Of a stretch of 64,000 nucleotides of DNA, positions 1 through 64,000 are shown one piece after another. Position numbers and translations under genes: made by a program. The stretch covers positions 2,170,001 to 2,234,000 of the forward strand of contig JANCIK010000001.1 in assembly GCA_028532985.1 (NCBI GenBank). The letters run 5' to 3'. How positions within the stretch are numbered: position 1 is the first letter of the stretch; every line of letters starts with the position of its first letter. This DNA is from Stropharia rugosoannulata (lineage: Eukaryota; Basidiomycota; Agaricomycetes; Agaricales; Strophariaceae). Below the pieces are notes generated by a model, which did no database searches, was not told the DNA's origin, and saw only the letters and a list, made by a program, of their open reading frames with translations.

Positions 1-138
1 AGATTCCAACCAGACATGGAAGGAGAAGGATCAATGTTCGAACAACCTACTGAACAACAACCAGCACCGGCACGGCAACCCACCACAGCAGAATACCAAG
101 AACAATGGTGCCAGGCTAACGAACAACTCAAACTAATG
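1..138 (+). pseudogene. Truncated gypsy gag 5' end
   Basis: An ATG at 16 opens a short frame beginning MEGEGSMFEQPTEQQ. It closely resembles the gag start of the intact gypsy element further on (MEGEGPMFEQPADQ at 10739, minus strand). The similarity runs through the following EQW..ANE stretch and stops at a TGA at 138, a few bases before the terminal repeat of element 1 begins. It is the amino-terminal end of a related but distinct gypsy gag, cut by a later event. The rest of that element lies outside the window or is lost. Confidence 0.75.
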
Positions 139-144
139 TGACAC

Positions 145-1273
145 CACATAGGACAGTGGCTGGGTACTGTAGTATACAGGACCTCAGTAAACTATTAGTA
201 TACCATAGATCACGGGCCCATTTTCAACAAATGGCAACCTAGTATAATACTGTGATCTATGGGGCTAATGGCAACCTATCTTAGTACTGTGTTTCACAGG
301 GCCATTTTCAACCAATGGCATCCGCATATATAGGTGATGTAAATCACGCGGAAAAATGACTTATGGCAGCATTATATATATTTTTCTGAAGCAAATCCGG
401 CGGAATTAGTGTGCAGAGCAAGATAATGGATTTTAGTTGATGACTTTTAATATTTCTGCCGGTTTTTGAATATTTCCGCCGGTTAGATGGTATAGTATAA
501 ATTTAGTACTTTGTTGCCGCCGATTTGTGCATTTAAAATTATTTTTATGGGTTAGTAGAATTCAAATACTTGATTACACTTTTTGTTTCGTAAAAAAGTA
601 GATATTGTATGGTTTGCATTTTTAAAAATTTGATCATGAAGTCCGGCAGCTAAAATTCCTATGGTGTATTTTTTTGATGTACCAGGGTGCAGGCCTATAG
701 AGGTACCAAGTTTTTGGTGGCCTCTGGGCATAAGAAATGATTTTTACAAGTAGAAAAGATTGAAACCTGGATTTATCAAGGATAAAGATTGTTCATTTAA
801 TTGTGAGGTTTGTATGCCTCTGTAGACGCTTTATAATGCACCTGGGCACCACCAGTCCGCTGGAATATAGAGGTAACAAGTCTCTTGCGGCCTCTGGGCT
901 AATAAATGAATTTTATGATTATAAAAGATTAAAAGCCGGATTTCTGAATGATAAAGATTGTTTAATTAATTGTGAGGTCTGGCAGCTTTGGTACGTGCCT
1001 TGCAGTGCACCTGGCCGCCGGATTTTATTACCAACAAGTCCTCAAGAGCCTCTGGACACAATAAATGATTTTTATGATCAGAAAAGATTAAAACCTGGAT
1101 TTATGAAGAATGAATATTGTTTAATTAACTCTAAGGTCCAGCAGCTTTTCTACACGCCTTATTGTACCCCTGTTCAATACCTTGTTGCCAACCTATAAAT
1201 ACAACAAGTTTCCGGCGGGTTCTGGGCCCAAAAAATGATTTTTACAAGTAGAAAAGATTGAAATCTGGATTTA
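145..1273 (+). repeat. Left TIR arm of element 1
   Basis: This arm pairs with 2282-3080 plus 12177-12511 read in reverse. The inner part (about 480-1273) looks identical to its partner. The outer 335 bp carry a handful of differences, most at CpG sites (for example tacagg here against tacggg on the other side). The arm holds the subterminal palindromes shared with elements 2 and 3, then the first units of a 159-170 bp tandem repeat. The 131-codon open frame at 803-1198 recurs in mirror image at 2358-2753; it comes from this repeat and is not a gene. Confidence 0.85.
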
Positions 1274-1880
1274 TGAAAGATAAATATTGTTTACTTATCT
1301 GTGAGGGCTTGCAGCTTTTTTACACACATTATAGTGCATTTGGGTACTACATGGTTGTGTACTTGTACAGTCGATAGATTTCAAGCAGCCTATGGGTATA
1401 AAAAGAATTTTACAATTAAAGAAGATTGAAAGCCGGATTTAAGAAGGATAACAATTTTTTAATTAATCATGAGTTATAGCAGCTTTTCTAGACGTCTTGT
1501 AGTGCACCTAGCCGCCATATTGTATGGCCAACAGGTTTCCGGTGGCTTTTGGGCATAAGGAATTGTTTTTATAGTTAGAAAAGATTAAAACCCAGATTTA
1601 CAATAAGTAAAAATTGTTTAATTGATTGTGAGGTCCAGCAGATTTTTTTACACGTCTTGTAGTGCACCTGGCTGCTGTCTTGCATGGCCAACAAATTTCC
1701 AGGGAATTTGAGCACAAAAATTGATTTTTACAAGTAGAAAAGATTGAAACATGGATTTACAAAGAATAAAGATTGTTTAATTAATTATCAGGTCCCCCAA
1801 CCTCAAGACATGACTTGTAGTGCACCTGGCTGCTGCCTCAGGCTGCCAGACATTACCAACAGCAAGTTTTCAGAACCAGG
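761..1880 (+). repeat. Tandem array of 159-170 bp units
   Basis: About seven head-to-tail units start after a recurring AAAAGATT at roughly 761, 930, 1089, 1259, 1427, 1586 and 1745. Each unit carries in order a gg-attta-g block, a ttgttTAATTaattgtgagg block, a tgtagTGCACCTGgc block and a ggcctctgggc-like block. Units are diverged, roughly 70-85% alike by eye. The first units form part of the TIR arm and recur inverted at 2282-2830; the later ones lie only in the core. Tandem arrays near the ends are common in TIR elements and may hold transposase binding sites. Confidence 0.8.
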
Positions 1881-1884
1881 TGAG

Positions 1885-2225
1885 TGCTTCAGGACACTCT
1901 CAATAAGACTATGCTGCAGCAGGCCTTTGTGACAGAGAAAGTGCAATGTTGACATTGTACTATTCAAGAATCTCATGAAGCTGCTCTACAAATGTCTAGT
2001 CACTGGCATGCTCATAATGATGAATGTGCATGCAGATTTAATTTGAAAAGCATGCTTGGCTCACAAGATGATGTCTTGAATTGGTGCATTCTGACTTACA
2101 TGGCCTACTCTCAGTGCCTAAGCCTGAGGGACACCACTACTGGATGACATGTATTGTAGACTGCACTCACCCACATATTGTCATATTCCTGAAGCACAAG
2201 TCAAATGCATTTGATGCATAGTAAC
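1885..2225 (+). pseudogene. Shredded copia fragment in the core of element 1
   Basis: Two blocks match copia copies seen later. Bases 1885-1960 match the gag stretch at 58245-58315 (DTLNKTVLQQAFVTE). Bases 1990-2225 match the pre-integrase to integrase stretch at 60765-61020 (VHSDLHGPLSVP, then the DDCTH region). Intervening coding sequence is deleted and the frame is broken many times. It may be an old copia insertion in the element or host DNA captured between the arms. Confidence 0.7.
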
Positions 2226-2281
2226 ATTCTTCTGCACAAAAAGATGGCTCTGTCAAACACTATCTCACTATTGGATTACTT

Positions 2282-3080
2282 CTAAATCCAGATTTCAATC
2301 TTTTCTACTTGTAAAAATCATTTTTTGGGCCCAGAACCCGCCGGAAACTTGTTGTATTTATAGGTTGGCAACAAGGTATTGAACAGGGGTACAATAAGGC
2401 GTGTAGAAAAGCTGCTGGACCTTAGAGTTAATTAAACAATATTCATTCTTCATAAATCCAGGTTTTAATCTTTTCTGATCATAAAAATCATTTATTGTGT
2501 CCAGAGGCTCTTGAGGACTTGTTGGTAATAAAATCCGGCGGCCAGGTGCACTGCAAGGCACGTACCAAAGCTGCCAGACCTCACAATTAATTAAACAATC
2601 TTTATCATTCAGAAATCCGGCTTTTAATCTTTTATAATCATAAAATTCATTTATTAGCCCAGAGGCCGCAAGAGACTTGTTACCTCTATATTCCAGCGGA
2701 CTGGTGGTGCCCAGGTGCATTATAAAGCGTCTACAGAGGCATACAAACCTCACAATTAAATGAACAATCTTTATCCTTGATAAATCCAGGTTTCAATCTT
2801 TTCTACTTGTAAAAATCATTTCTTATGCCCAGAGGCCACCAAAAACTTGGTACCTCTATAGGCCTGCACCCTGGTACATCAAAAAAATACACCATAGGAA
2901 TTTTAGCTGCCGGACTTCATGATCAAATTTTTAAAAATGCAAACCATACAATATCTACTTTTTTACGAAACAAAAAGTGTAATCAAGTATTTGAATTCTA
3001 CTAACCCATAAAAATAATTTTAAATGCACAAATCGGCGGCAACAAAGTACTAAATTTATACTATACCATCTAACCGGCAG
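2282..3080 (-). repeat. Inner part of the right TIR arm of element 1
   Basis: This is the inverted copy of about 478-1273. It ends at the 3080/3081 junction where a solo LTR interrupts the arm; the arm resumes at 12177. The left arm supplies the uninterrupted sequence, which shows that the break is an insertion with a 4-bp target duplication (GCAG at 3077-3080, GCGG at 12177-12180). Confidence 0.85.
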
Positions 3081-3305
3081 TGTGAGGGGCTGGGGCTGGC
3101 CCCTCGTGAAAACATGAAAAACCATAAGGATTCAGAACATAGATACACAAGAAGCGACATATCTGCCATAACGATCGGAAACTACTATCGGAAACTGAAA
3201 GAAGAAGAAGAAGCACGAAATATGAAGACTGAGATATGAAGATGCAAGTTTATTTGAAGATATGAAATATGTACATGATGAAACAAGAAGACAAGCACAA
3301 GGAAG

Positions 3306-3833
3306 TGTTAGGACTTCGAAGACAAAGTCTATAAGTCCTAGACAAACGATCTAGTCTCTCTTTATCTAATCAGAGGTTCAAGATGGTCTCTTGACGAATG
3401 TCTTTGCAAGGTGCGAAGACAGAGTCGTGAAGAGAGAGAGTTAGCTGACTTATGGGCCCTAAGTCAGAGAAAGGTATAAGAGGTTTGATTCTTAAAGAAC
3501 TAACTGGAGAGTTAGCTCGGTATCTACTACATCTTATATACCTGTCGACATATGTTATAAATAGTTATATGCGCACACGGGGTCCAAAGGGGATGAGTAT
3601 CGTGGCGAGAAGTAAGTAATGCTCGGGTTCCTCTGCCACGGGTGTGGGATGGGGTTCCACGAGCGCGAGAGAGAGAACTAGTAGTTGTTCTCTCTCTTGA
3701 CGAGAATGTAGGTAGTAATACAAGCGCGAGATCGTTCGCTTAAGTAAAGTAAGGCAGAGGCGATATGATAAGATGATGGATTGTATCGCAATAAGATAAA
3801 GGTAAAAGAAGAGATCGTCCGAGTTTTGTAACA
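3306..3833 (-). repeat. Gypsy 3' LTR
   Basis: This 528-bp LTR runs TGTTAG to GTAACA on the plus strand and appears identical to 10901-11428. Just inside it, on the minus strand, lies the purine run AGTAAGGGGGTAA (3834-3846 complement), which suits plus-strand priming. Confidence 0.95.
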
Positions 3834-3867
3834 TTACCCCCTTACTAAGATCGGTGCTCTGCACTGA

Positions 3868-5517
3868 TCACTGGTCGTTGCTCCATCCTGCGAGGATGTC
3901 GTAGAGAGTCGGGGGTTCGTTGTTGTTGCCTTCCTCAGGGTTTGTTTGCAACGATAAGTCGCCGCTCGTTGGTTGTTCGAATTGGGCTATGAGATCCCTG
4001 ATGTCTTCCACCGGTGTGAAGAAAGGAGTCGTGAGTTCTGAAGGTATCTCAAGGGGTCTTTCGGTGGGAGGGGATCGTCGGTGAACTCGTTCATGGTGTA
4101 GAAGAGTTCGAGATGGGGGCCTTCGTTCGTCGGGGGGAACAGTACAAGTGATGATGAGGTGGCCGATTTGGTTACAGGCGCCGCATCGTTGTCTGCAGAG
4201 GCGCGTACGGTGTCCATATGATCCACAATTGATACACATCGTTTGTCCTGGTTCCGGTGACGGTCTCGGTGGTTGTGCTGGGAGTGATTGTCGTCGGGTA
4301 GAGCGTCTGTATTGCGCAGGGAGTAGTGCTCTTCCTACTTGTGACGTAAGAAGATTCTCGGCTGTCCCTGTGTAGGGCGTTGGTTGTAGATTGACCGGGA
4401 GACTGGGCGCGTGCGATGGTGGGAGTTGGGTCAAGATTTCGTAGGGGAACCTATTTTCTATCTCCTCCGGGCACGGTGAGAGTCAGATTAGTCTGGGCGT
4501 AGGGGATGGAGGGGGCGAGTCTTCTAACGGATTCTCTTGAGGCGATGGAAGCGCGTGGAATAGGTTTGTAGGGTGATCATCGGTGGTATCTGGGCGTGGG
4601 GTCTCGACGAGCGGGCGTCTTGTGTCTCCAATGGGAACGTCCTCCTCCCCTGATGATTCGTCTCTAGTGGCGGGGTTTGGGTATGGTCGGTGTAGGAACC
4701 TGCGAGAGTAGCGTACGGAGGGGTTTCTCCGTTCGTGGCTGGTCGTTTGGAGGGCGTGTTGGGCTGTTCGGATGCGTCGTTGGAAGTTGGGATGGCGATT
4801 CAACTCTTGCCACAACCCTTCCCTAGTCCTTGTGAGAATGGCTACTTCTATCCTATGTCTTTCGATGGTTCTGTTGACGTCATCCAGGTGGTTCATCGTG
4901 GGTATTAGTTCGCTTGGAACTCCACTGGTCAGTGCTTGGAAGTTCCATCGGCGATCAGTGATTTCGACGAATTCGTCGAGGGACAGGTACGGGCTGGGGG
5001 ATCTGCTGGGTAGGGACATAGGTGATGCAATCTCGACCTCGGGGTGTTCCTCGTCCTCGTCTTGGGTGAGTGGGTTCTGGTTTGCTCTGAGGTATCGCCT
5101 GACGGTGCTAAGGGTGGCACGAAGGTGCATTCGGTCCTGAAGCTCGATTGGTGTCTCGTGATCGAAGGGTTGGTTAATGATTTGGAGGATGTAGTTGATT
5201 TCGTCCATCCTTTCTCGGTAACTGAGGAGTTGGAATGCCTGGGTGGTCTGGTTGTATCGGTGGGGGTCTAACGGGATCCGAGCTTCGTAGATAGCTGCTA
5301 TCGCTGGTATCGGGCAGAGCCAGTCGCTTAGGTCGGGTGTCGGTATTTCGGCTGTAGCAAGGGCAAAGCGAAAGCGAATGATTCTGCTGAGTAATATGCA
5401 GCGGACTCGCTCTCCAGCGCAGAAGGTGTCGGCTCTGTTGGGGTCGAGTCTCCTGGTGATGTCGTTCAGGATGTTGTCGAGTGTGGTGTTGGTGTTGGGG
5501 AACACAAGGGAGGCCAT
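3868..5517 (-). pseudogene. Gypsy extra ORF: unknown protein with two zinc knuckles, one in-frame TGA
   Basis: A single 550-codon frame starts at 5517 and is interrupted once by TGA at 4483-4485, after which it continues in the same frame to 3868. The amino-terminal half looks helical and globular and has no domain I recognise. The middle is acidic and serine/proline rich. The carboxy part holds two CX2CX4HX4C knuckles in a row (CINCGSYGHRTRLC and CGACNQIGHLIITC). A second knuckle protein besides gag suggests RNA or DNA handling, or a derivative of a gag gene. The TGA could be a CGA arginine codon changed at CpG; no second copy is here to test that. Confidence 0.6.
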
Positions 5518-5606
5518 GTCTTTCTGAGGGTTGAACGATTGGGTTTTGGTGAGAGACGTGCGTTCCTCTGGGGCGTTTTTAACTTCTCTGCTATCTTTTC
5601 TTATTT

Positions 5607-5933
5607 TTAGGTTATCAGCACGCCTCTTTCTCCTCTCGCCTTCTTTTCCCTCAGGTTTTCTTCGACTCCCACAAGATCTGCCATGATATCTTTATAGATT
5701 TCTTTTAGCGGGTCTGCTGATTCGCTAGTTTCGCTGTGTTCTTTAAATATCTTGACTAGTTCCAGCGCTTGCTGTAGGTCTTGGGTTCGCAATGGCCATG
5801 GGACGTCTTCTGGTGAGAGCAGAGGAGTCCTCATGCCGCGCATTATGGGAAGGTGGGGCACTATGGTGGGAGTTTTATTAAACCATTTGCGTATCGTTCT
5901 CTTGCAGAAGCGGTAGACTTGGGTGAAGGACAT
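5607..5933 (-). CDS. Gypsy small ORF after pol, unknown function
   Basis: This 108-codon frame begins 8 bp after the end of pol and precedes the long extra frame by about 90 bp. It is rich in charged residues, with a basic start (FCKRTIRKWF) and a probable helix in the second half (EIYKDIMADLVGVEENLREKK). I recognise no domain. Its place in the 3' coding block suggests it is part of the element and not chance, but its expression is unproved. Confidence 0.45.
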   Translation of the reverse strand: MSFTQVYRFCKRTIRKWFNKTPTIVPHLPIMRGMRTPLLSPEDVPWPLRTQDLQQALELVKIFKEHSETSESADPLKEIYKDIMADLVGVEENLREKKARGERGVLIT

Positions 5934-5940
5934 TTTTGAC

Positions 5941-8900
5941 TTATAGCCGGTGTTGGGTTCGATACTTGTTAAGTATGTCTGAGGCGTTCTTCAGGTTTGC
6001 GGGTGGTTCCCAAGAGTCCTCGTTGGCATCGTAGCCCTTCCATCTGACCAGGTATTCAGTTCTTTTGCCCTTCCTTCTATGGTGCATAATTCGTTCCACT
6101 TCGTACTCAGGCTCCCCGTCGATTAATTCAGGGGGTGGTCGTGCGTAGTTAGGTCCGTGGGCCTCGGTTTCCTTATACGGTTTGAGTAGTACGATGTGAA
6201 ACACGTCGTGGATTTTCCAGTGGGCTGGTAGTTTTAATTTATACGTAACAGGGGAGAGCACCTCCGTGATCGCAAACGGGCCGACGTTTTTCGGGGATAT
6301 CTTTTTCGATGCGTAGTTCATCTTAAGGTTACGTGCGTCGAGCCAGACCATATCTCCTTTTTTGTAGGTTGGTGAGTCGTGCTTGGTCCACTTGATCATT
6401 CTTTGTCGCGCTAGTTCGTGAGCAGCCAATGCTTCTTCTCTGTCTTTCTGAAGCGTCTTGAACCTCTCTTCTGCTTCTGGGAATTTCGTATATTTGTATG
6501 CGGTTGGGATAGCAATGGGGTTAACTCCCATCTGCAGTTCGAATGGGGTTTTCTGGCGGTCGGCATGTCTTCGGCTGTTATGGGTAAAATCCAACGTTCC
6601 TAGTTTTCGGCTCCATGTGGTTGGGTTATTTACGCAGAATATGGAAATGTAGGCTTCAATTTCTTGGTTGAAGCATTCCACCGTTCCGTCGGTCTGTGGA
6701 TGGTATGCGGTGGACAGTTTCTGCGTAATGCCGAGTAGTTTCATGAATTCCCTGAAGACCCTTGCAGTGAACCTAGGGTCTCGATCGCTGGTAATTGCGT
6801 CCGGTAGGCCGTATCTTCTGAATAAATTGTCGATCAAAAGTTGCGCGATCTCCTCCTCATTTGCCGTTTTGTTGGTTTTTACGGTAATTAGCCCCTTAGT
6901 AGATCCATGGTCCACTATGGATAGAATGGCGTCATACCCGTCGCTGTTCGGGAGGTCGGTTATTAAATCCCAAGCGCAATTTGTGAACGGTCGGTTGGAG
7001 GTGGGCGCTTTGATTGGGTTTAGGGTTGGTTTATTTGGGCGCCTGTTTATTTTAAATTCTTGGCAGGTGCCGCAGCCTTTACAGTAGTTTTTGACGAATA
7101 CTGCCATCCCTGGCCACCAGTATGCTTCCCTCACGTTGTTGAGCGTTTCGATTTCTCCTGGGTGGCCTGCGGTTAGGTTGTCGTGGTAGCGTTGGGTGAT
7201 TTTCCTTCTGAGCAGCAGGTTATCGGGTATGTACTGCTTTTCTTGGTAAAATAGTCCTTTTTCGCTACCGCTTTGTTCGAGCGTCCATTCTGGGACTTCT
7301 TTTGCTCCTTTCCCGGTTGGATCGTTTATTAAATCGATAATCCTGTGAGCGAAGTCGTCGGTTGCCAGTGCCTGGGAGATTTCGTCTTGGAGTTCCAGAT
7401 CTATGTAGTTGATTTCGATCTCCTTGTTGAGGTTAAGTTGTCGTATGGATAGTTTTGATAGGGCCTCGTTTTGGTACTCAATCAACCTTGCGAATAGATC
7501 TCCCGGTAGCATAGTGACCTTTTCGTCGTTCTCGTCGTTCTTTGGGATGTGATCCGGCCTTCTGGATAGCGCGTCGGACTGTATCATCTGGGTTCCTGGA
7601 GTGTGTTTCATCTCGAAGTCGTATTGCGATAGAAGCAGTAGCCATCATGCCTGTCATCCGTTTAGTTTCTGGGGGGTGCAGTAGTACGTGAGATTTTTGT
7701 GGTCTGAGAGGATTAATAGTTTGTGAGGTCCTCCCATCACGTAGTGTCTCCATTCCGATAGCGCGCGGATGATTGCCAGTAATTCCCTGTCGTATATCTC
7801 GTATTTCCTTTCCGTTGGAGAGAAGGTTTTTGAGATGAACGCGCATGGATGTTTTTGTCCGTTGTTGTCCAGTTGTATGAGGACGGCACCACTAGCGTAT
7901 TTTGATGTGTCTGATTCAATGATGAACGGCCTGGTTTGATCTGGCATGGTAAGCACCGGTTGTTCAGTAAAGCGCTTCTTGAGTTCCATGAACGCTTGTT
8001 CCGTTTCTTCCGTCCATTCGAATTTCTTGTCCTTTTTGAGAAGTTCATTGAGCGGTCGTGCTATCTCGGAGTAATGACGGATGAATTTCCTGTAAAAGTT
8101 TCCAAATCCTAGGAAGGATCGTACTTGTTTTACAGTTGTCGGGGTTGGCCATTCTAGTAAACCGGCGACTTTCTTAGGGTCCATGGCTATCTGTCCTTCT
8201 GAGATGATCATCCCGAGATACTCAAGTCGCATTACTTCGAACTCGCATTTCTCTGGTTTGAGATAAAGGTCGTTTTCTTTCAGGATTTCTAGCACCATTC
8301 GCGTATACCACTCGAGGTCTTCCTTAGTTTGGGCGAAGATCAGGATGTCGTCCATGTAGATGATGATGTAGTTCTTTCTGAGGGGTTCTCGGAACAGGTT
8401 GTCCATCATGGCCTGGAAGGTCGCGGGTGAGTTGCACATTCCAGAGAACATTACTTCCGGTTCGAATAGGCCGAATTTCGTGGTGAAGGCCCCTTTCCAT
8501 TGGTCTCCGTCGTGTATCCGTATATTGTTGTACCCAGAGCGGAGATCCAATTTCGTAAAGCATTTGGCGCCTTTCAGTTTGTCCAGCAAATCCGAGATCA
8601 GTGGGAGCGGGTACGCGTTTTTTACCGTGTGGTCGTTTAGATACCTGTAATCCTGGCAGGGTCGCAGCTTTCCATCTTTCTTCCCGACGAAGAAAAAGGG
8701 GGATCCCATAGGTGAGTTGGACGGTTTGATGTATCCTTTAGCCAGGTTCTCGTCGATGAATTTACGAGTTTCTTCCTCTTCTCGAGGATTCAACGGGTAG
8801 ATTTTGAACGACTTGGGTTCGAAGGTGTCCTTTAGTTCGATCTTATGATCCCAGGGTTTTCTCTCCGGTAGTCGATCAGCCGTTTGTTTTCTGAAGATGT

Positions 8901-9528
8901 CCAGAAAGTCGTGGTATTCTTCTGGTATCATGTCCTCAAGCGGTTTAGCCAGTTTGTCGTCTTTTGCCAGTTCATGGGAGATGGTAGTCTTAGCGCATAT
9001 CCATGTTTCCGCTTCTGAGTGATCGAGTGTCGCAGTCTGGATGACTGTTTCCAGTAGTTCCCGTTTGTTGCCAGTTTGTCCGTTGTCTGTTGCCGTAGTT
9101 GTCCTATCCTGTCTCCAGGAAATTTCTCCCGTAGCCCAATTGATGTCTGGGTTGTATTTGTTAAGCCATGGGTGTCCTAGAATTATGTCCTGTCGGCCGA
9201 GTCCCGTAACGAAGAATTCCTCCGTAAATATCCGTCCTAGCGCTGTAAATGTTAGTATCGCTTTATGTTTGATACTTCCTCGTTTGTTCGGCGTTCCGTC
9301 CACGTTCTGTACTTTGAGGGGTTGGTCTAGCATGGTTGTCCCGATTTTATTCCTTCGCACGTAGTTTTGATCGATAAATGATCCTTCTGCTCCGCAATCG
9401 ACAAGGGCGTTGTTTTCAATGATTTTATCACTTATACTTTCGATAGGGAATTTTATGGGTAAAGTCGTGTATTTTCGTTCCCTATCTACTTGTACATTGT
9501 GAATTAAAAAATCCGGAGAAACATACAT
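5941..9528 (-). pseudogene. pol: Gypsy pol with chromodomain, two in-frame TGA codons
   Basis: The frame opens at ATG 9528, 17 bases after the gag stop and in another frame. In order it shows an aspartic protease (DCGAEG near residue 44), RT with the YMDD catalytic motif, RNase H (IIESDTSKYASG), an integrase HHCC finger (ending CKGCGTC), a DDE core with D, D and E in DLITD, TSDRDPRF and VECFNQE, and a carboxy chromodomain (YLVRWKGYDANEDSWEP) that defines chromoviruses. Two TGA codons at 7654-7656 and 7645-7647 break the link between RNase H and integrase, where Arg would be expected. A frameshift on the run GGATTTTTGA at the gag end could also give a Gag-Pol fusion. Confidence 0.92.
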
Positions 9529-9545
9529 TGAACTATTTCTCCTTT

Positions 9546-10739
9546 TCAAAAATCCTGTTCGTCGTCGGAGTCTGGTGCAGCGGTTGCTATCTTGGCGCAT
9601 TCTTTGAAAAATGCGGTGGCGTCCTTCTCGTTTTCCCATTCCATCTGGTTGATGAATTTCTTGGCGGAGTTGAAGTTGAACTTCCGCGGCTGTTCGGCTT
9701 TCTTTGGGGTTTCTTTCTTGTCGTTGTTCCACCATGGTTTGGTGGTTCGGTTCGCGTTGGAGGATGAGGCTTTCTTTGGGCAATCTTTCGCAAGATGTCC
9801 GGTTTGCTTGCAATTGAAGCATGCCCCCTTGCGGAGGAGTTCTCCTCGTTCTGCGAAGGAGAGGGCAGCGACGGCCTTCTCTTTGTTCTGCTCCCTGGTT
9901 TTCTTGACCTCGATGGCGTCAACATCCATCGCAAAAGGGTCCCTGGCAGGCTTGTATCCGCCGTTGTTGGTTCGTTTATAGGTCATATGTTTGACCTCGT
10001 TCATTCGTTCACGCGCTTGTTTGTAATTGCGCTCCTGTCTGATGGATCGCTCCTTCCATTCAGAGTAGGTTTCGGGTGGGGATTCGTGGAAGAGGAGTTT
10101 CTTCCAAGCAGCGGGGTTAAGCGCTTTGCAAAAGAGGTCGACTTTTCTTCCGTTGTCAGTAATCCTGGCTTGGTCAGTCAGGATTTCGAATTTCGTGATG
10201 AACTCCTGGATTGGCATGGATCCTTGTTTGAGTTCCCTTAGTTTCTGCTCTGCATCTAGCTCGAGCTTAGTTCCTGCAAATGCCGCTTCGATTTTGTCCC
10301 TGAAATGTGCGTATGAGTCGCTAATGACGAGGTTGTCAAGCACGGTTGTGTTCTGGGCGATGTAGTTGTTCTTCCATGGTCCTGCAGTTCCGTCCTGCAT
10401 ATGCCTGAGGGCGAAAATAATCTTTGAGGCACTGTCGGTGTATCTTCCAGGGTTTGATGCGAAGTGGAGTCTCAAGTTAATGAGGAATTCGCGACACTTT
10501 TCTGGAGCTCCGTTGAACAAGGGTATCTTCACCTTGTCTTCTTTTTCAGGACAGATGGCTTCCGCCTGGGTCCTGGCTATCGTTGCCTCAGCCAATCTTC
10601 GCTCCCTTTCTTCTAGGTCGCGAGTTCTTGTTTCCATTAATTCGTTTGCCCGTCGCCATTGTTCCAGGAATTCAGCTGTGATGGGTGGTGGTGGTGTTTG
10701 GTCGGCAGGCTGTTCGAACATGGGTCCTTCTCCTTCCAT
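9546..10739 (-). CDS. gag: Gypsy Gag with CCHC zinc knuckle
   Basis: The start at 10739 (MEGEGPMFEQ) is chosen because the longer upstream frame runs into the LTR and because the truncated copy at base 16 begins the same way. The protein is 397 residues. A coiled stretch (LEERERRLAEATIARTQAEA) precedes the capsid-like region, with a PLFNGAPEKCREFL motif typical of the retrotransposon gag family. The knuckle CFNCKQTGHLAKDC is near residue 300. An acidic tail (DSDDEQDF) overlaps the frameshift site into pol. It forms the particle that packages the element RNA. Confidence 0.9.
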   Translation of the reverse strand: MEGEGPMFEQPADQTPPPPITAEFLEQWRRANELMETRTRDLEERERRLAEATIARTQAEAICPEKEDKVKIPLFNGAPEKCREFLINLRLHFASNPGRYTDSASKIIFALRHMQDGTAGPWKNNYIAQNTTVLDNLVISDSYAHFRDKIEAAFAGTKLELDAEQKLRELKQGSMPIQEFITKFEILTDQARITDNGRKVDLFCKALNPAAWKKLLFHESPPETYSEWKERSIRQERNYKQARERMNEVKHMTYKRTNNGGYKPARDPFAMDVDAIEVKKTREQNKEKAVAALSFAERGELLRKGACFNCKQTGHLAKDCPKKASSSNANRTTKPWWNNDKKETPKKAEQPRKFNFNSAKKFINQMEWENEKDATAFFKECAKIATAAPDSDDEQDF

Positions 10740-10887
10740 GTTTGGTAGGAATCTGTCTGGTTCTGTCGAGTATGACTCCGAGGTTCTAGTTGACTCGGTC
10801 GGGGTTGTCGATCTGCTGGTCCAGGGTCTGGTTGCCGTGGTGTCGTTGTATCGGGGTGTTACGAGGTGGGACTCGCAACGATAAGAG

Positions 10888-10900
10888 CAGTTAGTTCTTT
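10888..10900 (-). promoter_or_regulatory. Gypsy primer site, probably self-priming
   Basis: The 13 bases directly inside the 5' LTR (minus strand AAAGAACTAACTG) are perfectly complementary to CAGTTAGTTCTTT inside the LTR (11089-11101 complement). That LTR stretch begins 34 nt downstream of a TATATAAG box (11128-11135 complement), about where the RNA should start. The RNA 5' end could therefore fold back and prime, as known for Tf1 of fission yeast. I see no match to a tRNA 3' end. Confidence 0.7.
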
Positions 10901-11428
10901 TGTTAGGACTTCGAAGACAAAGTCTATAAGTCCTAGACAAACGATCTAGTCTCTCTTTATCTAATCAGAGGTTCAAGATGGTCTCTTGACGAATGTCTTT
11001 GCAAGGTGCGAAGACAGAGTCGTGAAGAGAGAGAGTTAGCTGACTTATGGGCCCTAAGTCAGAGAAAGGTATAAGAGGTTTGATTCTTAAAGAACTAACT
11101 GGAGAGTTAGCTCGGTATCTACTACATCTTATATACCTGTCGACATATGTTATAAATAGTTATATGCGCACACGGGGTCCAAAGGGGATGAGTATCGTGG
11201 CGAGAAGTAAGTAATGCTCGGGTTCCTCTGCCACGGGTGTGGGATGGGGTTCCACGAGCGCGAGAGAGAGAACTAGTAGTTGTTCTCTCTCTTGACGAGA
11301 ATGTAGGTAGTAATACAAGCGCGAGATCGTTCGCTTAAGTAAAGTAAGGCAGAGGCGATATGATAAGATGATGGATTGTATCGCAATAAGATAAAGGTAA
11401 AAGAAGAGATCGTCCGAGTTTTGTAACA
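10901..11428 (-). repeat. Gypsy 5' LTR with TATA box
   Basis: This LTR is 528 bp and looks identical to 3306-3833. On the minus strand it holds TATATAAG at 11135-11128, followed after about 34 nt by the segment complementary to the primer site. It is flanked outside by GGAAG, the target duplication. Confidence 0.95.
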
Positions 11429-12176
11429 GGAAGACTCAAGATGTTATTACAACTCAATGGCAGATCAAGAAAGACAACAGCATCAGAGCAATATTGGACT
11501 TCTGATGCCGATAACATCAGATCAATATTAACAATCTGATGTAACTATGGACCCACAAGGGAGTCAATCACATGGAAATACTCATACATACGACCTGGGA
11601 CAAATATGGCAACGGATTCCGACGATATGCAAGGGTTTCCGACGACATGCAAGCGTATGGTAGCAGAAAGCAGAAGTATCTCGATATAAACACAAGGGAC
11701 ATAGGTGTGGAAAGAGGGTCGGAGGAAATGTGTGTTTAGGAGAGAACATGGAGTTGATCCGGCCGCAGGAAGATCTCTTGTGCTTGGGGGCTTGGTTTCT
11801 GAAGATAAGGAAATTTGTGGCCAAGATATGAAGCATGCTGTAGTACAGCATGGTTTCCGACGAGATAAAGTCAGCATGGGCGGTCGGATCTTCGTGGATG
11901 TATATGGTATGATCTGGGCATGGCAACCAGACGGGTATTTAAGGAGTAGAATATCTCTGTACTTCTCCAGCTTCCTTCAGGGTTAAATTCTACCTACACA
12001 CATCATACCAGTTCGCATCGGAAACCATTGTTTATACCTCGTACACTGGAAGCTCCTTGTTATAAAACAAGTAAAACCTTTTCAACGTGCTATCGTTGTA
12101 CACACGTTGCCTTCGCACATTGTGAACTATAGAGACAGGCTTTTCAGACCAGTCCAACCCAACTTCGCACCTCACA

Positions 12177-12511
12177 GCGGAAATATTCAAAAACCGGCAG
12201 AAATATTAAAAGTCATCAACTAAAATCCATTATCTTGCTCTGCACACTAATTCCGTCGGATTTGCTTCAGAAAAATATATATAATGCTGCTGTAAGTCAT
12301 TTTTCTGCGTGATTTACATCACCTATATATGCAGATGCCATTGGTTGAAAATGGCCCTGTGAAACACAGTACTAAGATAGGTTGCCATTAGCCCCATAGA
12401 TCACAGTATTATACTAGGTTGCCATTTGTTGAAAATGGGCCCGTGATCTACGGTATACTAATAGTTTACTGAGGTCCCGTATACTACAGTACCCAGCCAC
12501 TGTCCTATGTG
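12177..12511 (-). repeat. Outer part of the right TIR arm of element 1
   Basis: This is the inverted copy of about 145-478. Read as the reverse complement it differs from the left arm at about seven sites, mostly CG against TG or CA. It ends CCTATGTG at 12511, directly against a copia relic. Confidence 0.85.
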
Positions 12512-13043
12512 GAATAGCAGAGTGCAATGCATTGATGGTTGCAGTGAAGATGGTCTTGCCAAAGTGGTTGAAGTACATCTTCTTTGCATCGATCTCAATC
12601 AGAATGCCAGAGATCTTGGTGAGGTACAGGCATGCAAGCAGGTTGTTGCACAACTTTGGGACATGCAGAACACATTTGATGACTACTGCATCTGCTTTCT
12701 TGCCATTGATGACTGGATGGAACACCACATTGCCAACACCCTCAGAATAGACAATAGAATTATCTGCGAGACGAATTAGGACACAGTGAGGTTTGTACTC
12801 CACAATCCAGTCTCAATGAGGCGTCATATGGCTGGAGGTATAAACATGCAAGTAGATTATTCTTAAGCAATAGTACATGTAAAACACGAGATATCTCTTC
12901 AGAAGGCACTTCCTTTCCATTAACAACTGGGTGGATGACAACTGACCCTATACTGGCTGAGTATACTATAGTATGGTCTGCAAGATGAATGGGAACAATG
13001 TGAGGCTTGTAATCGTATATCCATTCTTGATGAGGCGTCATGT
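12512..13043 (-). pseudogene. Mosaic of two copia protease/pre-integrase fragments
   Basis: Bases 12512-12830 match, on the minus strand, the copia stretch at about 60300-60620 (MTPHRDW to TINALHSAI). Bases 12835-13043 match the related stretch of the other copia family at 58525-58730 (MTPH.EWMYDYKPHIVPI to LLACLYL). The two copies of homologous sequence are joined out of register, so the relic is a chimera of two families. It abuts element 1 on one side and a copia LTR on the other. Confidence 0.75.
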
Positions 13044-13248
13044 TGTTAGATTACATGGATTGGACTTGACCATCAGCAGTAGATTAGATATTATGTACTA
13101 TATTTAGTATGCTTCCATATATGGTTAATCTTGCTTATGGTAGTATATAAGGCATGTACTAGTGTAGACGCCTCTTAATCTCTTACCACCACCATCTCTA
13201 TTTGAGTTAGGTTCGCTCTCTGTGCCTGTAAGCAGTCTGCTTTTAACA
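13044..13248 (+). repeat. Copia B 5' LTR
   Basis: The LTR runs TGTTAGATTACATGG to TTTTAACA, 205 bp. A TATA-like TATATAAGG lies near 13145. The end is fixed by the primer site that follows at once. A later CCTAACA at 13334 looks like an LTR end but lies in the leader. Confidence 0.85.
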
Positions 13249-13260
13249 GGTTATGAGCCC
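13249..13260 (+). promoter_or_regulatory. Copia B primer site (half initiator tRNA type)
   Basis: GGTTATGAGCCC directly follows the LTR. It is complementary to the anticodon stem-loop of initiator Met-tRNA (GGGCUCAUAACC), the half-tRNA priming known for hemivirus-type copia elements. The same 12 bases follow the LTRs at 56932 and 59137. Confidence 0.8.
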
Positions 13261-13966
13261 TGTGCTCTGAGCATCCTATTCATCACTCCTTCACTGTCCT
13301 TTCTCCACTGAGTGGCTTGGTACTTAACCTAACACTCATCGTCATTTGTTTTGCCTTGTTTTTTTGTGAGCACAACTGCCACGTCACGACCGTCGTTCTG
13401 GTACCACCTGCGTTCTGCCAGCTTGCACGGTTATCGAGCAATCCGCCTCTTTTGGTTTTAGGTCAATAGAACTCTCTTGGTGTTCACCAGAGACTTCGCT
13501 CCCCGGGCTTCTGTGATCGTCGAAACACGTGGTTCTTTCGAGGACCTCATCGTTACACGTGCCCCTCGCCACTTGCCCACTCACAGGTCAACATGCCCAG
13601 CAGTTCACTCGTAATACACTGTTCTTCTCCAGAGTGCTCAACTCAGTCCAATTGTCACTCTGAAACAGTTTTGCTCACTACACTAGCACATCGTCACTGT
13701 CGTTCGCACAACTCGATCACATACGTCCCGCAGTGTTGAACTACCCTCTTGCACAGTCTCGTGTCAATCAGTTCACTGCTGCTCGTGCAATCAACGTTTT
13801 ACTGCAAGTGCTCAACTCGGCCTAATTGTGATACTGCAAGTGTTCAGCCCACTGCTCGTGCATTTCAGCCCAGCTTGTCTCGCAACTTTGCCACATCATT
13901 TGCGCCATTCCCAGCTACCACCTCATACCACTTCACATCATTCACCACTTTGCTTCACCTGCAACC
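13261..13966 (+). other. Copia B leader, non-coding
   Basis: This stretch between primer site and gag aligns throughout with 59149-59854 and partly with 56944-57699. It has many short CTCACTG/CACTGCT-like words and no conserved open frame. It is presumably the packaging leader of the element RNA. Confidence 0.7.
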
Positions 13967-15539
13967 ATGAGTTTCTTCGCAACACCTCAGTTTGACAAAC
14001 TGAGCACTGCCAACTATGAACTCTGGTCTTGCAACATGAAAGCATGGTTACGCTCTGAGGAGCTATGGCGTCTGGTTACAGGTGAATGCAAGCGTCCTCT
14101 GCTCTCTCTTACGCCGTCTATGGCTGAGATCGAGGCACACAATGCATGGACAAGCAAGTCGACTGCTGCTGCTGGCTACATCCACAGTCATGTTCAGAAC
14201 GAGCTCAAATCACACTTAGCTCACACTCTGCATGACCCAGTTAGCATGTGGTCGACTCTGGCAGCTATTGGTCAAATGGCGCACTCTGCTTCGCCCCCAG
14301 CAGAGGAGACGTTGCAAATCGAGGAGTATGCAGGTTTTGCATCTGCACTTGCTACAGGTGATGCACAAGGCAACAATTTCAACTGGCTTGCAGATACAGG
14401 TGCAACTAGCCATATGACACCTCATCGAGACTGGATTGTGCAATACAAGCCCCACTGTGTCCCAATTCATCTTGCAGATGATTCTATTGTCTATTCTGAG
14501 GGTGTTGGCAATGTGGTGTTCCACCTAGTCATCAATGGCAAGAAAGCAGATGCAGTAGTCATCAAACGCGTTCTGCATGTCCCCAAGTTGCGCAACAACC
14601 TGCTTGCATGTCTGTACCTCACCAAGCGCTCTGGGATCCTGATTGAGATTGATGCAAAGAAGATGTACTTCAACCACTCTGGTAAGACCATCTTCACTGC
14701 AACTATCAATGCATTGCACTCTGCCATTCTGGATGGTCTCACATGTCCCATTTGCAAATCTGCGTGCTCCGCTTTGTCGTCGTCCACTCTACCCCTCAAT
14801 GCAGAGCTCTGGCATCGTCGTTGCGGACATCACAGCCATGCACACATCAACAAGCTGCTCACCAAGGGTCTGGTCACTGGCATGCTCGTAACGTCGAAAG
14901 AGCAGCCAGATCCGATTTGCGAACCATGCTTAGCTGGCAAGATGACATCTGGCACATTTCCGAGCTCAACTTGCAAATCAACCAAACCACTGGAATTGGT
15001 GCATACTGACTTGCATGGTCTGCTCTCAGTGCCTACACCAGAAGGACATCGCTACTGGATCACATTCATTGATGACTGCACTCACCTGCATGCTGTCATG
15101 TTCCTGAAGCGCAAGTCAAATGCATTTGATGCATTTAAGGTGTACAAGGCATATGCAGAGAACCAGCTAAACGTGAAAATCAAGGCAATGCAGGATGACA
15201 AGGCTGGTGAGTACATGTCAAATGAGTTCATACGGTTTATGGAGCAATGCAGCATTCACAGGTGCGACAGCACATGCAATCAGCCTCAGCAGAATGGTGT
15301 TGCTGAACATGCCAATTGCACCATTGCTGAGCATGTCACTGCAATGCTTGTAGAGGCAAAGCTCCCACTCTCGTTTTGGCAACTTGCAGTTTTTGCTTAC
15401 ATTCACGTGTGGAACAGGCTCCCTACGTTGTCTCTGACTGACTCTGTGCCCTACACTGAGTGGCATGGCAAGAAACCTGATATGAGCCATCTCTGTGTTT
15501 TTGGTTGTGCTGCGTATGTCTTTGTGCAGAGAGACAAAC
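13967..15539 (+). pseudogene. Copia B gag-pol, 5' portion
   Basis: The frame starts MSFFATPQFDKL. The gag part has the copia-type N-terminal motif (NYELWSCNMKAWL) but lacks about 150 residues, including the zinc knuckle that copia C retains in part. It passes straight from a DPVSMWS stretch to the protease (WLADTGATSHMTPH). The pre-integrase HHCC module (LWHRRCGHH, CEPC) and integrase D, D, E residues (HTDLHG, QDDKAGEY, NGVAEH) follow. The frame is cut after RDK by element 2 and resumes in frame at 28886. Several usual Arg codons read His or Cys. Confidence 0.85.
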
Positions 15540-16397
15540 CACATAGGACAGTGGCTGGGTACTGTGATCTATAGTAGTACAGTGAACTATTATTATACCG
15601 TGGATCACGGAGTTATTTTGAGCTAATGAAAACCTAGTATATTACCGTGCTACACGGGACTAATGGGAGGCTAGTATTTGACCGTGAATTACGGGGCCAT
15701 TTTCAACAAATGGAATTGCCACTAGGGAGAACAAGGACCAGCGATTGAAGGACATGACCGCCGGTCTGTTCCACTAAATGTCGGATTTCGAACCGGCGAC
15801 TGGAAACATTTTTGGCGCTATATTCAAAAAATTTATATATTGGCCGGCGAATGTCATTTAGGCCGGCGGTTTCATGTTCAGTACCCGGCTGCCTGTTCCA
15901 TATTTCATTTGAGACCGGCGATCCATTTAATAGTATGATTCTTGACTGGCGATTTTCATATATGCAGCCGGCATCATTAGTCGTCAGCTCCGGCTGCCTG
16001 GTACAAATATGGCCGGCTGTTGTAAGCACAAATGCATCAGTGAATCACGTGATCTGCTAGCATATGATGGATTTGCAGGGGATCTAAAGAATGTAGACCG
16101 GCGGTTCTGCCTAATCAACTAGTGTTCATGTTTGGTAGGCCAGGCTGCATACAATGACATAATTAGTGTTTTATTCACGCAAAGATACAGTCTGAGCTGG
16201 TCTAAACAAAGTGTTTAAATGTTGTATGAGGCCGGCGGTGAGGCCGGCGGTTTCCCATTACGAAGTCGGATTACCTGCTTTCCAGTAAATATACACCTGT
16301 CACATTTTAGGGTACATTTAAAAGACTTGTGCAAATCAAATGACTAACAGAGTATGCTGAGACCGCCGGTGTGGCCGCCGGTTTCATTCAATCATTT
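15540..16397 (+). repeat. Left TIR of KDZ element 2
   Basis: This arm is about 858 bp and pairs with 28017-28878. Its first 22 bases equal those of elements 1 and 3, after which the family diverges. It holds the imperfect palindromes ACCGTGGATCACGGA, ACCGTGCTACACGGG and ACCGTGAATTACGGG and several CCGGCGG words. Differences from the right arm include CpG changes such as ctgttgtaag here against ctgtcgtaag. The frames of 108 and 82 codons mirrored in both arms are not genes. Confidence 0.9.
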
Positions 16398-16730
16398 GAC
16401 ATCGAGGGCAAATGGATAGAGGCAAATTGCTAGCCCATCATTTATCTGTGATCTTTTGGAAAAATAGAAGACTTTGTCTGAACTAGGCTAACAAAGCAGT
16501 CTTTACATCCATGGCAACTTGAGGCCGGCGGAAAAAGCCGGCTGCCTTCAAACTTTACATGACGAGGATCTTTGTTGAATGGCGGCATGAGAATGTTGAC
16601 CATTATTTGTACAATGTTCATTTTTATAATACCAACCATCCATCAACGGAACTTTTCATCTCTCCCACACCTCCATACCCACTTTGCAAAAACGCACCCC
16701 GTCCACTCCCTTTCTATCCACTCATAAACT
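16398..16730 (+). promoter_or_regulatory. Upstream region of gene a, element 2
   Basis: This non-coding stretch lies between the TIR and the first ATG of gene a. It has two CCGGCGG-type words (near 16523 and 16539) and a pyrimidine-rich run (ctctcccacacctcc) before the start, as fungal promoters often show. A similar run ctctcccacaccttc precedes gene a of element 3, so the promoter is conserved between elements. No clear TATA box. Confidence 0.45.
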
Positions 16731-19023
16731 ATGGCCTCTTCACACAGCAGCCTTGACATCTGCGCAGCGCTCGTCGCTTTTCACCATGACTGTGTCAAGG
16801 TCTGGCAAGGAGGAAGCCAGGTATTCTTGAAGGAGAGGAACAGGGTCTGGAAGTCATTGGTAAGTCTTGTTCTTTTTATTGTAGTATTACTTTCTTATGT
16901 CTTTGATAGGTCGAACTTCGCGCAAGGAAACAGACCCCTGCAGGCCGTGCAGTGGGTCTGACGCTGTACAACTACCTTCGGAAGTTGCTGCCGAAGGATG
17001 CCAACTCGGACGGAAGGGACGCGGAGAACGTCAAGTGGGAGACGTTCAAGGAAATGGTGGAGACCGGGCTGTACGTGCTCCGGCGGCAGGAGCAGAGCAC
17101 GGTAGAGGTGGACACGAAGTCCATACCTATCATAGGTGAGTCACAATAAAATTATATGCATTGAACTTTACTGAATGATGGATAGCTGAGCGCCCAGCCG
17201 CGGTTGGGATCGCGCCGGCGGCCGCACCGGCGGCATCATCATCGAAGACTGCCCCCGCCCCGCCTGTCTCCACCCCTGCCCCTCCCCCTGCGCCATCACC
17301 GGCCCCCGTCCCTGCCATCAATCCTGCACCTGCGCCTGCCCTTGCCCCTGCACCTGCCACCAAAGTGGCAAAGAAAAATACGAAGCTGGCGACGAGGGAG
17401 AAGACGCCCTCCCCCACAGGCGCGCATCCGGCGGCCTTCAGGGACGTCACAGAAGTCGTGATTGCGGTTCCGCCGTCCAAAGTGCCCAAGATCAAGAGGG
17501 CGAAGGCACGACAGGAAGACAGTGATATTGAAATCGTGGAGATGCCGCCGGTTCAAGCACCGGCGGCGAAGAAAAACGTAGCCAAGCGTGTGCCTGTCAA
17601 GGCCGCACATGGGCCTGTTGCCAAGCCGCCGGTGGCAGGTCCATCAAAGCACAGGGTGGTGGCGAAGTCCCGCGAGTACGTCATCGACAGCGAGGACAAG
17701 GAGAGCGAGTACGACGATGAGGAAGAGGATGAAGAGCCCCGGACGCGGCGCAAGGCAGTGAAGGGGAAAGGTGTACAAAGCGAGCCCGAGGCACGGCGGA
17801 AGGCGACGAGGACGGTGCAGAAGAGCGAAGATGACAGCGAGTCTGACGTCAAACCGGTGGCCAAGGGGAAGGGCAAAGCACGCGCCAAGTCAAATACCAC
17901 TAAGTCCCGCCTCCCCGCCGGTTGCTACGCGACCAAGACCCCATGTTGGTCTTGTATCAACAGGGGGACGGAATGCCTGGTCGAGTCGCCGGAGCACGAG
18001 GAAGAAATGCGCGTCAACCCGGTGCGCGCCTGCAGTACTTGTCAACACATGTACAAGAAGCCGTGTCTGAAGACGCCCGGCGCGATGACACTCAACGATA
18101 AGGTCGCGCCCTGGTCCCACCACCTCCACAGGTATGTGGATGAAGACCGCAAAAAGATCTTCGCAGACCCCGAAAACATCGGCGACGTCCTCGCCATGAC
18201 TTTGGAAGAGACCCGCGCCCTGACTTGCAATGTGGAGCAGGCATTCGACGATGCCGCCGGCCAGCTTGAAGGCCTTCAACGCCAAAACACGGAGCTCGCA
18301 AAGACGCTCAAAACGACAACAGAGGCCGTCCAGGAGCTGACGGAGGTGCGGGAAGATGCACGCGATCTTGCAGAGAAGGTCGATCAACTTTCGTTGGTCG
18401 TTGCAAGGCACGGACTCGTGCTGACGGAGGTCGTTGAGGGACAGAGGGAACTCAAAGGCCTGCTGGAGAAGTTGATGGAGAAGGTGAGCGTCGCACCGCC
18501 GGTCGAGAGGCAATCGCTGGGCTGGGGACGCCCTTCTCACAAGACCGCACCGCCGGCCGAAGACACATGGGGACTTCCTTCAACTCCCCCCAGGCCCGTC
18601 ACCCACGCCGCCACCGCCCCTGCCCTCTCGCCGCCGCCTGCTCCTCAAGCAGAAAATCCTGCAGTCCCATCTCCCGCGCCACCAGCACCCGAGGGCGAAG
18701 ACATCGAGTTGGTTAGCGAAGAGGACAGTGAGGGTGACCCCCCACTTGAGGTCCCTGCTGAATCTGGGCCAAGTGGGGCCGAGCAAGAGGCCGCCGGTCA
18801 GGGGTCCCCTGAGGAGGAGGAAGCGAGCGAGGAAGACGAACTCGAGTCTGCGTCACAGGCCGGGAAAGAGGACGACGCGGTCGAGGAGATGAAGACAAGG
18901 AGCAAGAAAGGGAAGGGAAAGGGGAAAGCGAGTGGAGGGCCGGCGGGCACAAAGCGAGCGAAGGAGGACGAAGGCGATGAAGAGCTGCCTTTGAAGCGCA
19001 AGTGCACCAAAACCCGCCGGTGA
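16731..19023 (+). CDS. Gene a, element 2: Zn2Cys6-like coiled-coil protein
   Basis: Three exons (16731-16859, 16910-17135, 17186-19023) with 50-bp introns give about 730 residues. The same two introns, in the same phases, occur in element 3. The amino part is a conserved domain (KVWQGGSQVFLKERNRVWKS, then ETFKEMVETGLYVLRR). A low-complexity Ala/Pro/Lys region follows, then a cysteine cluster (CWSCINRGTEC, 18 residues, CSTCQHMYKKPC) resembling CX2CX6C-CX2CX6C of fungal binuclear zinc clusters but with a long linker. A coiled coil (about QNTELAKTL to LLEKLMEKV), an acidic tail and basic nuclear-type signals end it. A DNA-binding role in the nucleus is likely but inferred. Confidence 0.75.
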
Positions 19024-19566
19024 GCAACTGCTCCCGCCTTCTTGTGTGACCACCCTCTCCCCGCCTGCAGTTTTTATTTGATTTCATTCATATTGTAATA
19101 TAGCACCTCTTGACTCTTGGTCAAGAGGTTATTTCCTAATGTATATAGCAGCAGGACCTTGACTTGTTGAAGTCAAGGTCCATTTTTTTTGTAATGTATA
19201 TATGTAGAGGCTTTGACTATAGGTCAAAGTCTAATTCATTTTAATTTTGCTTCAATGACCTCATGGTTCATATGAGGAGACTGGCGGCGACACCGGCAGT
19301 CTATCTCAAAATCTAGTCTAATTGATTTTATTTTTGCCTCAATGACCTAAGATTGGCAAATTCAATTGAATTAACTATGCAACAGGGAATACGAGGAGAC
19401 CGCCGGTGTCGCTGCCGGTCTATCCCAATTTCTCTTCACAGAATATCTGATCTCAGTACCATCATCATAATGTGTGATAAGAGTAATATCAGTCTTAACT
19501 GAGAGGCACAGTTTGAAAGTGTTAGACCGCCGGTGACACCGGCGGTCCCTACAATACACAATCATA
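19024..19566. terminator. Convergent 3' region between genes a and b, element 2
   Basis: This AT-rich stretch separates two convergent genes. It holds four or five imperfect repeats around tTGACTttggTCAAg (near 19110, 19152, 19213), then CCGCCGG words near 19276, 19400, 19530 and 19546. No frame matches element 3. It is presumably shared 3' flank; no poly(A) signal can be fixed with confidence. Confidence 0.4.
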
Positions 19567-21976
19567 CTACATGTGTGATTGTCTATTTGGCAAAGCTTTT
19601 CCCTGGCCCCGAGTGCGCAGATGTGATACATCAAACCGTGAAGACCGGCGAGGAGCTTGTGTATCTTTGACATGCTTCCTCTTCTGTGATCTCCCCCTAT
19701 GTTTTTTTCCTTCATTTTCATTTTCTTTGGCAGATGCCGGCGGTTTTGCCTGTATACGAGAAGACCGGCGAAGATTTGCTTCAATGAGATGAGACGATGT
19801 GCCACCCAGTGATGTCCGCTGTTCATTTCTTTTGATGGCTCTCCCTCTAGATTGAGTTTCCCCTCCGCCATCTGGTGCCACAATTTGTACCCTTGACTGG
19901 GTTCTATCCCTTGCATTTGATACATCTCGAAGCCCACCAGGTCTACGAGGTTGCTTGCGCCGAGAGACATTAGTAACAACAATCTCCTCTTCTGAATCTG
20001 TACTTTGATGCTGCTCCGATCGCCGGTCATCATTTCCGGATGAAAGTGATTGCGATCGCCGGTCTACGTCCAGTCGCCGGCTGCGCTGTAAATCCTCATG
20101 ATCTGAATCAGATTCTGACATTGATTGCTTCTCTCTGCTATTGCCAGCCTTTGTCTTCAGAATGAAGTTCTGGGTAATAAACTGCGTCATTGATCGTTTT
20201 TCAGTAGGCCGGCGGTCTTCGTTGTCCACCAAGCTGGATAGGTCTCTCGTCTTGTGTATTGCTTCATCTTTGCGTCTTAATCTCGTGAAGGGTGCAGGGC
20301 TGATTGAAATTTCGTCATCATTTTGAGACCGCCGGTTTGGAGAGGCCAGCGAACGACTTTTGCTATCAAGTGATTTTGATGTGACAGACTCATCAGTGTA
20401 TGCTTCTGCCAATTGCTCGAGCTCAGCGAGGTCAATTTCTTCCTCTTTTGGTCTACCTGTGTCCGGTGGTGGAATTGAGAATGCGGTGAACATTTCTACT
20501 GGATACATCTCTGGAACTGGCTGAATTTTAGCATTAGGAACAGCGTGGAATTTGAAGGGAATTTGGTTAGCTGCTTGACGCCGGCGGATCAGATTCAGAA
20601 TATCAAATGCCGTGTCCCTGTTATATGATGAAGGGTCCCGAAATGACACCCCCAAAGGCATGTAAATAGGGTCCACATAGTCTTGCCAATCACCTTTACT
20701 TTGTATTGATGTGTAAGGTGGGCCCCTCAATGATTTCGTTGCCAGGGCTATTGGCCAGCAAATGCATTAATTGATGGATGATCAAAAAATGAATTCTTAC
20801 CATAGTGCAATGCATAGTACTTCCGAATTATTCCTTGCATAACCCTGACATTCTCCTTTTGTACATCTGGTCTGTATGGAGGCACCCAGGGCATTCCTGA
20901 TGGATGTGTCGTTCCCTGATCAGCCGGCGATGTAACACCGGCGGTCTCTCCACATTTCAGTTTCGTAATATGGGAAATGTATTTTATGTAACTGGACCTG
21001 ATAGCACTATAAGCTGATGGATCATATTCTTGGAAACTGGGAATATTCATTGGTGCATTTGCTTGAACGACCTGGGTATCGTATCTGGCCGGCGGTCACA
21101 TTAATAGAATTGTCAGGCACAATAGGTGCTTACACGGTGAATGTGGGATTTCCATCCGGTTTGGTAAATGTGGTAATCCAGAATGACCTCACTCCCATGC
21201 TATCAAACATTTTCCTGTCAACTTCACGGCAAATGTCTGCGCAGTGCTTTATTGCCTGTCTAAATAATCATTCAGTGATTGACCGCCGGTGTGTGCAGGA
21301 ACTCACTTTGCTTGGACTTCTGGTGGCACACCCTTTGCTTTCCATTCAGTAACCTCCTTTTGGAATGCATCCCGTTCCTCGTCTGTGAGCATCTCTTTTA
21401 TTTGCTTCTTTGCACCTGCATAGTACCTGATCCAGGAACGGCTACTCATAATGACACTAGTGCCGGCGGTATGGCCGGCGGCCTCATCATCATCATTGTC
21501 TTCCGGTCCCGATTCCGGCAAATCAAGTGCAGCATCTGCCTTCCCCAATGCCTCTCGTGCTCGGCGCTTTGCTTCCTCTTCGATCTCCTTTCCTTTGTGT
21601 GCAATGAGAACAGATTCAAAGGTAACTTCCAGGTTGAAACCCTTGATTTTCATATGCCTTTCTGACTTGGCATTATTCTTGAACCAATTGCATATTGACT
21701 TGAATGTACCTCAGTTTCGCATATAAAGTGTAGTGTCAGGCATACCTTTTTCTTCTTCTTCCACTCTGCCTGGACCTGTTCATTGAAATTTGGATTTGTT
21801 TTTTTATACCTTGATCCCCACAGTACTTTGATCATCTTAATGACCTTCTCAGCTAGAAAGGTGCCCTTCCTTTCCTTCACCTGAGCACAATAACCTTTGA
21901 CATTATCCCTAAGAACCTCCATCTCCTTTGGTGTCCATATTTGGGTCGAAGCAGGGGTTTCTTCGGGTGTGGGCAT
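19567..21976 (-). CDS. Gene b, element 2: conserved KDZ-element protein of unknown function
   Basis: Five exons (21746-21976, 21307-21698, 21134-21259, 20801-21084, 19567-20747) join in frame to 737 residues. Exon lengths 231, 126 and 284 and all intron phases equal those in element 3. The amino domain (VKERKGTFLAEKVIKMIKVLWG) is followed by a basic run, KIKGFNLEVTFESVLIAHK, SRSWIRYYAGAKK and a YIKYISHI..HPSG.PWVP block, all conserved between elements. The second half is low complexity, acidic then basic, with RRSSRI- and RTRG-type motifs like nuclear proteins. I recognise no enzyme. It is divergent from the transposase, and co-expression with it is likely. Acceptor at exon 3 is TTTAG|ACAG, which keeps the frame. 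Confidence 0.75.
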
Positions 21977-22130
21977 AGCTGAGCAAGAGATTGGAATCAA
22001 CCCCTGTGGTATGCTGCTTATAAACTGTAGAGATATAAATGTACAATTGACATGAGGTAGTAAACATGTGGCATTGATTTCTTAATATAAAGTGCAGAAC
22101 TGAATGTGCATGTGCCGCCATCCTCTCCCA
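21977..22130. promoter_or_regulatory. Divergent promoter of genes b and c, element 2
   Basis: Only 154 bp separate the start codons of gene b (minus) and the transposase (plus). In element 3 the gap is 172 bp. The block tggcattg.tTTCTTAATATAA (around 22068-22090 and 45280-45303) is kept in both, so it may be the core promoter. Confidence 0.55.
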
Positions 22131-25100
22131 ATGCGTCGTGTCCGTATCACCCAGCACCATGTTCCTAATGAAGCAGACGACATCCAGATAGAAGAACGAG
22201 ACCACAGAGGAAGGGTTGTCTCCAAGAAACGCAAACGAGGAGGACAGCCGGTTGAAGAGAATGAACCGCCGGCCATTCCTGTCGCACCTGTTATTCCCGC
22301 TGCTGCCCCAGTCTTTGAACCTCAGGCAGTACCTGATCGTCTGGAGTATGCAGGCGATATTACTGAGGACCAGGTAATCGCAAACCTGGATAACATGAAT
22401 CTACCAATATACAGAGGGAAGGTATGGTATATTATTGATATTAATTGCACACTGCATGTACTGATTCCAGCAGTCGCAAAATGATTTCCTTAGGGAATGG
22501 CTTACCAGAAGAAATACCCACTTGAAGATTGTTATGGCATCACATGCACCTGCCAGAGGTATTGAAACATGCAACAACTGCAATGCACCAGATGCGAAAT
22601 GGAAATGTAAAGCTTGTTTTGGAGGCCGGCTGTTGTGCACAACATGCTGCCGGCGGTCACACGAGTTCATGCCATTTCATCACATCCTTCGTTGGGATGG
22701 CAGTGCATTCTGTCCAGCGGCCTTGTGGCAAGTGGGTGTCAAGCTTCATCTTGGGCATGAAGGAAATAAATGTCCCAATACAATGATTGATTACAACAAT
22801 GTACAGGAAATGCAAGAGGGAGAATATGGCGATGAACATGAAAATGACCTCCGCCGGGCGTATAATGCTGGTCTGCAACCCGAAGCTGAGGAAGCCGCCG
22901 ATGAATATATTGATGAAGACACAATTGTGTTTGATATTGATGTTACTTACCCTCGAGTGTTACCGAGGCCAGCCCAACATGATACAAATGGCAATCCATT
23001 TGTTACAATTGTCGAGGTAAATGGGATCCATCATCTGCCGGCGGTCAAATGTCACTGCAACAATCAACCGCCGGAGGATAATCAATACATGCAGCTGGCA
23101 CTATTCCAAACCTCCTTCGATGTCGTCAAGACTGTCTTCACATTTGCTGTTCTTCGAGACTTCAGGCTGTCTAACCTGGAATGCAAGACATCAGCATATC
23201 AGTATTACACGAAGCTCCGCCGGTTGACATGCCCTGCCTTCCCACAAGCAGTACTGGATCGATACCGGGAACTCCGGCGACTCAGCAGGCAATTCCGCAA
23301 CATGAAGATGTGGACCATGCATGGCAGAGCACATGGGCTATGGCGACCAGAACCCGATCCACCTGTTGTGCCAGAAGTGCACATTCTCGCTGATAATGAA
23401 ATTCCAAATGAAATGCTGGCAGAAAATGTGGCACCAACTGTTGATGAGCAAGCACAAGAATCTGAAGATGAAACAAATGATCCAGCCGCCGGTACCACGG
23501 CCGGCGTAGCAAAAACCACGCCATCAATCTATGGTGATATACTGGCTATTTTCTGCCCTACTTGCCCACAGCCGGATATAAATCTTCCTGACAACTGGAA
23601 AGACAATGACAACAAATTTCTCTTTATTTGCAAGTACTGTGCTGATGGCAATTTCAAGGCTGACCATTTGAATCAAAAGAACGCCCATGACGATATTGAT
23701 TTGACAGCCGGCCAGGCATTCATGACAGCTGCCGGTCCATACCAGGAGCATTTGAAGGATGCCAAAAAATATTCCAGGAAATTCAAGGAGCCGCCGACTT
23801 GCCATTCTCATCGTGCCCAGCTTGACAGTGAAAAGGTTGTTTCTGGCCGCCGGGTCAGAGGGATTGGGGTACAGGCATGTGCAAGACATGGCTGCTTCTG
23901 TCCAGGCAGTCTTGTTGACTTTGAATTGGGTGAACGTCAAATGTGCATGGACTACAGTATTTCTGAAGCACTCAAGCATACAAACACCGGCGGCATCGAG
24001 ACTGTCATGTTCATTTATGACATTATGTGTCAGTTCTACAAGAATATGACTAGGCGATTTCGACTAATGAAGGGTCTCACTTGGCCACAAAGACTTTGAT
24101 GCATACGCGCAGTGGGTCTCTGGCATGTACATGGCCACAAGACAGAATGTCTATATAGATGGGCATCTACCTATATCCCTGGTGTTGGCATGGTAGACGG
24201 AGAAATCCTGGAAACCCTGTGGAGCCTGCTAAACAAGACATCTCGCAGTGTGCGTACTGCGACCGCCGGCCATAGAGCTGAAGTCCTCGATGATCACATG
24301 GGTGATTCCAATTGGAAGAAGACGGTCAATATGCCATCTACAATCATCAAGAAATATATTCAAGCAGTGAATCAAGAAATTGATTCCATTGTGTACTATA
24401 ACAATATTACCGCAAGTATGCCGGCGGATAAACTCCCGGAATGGCTGGAACAGATCGAGGCTGCTGAACGCCGGCGAGATGAGGACCCAGAAGCAATGGA
24501 CATTTATCGACCGGCTGTGCAGAAGGCTGCCACCATGCGAGAAATTGAGGTGCAGCTTTCAGAGAATGAAATTCGAAATGGAGAGACCGGCGGTCGAGCT
24601 GTATGGCTCTCACAGGGTATTCAAGCTGAGCAAATGCAGTGCGTAGTATCAATCATTATTACCAGCCAATTTATTCATTATTTAGAAATGAATTGCGATC
24701 CCATGTCCGCCGTATGCCTCGAGATCCTACTGTGGCTCAGCGTCAGGATCTTGTACGCCGCCGGCAGACTCTACGCAAGCAGCTGGACAAATTTGCTCGC
24801 AATGCTGTCGACATCATGGGCATTGACATTGTGAATGCCTTTAATGATGAACATGAAATTGCCATTCTTGATGGCGCACAAACAGATGAAGAAGCAGAGG
24901 TGGCTAATGAAGAAGTCAGTTATGCTGACCCTGAAAGACAGCTAATGGCATTCCCTTCAGAAATCACTGAAGAGCTCATGACAACCGCCGGTGCATCGGC
25001 ACAGGATAAATCTATGCTCCGCCGGTTACAGAAAACAGAGCTAAAGATTAGGAAAGCTCATGCTGATGATTTATTGGAGTCCATTCGTGGAGAAATCATC

Positions 25101-25825
25101 CAGAAATCTTGGCTATATGCATTTGACGTCAGGAGAACAGATGGTGCTCACCACACTCGTGCACAAGATCGTGTCATGCTACTCGCCCAAGCAACTAGCA
25201 CACACCGGCGGAAATATAATGCGAACAGATTGTCAATGCTTCGTCTTGCCCGGCGTGAAGATGACCGGGCTAGCATTGAAGCACAGTTTCCAGTCATGTC
25301 AAAAGCTGATACAAATACTAGTTTGTCCATTACAGACCCAAATACTCGAGGGGGCAGCAGTGCGAGAATGTCCTGGATTTGGTGGGTGGAGCACAACATT
25401 GGGCCGGCGGTCAATGGAAATCTCAACCAGGAAAGAATTAATGATTGTGAGTATCATATTCATTTATACAACATTTAACTAATACAAATGTAGTCTATCG
25501 TATTCATTGGCTACGTGCCCGTGCACAAAAGATGCGTTGGGAAGAGGAGGTCCTACTCTGCCAACATGAAATGGACTGGACAGTCCGCTTCTATGTGCAT
25601 ATGGCTAATATTTGGAAACTCCGCCGGTCTGTATGGGATGAGGCAGCCGGCCACATTGATCACACATCAAATGATGCCGCCGGCCAACTCCTATGCCATC
25701 CACTTGGCTTCCAAGCTTACGCACAAGCGCAGATCAATTTATGGAACGAATTAGGCAGGGTGGCAGATGCCAGATTCAGTAAAGCAAATGTAAATTATAT
25801 AAGCCATTGGTATCATGTGGCCTGA
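22131..25825 (+). pseudogene. Gene c, element 2: KDZ transposase with a CGA-to-TGA stop
   Basis: Four exons (22131-22421, 22474-24638, 24686-25446, 25494-25825) would encode about 1182 residues, very like element 3. TGA at 24097-24099 follows GLTWPQRL; element 3 has CGA at this codon (47302), so one C-to-T change at CpG made the stop. Upstream are the cysteine cluster (CNNCNAPDAKWKCKAC) and the YDIMCQ motif around the first catalytic Asp; downstream parts such as GHKTEC and DGEILETLW are cut off. Intron 2 has donor GTGCGT against GTGAGT in element 3. The truncated product lacks part of the catalytic core. Confidence 0.9.
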
Positions 25826-25926
25826 CCAATACATGTGACCTTATCAATCTACCATCATCCCATCTGCAGTGATCTTGCTCTTCATTTTTACCCCATTGAC
25901 AACCAAATCACCCCTTCTAAACCACT

Positions 25927-26939
25927 ATGTCCTCCCTCGCCAGCTCCATCCCTATGCTCAGTGAAGATGCACGTATTGAAAGTGTGCAGTGCAATGTACT
26001 GCTTTACCTGTGCATGTTCCGCATCCGCTGCGGATTGCGGTACTCTATCGAAGGGAGGGAGCTTCGCCACAGCAATCCATATGCCCACCTTCTAATGAAG
26101 GAGATCGTAAGCTTTAATTAATCCATTCATTGATACTATTAACATTTTGTATACAGGAATTCACATTGATACACATCTCAACGTGTGTCATGAAAGGTTA
26201 CCGGCTGCGTCAACCCTATCTTCTGGACGAACTTGCCTCCAATGGGTATGGCATCGCCCGGCGGTTCGATGGCATCATGCTACCGGCGGGATACGATCCC
26301 GAATTTTTGCGCCGTGAAGACAAACTCCTTTTGTCGATGACGGAAACAACGCCGGTCTGGTGGTTAGCGCCGGCAGACGAAATCCTCGACTACAACGACA
26401 CCGCCGCGTCAATTCGGCATCACTTCGACATCCTATTGACATTCATGCTCGATTTCTATGATGCTACAAACCTGATGCCAGATCTGCCAGGAAGTCCGGT
26501 GCCGTATGTGGAGATACCTGGATTGGCACGACGACCGGCAGGCAACAACGCAACTATCGAGCAGAGGTGCGAACCATGCGCACACAAAGACGAAAAACTC
26601 GCATGGCTACATTTTTATTTCGAACTGCTGAAGGCTGAATTCGACAGGGGACAGGATGGTGGGCTCTTGGAGCCCAGAGAGATGCTGTGGGAGAGGTTGC
26701 GCCCGCCACCGGCGTCGTCATATGTTTACCCACCGCCGGCCCCCAACCCCAATGTCTTGGGAAGAAACTGTCTTCTTCCGCGCTACATTAGCCCTCTGCC
26801 AGAAGAGCAGATCTCCTCGAAAACAAGCAGCACCTCGTTGTCGTCAGACACCGCCGGTCCATCGGATCAACCCAGGACATTCGTCCTTCAACATGGCACA
26901 GCATCCGTTGACGAGCTGATGAAATACCTGCGTGGCTGA
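25927..26939 (+). CDS. Gene d, element 2: unknown KDZ-element protein
   Basis: Two exons (25927-26106, 26157-26939) give 320 residues. The counterpart in element 3 has one intron at the same place (after KEI/REI). Conserved parts are QCN.LLY.CM.RIRC, KGY.....PYLLD.....GYG.ARR, the AYDPEF/GYDPEF patch, WW and YIPGLA/EIPGLA. A CX2C pair (CEPC here, CLSC in element 3) precedes a W.HFYFELLKAEFDR helix. Only about a third of residues match, so it evolves faster than the transposase. No known domain. It starts about 100 bp after the transposase stop. Confidence 0.7.
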
Positions 26940-26960
26940 AAGGAGGAACGCCGGCACAAT

Positions 26961-27652
26961 ATGGCAGCCGGCATGGAGAGCGACGAAAGGGCTCAGGCCG
27001 CCGAGCCCCCTATGGCCGAGAGTGAAGAGAGTGAGGACGAAGACGATGCACCCATGGAGGTGCCTGAAGGGGAAGTGTTGGCACAGAAGTCCAATGTGCC
27101 ACTGGAGGTGCAGCAGGGGAATGAACTTGAAGATGAGGACGATGCACCAATGGAGGTGCCAGCAGACGACGCGGACGAAGAAGAGGACGAGCCGCCGATG
27201 ACTGTTCCGCCGGCCACCGATATCCACACTGCACAGCCACCAACCAGCAGTACACCAGAAGATGTCACATCAGATGAGGACGACCCCCCAATGAATGTAC
27301 CTGCAAGTCAGGCAACAGCGATCACCGGCGAGGATGACGAGGATGAAGATGAGCCGCCGATGTCCGTGGCCGCCGATCCCATTATTGAGATCAGCAGCGA
27401 TGATGAAGACGACCCACCCATGAATGTGCCGGCTGCGCCCCTCATGGGCCATTATCGCACACAAGCTGACAGCGATGATGCTGACTCGCCACCAATGAGT
27501 AAGTGCCTTGATTCACACCAAACTGTAGTTTTGACCAATATCATTAGACGTACCCATTGATTTCGACAACGACAACGCCAGTTCGGTAGGCACTTCTCTT
27601 CCTTCCACCTGGAGCCCCAACTCAAGCTCCAATTCTGATGATTATGATGACT
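26961..27652 (+). CDS. Gene e, element 2: acidic repeat protein
   Basis: Two exons (26961-27498, 27548-27652) give about 213 residues. The protein is built from repeats of the form DEDDAPMEVP / DEDDPPMNVP / DEDEPPMSVA, about eight copies, with acidic spacers. The second exon ends WSPNSSSNSDDYDD, matching WSPNSSSSSDFSD in element 3. Such acidic disordered proteins often bind basic partners such as histones; here that is only inference. It follows gene d by 21 bp. Confidence 0.7.
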
Positions 27653-27837
27653 AGGACGCCGATGCAGATGGAGAAGTGGACTCGCAGGTCTGAGCATCTT
27701 GCTGACCAAAATTGTCCCATCGCATTGCACCGCCGGTCGTCCTTTGTCATCTTGTGTCTTTTGTTTTGTTTTTTTGCTCCATTTATGCAGTTGTGTATTC
27801 ATATGTACTTGCATGATTAATTTCATTGAATCTTTTT

Positions 27838-27945
27838 GAACATGTTTATATTACCCCAAGCAGGTTTTCAGTCAGTTACATCTGCAAATGTAGATTTTCT
27901 CCAAAAAACTAAGCATAACCACCACTTGGTTAGTCAAGGTTAATG
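27838..27945 (-). pseudogene. Remnant of a TET/JBP gene 3' end in element 2
   Basis: The plus strand from aacatgtttatattaccccaag through about 27945 aligns with 51327-51450, the last exon and 3' edge of the TET/JBP gene of element 3. About 70% of bases agree over the best 44, and then an internal deletion of about 30 bp removes the codons with the distal His and Arg. The residual frame has stops. The position, after gene e and before the right TIR, is the same as in element 3. It shows that element 2 once carried the gene and lost it. Confidence 0.55.
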
Positions 27946-28016
27946 GGCTACCAATTTGACTGTATGCATTTGGCCTTGATGTCTTAGAGCCTTATATGCT
28001 TGAAGACAAAATGATT

Positions 28017-28878
28017 GAATGAAACCGGCGGCCACACCAGCGGTCTCAGCATACTCTGTTAGTCATTTGATTTGCACAAGTCTTTTAAATGTACCCTAAA
28101 ATGTGACAGGTGTATATTTACTGGAAAGCAGGTAATCCGACTTCGTAATGGGAAACCGCCGGCCTCACCGCCGGCCTCATACAACATTTAAACACTTTGT
28201 TTAGACCAGCTCAGACTGTATCTTTGCGTGAATAAAACACTAATTATGTCATTGTATGCAGCCTGGCCTACCAAACATGAACACTAGTTGATTAGGCAGA
28301 ACCGCCGGTCTCACCGCCGGTCTACATTCTTTAGATCCCCTGCAAATCCATCATATGCTAGCAGATCACGTGATTCACTGATGCATTTGTGCTTACGACA
28401 GCCGGCCATATTTGTACCAGGCAGCCGGAGCTGACGACTAATGATGCCGGCTGCATATATGAAAATCGCCAGTCAAGAATCATACTATTAAATGGATCGC
28501 CGGTCTCAAATGAAATATGGAACAGGCAGCCGGGTACTGAACATGAAACCGCCGGCCTAAATGACATTCGCCGGCCAATATATAAATTTTTTGAATATAG
28601 CGCCAAAAATGTTTCCAGTCGCCGGTTCGAAATCCGACATTTAGTGGAACAGACCGGCGGTCATGTCCTTCAATCGCTGGTCCTTGTTCTCCCTAGTGGC
28701 AATTCCATTTGTTGAAAATGGCCCCGTAATTCACGGTCAAATACTAGCCTCCCATTAGTCCCGTGTAGCACGGTAATATACTAGGTTTTCATTAGCTCAA
28801 AATAACTCCGTGATCCACGGTATAATAATAGTTCACTGTACTACTATAGATCACAGTACCCAGCCACTGTCCTATGTG
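28017..28878 (-). repeat. Right TIR of KDZ element 2
   Basis: Inverted partner of 15540-16397, ending CCTATGTG at 28878 before the duplication GACAAAC. It differs from the left arm at few sites, for example agcgg here against cgccgg on the left (reverse sense). Bases 27653-27837 between gene e and the TET remnant hold only one CCGCCGG word and AT-rich 3' flank. Confidence 0.9.
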
Positions 28879-28885
28879 GACAAAC

Positions 28886-31305
28886 ACAAGTCACTGCAAC
28901 CACACATTGAGAAGTGCATTTTCGTCGGTTACCCTACAGGCTACAAAGGCTGGCAGTTCTACAATCCGTCCACTAAGAAGTATGTGATCTCGGAACATGC
29001 TATCTTTGACGAACACAGTTTTCCTGGTTTGAAGGTCACTTCACCAATTAACCTGTTTCCAAAGGGCATGCCTTCACACTTCTCAGATGTGCCAGATTCT
29101 GGGGGGGATTCAACTGCTGCCTATTTGCCTGACTTGGACACTGATGACTCGGATGCACCAACTGCACCCCCTTCGGCAGGACCAGCAACATCTGACTCGT
29201 CGTCTGACGACAAACACGATGCACCTACTCCCAACTCACAGAAACCGACCACTGGTGCAAAATCATTGAGTTTACCAAAGTGCTCAACTCTGCCCAATTC
29301 GCATTCTGGGAAATCGCATGTGCATTCCGGTCCAACAGCTGGTCCCAGCAAGTCAAGTCAAGTACCATCGGATAGGGTGTCGAAAGACGAGTCTGACAGT
29401 ACCACAGTCAAGTTGGAGTCATTGCATCGCATTCCGCAACCGACGAAAACACCAACATGCTCAACTCGACGAGATCAGCATTCTGCTCCAAACGTGCCCC
29501 AACTGCCTCGTACTGTTGCACCTCCCATTCCAGTGGAACCCAAAGTCGTTGCTGAGCCTCTGAGGTGCACTACACGTGAATCTCGTCCTCCTGGTGAATG
29601 GTGGAAAGTCAAACCTGCTGCTGTACCTCTACTGCTGTCTATGCCACCTTCTGAGACAGACAACCTTGATAACGATGAACTTGACAGTTACACTGTTGAT
29701 GAAGGCTTGGAAGAGGTTCAGTTTGCTGGTGCTGCTACTGTCTCGGATCCCAAGAACTACAAGCAAGCACTCAAGGGCAATGACACAGACAGATGGCGAG
29801 ACACAGCAAATGCAGAGTATAACACACTGCTGCAGAACAACACTTGGGAAATCGTCGACTTGCCACCTAGTGCAAAGGCAATTGGTTCTGGTTGGGTCTT
29901 CAAGGTCAAGCATCATGCAGATGGCACTGTGGAGCACAATAAGGCTTGTATCGTTGCAAAGGGCTATAGTCAACGTCCTGGAGTTGATTACACCGAAGTC
30001 TTTGCTCCCACCTTCCGTCCAGCAACCTTGCACATGATACTGGCTATTGCAGCTGCAGAGGACCTTGAGCTACGCTCTGTGGACATTTCGTCTGCATTCA
30101 CCAACGGTGACTTGGATGAGGACATCTACATGCTGCAGCCTGAGGGATTCCATGAAGGTGCACCAAACAAGGTCTGCAAGCTGCGCAAGTCGCTTTACGG
30201 TCTCAAGCAGTCAGCTAGGCAATGGAACACAAAGTTGCATTCAGTTCTCACTGATATGGGTTTCAAGTGTGTGGAAGCAGACAGGTCAGTGTACATCTAC
30301 TCAGATGGCACAGTTCGCATTTTCGTGCCCATCTACATTGACAACATCATGTTTGCATCCAAATTGACTTCATCCATTGACCGTGCTGTGAAGCAACTCA
30401 GTGAACGATTCAAATGCAGGGATCTCGGTGCAACAGAGTTTCTACTAGGTGTTGGCATTACCAGGGATTGCAGCAAATGCAAGATTTCGCTTCACCAGCG
30501 CCAGTTCATTCTGAACATGCTTGAACGTTACAGTATGCAAGATGCAATTCCTGTCACCACTCCCATGTCAGCTGGCACTGTCCTCACTCGTGCAATGGCA
30601 CCTAGCAGCTCTGACGACATTGAGTTCATGCAAAGCGTTCCCTACCTCAGTGCCATTGGTTCTCTCCAGTATCTCGCCACAATGACACGTCCTGACATTG
30701 CACACACTGTGTCCTATCTCGCATGCTTCAACAGCAATCCTGGACCACAGCACTGGACAGCAGTCAAGCACTTGTTCAAGTATCTGAAAGGAACACTTGA
30801 GTACAAGTTGGGTTACTCTGGTTTGCTTGGTACAGATCTGTTCACAACTTACTGTGATGCTGCACACGGCAATTGCAAGGACACTGGACGCTCTACAGGT
30901 GGATATGTTGTTCTCATAGCTGGTGGTGCAATTAGCTGGTCTAGCAAATTGCAGAGCATTGTGACGCTCTCTACCACTGAAGCTGAGTTTGTTGCTGTGG
31001 TTGAGGCTGGCAAGGAGATCTCATGGATGCACAACATACTGCATGAGTTTGGCTTTACGATTCCAGTTCCCTCCACACTGCACATTGACAATCAGTCTGC
31101 TATCAGTGTATCGAAGAACCCAGAGCACCACAGATGCATGAAGCACCTTGACCTTCGTTTTTACTGGCTATGCGATGCTGTACAGAACAGAGTCATCACA
31201 CCTTCATTTATACCCACAATACAACAGGTGGCTGACATTCTTACCAAACTGCTCTCTGCAGCAAAAGTAGATTACTGTTGCTCTCACATGGGAGTTCGAC
31301 CATAG
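28886..31305 (+). pseudogene. Copia B pol, 3' portion (integrase end, RT, RNase H)
   Basis: The frame resumes after the target duplication as HKSLQPH, the C-terminal integrase region (FVGYPTGYKGWQFY). A long Ser/Pro/Thr linker follows, then RT with NTWEIVDLP, VDISSAFTNGDLDEDIYMLQPEG and the catalytic motif read as YIDN, and RNase H (YCDAAHG, STTEAEF, HIDNQSA). The second catalytic Asp of YIDD is Asn because GAC-GAC became GAC-AAC, a CpG change; copia F keeps YIDD. The protein ends VDYCCSHMGVRP. RT is probably inactive. Confidence 0.9.
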
Positions 31306-31347
31306 TGTATATACTGTAGTATAGAGACTGCCTTGGTCACAGGGGAG

Positions 31348-31396
31348 TGTTAGATTACATAGGATTGGACTGACCATCAGCAGTAGATTAGATATC
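31348..31396 (+). repeat. Stub of the copia B 3' LTR
   Basis: TGTTAGATTACATAGG starts at 31348, after the purine run AGGGGAG (31341-31347). Only 49 bp remain before an inverted LTR of the same family begins at 31397. The stub and that LTR form an inverted repeat. Confidence 0.8.
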
Positions 31397-31726
31397 TGTT
31401 GAAAGCAGACTGCTTACAGGCGCAGAGAGCGAACCTAACTCACACAGAGATGATGGTGGTAAGGGATTAAGAGGCATCTACACTAGTACATGCCTTATAT
31501 ACTACCATAAGCGAGATTAACTATATATGGAGTGTACTAATTATAGTACGCAATATCTAATCTACTGCTGATGGTCAGTCCAATCCTATGTAATCTAACA
31601 CTCCCCCGTGACCAAGGCAGTCTCTATACTACAGTATATACACTATGGTCGAACTCCCATGTGAGAGCAACAGTAATCTACTTTCGCTGCTGAGAGTGGT
31701 TTGGTGAGAATGTCAGCCACCTGTTG
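31397..31726 (-). pseudogene. Inverted copia 3' end: LTR plus pol tail
   Basis: Bases 31397-31600 are a full 204-bp LTR on the minus strand (TGTTGAAAGC to TCTAACA on plus). Bases 31601-31726 hold the purine tract and the pol end (QVADILTKPL to MGVRP) of that copy. The pol sequence stops exactly where the LINE poly(T) starts. The same LTR-end joint in the same orientation recurs at 63472. Confidence 0.85.
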
Positions 31727-31745
31727 TTTTTTTTTTTTTTTTTTT

Positions 31746-32172
31746 GTAATCATGGCTTGCACCAATTTATTATGCGGTGTCCGAACACAGTCCGCACTGT
31801 GAAATACATCACAGAATACTACCTACAGTAGAGGGGGAAACATACTCCCCAGGTGAAACACAACGCGTGGAACAAGACTAGGCAGGTAACACATCAGACA
31901 AGAACTAGACACACACGATAGCGCGTCATGTCGGAAAAGCTAGAGGAGGCTCCTTACTCTGTGATGGCCGAAGCACCCAGTCATAGCTCACCATGCACTG
32001 CACCTAAAGGCTTTGTCCGAAACCCTTCTGGTGATGAGACCTGGAAAGCCCCAACAGTCACTCATCATGCACCATTTAAGGACGGGGATCAGGCTGATGG
32101 GGTGCATGCCATTAATGCCGAAGCTGGCTATGGCTGGCGATCATCACAATCACTGCAAGGCCTCCAAAGCTG
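31746..32172 (-). other. LINE 3' UTR
   Basis: This stretch lies between the ORF2 stop and the poly(A) tail. Frames seen on the plus strand here are not conserved with anything else in the window, and I see no gene. Confidence 0.6.
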
Positions 32173-35100
32173 TTATCCAACCCCGGCAGGGGGAGAGTTA
32201 GCAAAGACAGTAGGGTTGTCTCGCAAGAATTTGAGAAGCGTAGGGAGGTAAGTCAGGACACCATCGTAGGAGTGCTTGAGTAACGGACACTCAAACAGAT
32301 GAAGCCTTGTCTGGAGGAGAACCCCACAGTCACAGGAGTACTTTTCATCGATATTAAAGCGCTTAAAGTAAGCGCCGATAGGCGCATGCCCTAGTAGGCA
32401 ATGGGTCATGTGCAATGTGAGCGAAATTGAATCCCCACAAGATGAGAGCCAAGATCCGCCCTTGGCATATGATGGCTTGATGCGGTGTTCTCCATCGATA
32501 GAGTCGAGTTGGAGGAAATTATGTCCTGCGTGATCTGTATCTCAAAAGAACAGTTGACGCCAGGCCCGTAATTGTTGATCAGCTACTGCTTTGCAGCAGC
32601 TGTCCAAAGAAGAGTCCTGGTACCTGCCGAGTACCCGGGGTTGGGCCTTTAATAAAAGGTGAGCTTCATGATGAATGCCCCACTCTGATTTGGATGGGAC
32701 ATCGACAAACGTGATGGAGTGTGAAGGGTCCTTAGAGAACCATTCGCCTAAGATGCGGCAGACAGCCAAGGACACTCCTTGGCCAGAGTGGATGGATGGG
32801 TCCAGGGCTCTCCTAGCAGAAGAGAGAGAATCCGTGAACAAATGAATGTTGGTGCAGTTGTCTCGTTGAAGTGCCCGGACAATAGCATAACGAATAGCTG
32901 CAAGCTCCGTGTCGGGGGCAAGGACCTTACCGGCGACGTACTTGACATCATCAATACATATGCCATTTTGATATAGCACTGCACCCGCGAGGGCTTGGTG
33001 AAGCTTGCTGGCAGGAACCGAAGCATCTGTGCCAATCAAGATTGTGTCATGGATCTCCTCTGCTTTCTTGCGGATGGAGTTATAATGTTTATGACGCGCA
33101 TTTTCAATGTGGAGACGAATCCACTCGTGGTACGCGACAAGGTCGCCGTCAAAATCAGATACATCCTTGTGTTCAACAGGGACATACTCAGATCTTGGAC
33201 GGAAATGTATGCGGTTAGGAAATAAATCCAAGAGCCGCTTCCCAGGCTGAGCCTCATCCGCGCACGGAGAGAAAGTCTCAGTCATGAAAGGAAGGTTGAT
33301 TTGAATATCTGGGATGCTGCCCCTGAGCTTCTCGCGAACGCGTTCAGGGATGCGAAATAAAGCATGGTAGTGAGGATTGCTACTCTTGGCATATGGATCC
33401 GATAATAGGGATCTTGTAGGATGAGTGTCCGACAAGGTTGCCACGCGGTAAACAGACTGGAGTCTAAGTTTACAAAGGTGGAGGTGAATTGGCATGAGGC
33501 CAGCGATAGCCTGAACGCTGCCAGTAGGCAAGGTGCGAAAAGCACCTGTGATCCATACAGCAGCTCTGCGCTGCATGCTAGTAAGGTTTTTCAAGATGCC
33601 CTCCATGGGGGCAGACTTGTAATACCAAAATTTGTAGCCGTACGTCGCAATAGGTAGGATGCATGACCGGTAGAGGAGGCGTCTCTGTTTAGGAGACAAG
33701 CCTCTGGCAGAGTTACCAAGCATGCCCATGGCTTTCACTGTGGTCAATGCCTTGGTGGCATAAAAGCGGACATGTTCGTGAAATCTAAGTTCACGATCGA
33801 AGAAAAACCCCAAATAGCGCCAAATGGGCTTGGGGGTGAGAGGGGTGTTTCCGGTGAACAGGGTGAACCCAGTGTCCAGAGGAGGATTGAAGCCATCTCT
33901 TGACCGAGAGAAGTGAAAAAGCTCGGACTTGTTATGTTCCATACGAAGTCCAGCAGCAGTGAATAAGTCGACAAGGTAGGCATAGCCAGCCTTTAGAATA
34001 ACATTGTTAGTGCCCAGATTACCCGATTGAGTAACTAGGGTACCATCATCAATGAAGGATAGGAGCATCGTGTCAACGTTCACGGCTCGTAGGTCATATA
34101 TCTTCATAATAGGAGATATATAAATGGAGGATAAAACGGGGGAGAGGGTGGAGCCTTGACCGCACCCAACGTCCGCCTGTTTAGGACCAGAAGAGTAATT
34201 GTTCCAGAGGTACGATGTAACTCTGTCAACAAGGTAAGAGGCAAAGAATTTCGTCACGATGTGAGGAAAGCCGAGCCTTGCAAGGGTCGCCAACAAAAAC
34301 TCATGGTTGAGCGACGGAAAGAACTGCGCAATGTCGAATGCCACCACGCTAGTCTTGAGCCCCCTGGCCCATCCTGCGCGAACAAGATGGGTAAGGTAGA
34401 CTCCTGCATCTTCTGTAAAACGCTGGCGGATACTGCCAAATTGGTTCGGGTGGACAAGGTCGAGTTTGATCATATCAAACTGGAAGCGATTGGCAAGAAG
34501 CTTTTCGAGAAGTTTACCAAGGGTATTCAGGAGGACAATTGGCCTGAAGTCCTTTGGAGTTGTGTAGGAGGGTTTATTGGGTTTCAGGATGACCACAGAA
34601 ACCGATTCCTTAAAGTGTTTAGGCCAATGGGAAGCACGAATGCACCCATTAGCCAATGCTAGGATCACGCTGCAACAAGAGTCGTTGTGAACAATCCTTT
34701 TTAAGTGCCGCCATGTAACATGGTCAGGCCCAGGGGATGAATTGTTAGAACAAGACGCAAGTGCGTCAGTCAGTTCTAGCTGAGAGAAGTTGACCCATTC
34801 GGGAACCTGGTCCATTTCTTCAAGAATAGAAACATCACAAACACGGTCAGAGGCTGCATTGTATGTGTTGTGGAGTGCATCCCAAAGATCTGGGAGGTCA
34901 TGACATGGAGAGCCATTGTAAAGAATAGACTCACAAGGGGGATTTTTACGCTGTTGGATCCAATTCATGAGATCCCACGGACATTTCTTAGATTCAGAGA
35001 TTTCCTTGATGCAGTTGTCAAAGAAAACACGTTTAGCGCATCTGGTGTTAGCACGGAACTTTCTCCAATTTGTAGCAGAGTGATCAGCTTTGTACAAATC

Positions 35101-36078
35101 GAGGGCATCTTGGCAACCCCAATCCCACCAGGGTTTGGAGTGAGGGACAATACGGGCCTCAACAGCATGTTTGTTCCATGCTGTGGAGAAGGCATCAGCA
35201 ATAGCCGAAGCACATGCGTCCACCTGAGCCAGAGTATCAATAGTGCAGCTGAGTACGCTTATTGATTCCATAATATCTGTGAGGAAGGCCTCTTCGGCCT
35301 CCGACCCAGGTTTGAGAGACTTTCTGAGAGGGTCAGAAATAGTTAGAGAGAGGGGCAATGACACCGCTAAAGGGCAGTGATCAGAGGCCAGTTTGAGGTC
35401 TTCGACTCGCTCCACAAGGCATGTGAGTGAATCGGAAGTGGGGATGAACATCAGATCAATGACTGATGGGGTAAGCCTCGCATTGCGCGAAACAAAAGTA
35501 GGTCCTGGGTTGCAGAAGCGGCCCAGGCTGAGTGTAAAGGTGGCTGCCATGTTGAGCAGCCGGTCGGCCGCACTCCTGTGATGGGTCACATTGGGATCCC
35601 ATTCACGAGAGTGGCAGTTAAAATCCCCGCCCATGTAACACAGGTCAATGGGAAGATTCAGGTCGTCTAGAAGATGAACAGCAGAATGACGCTCATCATT
35701 GTATATGTTGAGCAAATTAAAGGATGCTCCCTGATGGAAGAGGGAGACAAGGAGTAAATCACAATGATTGATCAAGTCAGATCTCATCGTGGGGCGCAGT
35801 GTGGACAATCAGCTAGCGATATAGGCCATGACCCGAGGCGGGCCTTCACTGTCAGGGGGGCATACCATCGGTACCCAATTAGGGTTACGCGGTGCGCCGG
35901 CAATGTCATCGCCGTCTGGGTTAGACGTTGATGGAGCAGATCTTACAGTCTGCCAGGCAGGTTCTTGTATAAATATTAAATCATACTTGTTATGGCATAG
36001 ATTTAGAAGTACATCAATAAGCAAATAATTCTTCGCTACATTGAAAGATAAAACCCTAAGACTCTCCAGCCCTCTCAT
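32173..36078 (-). pseudogene. LINE ORF2: endonuclease, RT, RNase H, zinc finger; two in-frame TGA
   Basis: The ATG at 36078 opens a 1301-codon frame broken by TGA at 35811-35809 and 32544-32542. The first part is an APE-type endonuclease (LSFNVAKN, IQEPAW, MGGDFNCHSREWDP, ASDHCPLAV). RT follows (FRPIVLLN, FDIAQFFPSLNH and the catalytic FIDD in place of YADD). RNase H (IGTDASVPASK, LFTDSLSS) comes next. A carboxy finger CDCG..H..C lies after the second TGA (residues in 32415-32250). Both stops fall where reading through restores typical family sequence, and both could be former CGA codons. It nicks DNA and primes reverse transcription on the target. Confidence 0.88.
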
Positions 36079-37101
36079 TGAGCTGGACAGGGGGAGTTAG
36101 AAGTGTTACACTGGCTCGCATTTGGGGTGCATACCTGGGCATATTTAGCAGTGATCCACTCGGGATCATAGCAGTGGCGCCAGAAGGGACAGTGCCTTCT
36201 GTCAGTGGCGCTGTGGTTGCCTTTGCAATTGGGGCACCTTGGCGCATGTGGACAGTCTTTGCCTTTTGGGGTCGGCGCGACAGGGGGGTTAGCCTTGGGG
36301 TTCCCTTTGCAGGGGCCGCAGAGCTGACGGTGCGAAGCTGCATCATGCAGGCCGCTGCAGTGAGGGCAGCGCACGTGGAACACGCGACATGCTGATGTAG
36401 GGTGGCCCCACCTATAGCAATGAGTGCAGAGTGAGACACCGACACAGGCCCTCGCTGCCATGATGCGGCAGGAGCGGCCTTTGATCATAATGGTGCGCCC
36501 GATAAGGCGCTTCACGTGGGTGCCCTGTTGGGAATCCCAGACCTCAAAGTACGCAGTTGAGTTAGAACTGGCCTTGGAGACCCTGTCAAGTCGGACAGAT
36601 GACCGAAGCTTGAAGTCGGGAGCGAGGGGAGAAGCCTTCATGGCATTATCGACCTCGTCGGGCGTAACCTTCACCATTGTAAAAGGCGAAGCAAAGGTGG
36701 GGACGTCGACGATCTTAAGATAAGACCACAACTGGGGAAGGTCAACCACATATTTCATACCCGCCCAAGGCGAGTTGCGGAACATGGGTTCGAAACTCCA
36801 ATACAAGGCGTCCAACGTATGAGCATTGGGCACCTCGTTTGTGGCAAGGGACCAGCCTTCGTATGCAACAGAGGCAGAAAGGACCCGGAATTTAGACTTC
36901 TCGGCGATGAAGACTGTGTTGGCTGCCGAGACAAGCAAGTCAAGGCTCAGATTATGCGCTTGTGGGCCCTTAGACGGGTCTGCAAACGTGAGAAATGCTT
37001 GCTTTCGGGTAGGACCGGCAGCAGTGTAGGAAGGAATCCCTTGCTTGCACTTGGGTTGAGAGCCAGAGGCTTGCTGCTGGATCTCAATGATCTGGCGAGC
37101 A
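36075..37101 (-). pseudogene. LINE ORF1, 3' portion with zinc knuckles
   Basis: This is the carboxy part of ORF1, continuing from 53570. It contains a knuckle CTHCYRWGHPTSAC, then CPHCSGLHDAASHRQLC and CPNCKGNHSATDRRHC, the gag-like set of Tad1-clade ORF1 proteins that coat the RNA. Its TGA stop (36075-36077) overlaps the ORF2 start ATG (36076-36078) as ATGA, suggesting reinitiation. The KDZ insertion is the only damage I see. Confidence 0.88.
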
Positions 37102-37852
37102 CACATAGGACAGTGGCTGGGTACCGTAGTATACGGGACCTCAGTAAACTATTAGTATACCGTAGATCACGGGCCCATTTTCAACAAATGGCAACCTAGT
37201 ATAATACCGTGATCTACGGGGCTAATGGCAACCTATCTTAGTACCATGTTTCACGGGGCCATTTTCAACAAATGGCATCCGCATAAATAGGTAGGTAAAT
37301 CCGGCGGAACCAGAAAGTTAAATAATTAAAAAGCGGTAAAATCGGCGGCGATGTGCATAAAAAGAGGTAAATTCAGCGGCATTATAATTTTCACAAAATG
37401 AATTCCGGCGGTTGTACTGAAAACACCATTTCTATCCGGCGGATATAGTCACATGATTTTCTCAAATTTCACGGGGCTAGTGGTAAATATTTTAATACCG
37501 TGTGCTATAGACTCATTTTCAACAAATGGACTTCTGAGAGTTTCGATGAGCCGGCTGGAAGAAATCCGGCGGCGAGGTGATGGTGGATGAGAATGGCCTG
37601 TCACTCCTCTCCGACTTATCCAAAGCTGATGGAATGTACCCAAACTGCCCAAAATACTTCCACCCAGCTATCCTTTACGGAGTGGACCAATTGGGTTACC
37701 AGGGGCATGTATTCCTTGCCTGGAACAGGGAATGATTTTAGCAGGTGAAGCTAAGCGGTCTGCCAAACCACCAAATTGGCTTTCTCCGCCGGTGAATGCG
37801 ATATTCCCGGCAAGAACCTGGCGCAATTCAGCGTCAGAGGAGCGAAGAGAGT
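37102..37852 (+). repeat. Left TIR of KDZ element 3
   Basis: This arm pairs with 52818-53569 with only a few differences, one being accatg here for accgtg on the right (CpG). Four 15-bp imperfect palindromes of the form ACCGTRnnnnYACGGG lie at 37123-37137, 37159-37173, 37206-37220 and 37243-37257. They alternate with the palindromic CCATTTTCAACAAATGG. These repeats look like transposase-binding sites. Degenerate copies recur near 37470-37530. Confidence 0.92.
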
Positions 37853-38707
37853 CGGTCACCAGCATCATAAGGGTTTTTGGAAGATTTGGATTTGATGCCT
37901 ACAACGGAGACATAACTCCAAATGTTACCCCATGATGGGTGTTTGTTCATTGCAAAACACCCCCAGTGACCAGGTGGAGCTGCCAGCCAAACAGCGCAAG
38001 TAGGCGGGGGCGGGGGCTCAAGGGGACCAAAAGGCGCAAAGCGGCGGGGTCGGGGGCGCAAAGAGGACCAAAAAGCCCAAAGGGGCGGGGGCGGGGGCGC
38101 AAAGGGGACCAAAAAGCCCAACGGGGGGGGTGCGGGGACCAAAAAGCCCAAAGGGGCGGGGCCGGGGGCCCAAGGGGCGGCGGAGCAGCCGGCGGCCGGC
38201 GGCCATGGGGCCCACGGGGGGCAGGGGCCCAAGGGGGGCCAAAAGGCCCAAAGGGGTGGAGGCCCCCGCCTATGGCCGGCGGCCGCCGGCTCCTTCGCGC
38301 ACCCTTTGGGCCCCCGCCCCCCTTGGGCCCCTGCCCCCTTGGGCCCCCGCCCCCCTTGGGCCCCCGCCCACTTGGGCCCCATGGCCGCCAGCCGCCGGCT
38401 GCTCCGCCGCCCCTTGGGCCCCCGGCCCCGCCCCTTTGGGCTTTTTGGTCCTCTTTGCGCCCCCGACCCCGCTGCTTTGCGCCTTTTGGTCCCCTTGAGC
38501 CCCCGCCCCTGCCTACTTGCGCTGTTTGGCTGGCAGCTCCACCTGGTCGCTGGGGGTGTTTTGCAATGAACAAACACCCATCATGGGGTAACATTTGGAG
38601 TTATGTCTCTGTTGTAGGCATCAAATCCAAATCTTCCAAAAACCCTTATGATGCTGGTGACCGACTCTCTTCGCTCCTCTGACGCTGAATTGCGCCAGGT
38701 TCTTGCC
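37810..38707. repeat. GC-rich fold-back palindrome in element 3
   Basis: The two halves (37810 to about 38258 and 38258-38707) are inverted copies: the arm ggcaagaacctgg...cagcgtcagagg at the left returns inverted at the right. The inner 250 bp of each arm are short GC repeats such as caaaGGGGCGGGGGC and GGGGaccaaaaagccc, so one strand is G-run rich then C-run rich. Mirror-image frames beginning MFVHCKTPP in both strands come from the palindrome and are not genes. The outer edge is the inner part of the TIR. A related unpaired GC-rich block lies at 52618-52800. Confidence 0.85.
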
Positions 38708-39242
38708 AGAAATATTCTACTGACACACGGAGATAGATAGCCCTGCTGTGTCAATGGGTGCACATGCATGCAACACATCCGGCGGCGAAACCGCCGGATC
38801 CATCGCACCTTGACCCTTCCCTGATGTGAAACAATTCTGCAAATGCTTTTACTACTTCTGTCCTTTCCTACCTCAGCATCCTTTCCATACACCCTTGCAT
38901 TATTTACTTAGGTCAAGCCAACCACTTTCAATGTTACCTCAAGATGCAGCTATTATCAGTAATAATCGAGCTTTGTTAACACCTTATTGGTGGGGCTGAT
39001 ATAATGTAGGCCGGCGCATTATATGACGCCAGGATGTGGCGCTGAGATCACGTAAGGCCGGCGGAAAGTGAACTTTAAATGTTCGAGCTATGTTGATTGG
39101 TGCCGTGGGAATGTTTGCTATTCTTTGTACAATGTTGAACTTTATAATAGCTCTAGGCGATCACCGGTTGTTTTCTTCTCTCCCACACCTTCATACTCTA
39201 AAAAAATCCCTCTCCTCCTCATTTTTCAAGTCTCGTCATCAA
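38708..39242 (+). promoter_or_regulatory. Upstream region of gene a, element 3
   Basis: This non-coding stretch before gene a has CCGGCGG words near 38780, 38793 and 39057 and the pyrimidine run ctctcccacaccttc (39179-39193) shared with element 2. A TATAATG-like stretch lies near 39000. No frame is conserved. Confidence 0.4.
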
Positions 39243-40185
39243 ATGGCCACCACATACAGCAACATGGAGCTCCGAGAGGCAATTCTTGCCTTCCACTTCG
39301 ATTGCATCAAGGTTTGGGAGGGTGGGGAGCAGGTATACCTGCAAGAGAGGAAGAGGTTATGGAAGGCATTTGTGAGTATTGATTTCATTTATTATTGGAT
39401 ACTTACATTCTGTGAATAGATTGAACTTCGAGAACGCAAGAAGACCGCTGCCGGCCCTCGAATCGGGTGGACGCTGTACAGCTATATGCTGAAGCTCGTG
39501 TCGTCGGACTCGCCGGCAGATGGAAAGGAGGTGGAAGGTGTGAAGTGGGAACAGTGGAGAGGAATGGTCGAGGGAGGGCTGTATGTCCTGAGGCGAGAGG
39601 ACCAGGCCAAGGTTGAGGTTGAACAGTCAAGCCTCCCTGTCATTAGTAAGTCCTGTTTCATTGCTTAATACATTATACTAATTATTCCGTAGAAAAACGG
39701 CCAGATATTGTGAAGGCCAGGGCACCAGTTCCGGCGGCTCAGCCGGCGGCGCAACCGACTGCGTTTCCCGCGCCAGTCCCCATCCCAACCCGTGCGCCAG
39801 TCCCAATCCCTGCCACTGTCCCTACACCTGCGCCCGTGCCAACCCCCGCCCCTATCCCGGCCCCAGAGCCCGTGCCAATGCCCGCTCCCATCCAGCCCCC
39901 AGCGCCCGTGCCAACGCCCGCTCCCATCCCGCCCCCAGCGCCCGTGCCAACGCCCGCTCCCATCCCGCCCCCAGTCCCCGTGCCAACGCCTGCGGGGCCT
40001 ATCCCGTCCCCGGCCCCCGCGCCTATCCCGCCTCCAGCGCCCGTGCAAATGCCCGCGCAAATCCCGGCCCCCGCACCCCTGCCAATGTCCGCAACGGAGC
40101 AACCCTCAGGTGCAGCGCATGTCTCCCCCTCTCCGCCGGCCGTAATCCGCCGGCCAAGAAACAAGAAACTGGCGGTGAGGGAGAA

Positions 40186-41238
40186 CATCAGGAAAACCAC
40201 TTTTTTGAAAAGAGACTTTTTGAGACATCTATATGTCTCTTGGGAGATTTAGTGTCTTTTTGAGACATCAATATGTCTTTTGGTGAATTTTATGTCTTTT
40301 TTATACTTTTAAAGGTCTCCTAGAGACTTTGGGGAAATATGTAATTCTTCCAATGTCTTTTTAGGTCTTTTTATTTCTTTTAAAGTCTTTCAAATTTTCT
40401 AGGTATTTAAATGTATTGATGTAATTGTATAAATCTTTTTATGTCTTTGAAAGTTTTTAAAAATGTCTCATAAAGTGTATTAAAAAGCTACAAAAAGACT
40501 CAAAAAGACATTTAAAGACATAAAAACCTGGGAAAAAATTGACTTATAAATAGCTATTGTTAACTATTACTTATAATCTACATTGTAGGTCTTATATAAA
40601 ATACATCTGAACATGACTAAATTCAATGACTTGTGATGTAATAAATTAATGTAGTCTAGAGCATTACCATCATATTTGACCTGCAGTTAGTCTATATACA
40701 CAGGCACATGGTGTAGGGGAAAGTATGCTGGTTTTAAGTCATGCATGAAGCTGTTGGTTCAATTCCTGGCAAATGCAAATTATTTCCACAGCATAAGTTC
40801 CCCTTCCCATTGTACCCAAGTTAATGTGATGGTTTATTTGCCATTGTATCTTTATGTAAGATGCTGACTAATATAGTTACTTCATGACAAATCTTAAGTA
40901 CAATTTAAATATATCTAATTACCTACTTACAAACTCTTACAAATACAATCTAATCTATGTAGTAGTGATTTGGCTAAGATGAGGTCATGTTTTTAATGTT
41001 TTTATAAAGAAAAAATGTGACATTAAAAGACATTTAGAGACATCTAGAGACATTATGAACACATAAAAAGACATTAAAGAGACTCCCAGAGACATAAAAA
41101 AGTCTTTAAAAGTTTGATACCTGGAGACTTTGCTTTAAAAGTCTCCTAGAGACCCAGGTCTCCTGGGGTCTTTTTAAGTCTTTTTAAGTCTTTTTGAAAA
41201 ATTAAAAGACTTTTTCTGAAAAAGTCTTTTTCCTGATG
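40186..41238. mobile_element. 1053-bp AT-rich TIR insert in gene a, unknown family
   Basis: The insert starts CATCAGGAAAA and ends TTTTCCTGATG, with AA repeated at the target. The inner flanks are packed with GTCTTTTT / AAAAAGAC and AGAGAC / GTCTCT words in both orientations, densest in the outer 250 bp at each end. No coding frame of note. It splits a codon of gene a exactly where element 2 is continuous, which proves insertion. A tRNA-like stretch lies in its middle. The AA duplication does not fit a family I can name with confidence. Confidence 0.75.
40702..40780 (+). other. tRNA-like pol III promoter sequence inside the insert
   Basis: TGGTGTAGGGG (40709-40719) resembles an A box and GGTTCAATTCC (40756-40766) a B box. 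They lie 36 bases apart, in the order and spacing of a tRNA gene. The stems do not pair well enough for a working tRNA, so this is either a decayed tRNA or a tRNA-derived element promoter. Confidence 0.4.
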
Positions 41239-42919
41239 AAGACCCCATCCCCAACCGGTGCACATCCGGCAGCATTCCAAGATGTTGTCCAGCCGCAGAG
41301 GAAGGTCGTGGTCGAGGTGCCCAAGGGCAAGAAGACGCAGGGGAAGAATGCAAAGGGACCCGCAACGCAGCCGGCAGTTGCGGGTCCCTCCAGACTTCCG
41401 CCGGTTCGAGCAAGCGAAACCTTGAGTGATGACGACGAAGACCTACCCCTGGCTCGCACTGTGAAAGTCAAGGGAAAGGGAAAAGGAAAGGCAAGGGCAA
41501 TGGAGGTGGATGAACCCAGCCCGCGGGCGGCGGCGACCCCAGCCAGGAGAAGCAGGAGCAGGAAGACCGAAGATGAAGACAGCGACGTTCCGCCGGCCGC
41601 CGGCAAGGGGAAAGCAAAGGGCAAGGGCTCGCATTCGAAGGGGTTGCCCATCCCCGAGGGTTGTTATGCAAGCCAGACTCCTTGCTGGTCTTGCATCAAC
41701 CGCGGGACGACCTGTCACGTCGAGTCGCCGGAACACGAGGCCGCCATGCTCGAGAACCCCATCAAGCCCTGTACAACTTGTCAGTTGTACAAGAAGCCTT
41801 GCTTGAAGACGGCGGGCGCAATCACCCTCGACGACAAGGTCAAGCTGTGGGTAAAGCACCTCACGCGATTCATCACCCCAGATGGGGCACGGGCGTTCCC
41901 CACACCGACAACTGTGGGAGATACCCTCCTACTGACTCTTGACGCAGCGCAGAAGGCAGTGTCAGGCCTCGAGAATGGCGTCGACGAAATCAGCACCGAA
42001 GTTCAGGCAGTGCAGAAGCAGCACAAGGCACTATCGAAGAAGTTTGAAGATGGCGTCATCGCGATCGAAAACGTCGAGGATAACGTCGAGATGGTGGAGA
42101 AGAAGGTGGAGACGATGCAGGCGGCGATAACAGAGCATGGTGAGATGCTCCTCCACATTGTGGAGGGGCAGGCAGCCATTGTGACGCTGTTGAGGGCTTT
42201 GGGGCGAAAGGTGGGCGGAACCGATCCCGAGTTCCGCCGGGAAGACGATGGCGCATCGAGACAGGACAACTTGCAAAAGTTGTTCCCAATCTCGACGGCA
42301 ATATTCAAGCGTCAAGATGCTCATGCCGCCGCCGGACGTACACCGGCGGATGCAGGCACCATTCCCCCACCACCACCCATTGCTGCCCCGACACCACCCG
42401 CCCCCACAACAAAGGCAAGGTCAAGTTCACCACCGGCACCATCTTCTCACGAGGACATGGAGGAGGATGACAATGAGGAGGACGAGCTGGAACAGGATGG
42501 CGAGGATGACGACGACGATGACACCGCCGGCGAGGACGACGGACAAGCAGAGGAGTCAATTTCGAGGGCTGGCAAGAAGGCCCTGCAAGGGAGTCCGAAG
42601 CACACCCGTAGTAAGACAAAGGCGAAGGTGAAGGCAGCAGCAGTACGTGTGCCCAAGGCGAAGGACACTGCCGGGAACAAACATGCGCATGAGGAAGGTG
42701 ACGCTGATCCGCCGGCGAAGAGGGTGCGAGGTCGTCGCGCGAACAAGTGATAGATTGCTTGTTCCCTGTCCGGTATCTTGTGGGCATTTGGCCCTTTTTT
42801 TTATATTACATTTTGTTCCCGTAGTCAGTTGAGCTCTTGACCCAGAGTCAAGGGCAAATTCATATTTTTGTGTTTGGCAGAGAATATAAGTCTATTAAGT
42901 AAATTAAGAACAAGCAACA

Positions 42920-45169
42920 TTAATGTCTAGCAGACTTCTTGTTGCTCGACTTGGTCATACTTCGTGTGCGCAATCCGTCCGCCGGAATTTTCGTGTTTGA
43001 ACGTGTTGAACGGCGGAAAGTCTTACCAACTACAATCTCTCGCCTATGTCGCTTCCCCCTGCCTTTGTTCTCCTTGTCATCATTCTCTTCACCACCTGCT
43101 ACTTTCTTCGCCTTCAATTTGCTTTTCCCTCTGATATTGGATACATCACGAAGTCCAGGTGGTCTACCCCTTCCCCGGCGGCGTGCCGGCGGAATATCGA
43201 TGTTCTTGACAGCTATTGCGGACTTGGGTGGCTCAGGTGATTTTGCATTCTCTTCAGCATTGCTGTCTTGCCCACTTGAATTGGTCTGCTGGTGAGTACC
43301 CATGGATACATCGCTATCTGCATTAGACTCTGTGGTAGCAGCTTTCTCTTTTCCCTTATCTTTCTTCTGCTTCAAAATGAAGTTGGTCGCTACAAAACGC
43401 TTATGGACCTTCTTGACCTTCTTCTGCCGGCTCGATTCCGTCCCTGAAGAATCGCTCTCATGAGTTTTCACCTCATCTTTCCGTAGCAGTCGACGCCTGG
43501 GTGAGGGTGCAATTTCATCATCTGGCTGATGATCATCACAAGCAGGATCGGCCGGCGGAATTTCTTCCAATGATGATGATGACGAATATAATGATGAGTT
43601 TTCTGCATAGTCTGCCTGACGCTCCAGCTCGGAAAGTCCAATATCCTCTTCTACCGGCCTACCCATGTCCAGCGGAGGAATTGAGAATGTTGTAAATATA
43701 TCTGCGGGATAGACTGCAGGGATACAAGTCATCTTCTCACCGATAACAGCTTTGAATTTAAATGGAATTTGATTAGCAGCCTGTCGCCGGCGGATGAGAT
43801 CAAGAATTGCAAATGCTGTTTCCCTTGTGTACTTGGACAGATCTTTGAATGTCACCCCACGAGGCATATAGAGTGGGTCTACTAACTCTTGCCAAGCATC
43901 AGCCTTTGCCAGATGTGTATAGGGTGGTCCCCTCGACGACTGTGTTGCTAGACCTGTGACAGGTTAGACTATCGTCTCCCCAACAAATAAATATGTGCTT
44001 ACAGTAATGTAAACCATAATATTTTCATATCATTCCTTGCATGACCCTGACACTTTCCTTTCGTACCTTCGGATTGTATGACGGCACCCAAGGGAGACCA
44101 GATGGATGTGTATTACTCCTACCCCCTGCATGGTTAGGGTCGCCGGCGGAGCTACGTTTGAGTTCAGTGATGTGTTCAATATATTTGATATAACTGGCCC
44201 GGATGCCATCATATGCAGCCGGATCAAATTCTTGGAAGCTGGGGAAATGCATTGGCGCATTGGGCTGCACAACCTGTGTGTCATAACTCGAAGGTAGTCA
44301 GGGCCTAGTGCATATATGTAGTCATAATTATTACATACACTGTGAATGTCGCATTTCCGTCAGGTTTGGTGAATGTTGTGATCCAGAAGGAGCGTACACC
44401 CATGCTATCAAACATCTTCTTGTCAACCTCACGACAAATGTCTGCACAATGTTTTACAGCCTGTCTAAAAACATATCAGAATGAAGCCGCTGCTCAGACA
44501 ATTCACATACTTGGCTTGGACATCCGGCGGAACACCCTTTGCTTTCCACTCCGAGACCTCATTTTGATACTCGGCTCGCTCCTCTTCCGTAAGCATTTCC
44601 TTGATATATTTCTTCGCCCCTGCATAGTACCTGATCCAGGATCGGCTGCTATAGCCAGCACCAAGGGAGGCGGTCTTGGCGTCATCATCGCCAGATTCCG
44701 CCGGATCGGGAATGAGATCTTCATCAGAATCGGCAGCTGCCTCTCGCGCTCGACGCTTTGCTTCTTCCTCAATCTCCTTGCTTTTGTGCGCTATCAGTAC
44801 TGAATCGAAAGTAACTTCCATATTGAAGCCTTTGATTTTCATACGTCTGGAGGTCTTTCCATTGTTCTTAAACCAATTAAATATTGACTGAAAGTATCGA
44901 CATTGAGTAATGTGCACATAATATAATATTGTACTTGCCTTTTTCTTCTTCTTCCACTCTTCCTGGACCTTATCGTTGAAATCTGGATTGTTTCTCTGGT
45001 ACCTTGTGCCCCACAGTGCCTTGATCATTTTGATAACCTTCTCAGCAACAAATGTTCCCTTTCTCTCCTTCACCTGTGCACGATAACCCTCAACATTGCT
45101 TCGTAGAATTTTCAATTCTTGTGCAGTCCAGATGTATGTCGATGCAGCAGTTTCTACAGGTAGTGTCAT
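42920..45169 (-). pseudogene. Gene b, element 3: conserved unknown protein with a nonsense codon
   Basis: Exons 44939-45169, 44511-44887, 44339-44464, 44003-44286 and 42920-43953 join in frame to 683 codons with a single TGA at 44027-44025. The element 2 protein reads GIIRKYYALHY where this one reads GMI-stop-KYYGLHY; a CGA codon changed at CpG explains it. Intron 1 uses a GC donor (AAAAAG|GCAAGT); element 2 has GT there. Conserved blocks are as in element 2; the tail ends in RRSTRSNTK and RTRSMTKSS, basic motifs typical of nuclear proteins. The break removes the last 60% if translation stops. Confidence 0.75.
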
Positions 45170-45341
45170 TGGAGGAGGGGTATAAATTGGTTCGATGAAT
45201 GGATGTCACAATGGTATACGCAGTATATATATACATACAGACATGTGTATCGATATCGATTATTATGAAGCAGTACACATGTGGCATTGGTTTCTTAATA
45301 TAAGGTCGAACACCAAATGCACATGCAACTGTCTACTCTCA
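45170..45341. promoter_or_regulatory. Divergent promoter of genes b and c, element 3
   Basis: This 172-bp gap separates two start codons facing away from each other. It shares the GTGGCATTGgTTTCTTAATATAA block (45281-45303) with element 2. A run of TATATATACATACAGACATG near 45224-45243 is not shared. Confidence 0.55.
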
Positions 45342-48300
45342 ATGCGCCGTGTCCGTATAACCCAGCACAATGTTCCCAATCAAGCTGGTGGCATCCAGAT
45401 AGAAGAGCGGGACCATAGAGGAAAGGTCATCACAAAGAAGCGTAAACGTGGTGGTGAACCTGTCGCAGAGAATGTAGCACCGACTATTCCTGCTATTCCT
45501 GCTATTCCAGACATTCCACCAGGCTTTGAACCACAGGAAGTACCTGACCGTCTTGACTATGCTGGAGATATAACTGAGGATCAGGTTATCGAAAACCTAC
45601 AAAACTTGGATCTACCAGTATACAGAGGCAAGGTATGTTGTATCACCCACATGAATTGCACACTGCATATATTAAATCGTGCAGTCGCAAAACGATTTTC
45701 TTAGAGAATGGCTTGTCAGAAGGGATACCCACTTGAAGATTGTTATGGCATCTCATGCACCTGCCAGAGGGATCGATACATGCAATGCTTGCAATGCACC
45801 TGCTGCCAAATGGAAGTGTAAGGCATGCTTTGGAGGACGACTCTTATGCACGACATGTTGCCGGCGGATTCATGATTTCATGCCATTCCATCGTATTCTT
45901 CATTGGGATGGTAGTGCTTTCACACCGGCGGCGCTATGGCAAGTCGGTGTAAAGCTTCATCTTGGCCATCAAGGAAATAGATGTCCTAATACAATGGTCG
46001 ACTACAATGATATACAAGAAATGCAAGAGGTGCAGTATGGAGATGAACATGAAGGCGATATCCGCCGGGCTTACAATGCTGGTCTGCAACCTGAAGCTGA
46101 GGAAGGTGCCGATGAATATATTGATGAAGACACAATTGTCTTTGATATTGATGTTACTTACCCTCGAGTCTTACCGAGGCCAGCCCAACATGATACCCAT
46201 GGTAATCCATTTGTTACAATTGTCGAAGTAAATGGAATCCATCACCTGCCGGCTGTCAAATGTCACTGCAACAATCAGCCGCCGGAGGATAACCAATACA
46301 TGCAGCTGGCACTATTCCCAACCTCCTTCGATGTGGTCAAGACTGTCTTCACATTTGCTGTTCTTCGAGACTTCAGGCTGTCTAACTTGGAGTGCAAGAC
46401 ATCTGCATATCAGTATTACACGAAGCTCCGCTGGTTGACCTGCCCTGCCTTCCCACAAGCAGTATTGGATCGATACCGTGAGCTCCGCCGGCTGAGTAGA
46501 CAATTCCGCAACATGAAGATGTGGACCATGCATGGCAGAGCTCATGGACTATGGCGCCCAAACCCTGACCCACCAGCTATCCCGGAAGTGCAGATTCTTG
46601 CTGATAATGAAATACCAAATGAGGATATTATGCCACCAGCAGTTGCAGCACAGTCTGAATCAGACAGTGAAGTTGAGGCACCAGAAGACGCCGCCGGCGA
46701 TACCGCCGGAGGGATTAAAACGACACCATCAATGTACGGCGATATACTGGCTCTATTTTGCCCTGCTTGTCCTCAACCAGAAATCAACCTCCCTGAAGAC
46801 TGGAAAGAGAATGACAAGAAGTTTCTTTTTATTCGCAAGTACTGTGCTGATGGGAACTTCAAGGCTGACCATTTAAATCAAAAGAATGCCCATGACGATA
46901 TTGATTTGACAGCCGGCCAGGCATTCATGACAGCTGCCGGTCCATACCAGGAGCATTTGAAGGATGCCAAAAAATATTCCAGGAAATTCAAGGAGCCGCC
47001 GACTTGCCATTCTCACCGTGCACAGCTTGACAGTGAAAAGGTTGTTTCTGGCCGCCGGGTCAGAGGGATTGGTGTACAGGCATGTGCAAGACACGGCTGC
47101 TTCTGTCCAGGCAGCCTTGTTGACTTTGAATTGGGCGAACGTCAAATGTGCATGGACTACAGTATTTCTGAAGCACTCAAGCATACCAACACCGGTGGCA
47201 TCGAGACTGTCATGTTCATTTATGACATTATGTGTCAGTTCTACAAGAATATGACTAGGCGATTTCGACTAATGAAGGGTCTCACTTGGCCACAAAGACT
47301 TCGATGCATACGCGCAGTGGGTCTCTGGCATGTACATGGCCACAAGACAGAATGTCTATATAGATGGGCATCTACCTATATCCCTGGTGTTGGCATGGTA
47401 GATGGAGAAATCCTGGAAACCCTGTGGAGCCTGCTGAACAAGACATCTCGCAGTGTTCGGACTGCAACCGCCGGCCATAGAGCTGAAGTCCTCGATGACC
47501 ACATGGGCGATTCAAATTGGAAGAAGACTGTCAATATGCCATCTACAATCATCAAGAAATATATTCGAGCAGTGAATCAAGAAATTGATTCCATTGTGTA
47601 CTATAACGATATTACTGCAAGTATGCCGGCGGATAAACTGCCAGAATGGTTGGAACAGATTGAGGCTGCTGAATGCCGGCGAGATGAGGACCCAGAAGCA
47701 ATGGACATTTATCGACCGGCTGTGCAGAAGGCTGCAACCATGCGAGAAATCGAGGTGCAGCTTTCAGAGAATGAAATTCGAAATGGGGAGACAGGCGGTC
47801 GAGCTGTATGGCTCTCACAAGGTATTCAAGCTGAGCAATTGCAGTGAGTATCAATCATTATTACCAGACAATTTATTCATTATTTAGAAATGAATTGCGG
47901 TCGCACGTCCGCCGTATGCCTCGAGATCCTACTGTGGCTCAGCATCAGGATCTTGTACGCCGCCGGCACACACTTCGCAAGCAGCTGGACAAATTTGCTC
48001 GCAATGCAGTTGACATCATGGGCATTGACATTGTGAATGGCTTTAATGATGAGCATGATGTCCCTATCCTGGATGGTGCACAAACAGATGAAGAAGCAGA
48101 GGTGGCTAATGAAGAAGTCAGTTATGCTGACCCTGAAAGACAGCTGATGGCCTTCCCTTCAGAAATCACTGAAGAGATTTTGACATCCGCCGGTGCATCT
48201 GCCCAGGATAAATCTGTTCTCCGCCGGTTGCGAAAAACAGAGCTAAAGATCAGAAAAGCTCATGCTGATGATTTATTAGAATCAATTCGTGGAGAAATCA

Positions 48301-49042
48301 TTCAGAAATCTTGGCTATATGCATTTGACGTCAGGAGGACAGATGGTGCCCACCACACTCGTGCACAAGATCGTGTTGTGCTACTCGCCCAAGCAACCAG
48401 CACACACCGGCGGAAATATAATGAGAACAGATTGTCAATGCTACACCTTGCAAGGGATGACACTGATAGGGTTGCCATTGAACAACAATTCCCCATCATG
48501 TCAAAAGCTGATACAAATACTAGTGCATCAATAACTGAACCGAATGCAAGAGGGGGTAGCAGTTCTCAAATGTCTTGGATATGGAGAATAGAACATAATA
48601 TGGATCCGCCGGATGATAATCCGCCGGTCGCAGGAAATCTCAATCGCGAAAGAATCAATGATTGTAAGTTTTATTGATATTTATCAAGCTGTGACTAAAT
48701 ACAATTGTAGTCTATCGAATTCATTGGCTACGAGCAAGAGCACAGAAAATGCGCTGGGAGGAAGAGGTTGTGCTATGTCAGCATGAAATGGACTGGACAG
48801 TCCGGTTCTATGTGCATATGGCAAATATGTGGAAAGACCGGCGGAATGTCTGGGCAGATGCAGTGACCGCCATTCAAAACCCATCAAATGACGCCGCCAG
48901 CCAATTTAATGCTCACCCACTAGGTTTCCAGGCTTACGCACAGGCACAGATCAACTTATGGAATGAGTTAGGTAGGGTAGCGGACGCTAGATTTAGTAAG
49001 GCATACGTACATTATATAAGCCACTGGTATCATGTGGCCTGA
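45342..49042 (+). CDS. Gene c, element 3: intact KDZ transposase
   Basis: Four exons (45342-45632, 45685-47843, 47888-48663, 48711-49042) join in frame to 1185 residues with introns of 44-52 bp. The start MRRVRITQHNVPNQ is conserved in element 2. A cysteine cluster near residues 130-150 (CNACNAPAAKWKCKAC, CTTCC) is the CxC type linked to KDZ transposases. The RNase H-like core shows YDIMCQ (Asp near 611), then HVHGHKTEC and DGEILETLWSLLN (near 670), hallmarks of the KDZ class. A CX-rich stretch GVQACARHGCFCPGS precedes it. It should cut at the CACATAGG ends and make 7-bp duplications. Element 2 has the same gene with a stop. Confidence 0.93.
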
Positions 49043-49143
49043 GAAATGAATACATGTGACCTTATCGATCTGCGATCAACATCAACCATCCCTCAAAATT
49101 TCTTCTTCGACACTCCTAACACCTTGTCATCATCTATCTACTA

Positions 49144-50053
49144 ATGTCCTCCTCCATCTCCATTGAGAATTCCACGGCCGGGACAACCGAAGACTCTCTC
49201 ATTGACAAGATTCAATGCAACATCTTTTTGTATATTTGCATGGTACGAATCCGCTGCGCGCTCCGCTGCCATCCTACCCCCCAGGACATTTCACCAACAC
49301 ACATGTATTCAAGGCTATTCCTGCGAGAAATTGTAGGGAATATTTATGATATCGGTATATTATTAACTGAAAAAACCATGATTTCAGGAATTGACTCTCA
49401 TGCACATCGGCACTTGTAATTTGAAGGGATATCAAATGTGCAAACCGTATCTTCTCGATCAAATCGCGACCGCCGGATATGGCGTCGCCCGCCGGCCAAC
49501 CGAATTCCCACTTCCACCAGCCTACGATCCCGAATTCATGCAAGGGGAAGACATTATTCACATTGCTGTCACAGATAATCTGCCCACATGGTGGCTGATG
49601 GATGACAATGAGCTTTATGACCAGGATGTCACCTGGGACGACCTTCATCATCATTTCTGCAAATTCTTGGAGGTCATGCATGACATGTACAAGGATACAA
49701 AGAAAATCCCTGACTTGCTAGCTGGTTGCGACTACCCATACGAGTACATTCCTGGGCTTGCAGAACATCCGCCAGAATTTGCTCCGCCAGTTACAATGTG
49801 CCTCTCATGCCAGGCCTACCAGAAGAAAATTTGGTGGCTGAAGTTCTACCATAACATGATGGAAGAAGAATTCGATAGGGAGCCATGTGTTCAGAGAAGC
49901 GAGCCAAGAGAAGTTTTGTGGGAAATGAGAGGGGAGCCTGTGGATATTCCGCTGCCGGAAATGAGCATCCACAACATTCTCCCAGGGTGTCTACTCATAA
50001 GGTATGTAAATTCACTGTCAGATCCTTATGTCATCCCATCTCCCTCGCTTTAA
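49144..50053 (+). CDS. Gene d, element 3: unknown KDZ-element protein
   Basis: Two exons (49144-49332, 49388-50053) give 284 residues; the intron (donor GTAGGG) is at the site used in element 2. Shared patches are QCNIFLYICMVRIRC, KGYQMCKPYLLDQ, GYGVARRP, AYDPEF, TWW, YIPGLAEHP and the CX2C pair CLSC before a KFYHNMMEEEFDRE helix. The carboxy end is shorter than in element 2. No known domain. It is the third gene in a plus-strand run c-d-e. Confidence 0.7.
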
Positions 50054-50110
50054 AGACACCAACATATCAAACATTCGCCGTCTCCAAGCAAATCAGATAA
50101 TCAAACGGGT

Positions 50111-51101
50111 ATGATAAGTCGATCTCCCTCTCCCTTCCACCCAAAACGGAGTCGTTCCGCCGGTCCATCCGGCGGCATCGCGCGACCCATTCCCAGAGTC
50201 ACAAAACCAGGGCATGTGTCTGAAGCCGAAATGCAGGCAATGTATGCTGCACGCTACCGTCGTTGGAGCCCATCCCCGGAAGTGTCCCTGCCTCTGGTCG
50301 ACTATTCAGTGCCCTGCAACAGGGATGCACCAATATATATCTCATTAGACAATGAGGCGCCCGACGACGCACCCGCCGGCAAAGAAGACAGCGACGATGA
50401 TGCCCCCCTTGATGCACCGGAGGGTACACAGCAGACAGAGGACAGAGTCAGCATTACACGTGATGGTGTCGATGAAGAGGAGGAAGCCCCCCTCGATGTC
50501 ACAGTAGGCTCTCGGGATACTGACGATCTGCCAATGGATGAGCAGCCACCCCATACATCCGCCGGCGAAATGGAAAACGATGATGATGCCCCCCTCTATG
50601 CGACAGAGGGTACACAGGGAAGCGAGGGACCCTTGAATGTTCCCGGGATTGATAATGAAGATGAAGAGGCCCCCCTCGATGTCCCAGTAGGCTCCCAGGT
50701 GACTGACGATCAGCAAATGGATGATGAGCCTCCCCACACATCTGCCGGCCATCAGAAAGACGATGATGATGCCCCCCTCGAAGCACCAGCGGGCACACAG
50801 GAGAGGGAGGGTCCTGATGAAGATGAAGAGGCCCCCCTCGATGTCCCAATTGGCTCTCAGCCTACTGAGGATGAGCCTATGGATGAGGATGACGCCCCTC
50901 TGAATGTTTCCGCCGGATCGGACAATGACGACGATGCACCACTGGGCAAGTCTCTCATTTATTACCTATATATTACATACTAATAAATAGACACTAGATG
51001 TGCACAATGACGAAAATATGGATGACATCAGCTCGGTATGCACTTCTATTCCCAATTCCTGGAGCCCCAACTCAAGCTCCAGTTCTGACTTTTCTGATTA
51101 G
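50111..51101 (+). CDS. Gene e, element 3: acidic repeat protein
   Basis: Exons 50111-50945 and 50998-51101 join in frame only with a GC donor (CTGG|GCAAGT) and acceptor CTAG|AT, giving APLDVHNDE. The protein is about 312 residues. A basic N-terminus (HPKRSRSAGPS) is followed by about ten repeats like DDDAPLDAPEGTQ and EEEAPLDVPVGSQ, then WSPNSSSSSDFSD. The repeat core differs from element 2 (APL against PPM) but the plan is the same, which suggests selection for composition and not exact sequence. Confidence 0.7.
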
Positions 51102-51310
51102 GAGGCCGATGCGGATGGCGAAAGCGACACTGAGATGTGACGCAGACGGCAGGATTAATTTTTGCTTGTCATCGAATCCGCCGGCCTCATTTTTTTTTCC
51201 ATTTTTTTTCGTTTCTTGTCGCTTGCTCAAGGCCTTTAGGCCTTCGTAATATCTCAATTGTAATGTGTTTGGCCTGCTGGCCAATTTTAATAATAAAAAT
51301 TATAATATTT
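51102..51310. terminator. Convergent 3' flank between genes e and f
   Basis: This 209-bp AT-rich gap lies between two convergent genes. It contains one CCGCCGG word (51178) and AATAATAAAAATTATAATATT (51287-51308), suited to poly(A) signals on both strands. Confidence 0.4.
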
Positions 51311-52553
51311 CTACTCTATCTGTCTAAACATATTTACATTTGCCCAAGTGCTAACAGTGTCGGTCAAATCTGATATTGCAGACTTTGAGTGAAAAACTAA
51401 ACAAGTCCTGTCACCTTCACAGTGAGCACTGTGAACCACTAGCCTACTAGTCAAGGCAACAAATGTTCCAGCCTTATACTCTAAATCCAAACCCAACCCC
51501 GGCAGAGCCATTTTACCCGTTTTGTAAGGACCCAAACTAATGATGATATCGAACATTGAATGGCTTCCACCGGAATCTCGATGCAGCGGCGAGTCTCTAT
51601 TGTTGATGACCGTAAGCACCCCAAATGGAACACTCCAATGTTCAAGTAGTCCCTCCAACTCTGGACCATGCCGCACTTCATCAGGGTGATCACTTAGCCA
51701 GCTAAGCATTTTCAGTCCGGCAGCATACTGGCTGGGGTTGACAATACTGAGGAGACCACCGATCAGCGCAAAAAAATCCTTTTGCTTCTTTATCCATGCT
51801 CGGCCGCCGGACATCCTAAGTTTGCGACCAACAATGGGTGGCCCAAAGCACTAGTTTTTGTCAGACACAGTATTTATTTCTTCCGCCGGACGTACCCCAT
51901 GCCCCATCTCAAACCATGCAATTGCAAGGCTAACATTGCCCGCCTTTCTCCACTCATCTCTCTGATGATAATGATCAAGGCTGCTTCTCCAATTTGCTTT
52001 ACATTTGGTGGTCTTCATCAAGCATGTTAGTTCATCCACACTTCGCCATAGTTCCTCCTTTCTCTGCTGGTTAACTCTCTAGGCCGGCGGAGAAATGACG
52101 CAATCTTACCTGCAGATATGACATTATTGCATTTGGAAGGTACCATACTAATATGTTGCCCTCCTTGTCGGTCACCAAGCAAGGCTTCCTTAAATGCCGT
52201 GTCTCCGTAAATATTGGCGGGTACTTCTTCAGCATTTTATTTTCAACATTTTCATTCTTCCCTGTTTGTTTACTCGACATGCTCTGCTTGTAGTCATGGA
52301 CACTCCAAGATGTTGAATCTGATTTATTTTAGTAACACTTATATTGATCATCTATTAATGTCTTACATTTGTTCTTGAACGCTGTCACCAGAGAGTCAAT
52401 AATATGCTCGCATTCCCATGTCAAATGTGCTGTCAATGCTTTTGGTGACTCAGGGGGGCTGGTCTTGTTGACATGGCACAAGAATGAGGTATGCATATAT
52501 GCAGCCACAACCTCTGTCATCTCTCTTGGGCTATATGAAAATTTGGGAGTCAT
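51311..52553 (-). CDS. Gene f: TET/JBP-family 2-oxoglutarate/Fe(II) dioxygenase
   Basis: Four exons (52367-52553, 52110-52318, 51896-52054, 51311-51850) with introns of 45-55 bp join in frame to 364 residues. The start domain is unknown; KEGNILVWYLPNAI (about 115-128) is the usual family lead-in. The double-stranded beta-helix core holds the iron ligands His275 and Asp277 (SPLHRDSGGS), LGPYKTGKMALPGLG, AGTFVAL, a distal His near 325 (LVVHSAH) and Arg333 (GDRTC) for 2-oxoglutarate. All catalytic residues are present. The enzyme is expected to oxidise 5-methylcytosine in DNA in the nucleus, possibly keeping the element unmethylated. The third intron acceptor is ACTAG|TGC; the later TTAG|GATG would break the frame. 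It is last in the element, next to the right TIR. Confidence 0.9.
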
Positions 52554-52617
52554 GGTTGATTGAAGGAAAGAGGTGTGTTGATCATGTGATTGAAATATTT
52601 CTTGATTTTCTCATCAG

Positions 52618-52800
52618 GTATAGGGGGAGGGTGCGAGGGCGGGGACCCAAAGGCGGCGGGGGCCCAAGCGGCGGAGTACGCCGCCGGCCATTCGGCGAAA
52701 GAAAACGCTCAAAAGTCCCGCAAAACGCCCCAAGGGGCCTCAAAGGGGCGCAAGGTGACCCAAGGAGTAGCAGGTACGCGTTAGCCGCCGTCTCCATACC
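52618..52800 (+). repeat. GC-rich block beside the right TIR
   Basis: Between gene f and the right TIR is a stretch with GGCGGGGacccaaaGGCGGCGGGGG and later caaggggcctcaaaggggcgcaagg, like the repeats in the left fold-back but not palindromic. It may be the source or a decayed copy of that fold-back. It lies within about 70 bp of the gene f start and could affect its promoter. Confidence 0.6.
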
Positions 52801-52817
52801 AACCTCTGGTGCCTCTT

Positions 52818-53569
52818 GACTCTCTTCGCTCCTGTGACGCTGAATTGCACAAGGTTCTTGCCGGGAATATTGCATTCACCGGCGGAGAAAGCCAATTTGG
52901 TGGTTTGGCAGACCGCTTAGCTCCACCTGCTAAAATGATTCCGTGTTCCAGGCAAGGAATACATGCCCCTGGTAACCCAATTGGTCCACTCCGTAAAGGA
53001 TAGCTGGGTGGAAGTATTTTGGGCAGTTTGGGTACATTCCATCAGCTTTGGATAAGTCGGAGAGGAGTGACAGGCCATTCTCATCCACCATCACCTCGCC
53101 GCCGGATTTCTTCCAGCCGGCTCATCGAAACTCTCAGAAGTCCATTTGTTGAAAATGAGTCTATAGCACACGGTATTAAAATATTTACCACTAGCCCCGT
53201 GAAATTTGAGAAAATCATGTGACTATATCCGCCGGATAGAAATGGTGTTTTCAGTACAACCGCCGGAATTCATTTTGTGAAAATTATAATGCCGCTGAAT
53301 TTACCTCTTTTTATGCACATCGCCGCCGATTTTACCGCTTTTTAATTATTTAACTTTCTGGTTCCGCCGGATTTACCTACCTATTTATGCGGATGCCATT
53401 TGTTGAAAATGGCCCCGTGAAACACGGTACTAAGATAGGTTGCCATTAGCCCCGTAGATCACGGTATTATACTAGGTTGCCATTTGTTGAAAATGGGCCC
53501 GTGATCTACGGTATACTAATAGTTTACTGAGGTCCCGTATACTACGGTACCCAGCCACTGTCCTATGTG
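52818..53569 (-). repeat. Right TIR of KDZ element 3
   Basis: Inverted partner of 37102-37852, ending CCTATGTG at 53569, followed by GCGAGCA. It has the same four palindromes near the end. The 67-codon frames mirrored in the two arms are not genes. Confidence 0.92.
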
Positions 53570-54415
53570 GCGAGCAGGAATGTTGGGAAGGGCCTGAGCA
53601 AGCTGAACAAGCCCAGCCGGGCCTTTACCGACGTTGGTGGTGGGGGGGCGCGACCTGGCAGCAGCCGAGTAGGACTTACGGGGCTTAGTCGCGAGGTTAA
53701 TGGCCGGCAGCATGGGAGGCCACTGATACGGGCAGACGGGCCTGGAGGGCCGTGGGTTGATGTTACCGGTTGCCCGGGCCCGTTTAGGGGCCGGGGTCTC
53801 GGTCTCGGCGTCTGATGGCTCCTCAGCCTGGGCCGCAGCCGAAGCTGAGGGAGGGGGAGGAACGGCAGAAGCCGGGGGGGCAAGAGATGCAGTGGGGGCC
53901 CCTTCGCTATCAGAGGTAGTGTCCATCGCAGCTTGAGGTTGAGCCCAAGGGATGCCGGAAGCCCTGTTGACAAGGCCGAGCAGCGCAAGGCAGAGATTGT
54001 TTGGGTTACAAGCCTCATTTTCATAATTGTCCCAGTTGGAATTGAGTTCGAGCCAGGCTGTGGTCTCGTTCAGGGCATGCACAATAGCTTCGAGGTCCAA
54101 ATTTGCAGTCTCATCAGTGCAGACAAGATTAAGGAATTGAGGCGTGGGCAGAGAGGAACCCGACCCCCCCCCGGAGGAGGAGGCAGGCAGAGAGGAAGAG
54201 CAGTTGTCACCACAAGCCATCTGAGTGTCATCATCGTCGGAAGAATCGGAATTGTCATCCTCGGGAGTATCCATAGGAGGTCCAGATGTCAACCTCGAGC
54301 TGGATCGAGGGTTGGAGGGGTTGGGAAGGGAGCTCGAGCAAGAGGTAGGAAAAGCGGCAGCCGAGGACCCACTAGAAGATCCACGGCCGCAGCCGGCTCC
54401 TCCTTTGGGAGGCAT
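53570..54415 (-). pseudogene. LINE ORF1, 5' portion
   Basis: ATG at 54415 (MPPKGGAGCGRGSS) begins ORF1. The part is Ser/Pro rich with an acidic patch (DDNSDSSDDDD), then a conserved block with W residues (TTAWLELNSNWDNYENE) and a basic Pro-rich tail (KRARATGN). It ends IPAR at the element 3 junction and continues in frame as QIIEIQQQ at 37095. The low-complexity start with later knuckles is normal for Tad1-type ORF1. Confidence 0.85.
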
Positions 54416-54555
54416 AAGACTAGGTTGAGTATGGACTCAGATGTGTACTGCGATCAGAGATCGGGTCTGGTGGAGAGGAGTGTTGGTCGATGTGAAGAGT
54501 GGTGAGCTAGACTGCACAGCCACCAGATGGGAGTACTGGAAAGAGAAGCGAGTGT
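54416..54555 (-). other. LINE 5' UTR and junction with copia
   Basis: About 140 bp lie between the ORF1 start and copia sequence, which resumes at the DIAHT codons near 54556. The exact LINE start cannot be fixed, because neither side shows a target duplication. Confidence 0.5.
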
Positions 54556-55643
54556 GTGCAATGTCAGGACGTGTCATTGTGGCAAGATACTGGAGAGAAC
54601 CAATGGCGCTGAGGTAGGGAATGCTTTGCATGAACTCAATGTCGTCAGAGCTGCTTGGTGCCATTGCACGAGTGAGGACAGTGCCAGCTGACATGGGAGT
54701 AGTGACAGGAATTGCATCTTGCATACTGTAACGTTCAAGCATGTCCAGAATGAACGGGTGCTGGTGAAGTGAAATCTTGCGTTTGCTGCGATCCCTGGTA
54801 ATGCCAACACCTAATAGAAACTCCGTTGCACCAAGATCCCTGCATTTGAATCGTTCACTGAGTTGCTTCACAGCACGGTCAATGGATGAAGTCAATTTGG
54901 ATGCAAACATGATGTTGTCAATGTAGATGGGCACGAAAATGCGAACTGTGCCATCTGAGTAGATGTACACTGACCTGTCTGCTTCCACTCGCTTGAAACC
55001 CATGTCAGTGAGAACTGAATGCAACTTCGTGTTCCACTGCCTAGCTGATTGCTTGAGACCGTAAAGCGATTTGCGCAGCTTGCAGACCTTGTTTGGTGTA
55101 CCTTCATGGAATCCCTCAGGCTGCAGCATGTACTAGATGTCCTCATCCAAGTCACCGTTGGTGAATGCAGATGAAATATCCACAGAGCGTAGCTCAAGGT
55201 CTTCTGCAGCTGCAATAGCCAGTATCATGTACAAGGTTGCTGGACGGAAGGTGGGAGCAAAGACTTTGGTGTAATCGACTCCAGGACGTTGACTATAGCC
55301 CTTTGCAATGATACAAGCCTTGTAGCACTCCACAGTGCCATCTGCATGACGCTTGACCTTGAAGACCCAACCAGAACCAATTGCCTTTGCACCAGGTGGT
55401 AAGTCGATGATTTCCCAAGTGTTGTTCTGCAACAGTGTGTTGTACTCTGCATTTGCTGCATCTCGCCATCTGTCTGCGTCGTCGCCCTTGAGTGCCTGCT
55501 TGTAGTTCTTGGGATCCGAGACAGTAGCAGCACCAGCAAACTGAACCTCTTCCAAGCCTTTGTCAACATTGTAACTGTCAAGTTCATCGTTATCAAGGTT
55601 GTCTGTCTCAGATGGTGGCATAGACGGTGGTAGAGGTACGGGC
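54556..55643 (-). pseudogene. Copia D pol fragment (RT)
   Basis: The minus strand encodes MPPSETDNLDNDELDS through RT (NTWEIIDLPPG, FTNGDLDEDI) to PDIAHT. A TAG at 55132-55130 sits between DEDI and YMLQ; copia F has the same three extra bases at 62669. The catalytic motif reads YIDN. At the 5' side the frame is joined directly to leader sequence near 55643, so gag, protease and integrase are deleted. The 3' end is cut by the LINE. Confidence 0.85.
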
Positions 55644-55747
55644 GAATGAGTGTTAGGTTAAGTACCAAGCCACCCAGGTGAAAGGAGAGTGAGAATAAGA
55701 GAGAGTAGCAATGAGTAGGGACTGCTCAGAGCACAGGGCTCATAACC
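55644..55747 (-). other. Copia D leader stub
   Basis: Reverse complement of the leader that follows the LTR at 56932 (ggttatgagccc to cctaacactcattcgccc), joined to pol by a large internal deletion. Confidence 0.75.
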
Positions 55748-55950
55748 TGTTAAAAGCAGATGCTTATAGGCACAGAGAGCGCCCCTAACTCAGGTGGGAT
55801 GGTAGTGGTAATAGATTAAGAGGCATCTACACTAGTACATGCTATATATACTACCAAAAGCGAACTAAGCTAAATGTGGAGCAAACTAATTATAGTCTGC
55901 ACTATCTAATCTTAACTGCTGATGGTGATGATTGCCTATGTAATCTAACA
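55748..55950 (-). repeat. Copia D LTR, type C
   Basis: A 203-bp LTR on the minus strand, TGTTAAAAGC to TCTAACA on plus. It carries the type C U3 (GGCAATCATCACCATCAGC in its own sense), nearly identical to 56729-56931. It abuts copia pol of the opposite strand at 55951, so this copy inserted in that pol. Confidence 0.85.
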
Positions 55951-56686
55951 AGCTGGCACTATCCTCACTCGTGCAATGGCACCAAGCAGCTCTGACGACA
56001 CTGAGTTCATGCAAAGCGTTCCCTACCTCAGTGCCATTGGTTCTCTCCAGTATCTCGCCACAATGACACGTCCTGACATTGCACACACTGTGTCCTATCT
56101 CGCATGCTTCAACAGCAATCCTGGACCACAGCACTGGACAGCAGTCAAGCACTTGTTCAAGTATCCGAAAGGAACACTTGAGTACAAGCTGGTATACTCT
56201 GGTTTGCTTGGTACAGATCTGTTCACAACTTACTGTGATGCTGCACATGGCGATTGCAAGGACACTGGACGCTCTACAGGTGGATATGTCGTTCTCATGG
56301 CTGGTGGTGCAATTAGCTGGTCTAGCAAGTTGCAGAGCATTGTGACGCTCTCTACCACTGAAGCTGAGTTTGTTGCTGCAGTTGAGGCTGGCAAGGAGAT
56401 CTCATGGATGCACAACATACTTCGCGAGTTTGGCTTCACAATCCCGGTTCCCTCCACATTGCACATTGACAATCAGTCTGCTATCAGTGTATCGAAGAAC
56501 CCAGAGCACCATGGATGCATGAAGCACCTTGACCTTTGCTTTTACTGGCTATGCGATGCTGTACAGAACAGGATCATCACACCTTCGTTTATACCAACTG
56601 CACAACAGGTAGCTGACATTCTCACGAAACCGCTCTCAGCAGTTAAAGTAGATTACTGTCGCTCTCATATGGGAGTTCGTCCATAG
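55951..56686 (+). pseudogene. Copia pol 3' fragment (RT end and RNase H)
   Basis: The frame starts inside RT at the AGTVLTRAMAPSS region and runs through PDIAHTVSYLAC, RNase H (YCDAAHGDCKD, STTEAEF, HIDNQSA) to VDYCRSHMGVRP and stop. Arg-to-Cys changes are present. It is followed by the purine run TGGGGGAG and an LTR. The 5' part was replaced by copia D. Confidence 0.85.
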
Positions 56687-56728
56687 TGTATATACTGTAT
56701 TATAGAGACTGCTTCGGTCATGGGGGAG

Positions 56729-56931
56729 TGTTAGATTACATAGGCAATCATCACCATCAGCAGTTAAGATTAGATAGTGCAGACTATAATTAGTTTGCTC
56801 CACATTTAGCTTAGTTCGCTTCTGGTAGTATATATAGCATGTACTAGTGTAGATGCCTCTTAATCTATTACCACTACCATCCCACCTGAGTTAGGGGCGC
56901 TCTCTGTGCCTATAAGCATCTGCTTTTAACA
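56729..56931 (+). repeat. Shared type C copia LTR
   Basis: A 203-bp LTR preceded by a pol end and purine tract and followed by a primer site, leader and gag. One LTR therefore serves as the 3' LTR of the fragment before it and the 5' LTR of copia C after it, a tandem product of LTR recombination. Confidence 0.85.
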
Positions 56932-57699
56932 GGTTATGAGCCCTGTGCTCTGAGCAGTCCCTACTCATTGCTACTCTCTCTTATTCTCACTCTCCTTTCA
57001 CCTGGGTGGCTTGGTACTTAACCTAACACTCATTCGCCCTCGTTTCGCCTCATTGTTTCACGAGCAGGACCGCCACGTCACGCCTGTCGTTCTGGTACCA
57101 CTCTCGTTCCGCCAGCTCAATCGGTCCTCACACAATTCGCTCTTTTTCTTTACAGGTCTACTGCACTCTCTTGGTTTCACCAGAGACTGCTTCAGCTTTG
57201 GGCTTCCCAGAGCTGTCCACTCTTTTGCGCTTTTAGGGCTTCCCTGATCGTCGCCCCACTCCGTTCTTTCGAGGATCCACTCTTCATACGATCCCCTCGC
57301 TGCCTACCGACTGCCACGTCACTACGCTCCATCGTTCTTCCGCAATTGACCGGTCTTCACCAAAGTGCTCAACTCCTCGAGTTAGGACCTTGAAATTTGT
57401 TCAGCTCACTGCGGCCTCGCATCGACGTCGACTCCGTTGCAACTCAGCATACCATCTCCTGCATCATCGATACATCGAGCCCCCAACTCTCATGTCGATC
57501 GGTTCCATCGTTGTTGAGCAATTCACACTTTAGTACCCAAGTGCTCAACTCCTCGAGTTTGCAACTCCAATTTTGTCGTCGTCGCCACGCATCGAGTTCG
57601 TCATCGTTACCCCTATAACTTGGCAGTCCCAGGTTTCGCGTGTTCGACTATCGGTCCAACCACTCTCACGTCGATCACATCTCTCATCGTTCCGCAATC
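56932..57699 (+). other. Copia C primer site and leader
   Basis: GGTTATGAGCCC (56932-56943) is the half initiator tRNA site. The rest is a leader without a conserved frame, similar to 59149-59854 at its start and then diverged (repeats of CAACTCCTCGAGTT near 57368 and 57546). Confidence 0.7.
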
Positions 57700-58929
57700 A
57701 TGTCTTCTTCATCAACACCTCAATTCCCCAAATTGAACTCTGTCAACTATCCATCATGGTCTGCATCCATGAAGGCCTGGCTTCGTTCTCATGGTGTTTG
57801 GCACATTGTTTCTGGTGAATCTACCAAACCCAGACTATCCTCACTGCCTACTGCAGCTGAGGAGACTGCACTTGAAGCATGGTTGATGAAATGGGACAAA
57901 GCAGCTGGTATCATCTTCCTGGCAGTGGAGAATGACCAAATGATACATCTTAACAATGATTCCGACGATCCAGTCAAGATGTGGTCTGCACTCGCATCCG
58001 TGCACCTCCAGAAGTGTCCTGGTACACGCTTCAATGCCTACGACGACCTGTTCTCTATCAGGAAGCAGGAAGACGAGACCTTGCAGTCTTTGATGAACAG
58101 AGTGGACACTGCCATTCGCAGGATCCAGGATTTGCGACCTGACAAGTACGACCTCACCAACTTGGATGAAGAACTCACCTGCATGACACTTATCCGTGCA
58201 CTACCAGATGAGTACAGCGCATTTGCGTCGTCTCTGCTGCTTCGAGACACTCTCAACAAGACTGTGCTGCAGCAGGCCTTTGTGACAGAGGAAGCACAAT
58301 GTCGACATCGTGCTGCTGAAGCATCTGCTGTTGCACTTGCTCTTGCTGCACGCCAGAAAGCAGTCTCTGACTCGCCTACTGGGCCATGCACGTTTTGTGG
58401 GTTAGACGGACACATGCAATCTGAAGAGTTTGCTGGTTCTGCAAGTGCTCGCTCCTCTAATGACTCTGGCATTGACACTGACTATGAATGGCTTGCAGAC
58501 ACGGGCGCTACTAGCCATATGACGCCTCATTGAGAATGGATGTATGATTACAAGCCTCACATCGTTCCCATTCGTCTTGCAGACCATACTATAGTATACT
58601 CGGCTGGTATAGGGTCAGTTGTCATCCACCCGGTTATTAATGGGAAGGAAGTGCCTTCTGTAGAGATATCTCGCGTTTTACATGTACCATTGCTTAAGAA
58701 TAATCTACTTGCTTGTTTATACCTCACCAAACACAAAGGCATGATTATGGAAGTTGATGACAGTACTATGCACTTCAAGCGAAATGGCAAGACTCTGTTC
58801 ACTGCAACGATTACTGCATCTCACAGTGGTATCCTGAATGCGCTCACGGAGCCTGCTACACAGTCAGCAAATGCAACATCGACTCTACCTCTGAATGCTG
58901 AGCTCTGGCATTGTTGTTGCGGACATCAC
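57700..58929 (+). pseudogene. Copia C gag and protease region, nonsense codon, cut by copia F
   Basis: MSSSSTPQFPKL begins a longer gag than copia B or F, with the conserved copia gag stretch (WSALASVHLQ, RVDTAIRRIQDLRP, TCMTLIRALPDEY). The knuckle starts CTFCGLDGHM but its last Cys is lost in a deletion. Protease DTGATSHMTPH is followed by TGA at 58531-58533 where B and F have CGA. The frame then continues to the pre-integrase region and ends where copia F starts at 58930. Confidence 0.87.
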
Positions 58930-59136
58930 TGTTAGATTACATAGGATTGGACTGACCATCAGCAGTAGATTAGATATCGCGTACTATAATTAGTATGCTC
59001 CATATATAGTTAATCTCGCTTATGGTAGTATATAAGGCATGTACTACTAGTGTAGATGCCTCTTAATCTCTTACCACCACCATCTCTGTGTGAGTTAGGT
59101 TCGCTCTCTGCGCCTGTAAGCAGTCTGCTTTCAACA
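58930..59136 (+). repeat. Copia F 5' LTR, type B
   Basis: TGTTAGATTACATAGG to TTTCAACA, 207 bp, with TATATAAGG near 59032. The primer site GGTTATGAGCCC follows at 59137-59148. It matches 13044-13248 and the inverted LTRs at 31397 and 63472. Confidence 0.88.
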
Positions 59137-59854
59137 GGTTATGAGCCCTGCGCTCTGAGCATCCTACTCATCACTCCTCTACTGTCCTTTCTCCACTGAG
59201 TGGCTTGGTACTTAACCTAACACTCATCGTCATTTGTTTTGCCTTGTTTTTTTGTGAGCACAACTGCCACGTCACGACCGTCGTTCTGGTACCACCTGCG
59301 TTCCACCAGCTTGCACGGTTATCGAGCAATCCGCCTCTTTTGGTTTTAGGTCAATAGCACTCTCTTGGTGTTCACCAGAGACTTTGCTCCCTGGGCTTCC
59401 CTGATCGTCGAAACACGTGGTTCTTTCGAGGACCTCATCGTTACACGTGTCTCTCATCACTTGCCCACTCACAGGTCATCACACTCAGCCGTTCACTTGC
59501 AATTCACTGTTCTTCACCAGAGTGCTCAACTCCGTCCAATTGACACTCTGAAACAGTTTTGCTCACTGCACTCGCACATCGTCATCGTCGTTCGCACAAC
59601 TGGATCACACACGTTCTGCAGTGTTGAACAACCCTCTTGCACAGTCTCGTGTCAATCGGTTCACTGCTGCTCGTGCAATCGACGTTTTACTGCAAGTGCT
59701 CAACTCGGCCTAATTGTGATACTGCAAGTGTTCTGCCCACTGCTCGTGCATCTCACCCCAGCTCGTCTCGCAACTTTGTCACATCGTTTGCGCCATTCTC
59801 AGCTACCACCTCATACCACTTCACGTCGTTCACCACGTCGCTTCACCTGCAATC
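59137..59854 (+). other. Copia F primer site and leader
   Basis: GGTTATGAGCCC at 59137-59148 then about 700 bp of leader, similar along its length to 13261-13966. The open frame at 59365-59883 is not conserved with gag and is not counted as a gene. Confidence 0.7.
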
Positions 59855-62800
59855 ATGAGTTTCTTCGCAACACCTCAGTTTGACAAACTGAGCACTGCCA
59901 ACTACCAACTCTGGTTTTGCAACATGAAAGCATGGTTACGCTCTCAGGAGCTATGGCGTCTGGTTACAGGTGAATGCAAGCGTCCTGTGCTCTCTCTTAT
60001 GCCGTCTATGGCTGAGATCGAGGCACACGACATATGGACAAGCAAGTCGACTGCTGCTGCTGTTTACATTCACAGTCATGTTCAGAATGAGCTCAAATCA
60101 CACTTGGCTCACATTCTGCATGACCCAGTTAGCATGTGGTCGACTCTGGCAGCTGTTGGTCAAATGGCACACTCTGCTTCGCCCCCAGCAGAGGAGACGT
60201 CGCAAATCGTCGAGTATGCAGGTTTTGCATCTGCACTTGCTACGGGTGACGCACAAGGCAACGATTTCGACTGGCTCGCAGATACAGGTGCAACTAGTCA
60301 TATGACGCCTCATCGAGACTGGATTGTGGAGTACAAGCCCCACTGTGTCCCAATTCGTCTCGCAGATGATTCTATCATCTACTCTGAGGGTGTTGGCAAT
60401 GTGGTGTTCCACCCAGTCATCAATGGCAAGAAAGCGGACACTGTAGTCATCAAACGCGTTCTGCATGTCCCCAAGTTGCGCAACAACCTGCTTGCATGTC
60501 TGTACCTCACCAAGCGCTCTGGCATCCTTATTGAGATCGATGCAAAGAAGATGTACTTCAACCACTCTGGCAAGACCATCTTCACTGCAACTATCAATGC
60601 CTCGCACTCTGCCATTCTGGATGGTCTCACTCGTCCCATTTGCGAATCTGCGTGCTCTGCTTCGTCGTCGTCCACTCTACCCCTCAATGCAGAGCTCTGG
60701 CATCATCGTTGCGGACATCACAGCCATGCACACATCAACAAGCTGCTCTCGAAGGGTCTGGTCACTGGCATGCTCATAACGTCGAAAGAGCAACCAGATC
60801 TGATTTGCGAACCATGCTTAGCTGGCAAGATGACGTCTGGCACATTTCCGAGCTCCACTCGCAAATCGACGAAACCACTTGAATTGGTGCATTCTGACTT
60901 GCATGGTCCGCTCTCAGTGCCTACGCCTGAGGGACATCGCTACTGGATCACATTCATTGACGACTGCACTCACCTGCATGCTGTCATGTTCCTGAAGCGC
61001 AAGTCGGACACATTTGATGCATTCAAGGTGTACAAGGCATATGCGGAGAATCAGCTAAACGCGAAAATCAAGGCTATGCAGGATGACAAGGCTGGCGAAT
61101 ACATGTCAAACGAGTTCATACGGTTTATGGAGCAATGCGGCATTCACAGACGACACAGCACACGCAATCGGCCTCAGCAGAATGGTGTTGCTGAACGCGC
61201 CAATCGCACTATTGCTGAGCACGTCACTGCAATGCTAGTAGAGGCAAAGCTCCCACTCTCGTTTTGGCGAATTGCAGTCATGGCTTACATTCACGTGTGG
61301 AACAGGCTCCCTACGTCGTCTCTGACTGACTCTGTGCCCTACACTGCATGGCATGGCAAGAAACCTGATATGAGCCATCTCTGTGTTTTTGGTTGTGCTG
61401 CGTACGTCTTTGTGCAGAGAGACAAACGCAAGTCACTGCAACCACACGTTGAGAAGTGCATCTTTGTCGGTTATCCTACAGGCTACAAAGGCTGGCAGTT
61501 CTACAATCCGTCCACTAAGAAGTATGTGATCTCTGAACGTGCTATCTTTGACGAACGCAGTTTCCCTGGTTTGAAGGTGACTTCACCAATTAACCTGTCT
61601 CCAAAGGGAGCACCTTCACACTTCTCAGATGTGCCAGATTCTGGGGGGGATTCAACTGCTGCCTATTTGCCTGACATGGATACTGATGACTCGGACGCAC
61701 CAACTGCACCTCCTTCGGCGGGACCAGCACCATCTGACTCGTCGTCTGACGACGAACAAGATGCACCTACTCCCAAATCGCAGGAACCAACTGCCAGTGC
61801 GAAATCGTCGAGTTTACCAAAGTGCTCAACTCTGCCCAATTCACATTCTGGGAAATTGCATGTGCATTCCGGTCCACCTACTGGTCCTAGCAAGTCGAGT
61901 CAAGTACCATTGGATAGGGCGTCGAAAGACGAGTCTGACAGTACCACACCCAAGTTGGAGTCATCACATCGCATTCCGCAATCGACGAAAACACCAACAT
62001 GCTCAACTCGACGAGATGGGCATTCTGCCCCAAACATGCCCAAACCGCCTCGTACTGTTGCACCTCCCATTCCTGTGGAACCCAAGGTCGTTGCTGAGCC
62101 TCTGAGACGCACTACACGTGAATCTTGACCTCCTGGCGAATGGTGGAAGGTCAAACCTGCTGCTGTACCTCTACCGCCGTCTACACCGCCTTCTGAGACT
62201 GATGACCTCGATAATGACGAACTCGACAGTTACACTGTTGATGAAGGCTTGGAAGAGGTTCAGTTTGCTGGTGCTGCTACTGTGTCAGATCCCAAGAACT
62301 ACAAGCAGGCACTCAAGGGCGACGACGCAGACAGATGGCGAGATGCAGCAAATGCAGAGTACAACACACTGCTGCAGAACAACACTTGGGAAATCGTTGA
62401 CTTGCCACCTGGCGCAAAGGCTATTGGTTCTGGTTGGGTCTTCAAGGTCAAGCGTCATGGAGATGGCACTGTGGAGCGTTACAAGGCTCGTATCGTCGCA
62501 AAGGGCTACAGTCAGCGTCCTGGAGTCGATTACACCGAAGTCTTTGCTCCCACCTTCCGTCCAGCAACCTTGCACATGATACTGGCTATTGCAGCTGCAG
62601 AAGACCTTGAGCTACGCTCTGTGGATATTTCATCTGCATTCACCAACGGTGACTTGGATGAGGACATCTAGTACATGCTGCAGCCTGAGGGATTCCATGA
62701 AGGTACACCAAACAAGGTCTGCAAGCTGCGCAAATCGCTTTACGGGCTCAAGCAGTCAGCTAGGCAGTGGAACACGAAGTTGCATTCAGTTTTCACTGAT

Positions 62801-63471
62801 ATGGGTTTCAAGCGAGTGGAAGCAGACAGGTCAGTGTACATCTACTCAGATGGCACAGTTCGCATTTTCGTGCCTATCTACATTGACGACATCATGTTTG
62901 CATCCAAATCGACTTCATCCATTGACCGTGCTGTGAAGCAACTCAGTGCACGCTTCAAATGCAGGGATCTCGGTGCAACAGAGTTTCTACTAGGTGTTGG
63001 CATTACCAGGGATCGCAGCAAACGCAAGAATTTGCTTCACCAGCACCAGTTCATTCTGGACATGCTTGAACGTTACAGTATGCAAGATGCAATTCCTGTC
63101 ACTACTCCCATGTCAGCTGGCACCGTCCTCACTCGTGCAATGGCACCTAGCAGTTCTGACGATATCGAGTTCATGTGAAATGTTCCCTACCTCAGCGCCA
63201 TCGGTTCCCTTCAGTATCTCGCCACAATGACACGACCTGACATCGCACACACTGTGTCTTACCTCGCACGCTTTAACAGCAACCCTGGACCGCAGCACTG
63301 GACAGCAGTCAAGCACTTGTTCAAGTATCTGAAAGGAACACTTGAGTACAAGCTGGTTTACTCTGGTTTGCTTGGTACAGATCTGTTCACAACTTACTGT
63401 GATGCTGCACACGGCGACTGCAAGGACACTGGACGCTCTACAGGTGGATACGTCGCTCTCATGGCTGGTGG
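59855..63471 (+). pseudogene. Copia F gag-pol with three in-frame stops
   Basis: One frame from MSFFATPQFDKL carries the shortened gag, protease (DTGATSHM), pre-integrase (LWHHRCGHH, CEPC), integrase (HSDLHG, QDDKAGEY, NGVAERANRT), linker, RT (YIDDIMFAS) and the start of RNase H (YCDAAHGDC). Stops are TGA at 62126, TAG at 62669 (three extra bases between DEDI and YMLQ, shared with copia D) and TGA at 63176. Copia B reads CGT and CAA at the first and third. The frame is cut after MAGG by copia G. Confidence 0.88.
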
Positions 63472-64000
63472 TGTTGAAAGCAGACTGCTTACAGGCGCAG
63501 AGAGCGAACCTAACTCACACAGAGATGATGGTGGTAAGAGATTAAGAGGCATCTACACTAGTACATGCCTTATATACTACCATAAGCGAGATTAACTATA
63601 TATGGAGCGTACTAATTATAGTACGCGATATCTAATCTACTGCTGATGGTCAGTCCAATCCTATGTAATCTAACACTCCCCCGTGACCAAGGCAGTCTCT
63701 ATACTACAGTATATACACTATGGTCGAACTCCCATGTGAGAGCGACAGTAATCTACTTTAACTGCTGAGAGCGGTTTGGTGAGAATGTCAGCCACCTGTT
63801 GTGTTGTGGGTATAAACGAGGGTGTGATGACTCTGTTCTGTACAGCGTCGCGTAACCAGTAGAAACGAAGGTCGAGGTGCTTCATGCGTCCGTGGTGCTC
63901 TGGGTTCTTCGATACACTGATAGCAGACTGGTTGTCAATGTGCAGTGTGGAGGGAACCGGAATCGTGTAGCCAAACTCGCGCAGAATGTTGTGCATCCAG
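63472..64000 (-). mobile_element. Copia G, inverted 3' end, runs off the window
   Basis: Bases 63472-63675 are a type B LTR on the minus strand; 63676-63717 hold the purine tract; 63718-64000 encode the RNase H end (HIDNQSA to MGVRP). It inserted in copia F RNase H at GGTGG. The Arg codons here are intact (GRMKHLDLRFYWLRDAV), so it is younger than copia B. Confidence 0.87.

Follow-up and report, generated by a model that had tools for sequence, protein, structure and literature searches.

How a TET/JBP dioxygenase carried by a transposon acts on its own element while sparing the host genome is a question for which no answer was found in the literature. In the text parts of Kojima 2025 (PMC12730594), it is speculated that the TET enzymes of Agaricomycotina act without target specificity. 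Element 3, which occupies positions 37102-53569 of a 64-kb window (the whole stretch of DNA analysed), combines such an enzyme with a family-specific sequence tag and a candidate reader of that tag, which makes the question of TET targeting directly testable.

Element 3 was confirmed on checking to be a genuine KDZ transposon. It is flanked by perfect 7-bp target-site duplications, GCGAGCA (37095-37101 and 53570-53576), and is bounded by a left terminal inverted repeat starting with CACATAGGACAGTG (37102-37853, plus strand) and a right one (52818-53569, minus strand), which differ at 8 of 752 nt and are 98.9% identical. The perfect duplication and the near-identical arms, put at 751 bp in the first-pass annotation, were thus recovered, and together they back its description of the element as recently mobile. 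The 14-bp terminus, with at most one mismatch, occurs at 51+62 places in the genome versus 13+2 for the reversed pattern, and this excess indicates element termini rather than chance matches. Ten further copies were cut out and their flanks read by eye: four have a perfect 7-bp duplication at the same termini, two have duplications off by one base, one has no duplication, and three are single-ended in the stretch. A GC-rich internal inverted repeat (37780-38736) consists of arms at 37780-38106 and 38410-38736 that are 94% complementary. A nested non-autonomous insertion of 1,053 bp (40186-41238), with ends CATCAGG...CCTGATG and AA on both sides, is absent from two close sister copies; because it splits the zinc-cluster gene described below, element 3 is not fully intact. 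The earlier interpretation therefore stands as regards a KDZ transposon with a TET/JBP gene, but not as regards a 'complete' gene set.

The KDZ transposase gene with its CxC2 cysteine cluster (45195-49042, plus strand) is predicted to contain three introns and to encode 1234 aa, its start codon being uncertain. It has no stop, in agreement with the intact transposase reported earlier, and a 722-aa ORF matches the Pfam families KDZ (PF18758; 2.5e-44) and CxC2 (7.1e-21). The PF18758 domain, the 7-bp duplication and the 5'-CA..TG-3' termini are traits of Kyakuja elements found in element 3. Accessory gene c (42920-45169, minus strand; about 655 aa predicted) has relatives in B-, E2-, C- and D-type elements, while no Pfam family scored above cut-off for the two of its ORFs scanned. 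Accessory genes e (49144-50005, plus strand; from exon prediction) and f (50111-50983, plus strand; a 290-aa ORF with acidic repeats, supported by ORF and exon prediction) have approximate 3' ends. All exon models are simple script predictions, without transcript backing.

The dioxygenase gene (51311-52553, minus strand; exons 52553-52367, 52318-52110, 52066-51896 and 51850-51311) encodes a predicted protein of 368 aa. The search with the Tet_JBP profile that had been proposed in the first-pass annotation gave a match of the last-exon ORF at 2.7e-12 (46.7 bits versus a gathering score of 34.9), and only two solved-structure sequences were matched by the protein, both of CcTet (8jkk, 1.6e-31; 7vpn, 1.9e-31). 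The HxD...H iron triad and the 2-oxoglutarate arginine (H279-R-D281, H329 and R337) lie inside the CcTet-aligned region, bearing out the claim that all catalytic residues are present. It is plausible that the predicted TET enzyme counters host silencing of element 3.

The first-pass annotation is silent on the dispersed CCG-S-CGG tag and on the zinc cluster. Sixty-seven tags, CCGGCGG or CCGCCGG, are scattered over 37102-53569 (4.1 per kb, compared with 0.10 per kb genome-wide), and the predicted coding sequence holds 45 of these; 200 dinucleotide shuffles of element 3 gave 1.55 ± 1.25 tags (maximum 7). No tags were found in 29.6 kb of the window outside KDZ elements, comprising the Ty3/gypsy element inside element 1, LINE and copia regions and a 3-kb spacer, or in the nested insertion (counted over 40190-41237). 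The 45 coding tags compare with 6.2 ± 2.3 expected (maximum 15) in 1000 shuffles that kept protein and codon usage fixed, and they lie in all three frames (codon phases 17/15/13). Coding exons hold 4.2 tags per kb, and the terminal repeats are the tag-richest part, with 10 in 1504 bp (6.6 per kb). Of 12 aligned copies, only one contains the form CCGWCGG, and that one a single time. The flanks of the tags are largely independent, 9 of 1596 site pairs sharing at least 14 of 24 flanking bases compared with 2 at random. Regular spacing was looked for, and the coefficient of variation was 1.01 in element 3, as for random placement, and 0.75 in element 2.

In regions below 75% identity, the tag core was kept at 6 of 17, 3 of 18 and 14 of 28 ungapped sites in three comparisons, with a C/G swap at the centre in 3, 1 and 4 of the kept sites, whereas all six outer bases matched in 7.5, 7.8 and 10.7% of random 7-mers; these counts come from a single MAFFT alignment, which may be biased towards matching motifs. 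Motif conservation between elements 3 and 2 by itself is not significant (P 0.16), and the Fisher tests took half-sites as independent. The tag pattern of element 3 is well supported, its density, family specificity and excess beyond protein constraint being observed directly, as are the element and its genes. The pattern suggests protein-binding sites gathering inside coding exons under selection.

The zinc-cluster gene spans 39243-42750 (plus strand). Its proline-rich 5' half (39243-40185; predicted exons 39243-39371, 39420-39645 and from 39693) is continuous with the sequence from 41239 on in the copy C11:1987770-2003378 (L021/L022), and its 3' half is a 504-aa ORF (41236-42750) encoding CX2CX6C-X18-CX2CX6C and, after it, a long predicted helix, a putative coiled coil. 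The predicted model of the Zn2Cys6-like cluster (41683-41802, plus strand) resembles the domains of Leu3, Pho7 and Gal4, and its six cysteines are shared by all 11 aligned proteins. Foldseek matched Zn2Cys6 DNA-binding domains in 14 of 16 cases for the predicted domain and in 15 of 22 for domain plus coil, several of these being chains of one entry. The general pattern is CX2CX6C-Xn-CX2CX6-8C with a downstream coiled coil, where n is 18 or 24; in well-known members of the Zn2Cys6 family Xn is typically shorter. The Pfam Zn_clus gathering score was not reached by the D-type protein (E 0.016, 15.7 versus 21 bits), and the E3-type protein was absent from the matches. Among the 48 matches listed in a profile search of solved-structure sequences, the best were coiled-coil or helical proteins and none was a Zn2Cys6 entry. 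Proteins of this class are described in passages of PMC5559640 as typical binders of paired CGG triplets that dimerise via a coiled coil, and Leu3 as recognising everted CGG half-sites (reference list of the same article). In the genome, a zinc gene lies within 22 kb of 25 of 32 TET rows, and of 23 of 26 TET-associated KDZ rows versus 10 of the 52 KDZ rows that have no TET inside 15 kb; rows L009 and L010 belong to copies already represented by L037/L038 and L039/L040 and are not independent. The cysteine pattern, the resemblance of the modelled fold and this association are likewise supported by observation.

Related subfamilies share the tag core but have another flanking base and an altered zinc-cluster loop. 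Element 2 (15540-28878, plus strand), a sister subfamily with the 7-bp duplication GACAAAC, contains 66 tags with the A flank, a zinc-cluster ORF (17179-19023) and a KDZ gene with one TGA; of TET, only a 30-codon remnant was found. Outside the KDZ core, tag flanks are T47/A10 in E3, whose family-specific form is T/G-CCG-S-CGG-A/C, T5/A54 in element 2 and T3/A61 in B (C13_1382), the B-type copies being 97-99% identical and counting as about one lineage. The loop changes in parallel with the flank, from CTTCQLYKKPC in E3 to CSTCQYMYKKPC/CSTCQHMYKKPC. Element 1 has the same termini and 6 tags, all within its left 2.5 kb, and its middle is a tag-free nested Ty3/gypsy element. The more distant TET families C and D each have their own zinc-cluster gene and inverted CGG pairs: CGG-N7-CCG in C (20 versus 2.2 in 100 shuffles) and CGG-N3-CCG in D (33 versus 2.1 in 100 shuffles). 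The E3 zinc query gave no match to the D and C zinc genes. A search of 20 kb of one family C copy found no zinc motif, and the zinc row nearest to this copy is about 35 kb from its KDZ row, but a zinc row lies within 12-16.2 kb of three other TET rows of family C.

Copies of these elements show CpG decay: C>T changes amount to 5.1% at CpG versus 0.47% at other C/G in E3-type copies, and to 1.7% versus 0.05% in B-type copies. This decay to TpG suggests that KDZ elements of these types are methylated, and its strong bias indicates that 5mC, the substrate mark, was probably once present on element copies. A particular sparing of tag CpGs by TET was tested for and not supported, CpGs inside tags not being protected from decay.

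We infer three steps, namely binding of the tag by the zinc-cluster protein, recruitment of TET and an anti-silencing outcome, which would together form a self-tagging system in which the zinc-cluster protein is the reader and TET the effector; we give this reading an even chance. The family-specific CGG-pair tag that runs through the whole of element 3, genes included, would most likely be read by the element's own Zn2Cys6-like coiled-coil protein. Bound along the element, this protein would label the DNA as the element's own and either recruit the TET dioxygenase or clear a place for it, and the enzyme would oxidise 5-methylcytosine on tagged DNA and so undo host silencing for that family only. 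A broader version, in which each fungal TET transposon family has its own CGG-pair code throughout its DNA, exons too, and a matching, coevolving zinc-cluster reader that aims TET at self, sequence-guided demethylation having arisen independently of plant VANC, is put forward as somewhat less likely than not, its rating being slightly reduced because the E3 zinc query misses the D and C zinc genes.

The tag could also be a self-recognition site of the zinc-cluster protein the effect of which does not pass through TET, the bound protein opening chromatin, activating transcription along the element or excluding nucleosomes and methyltransferases, as plant VANC presumably does without an enzyme, while TET is separate and unaimed. 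Element 2, with tags and a zinc gene but a mere TET remnant, fits this alternative, as do the unspared tag CpGs and the 10 of 52 KDZ rows that have a zinc gene but no nearby TET; however, the association of zinc gene and TET is strong (23 of 26 versus 10 of 52), and B-type copies, whose tags have the same A flank, could supply element 2 in trans. We regard this alternative as rather unlikely.

That the tags are binding sites of the transposase or transpososome, needed for cutting or target immunity like the subterminal repeats of CACTA elements, would accord with their peak in the terminal repeats, but they span 16 kb including coding exons, and the E3 and B transposases are about 93-97% alike (aligned pieces) despite differing tag flanks, while the change of flank is accompanied by a change in the zinc proteins. 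Element 1, moreover, shares the termini yet has few tags, confined to its left end, and this explanation is improbable. A functionless by-product of compositional or codon bias, microsatellite spread or gene conversion is more improbable still, to the point of being barely credible: element 3 is GC-rich in places and the gene f repeats include a few tags, but both the synonymous-codon and the dinucleotide shuffles fall far short of the observed counts, the flanks of the tag sites are largely independent, CCGWCGG is virtually missing, and kept sites swap C and G at the centre.

The TET-carrying KDZ transposon itself is already known and element 3 is a further member, but the CCG-S-CGG tag and the zinc cluster set it apart from a mere further TET-carrying transposon. 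Iyer et al. in 2014 reportedly first associated TET with these transposons. TET-carrying Kyakuja elements of Agaricomycetes, with 7-bp duplications and 5'-CA..TG-3' ends, are published (Kojima 2025, PMC12730594), in accordance with the earlier statement that KDZ elements with TET/JBP genes are known in basidiomycetes. As described in the text parts of that article, they share with element 3 the KDZ transposase, the TET/JBP gene, the duplication, the ends and many copies per genome, but two Laccaria families are described without terminal inverted repeats, whereas element 3 has repeats of 752 bp and adds a zinc-cluster gene and three others, along with scattered tags specific to the family. No dispersed motif and no partner with a zinc cluster is mentioned in these text parts, and among the papers listed in the literature search none reports dispersed CGG tags in KDZ elements in its title, opening of the abstract or passages.

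Fungal Zn2Cys6 factors such as Gal4, Leu3 and Put3 share with the candidate reader a CX2CX6C...CX2CX6C cluster and a coiled coil downstream of it, and passages of PMC5559640 describe everted and inverted CGG pairs. The element 3 type differs in its longer loop between the halves (18-24 residues), in being transposon-borne, and in candidate sites that lie over gene bodies rather than promoters and have a one-base spacer. Two other systems are similar in part: TnpA of maize Spm is a transposon-encoded DNA-binding protein tied to demethylation of its own element, but its sites are subterminal and no TET-class enzyme is involved; and bacterial DNA uptake sequences are short self-identifying words across coding and noncoding DNA, but are chromosome-wide and serve DNA uptake, not a transposon.

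The VANDAL/VANC system of Arabidopsis, in the passages of Hosaka 2017 (PMC5735166) and Sasaki 2023 (PMC10398659), shares a dense, short, element-specific motif that differs between related families, an element-encoded candidate reader and, as proposed outcome, family-specific loss of methylation; VANC motifs, however, are described there as mainly noncoding, tandemly repeated and uniformly oriented. The tags of element 3, in contrast, are single and dispersed, occur with either centre base on one and the same strand, and fall for the greater part within coding exons; their candidate reader is Zn2Cys6-like, and the element brings a predicted demethylating enzyme. The likeness concerns the way of working only, no homology being claimed. 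If the proposed mechanism is true, element 3 would provide a possible natural zinc-cluster/TET pair for targeted demethylation and, beside plant VANC, a second, independent case of sequence-specific anti-silencing.

The first-pass annotation had placed a KDZ transposon carrying a TET/JBP dioxygenase gene (element 3) at window 37102-53569, with near-identical arms and an exact 7-bp duplication, and this was borne out: the arms are 752 nt each with mismatches at 8 positions, and the two flanking copies of the target duplication GCGAGCA are identical. According to Pfam, the transposase comprises KDZ and CxC2 domains, and the dioxygenase contains the expected Tet_JBP domain; its catalytic residues, HRD, H and R, fall within the region aligned to CcTet, which the spliced 368-aa protein matches at 1.6e-31. 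A GC-rich large inverted repeat with 327-bp arms (window 37780-38736), accompanied by G-rich repeats, lies just within the left end. The genome searched (48 Mb in 20 contigs, the window being C1:2170001-2234000), which to judge from its KDZ and TET genes is probably that of an agaricomycete, yielded 123 KDZ and 32 Tet_JBP rows, which represent exon pieces rather than genes; 31 of the Tet_JBP rows exceeded the cut-off. Ten further copies were cut out: four have a perfect 7-bp duplication at the same termini (CACATAGGACAGTG), two a duplication with a one-base difference, one has no duplication, and three have a single end in the stretch. Exact copies of this terminus number 85 in the genome and cluster in few stretches on many chromosomes (e.g. 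C1 2.17-2.41 Mb and C2 0.95-1.47 Mb), which may be nests close to centromeres.

The window is largely a transposon nest. Element 2 (15540-28878), of a sister subfamily, has a perfect duplication GACAAAC, 66 copies of the 7-mer discussed below, a 614-aa zinc-cluster ORF, a KDZ frame with one TGA, and a 30-codon TET remnant at about 27826-27915. Element 1 (144-12512) has ends like those of element 3 without a matching 7-bp duplication; its left part consists of tandem and inverted repeats, and nested in its interior, at about 3306-11200, is a Ty3/gypsy retrotransposon that has a chromodomain and identical 300-bp LTR stretches. ORFs for a LINE-type reverse transcriptase (32545-35808) and a Copia-type polyprotein (59720-62125) adjoin element 3.

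The gene set of element 3 had also been presented as complete, which is not supported. An accessory gene at 39243-42750, encoding the zinc protein described below, is broken by an insertion of 1,053 bp (40186-41238), which has the ends CATCAGG...CCTGATG and is bordered by AA on either side; in the close sister copies C11:1987770 and C13:2080807 the gene is uninterrupted at this point. Copy 3 is therefore probably incomplete in function, although the downstream half of the gene retains an ATG. The insertion is non-autonomous and rich in 'agac/gtct' words, and its ends are like those that Kojima gives for PlavakaB (PMC12730594). In the copy at C10:926k, a similar insertion end aligns to the same place in the gene.

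The most frequent 7-mer of element 3 is CCGCCGG/CCGGCGG (the tag), with 67 occurrences in 16.5 kb against 1.55 expected from dinucleotide shuffles. Genome-wide its density is 0.10 per kb, the reversed word and the word itself being similarly common (4871 and 5060). It is absent from the nested insertion, a 3-kb spacer and the Ty3/gypsy (7.9 kb), LINE (8.2 kb) and copia (10.4 kb) control regions of the window, whose identities were taken from single ORFs. The core is strict (CCGSCGG 67, CCGWCGG 0 in element 3), with one CCGWCGG across 12 aligned copies. The tag is no repeat unit: with the terminal repeats of element 3 set aside, its sites are randomly spaced, and the sequences flanking them are largely independent of one another.

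The tag looks to be selected as DNA, judging from its distribution and retention. Predicted exons contain 45 of the 67 tags, spread over all three codon phases, while 1000 synonymous-codon permutations with protein and codon usage fixed gave 6.2 ± 2.3 (maximum 15); by gene, observed and expected numbers range from 17 vs 1.2 in the transposase to 1 vs 0.05 in TET. Densities per kb are 6.6 in terminal repeats, 5.8 in left noncoding sequence, 4.2 in exons, 2.8 in introns and 2.0 in other intergenic sequence. Tag sites turn over in regions of <75% identity in three subfamily comparisons, and there the core was retained 4.7, 2.1 (not significant alone) and 4.7 times as often as random 7-mers kept their six outer bases, with C/G swaps at the centre of 3/6, 1/3 and 4/14 retained sites.

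The product of the split gene has the pattern CX2CX6C-X18-CX2CX6C and, after it, a long predicted helix; none of the six cysteines varies among the 11 proteins aligned, which include that of the D family of TET elements (CX2CX6C-X24-CX2CX6C). In the AlphaFold model of the 63-residue domain (mean pLDDT 77.7), a short helix begins at each CX2C. Foldseek matches in the PDB were Zn2Cys6 domains in 14 of 16 cases for the domain and 15 of 22 for domain plus coil, individually weak and several from one entry; they include Leu3, Pho7, Ppr1, Put3, Gal4, the ethanol regulon activator, Hap1 and 1cld, which we take to be LAC9. Zn2Cys6 proteins typically dimerise by a coiled coil and bind inverted, direct or everted pairs of CGG triplets (PMC5559640), a layout shared by CCG-S-CGG. 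This protein is the likely reader of the tag. Of the 32 TET rows, 25 have a zinc gene no more than 22 kb away, and, in a count from which some rows were dropped, such a gene lies beside 23/26 TET-associated KDZ rows vs 10/52 others.

The base preceding CCG differs between subfamilies. Outside the transposase core, element 3 mostly has T or G there (T47 G39 A10 C4), and element 2 (A54 G32 T5 C5) and the B-type copy C13_1382 (A61 G22 T3 C4) mostly have A or G. The second half of the cluster differs by one residue in length, CTTCQLYKKPC in element 3-type proteins vs CSTCQYMYKKPC/CSTCQHMYKKPC in those of B and element 2; this loop change is in step with that of the flank but may be a single event, so the parallel is suggestive only. 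The transposases of element 3 and B are about 93-97% identical in aligned pieces, whereas most other 500-bp bins between subfamilies have 43-69% nucleotide identity, and this module looks to have been exchanged between elements or subfamilies; the core (window 45600-49050 vs L025-L036) is far more similar than the rest of the element.

In the more distant TET-bearing families C and D the 7-mer is near-absent (1 per fetched 20 kb each). Against shuffle means of 2.1 and 2.2, CGG pairs in D peak at inverted N3 (33) and N7 (20), and those in C at inverted N7 (20) and N2 (17), where the means are 2.2 and 2.2; weaker peaks occur besides, and three retrotransposon controls show none. Further loci in 3.4-3.5-kb stretches follow the same pattern (5 and 12 N3 pairs in two D loci, 6 N7 pairs in a C locus). 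Over 3.7 kb, a KDZ locus without a nearby TET row (C10:747633-751367) contains CCGCGG, an everted CGG pair with a spacer of 0, six times and may have a further code. The D zinc query finds C-type zinc genes (34-46% identity), while that of element 3 finds neither D- nor C-type genes, and the two groups of zinc genes are not shown to be related by sequence search.

Where near-identical copies are compared, C>T changes amount to 5.1% at CpG vs 0.47% at other C/G in the element 3 type (4 copies) and to 1.7% vs 0.05% in the B type (6 copies), an excess of the kind that 5mC deamination usually leaves. The CpGs within tags decay at the same rate as the rest, and no local protection of these sites was seen. 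It appears most likely that the zinc protein would bind along the element via its tags and either bring TET or clear its way, whereby demethylation would be confined to the element's own family. An effect of the zinc protein independent of TET is a less likely alternative; either this or TET supplied in trans by B-type copies with the same flank would account for element 2, which has tags and a zinc gene and only a remnant of TET. Self-tagging by codes that differ from family to family, together with a candidate reader, is well supported as a sequence pattern in one genome; a self-tagging TET mechanism is unproven.

Element 3 as a TET transposon belongs to an already described type: TET-bearing Kyakuja transposons have been reported before, in a paper which suggests that TET lifts silencing and speculates that AG-type TET lacks target specificity (PMC12730594). 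In the main text of that paper, the word 'motif' occurs in protein or terminal senses only, and 'CpG' and 'CGG' are absent. No report of a dispersed code or a zinc-cluster partner was found in the literature searched, whose reach excluded Iyer 2014 and Chavez 2014. The working analogue is the anti-silencing protein VANC of Arabidopsis; unlike the dispersed tags of element 3, its motifs lie in noncoding tandem repeats, but they too are short, element-specific and different between related families (PMC5735166, PMC10398659).
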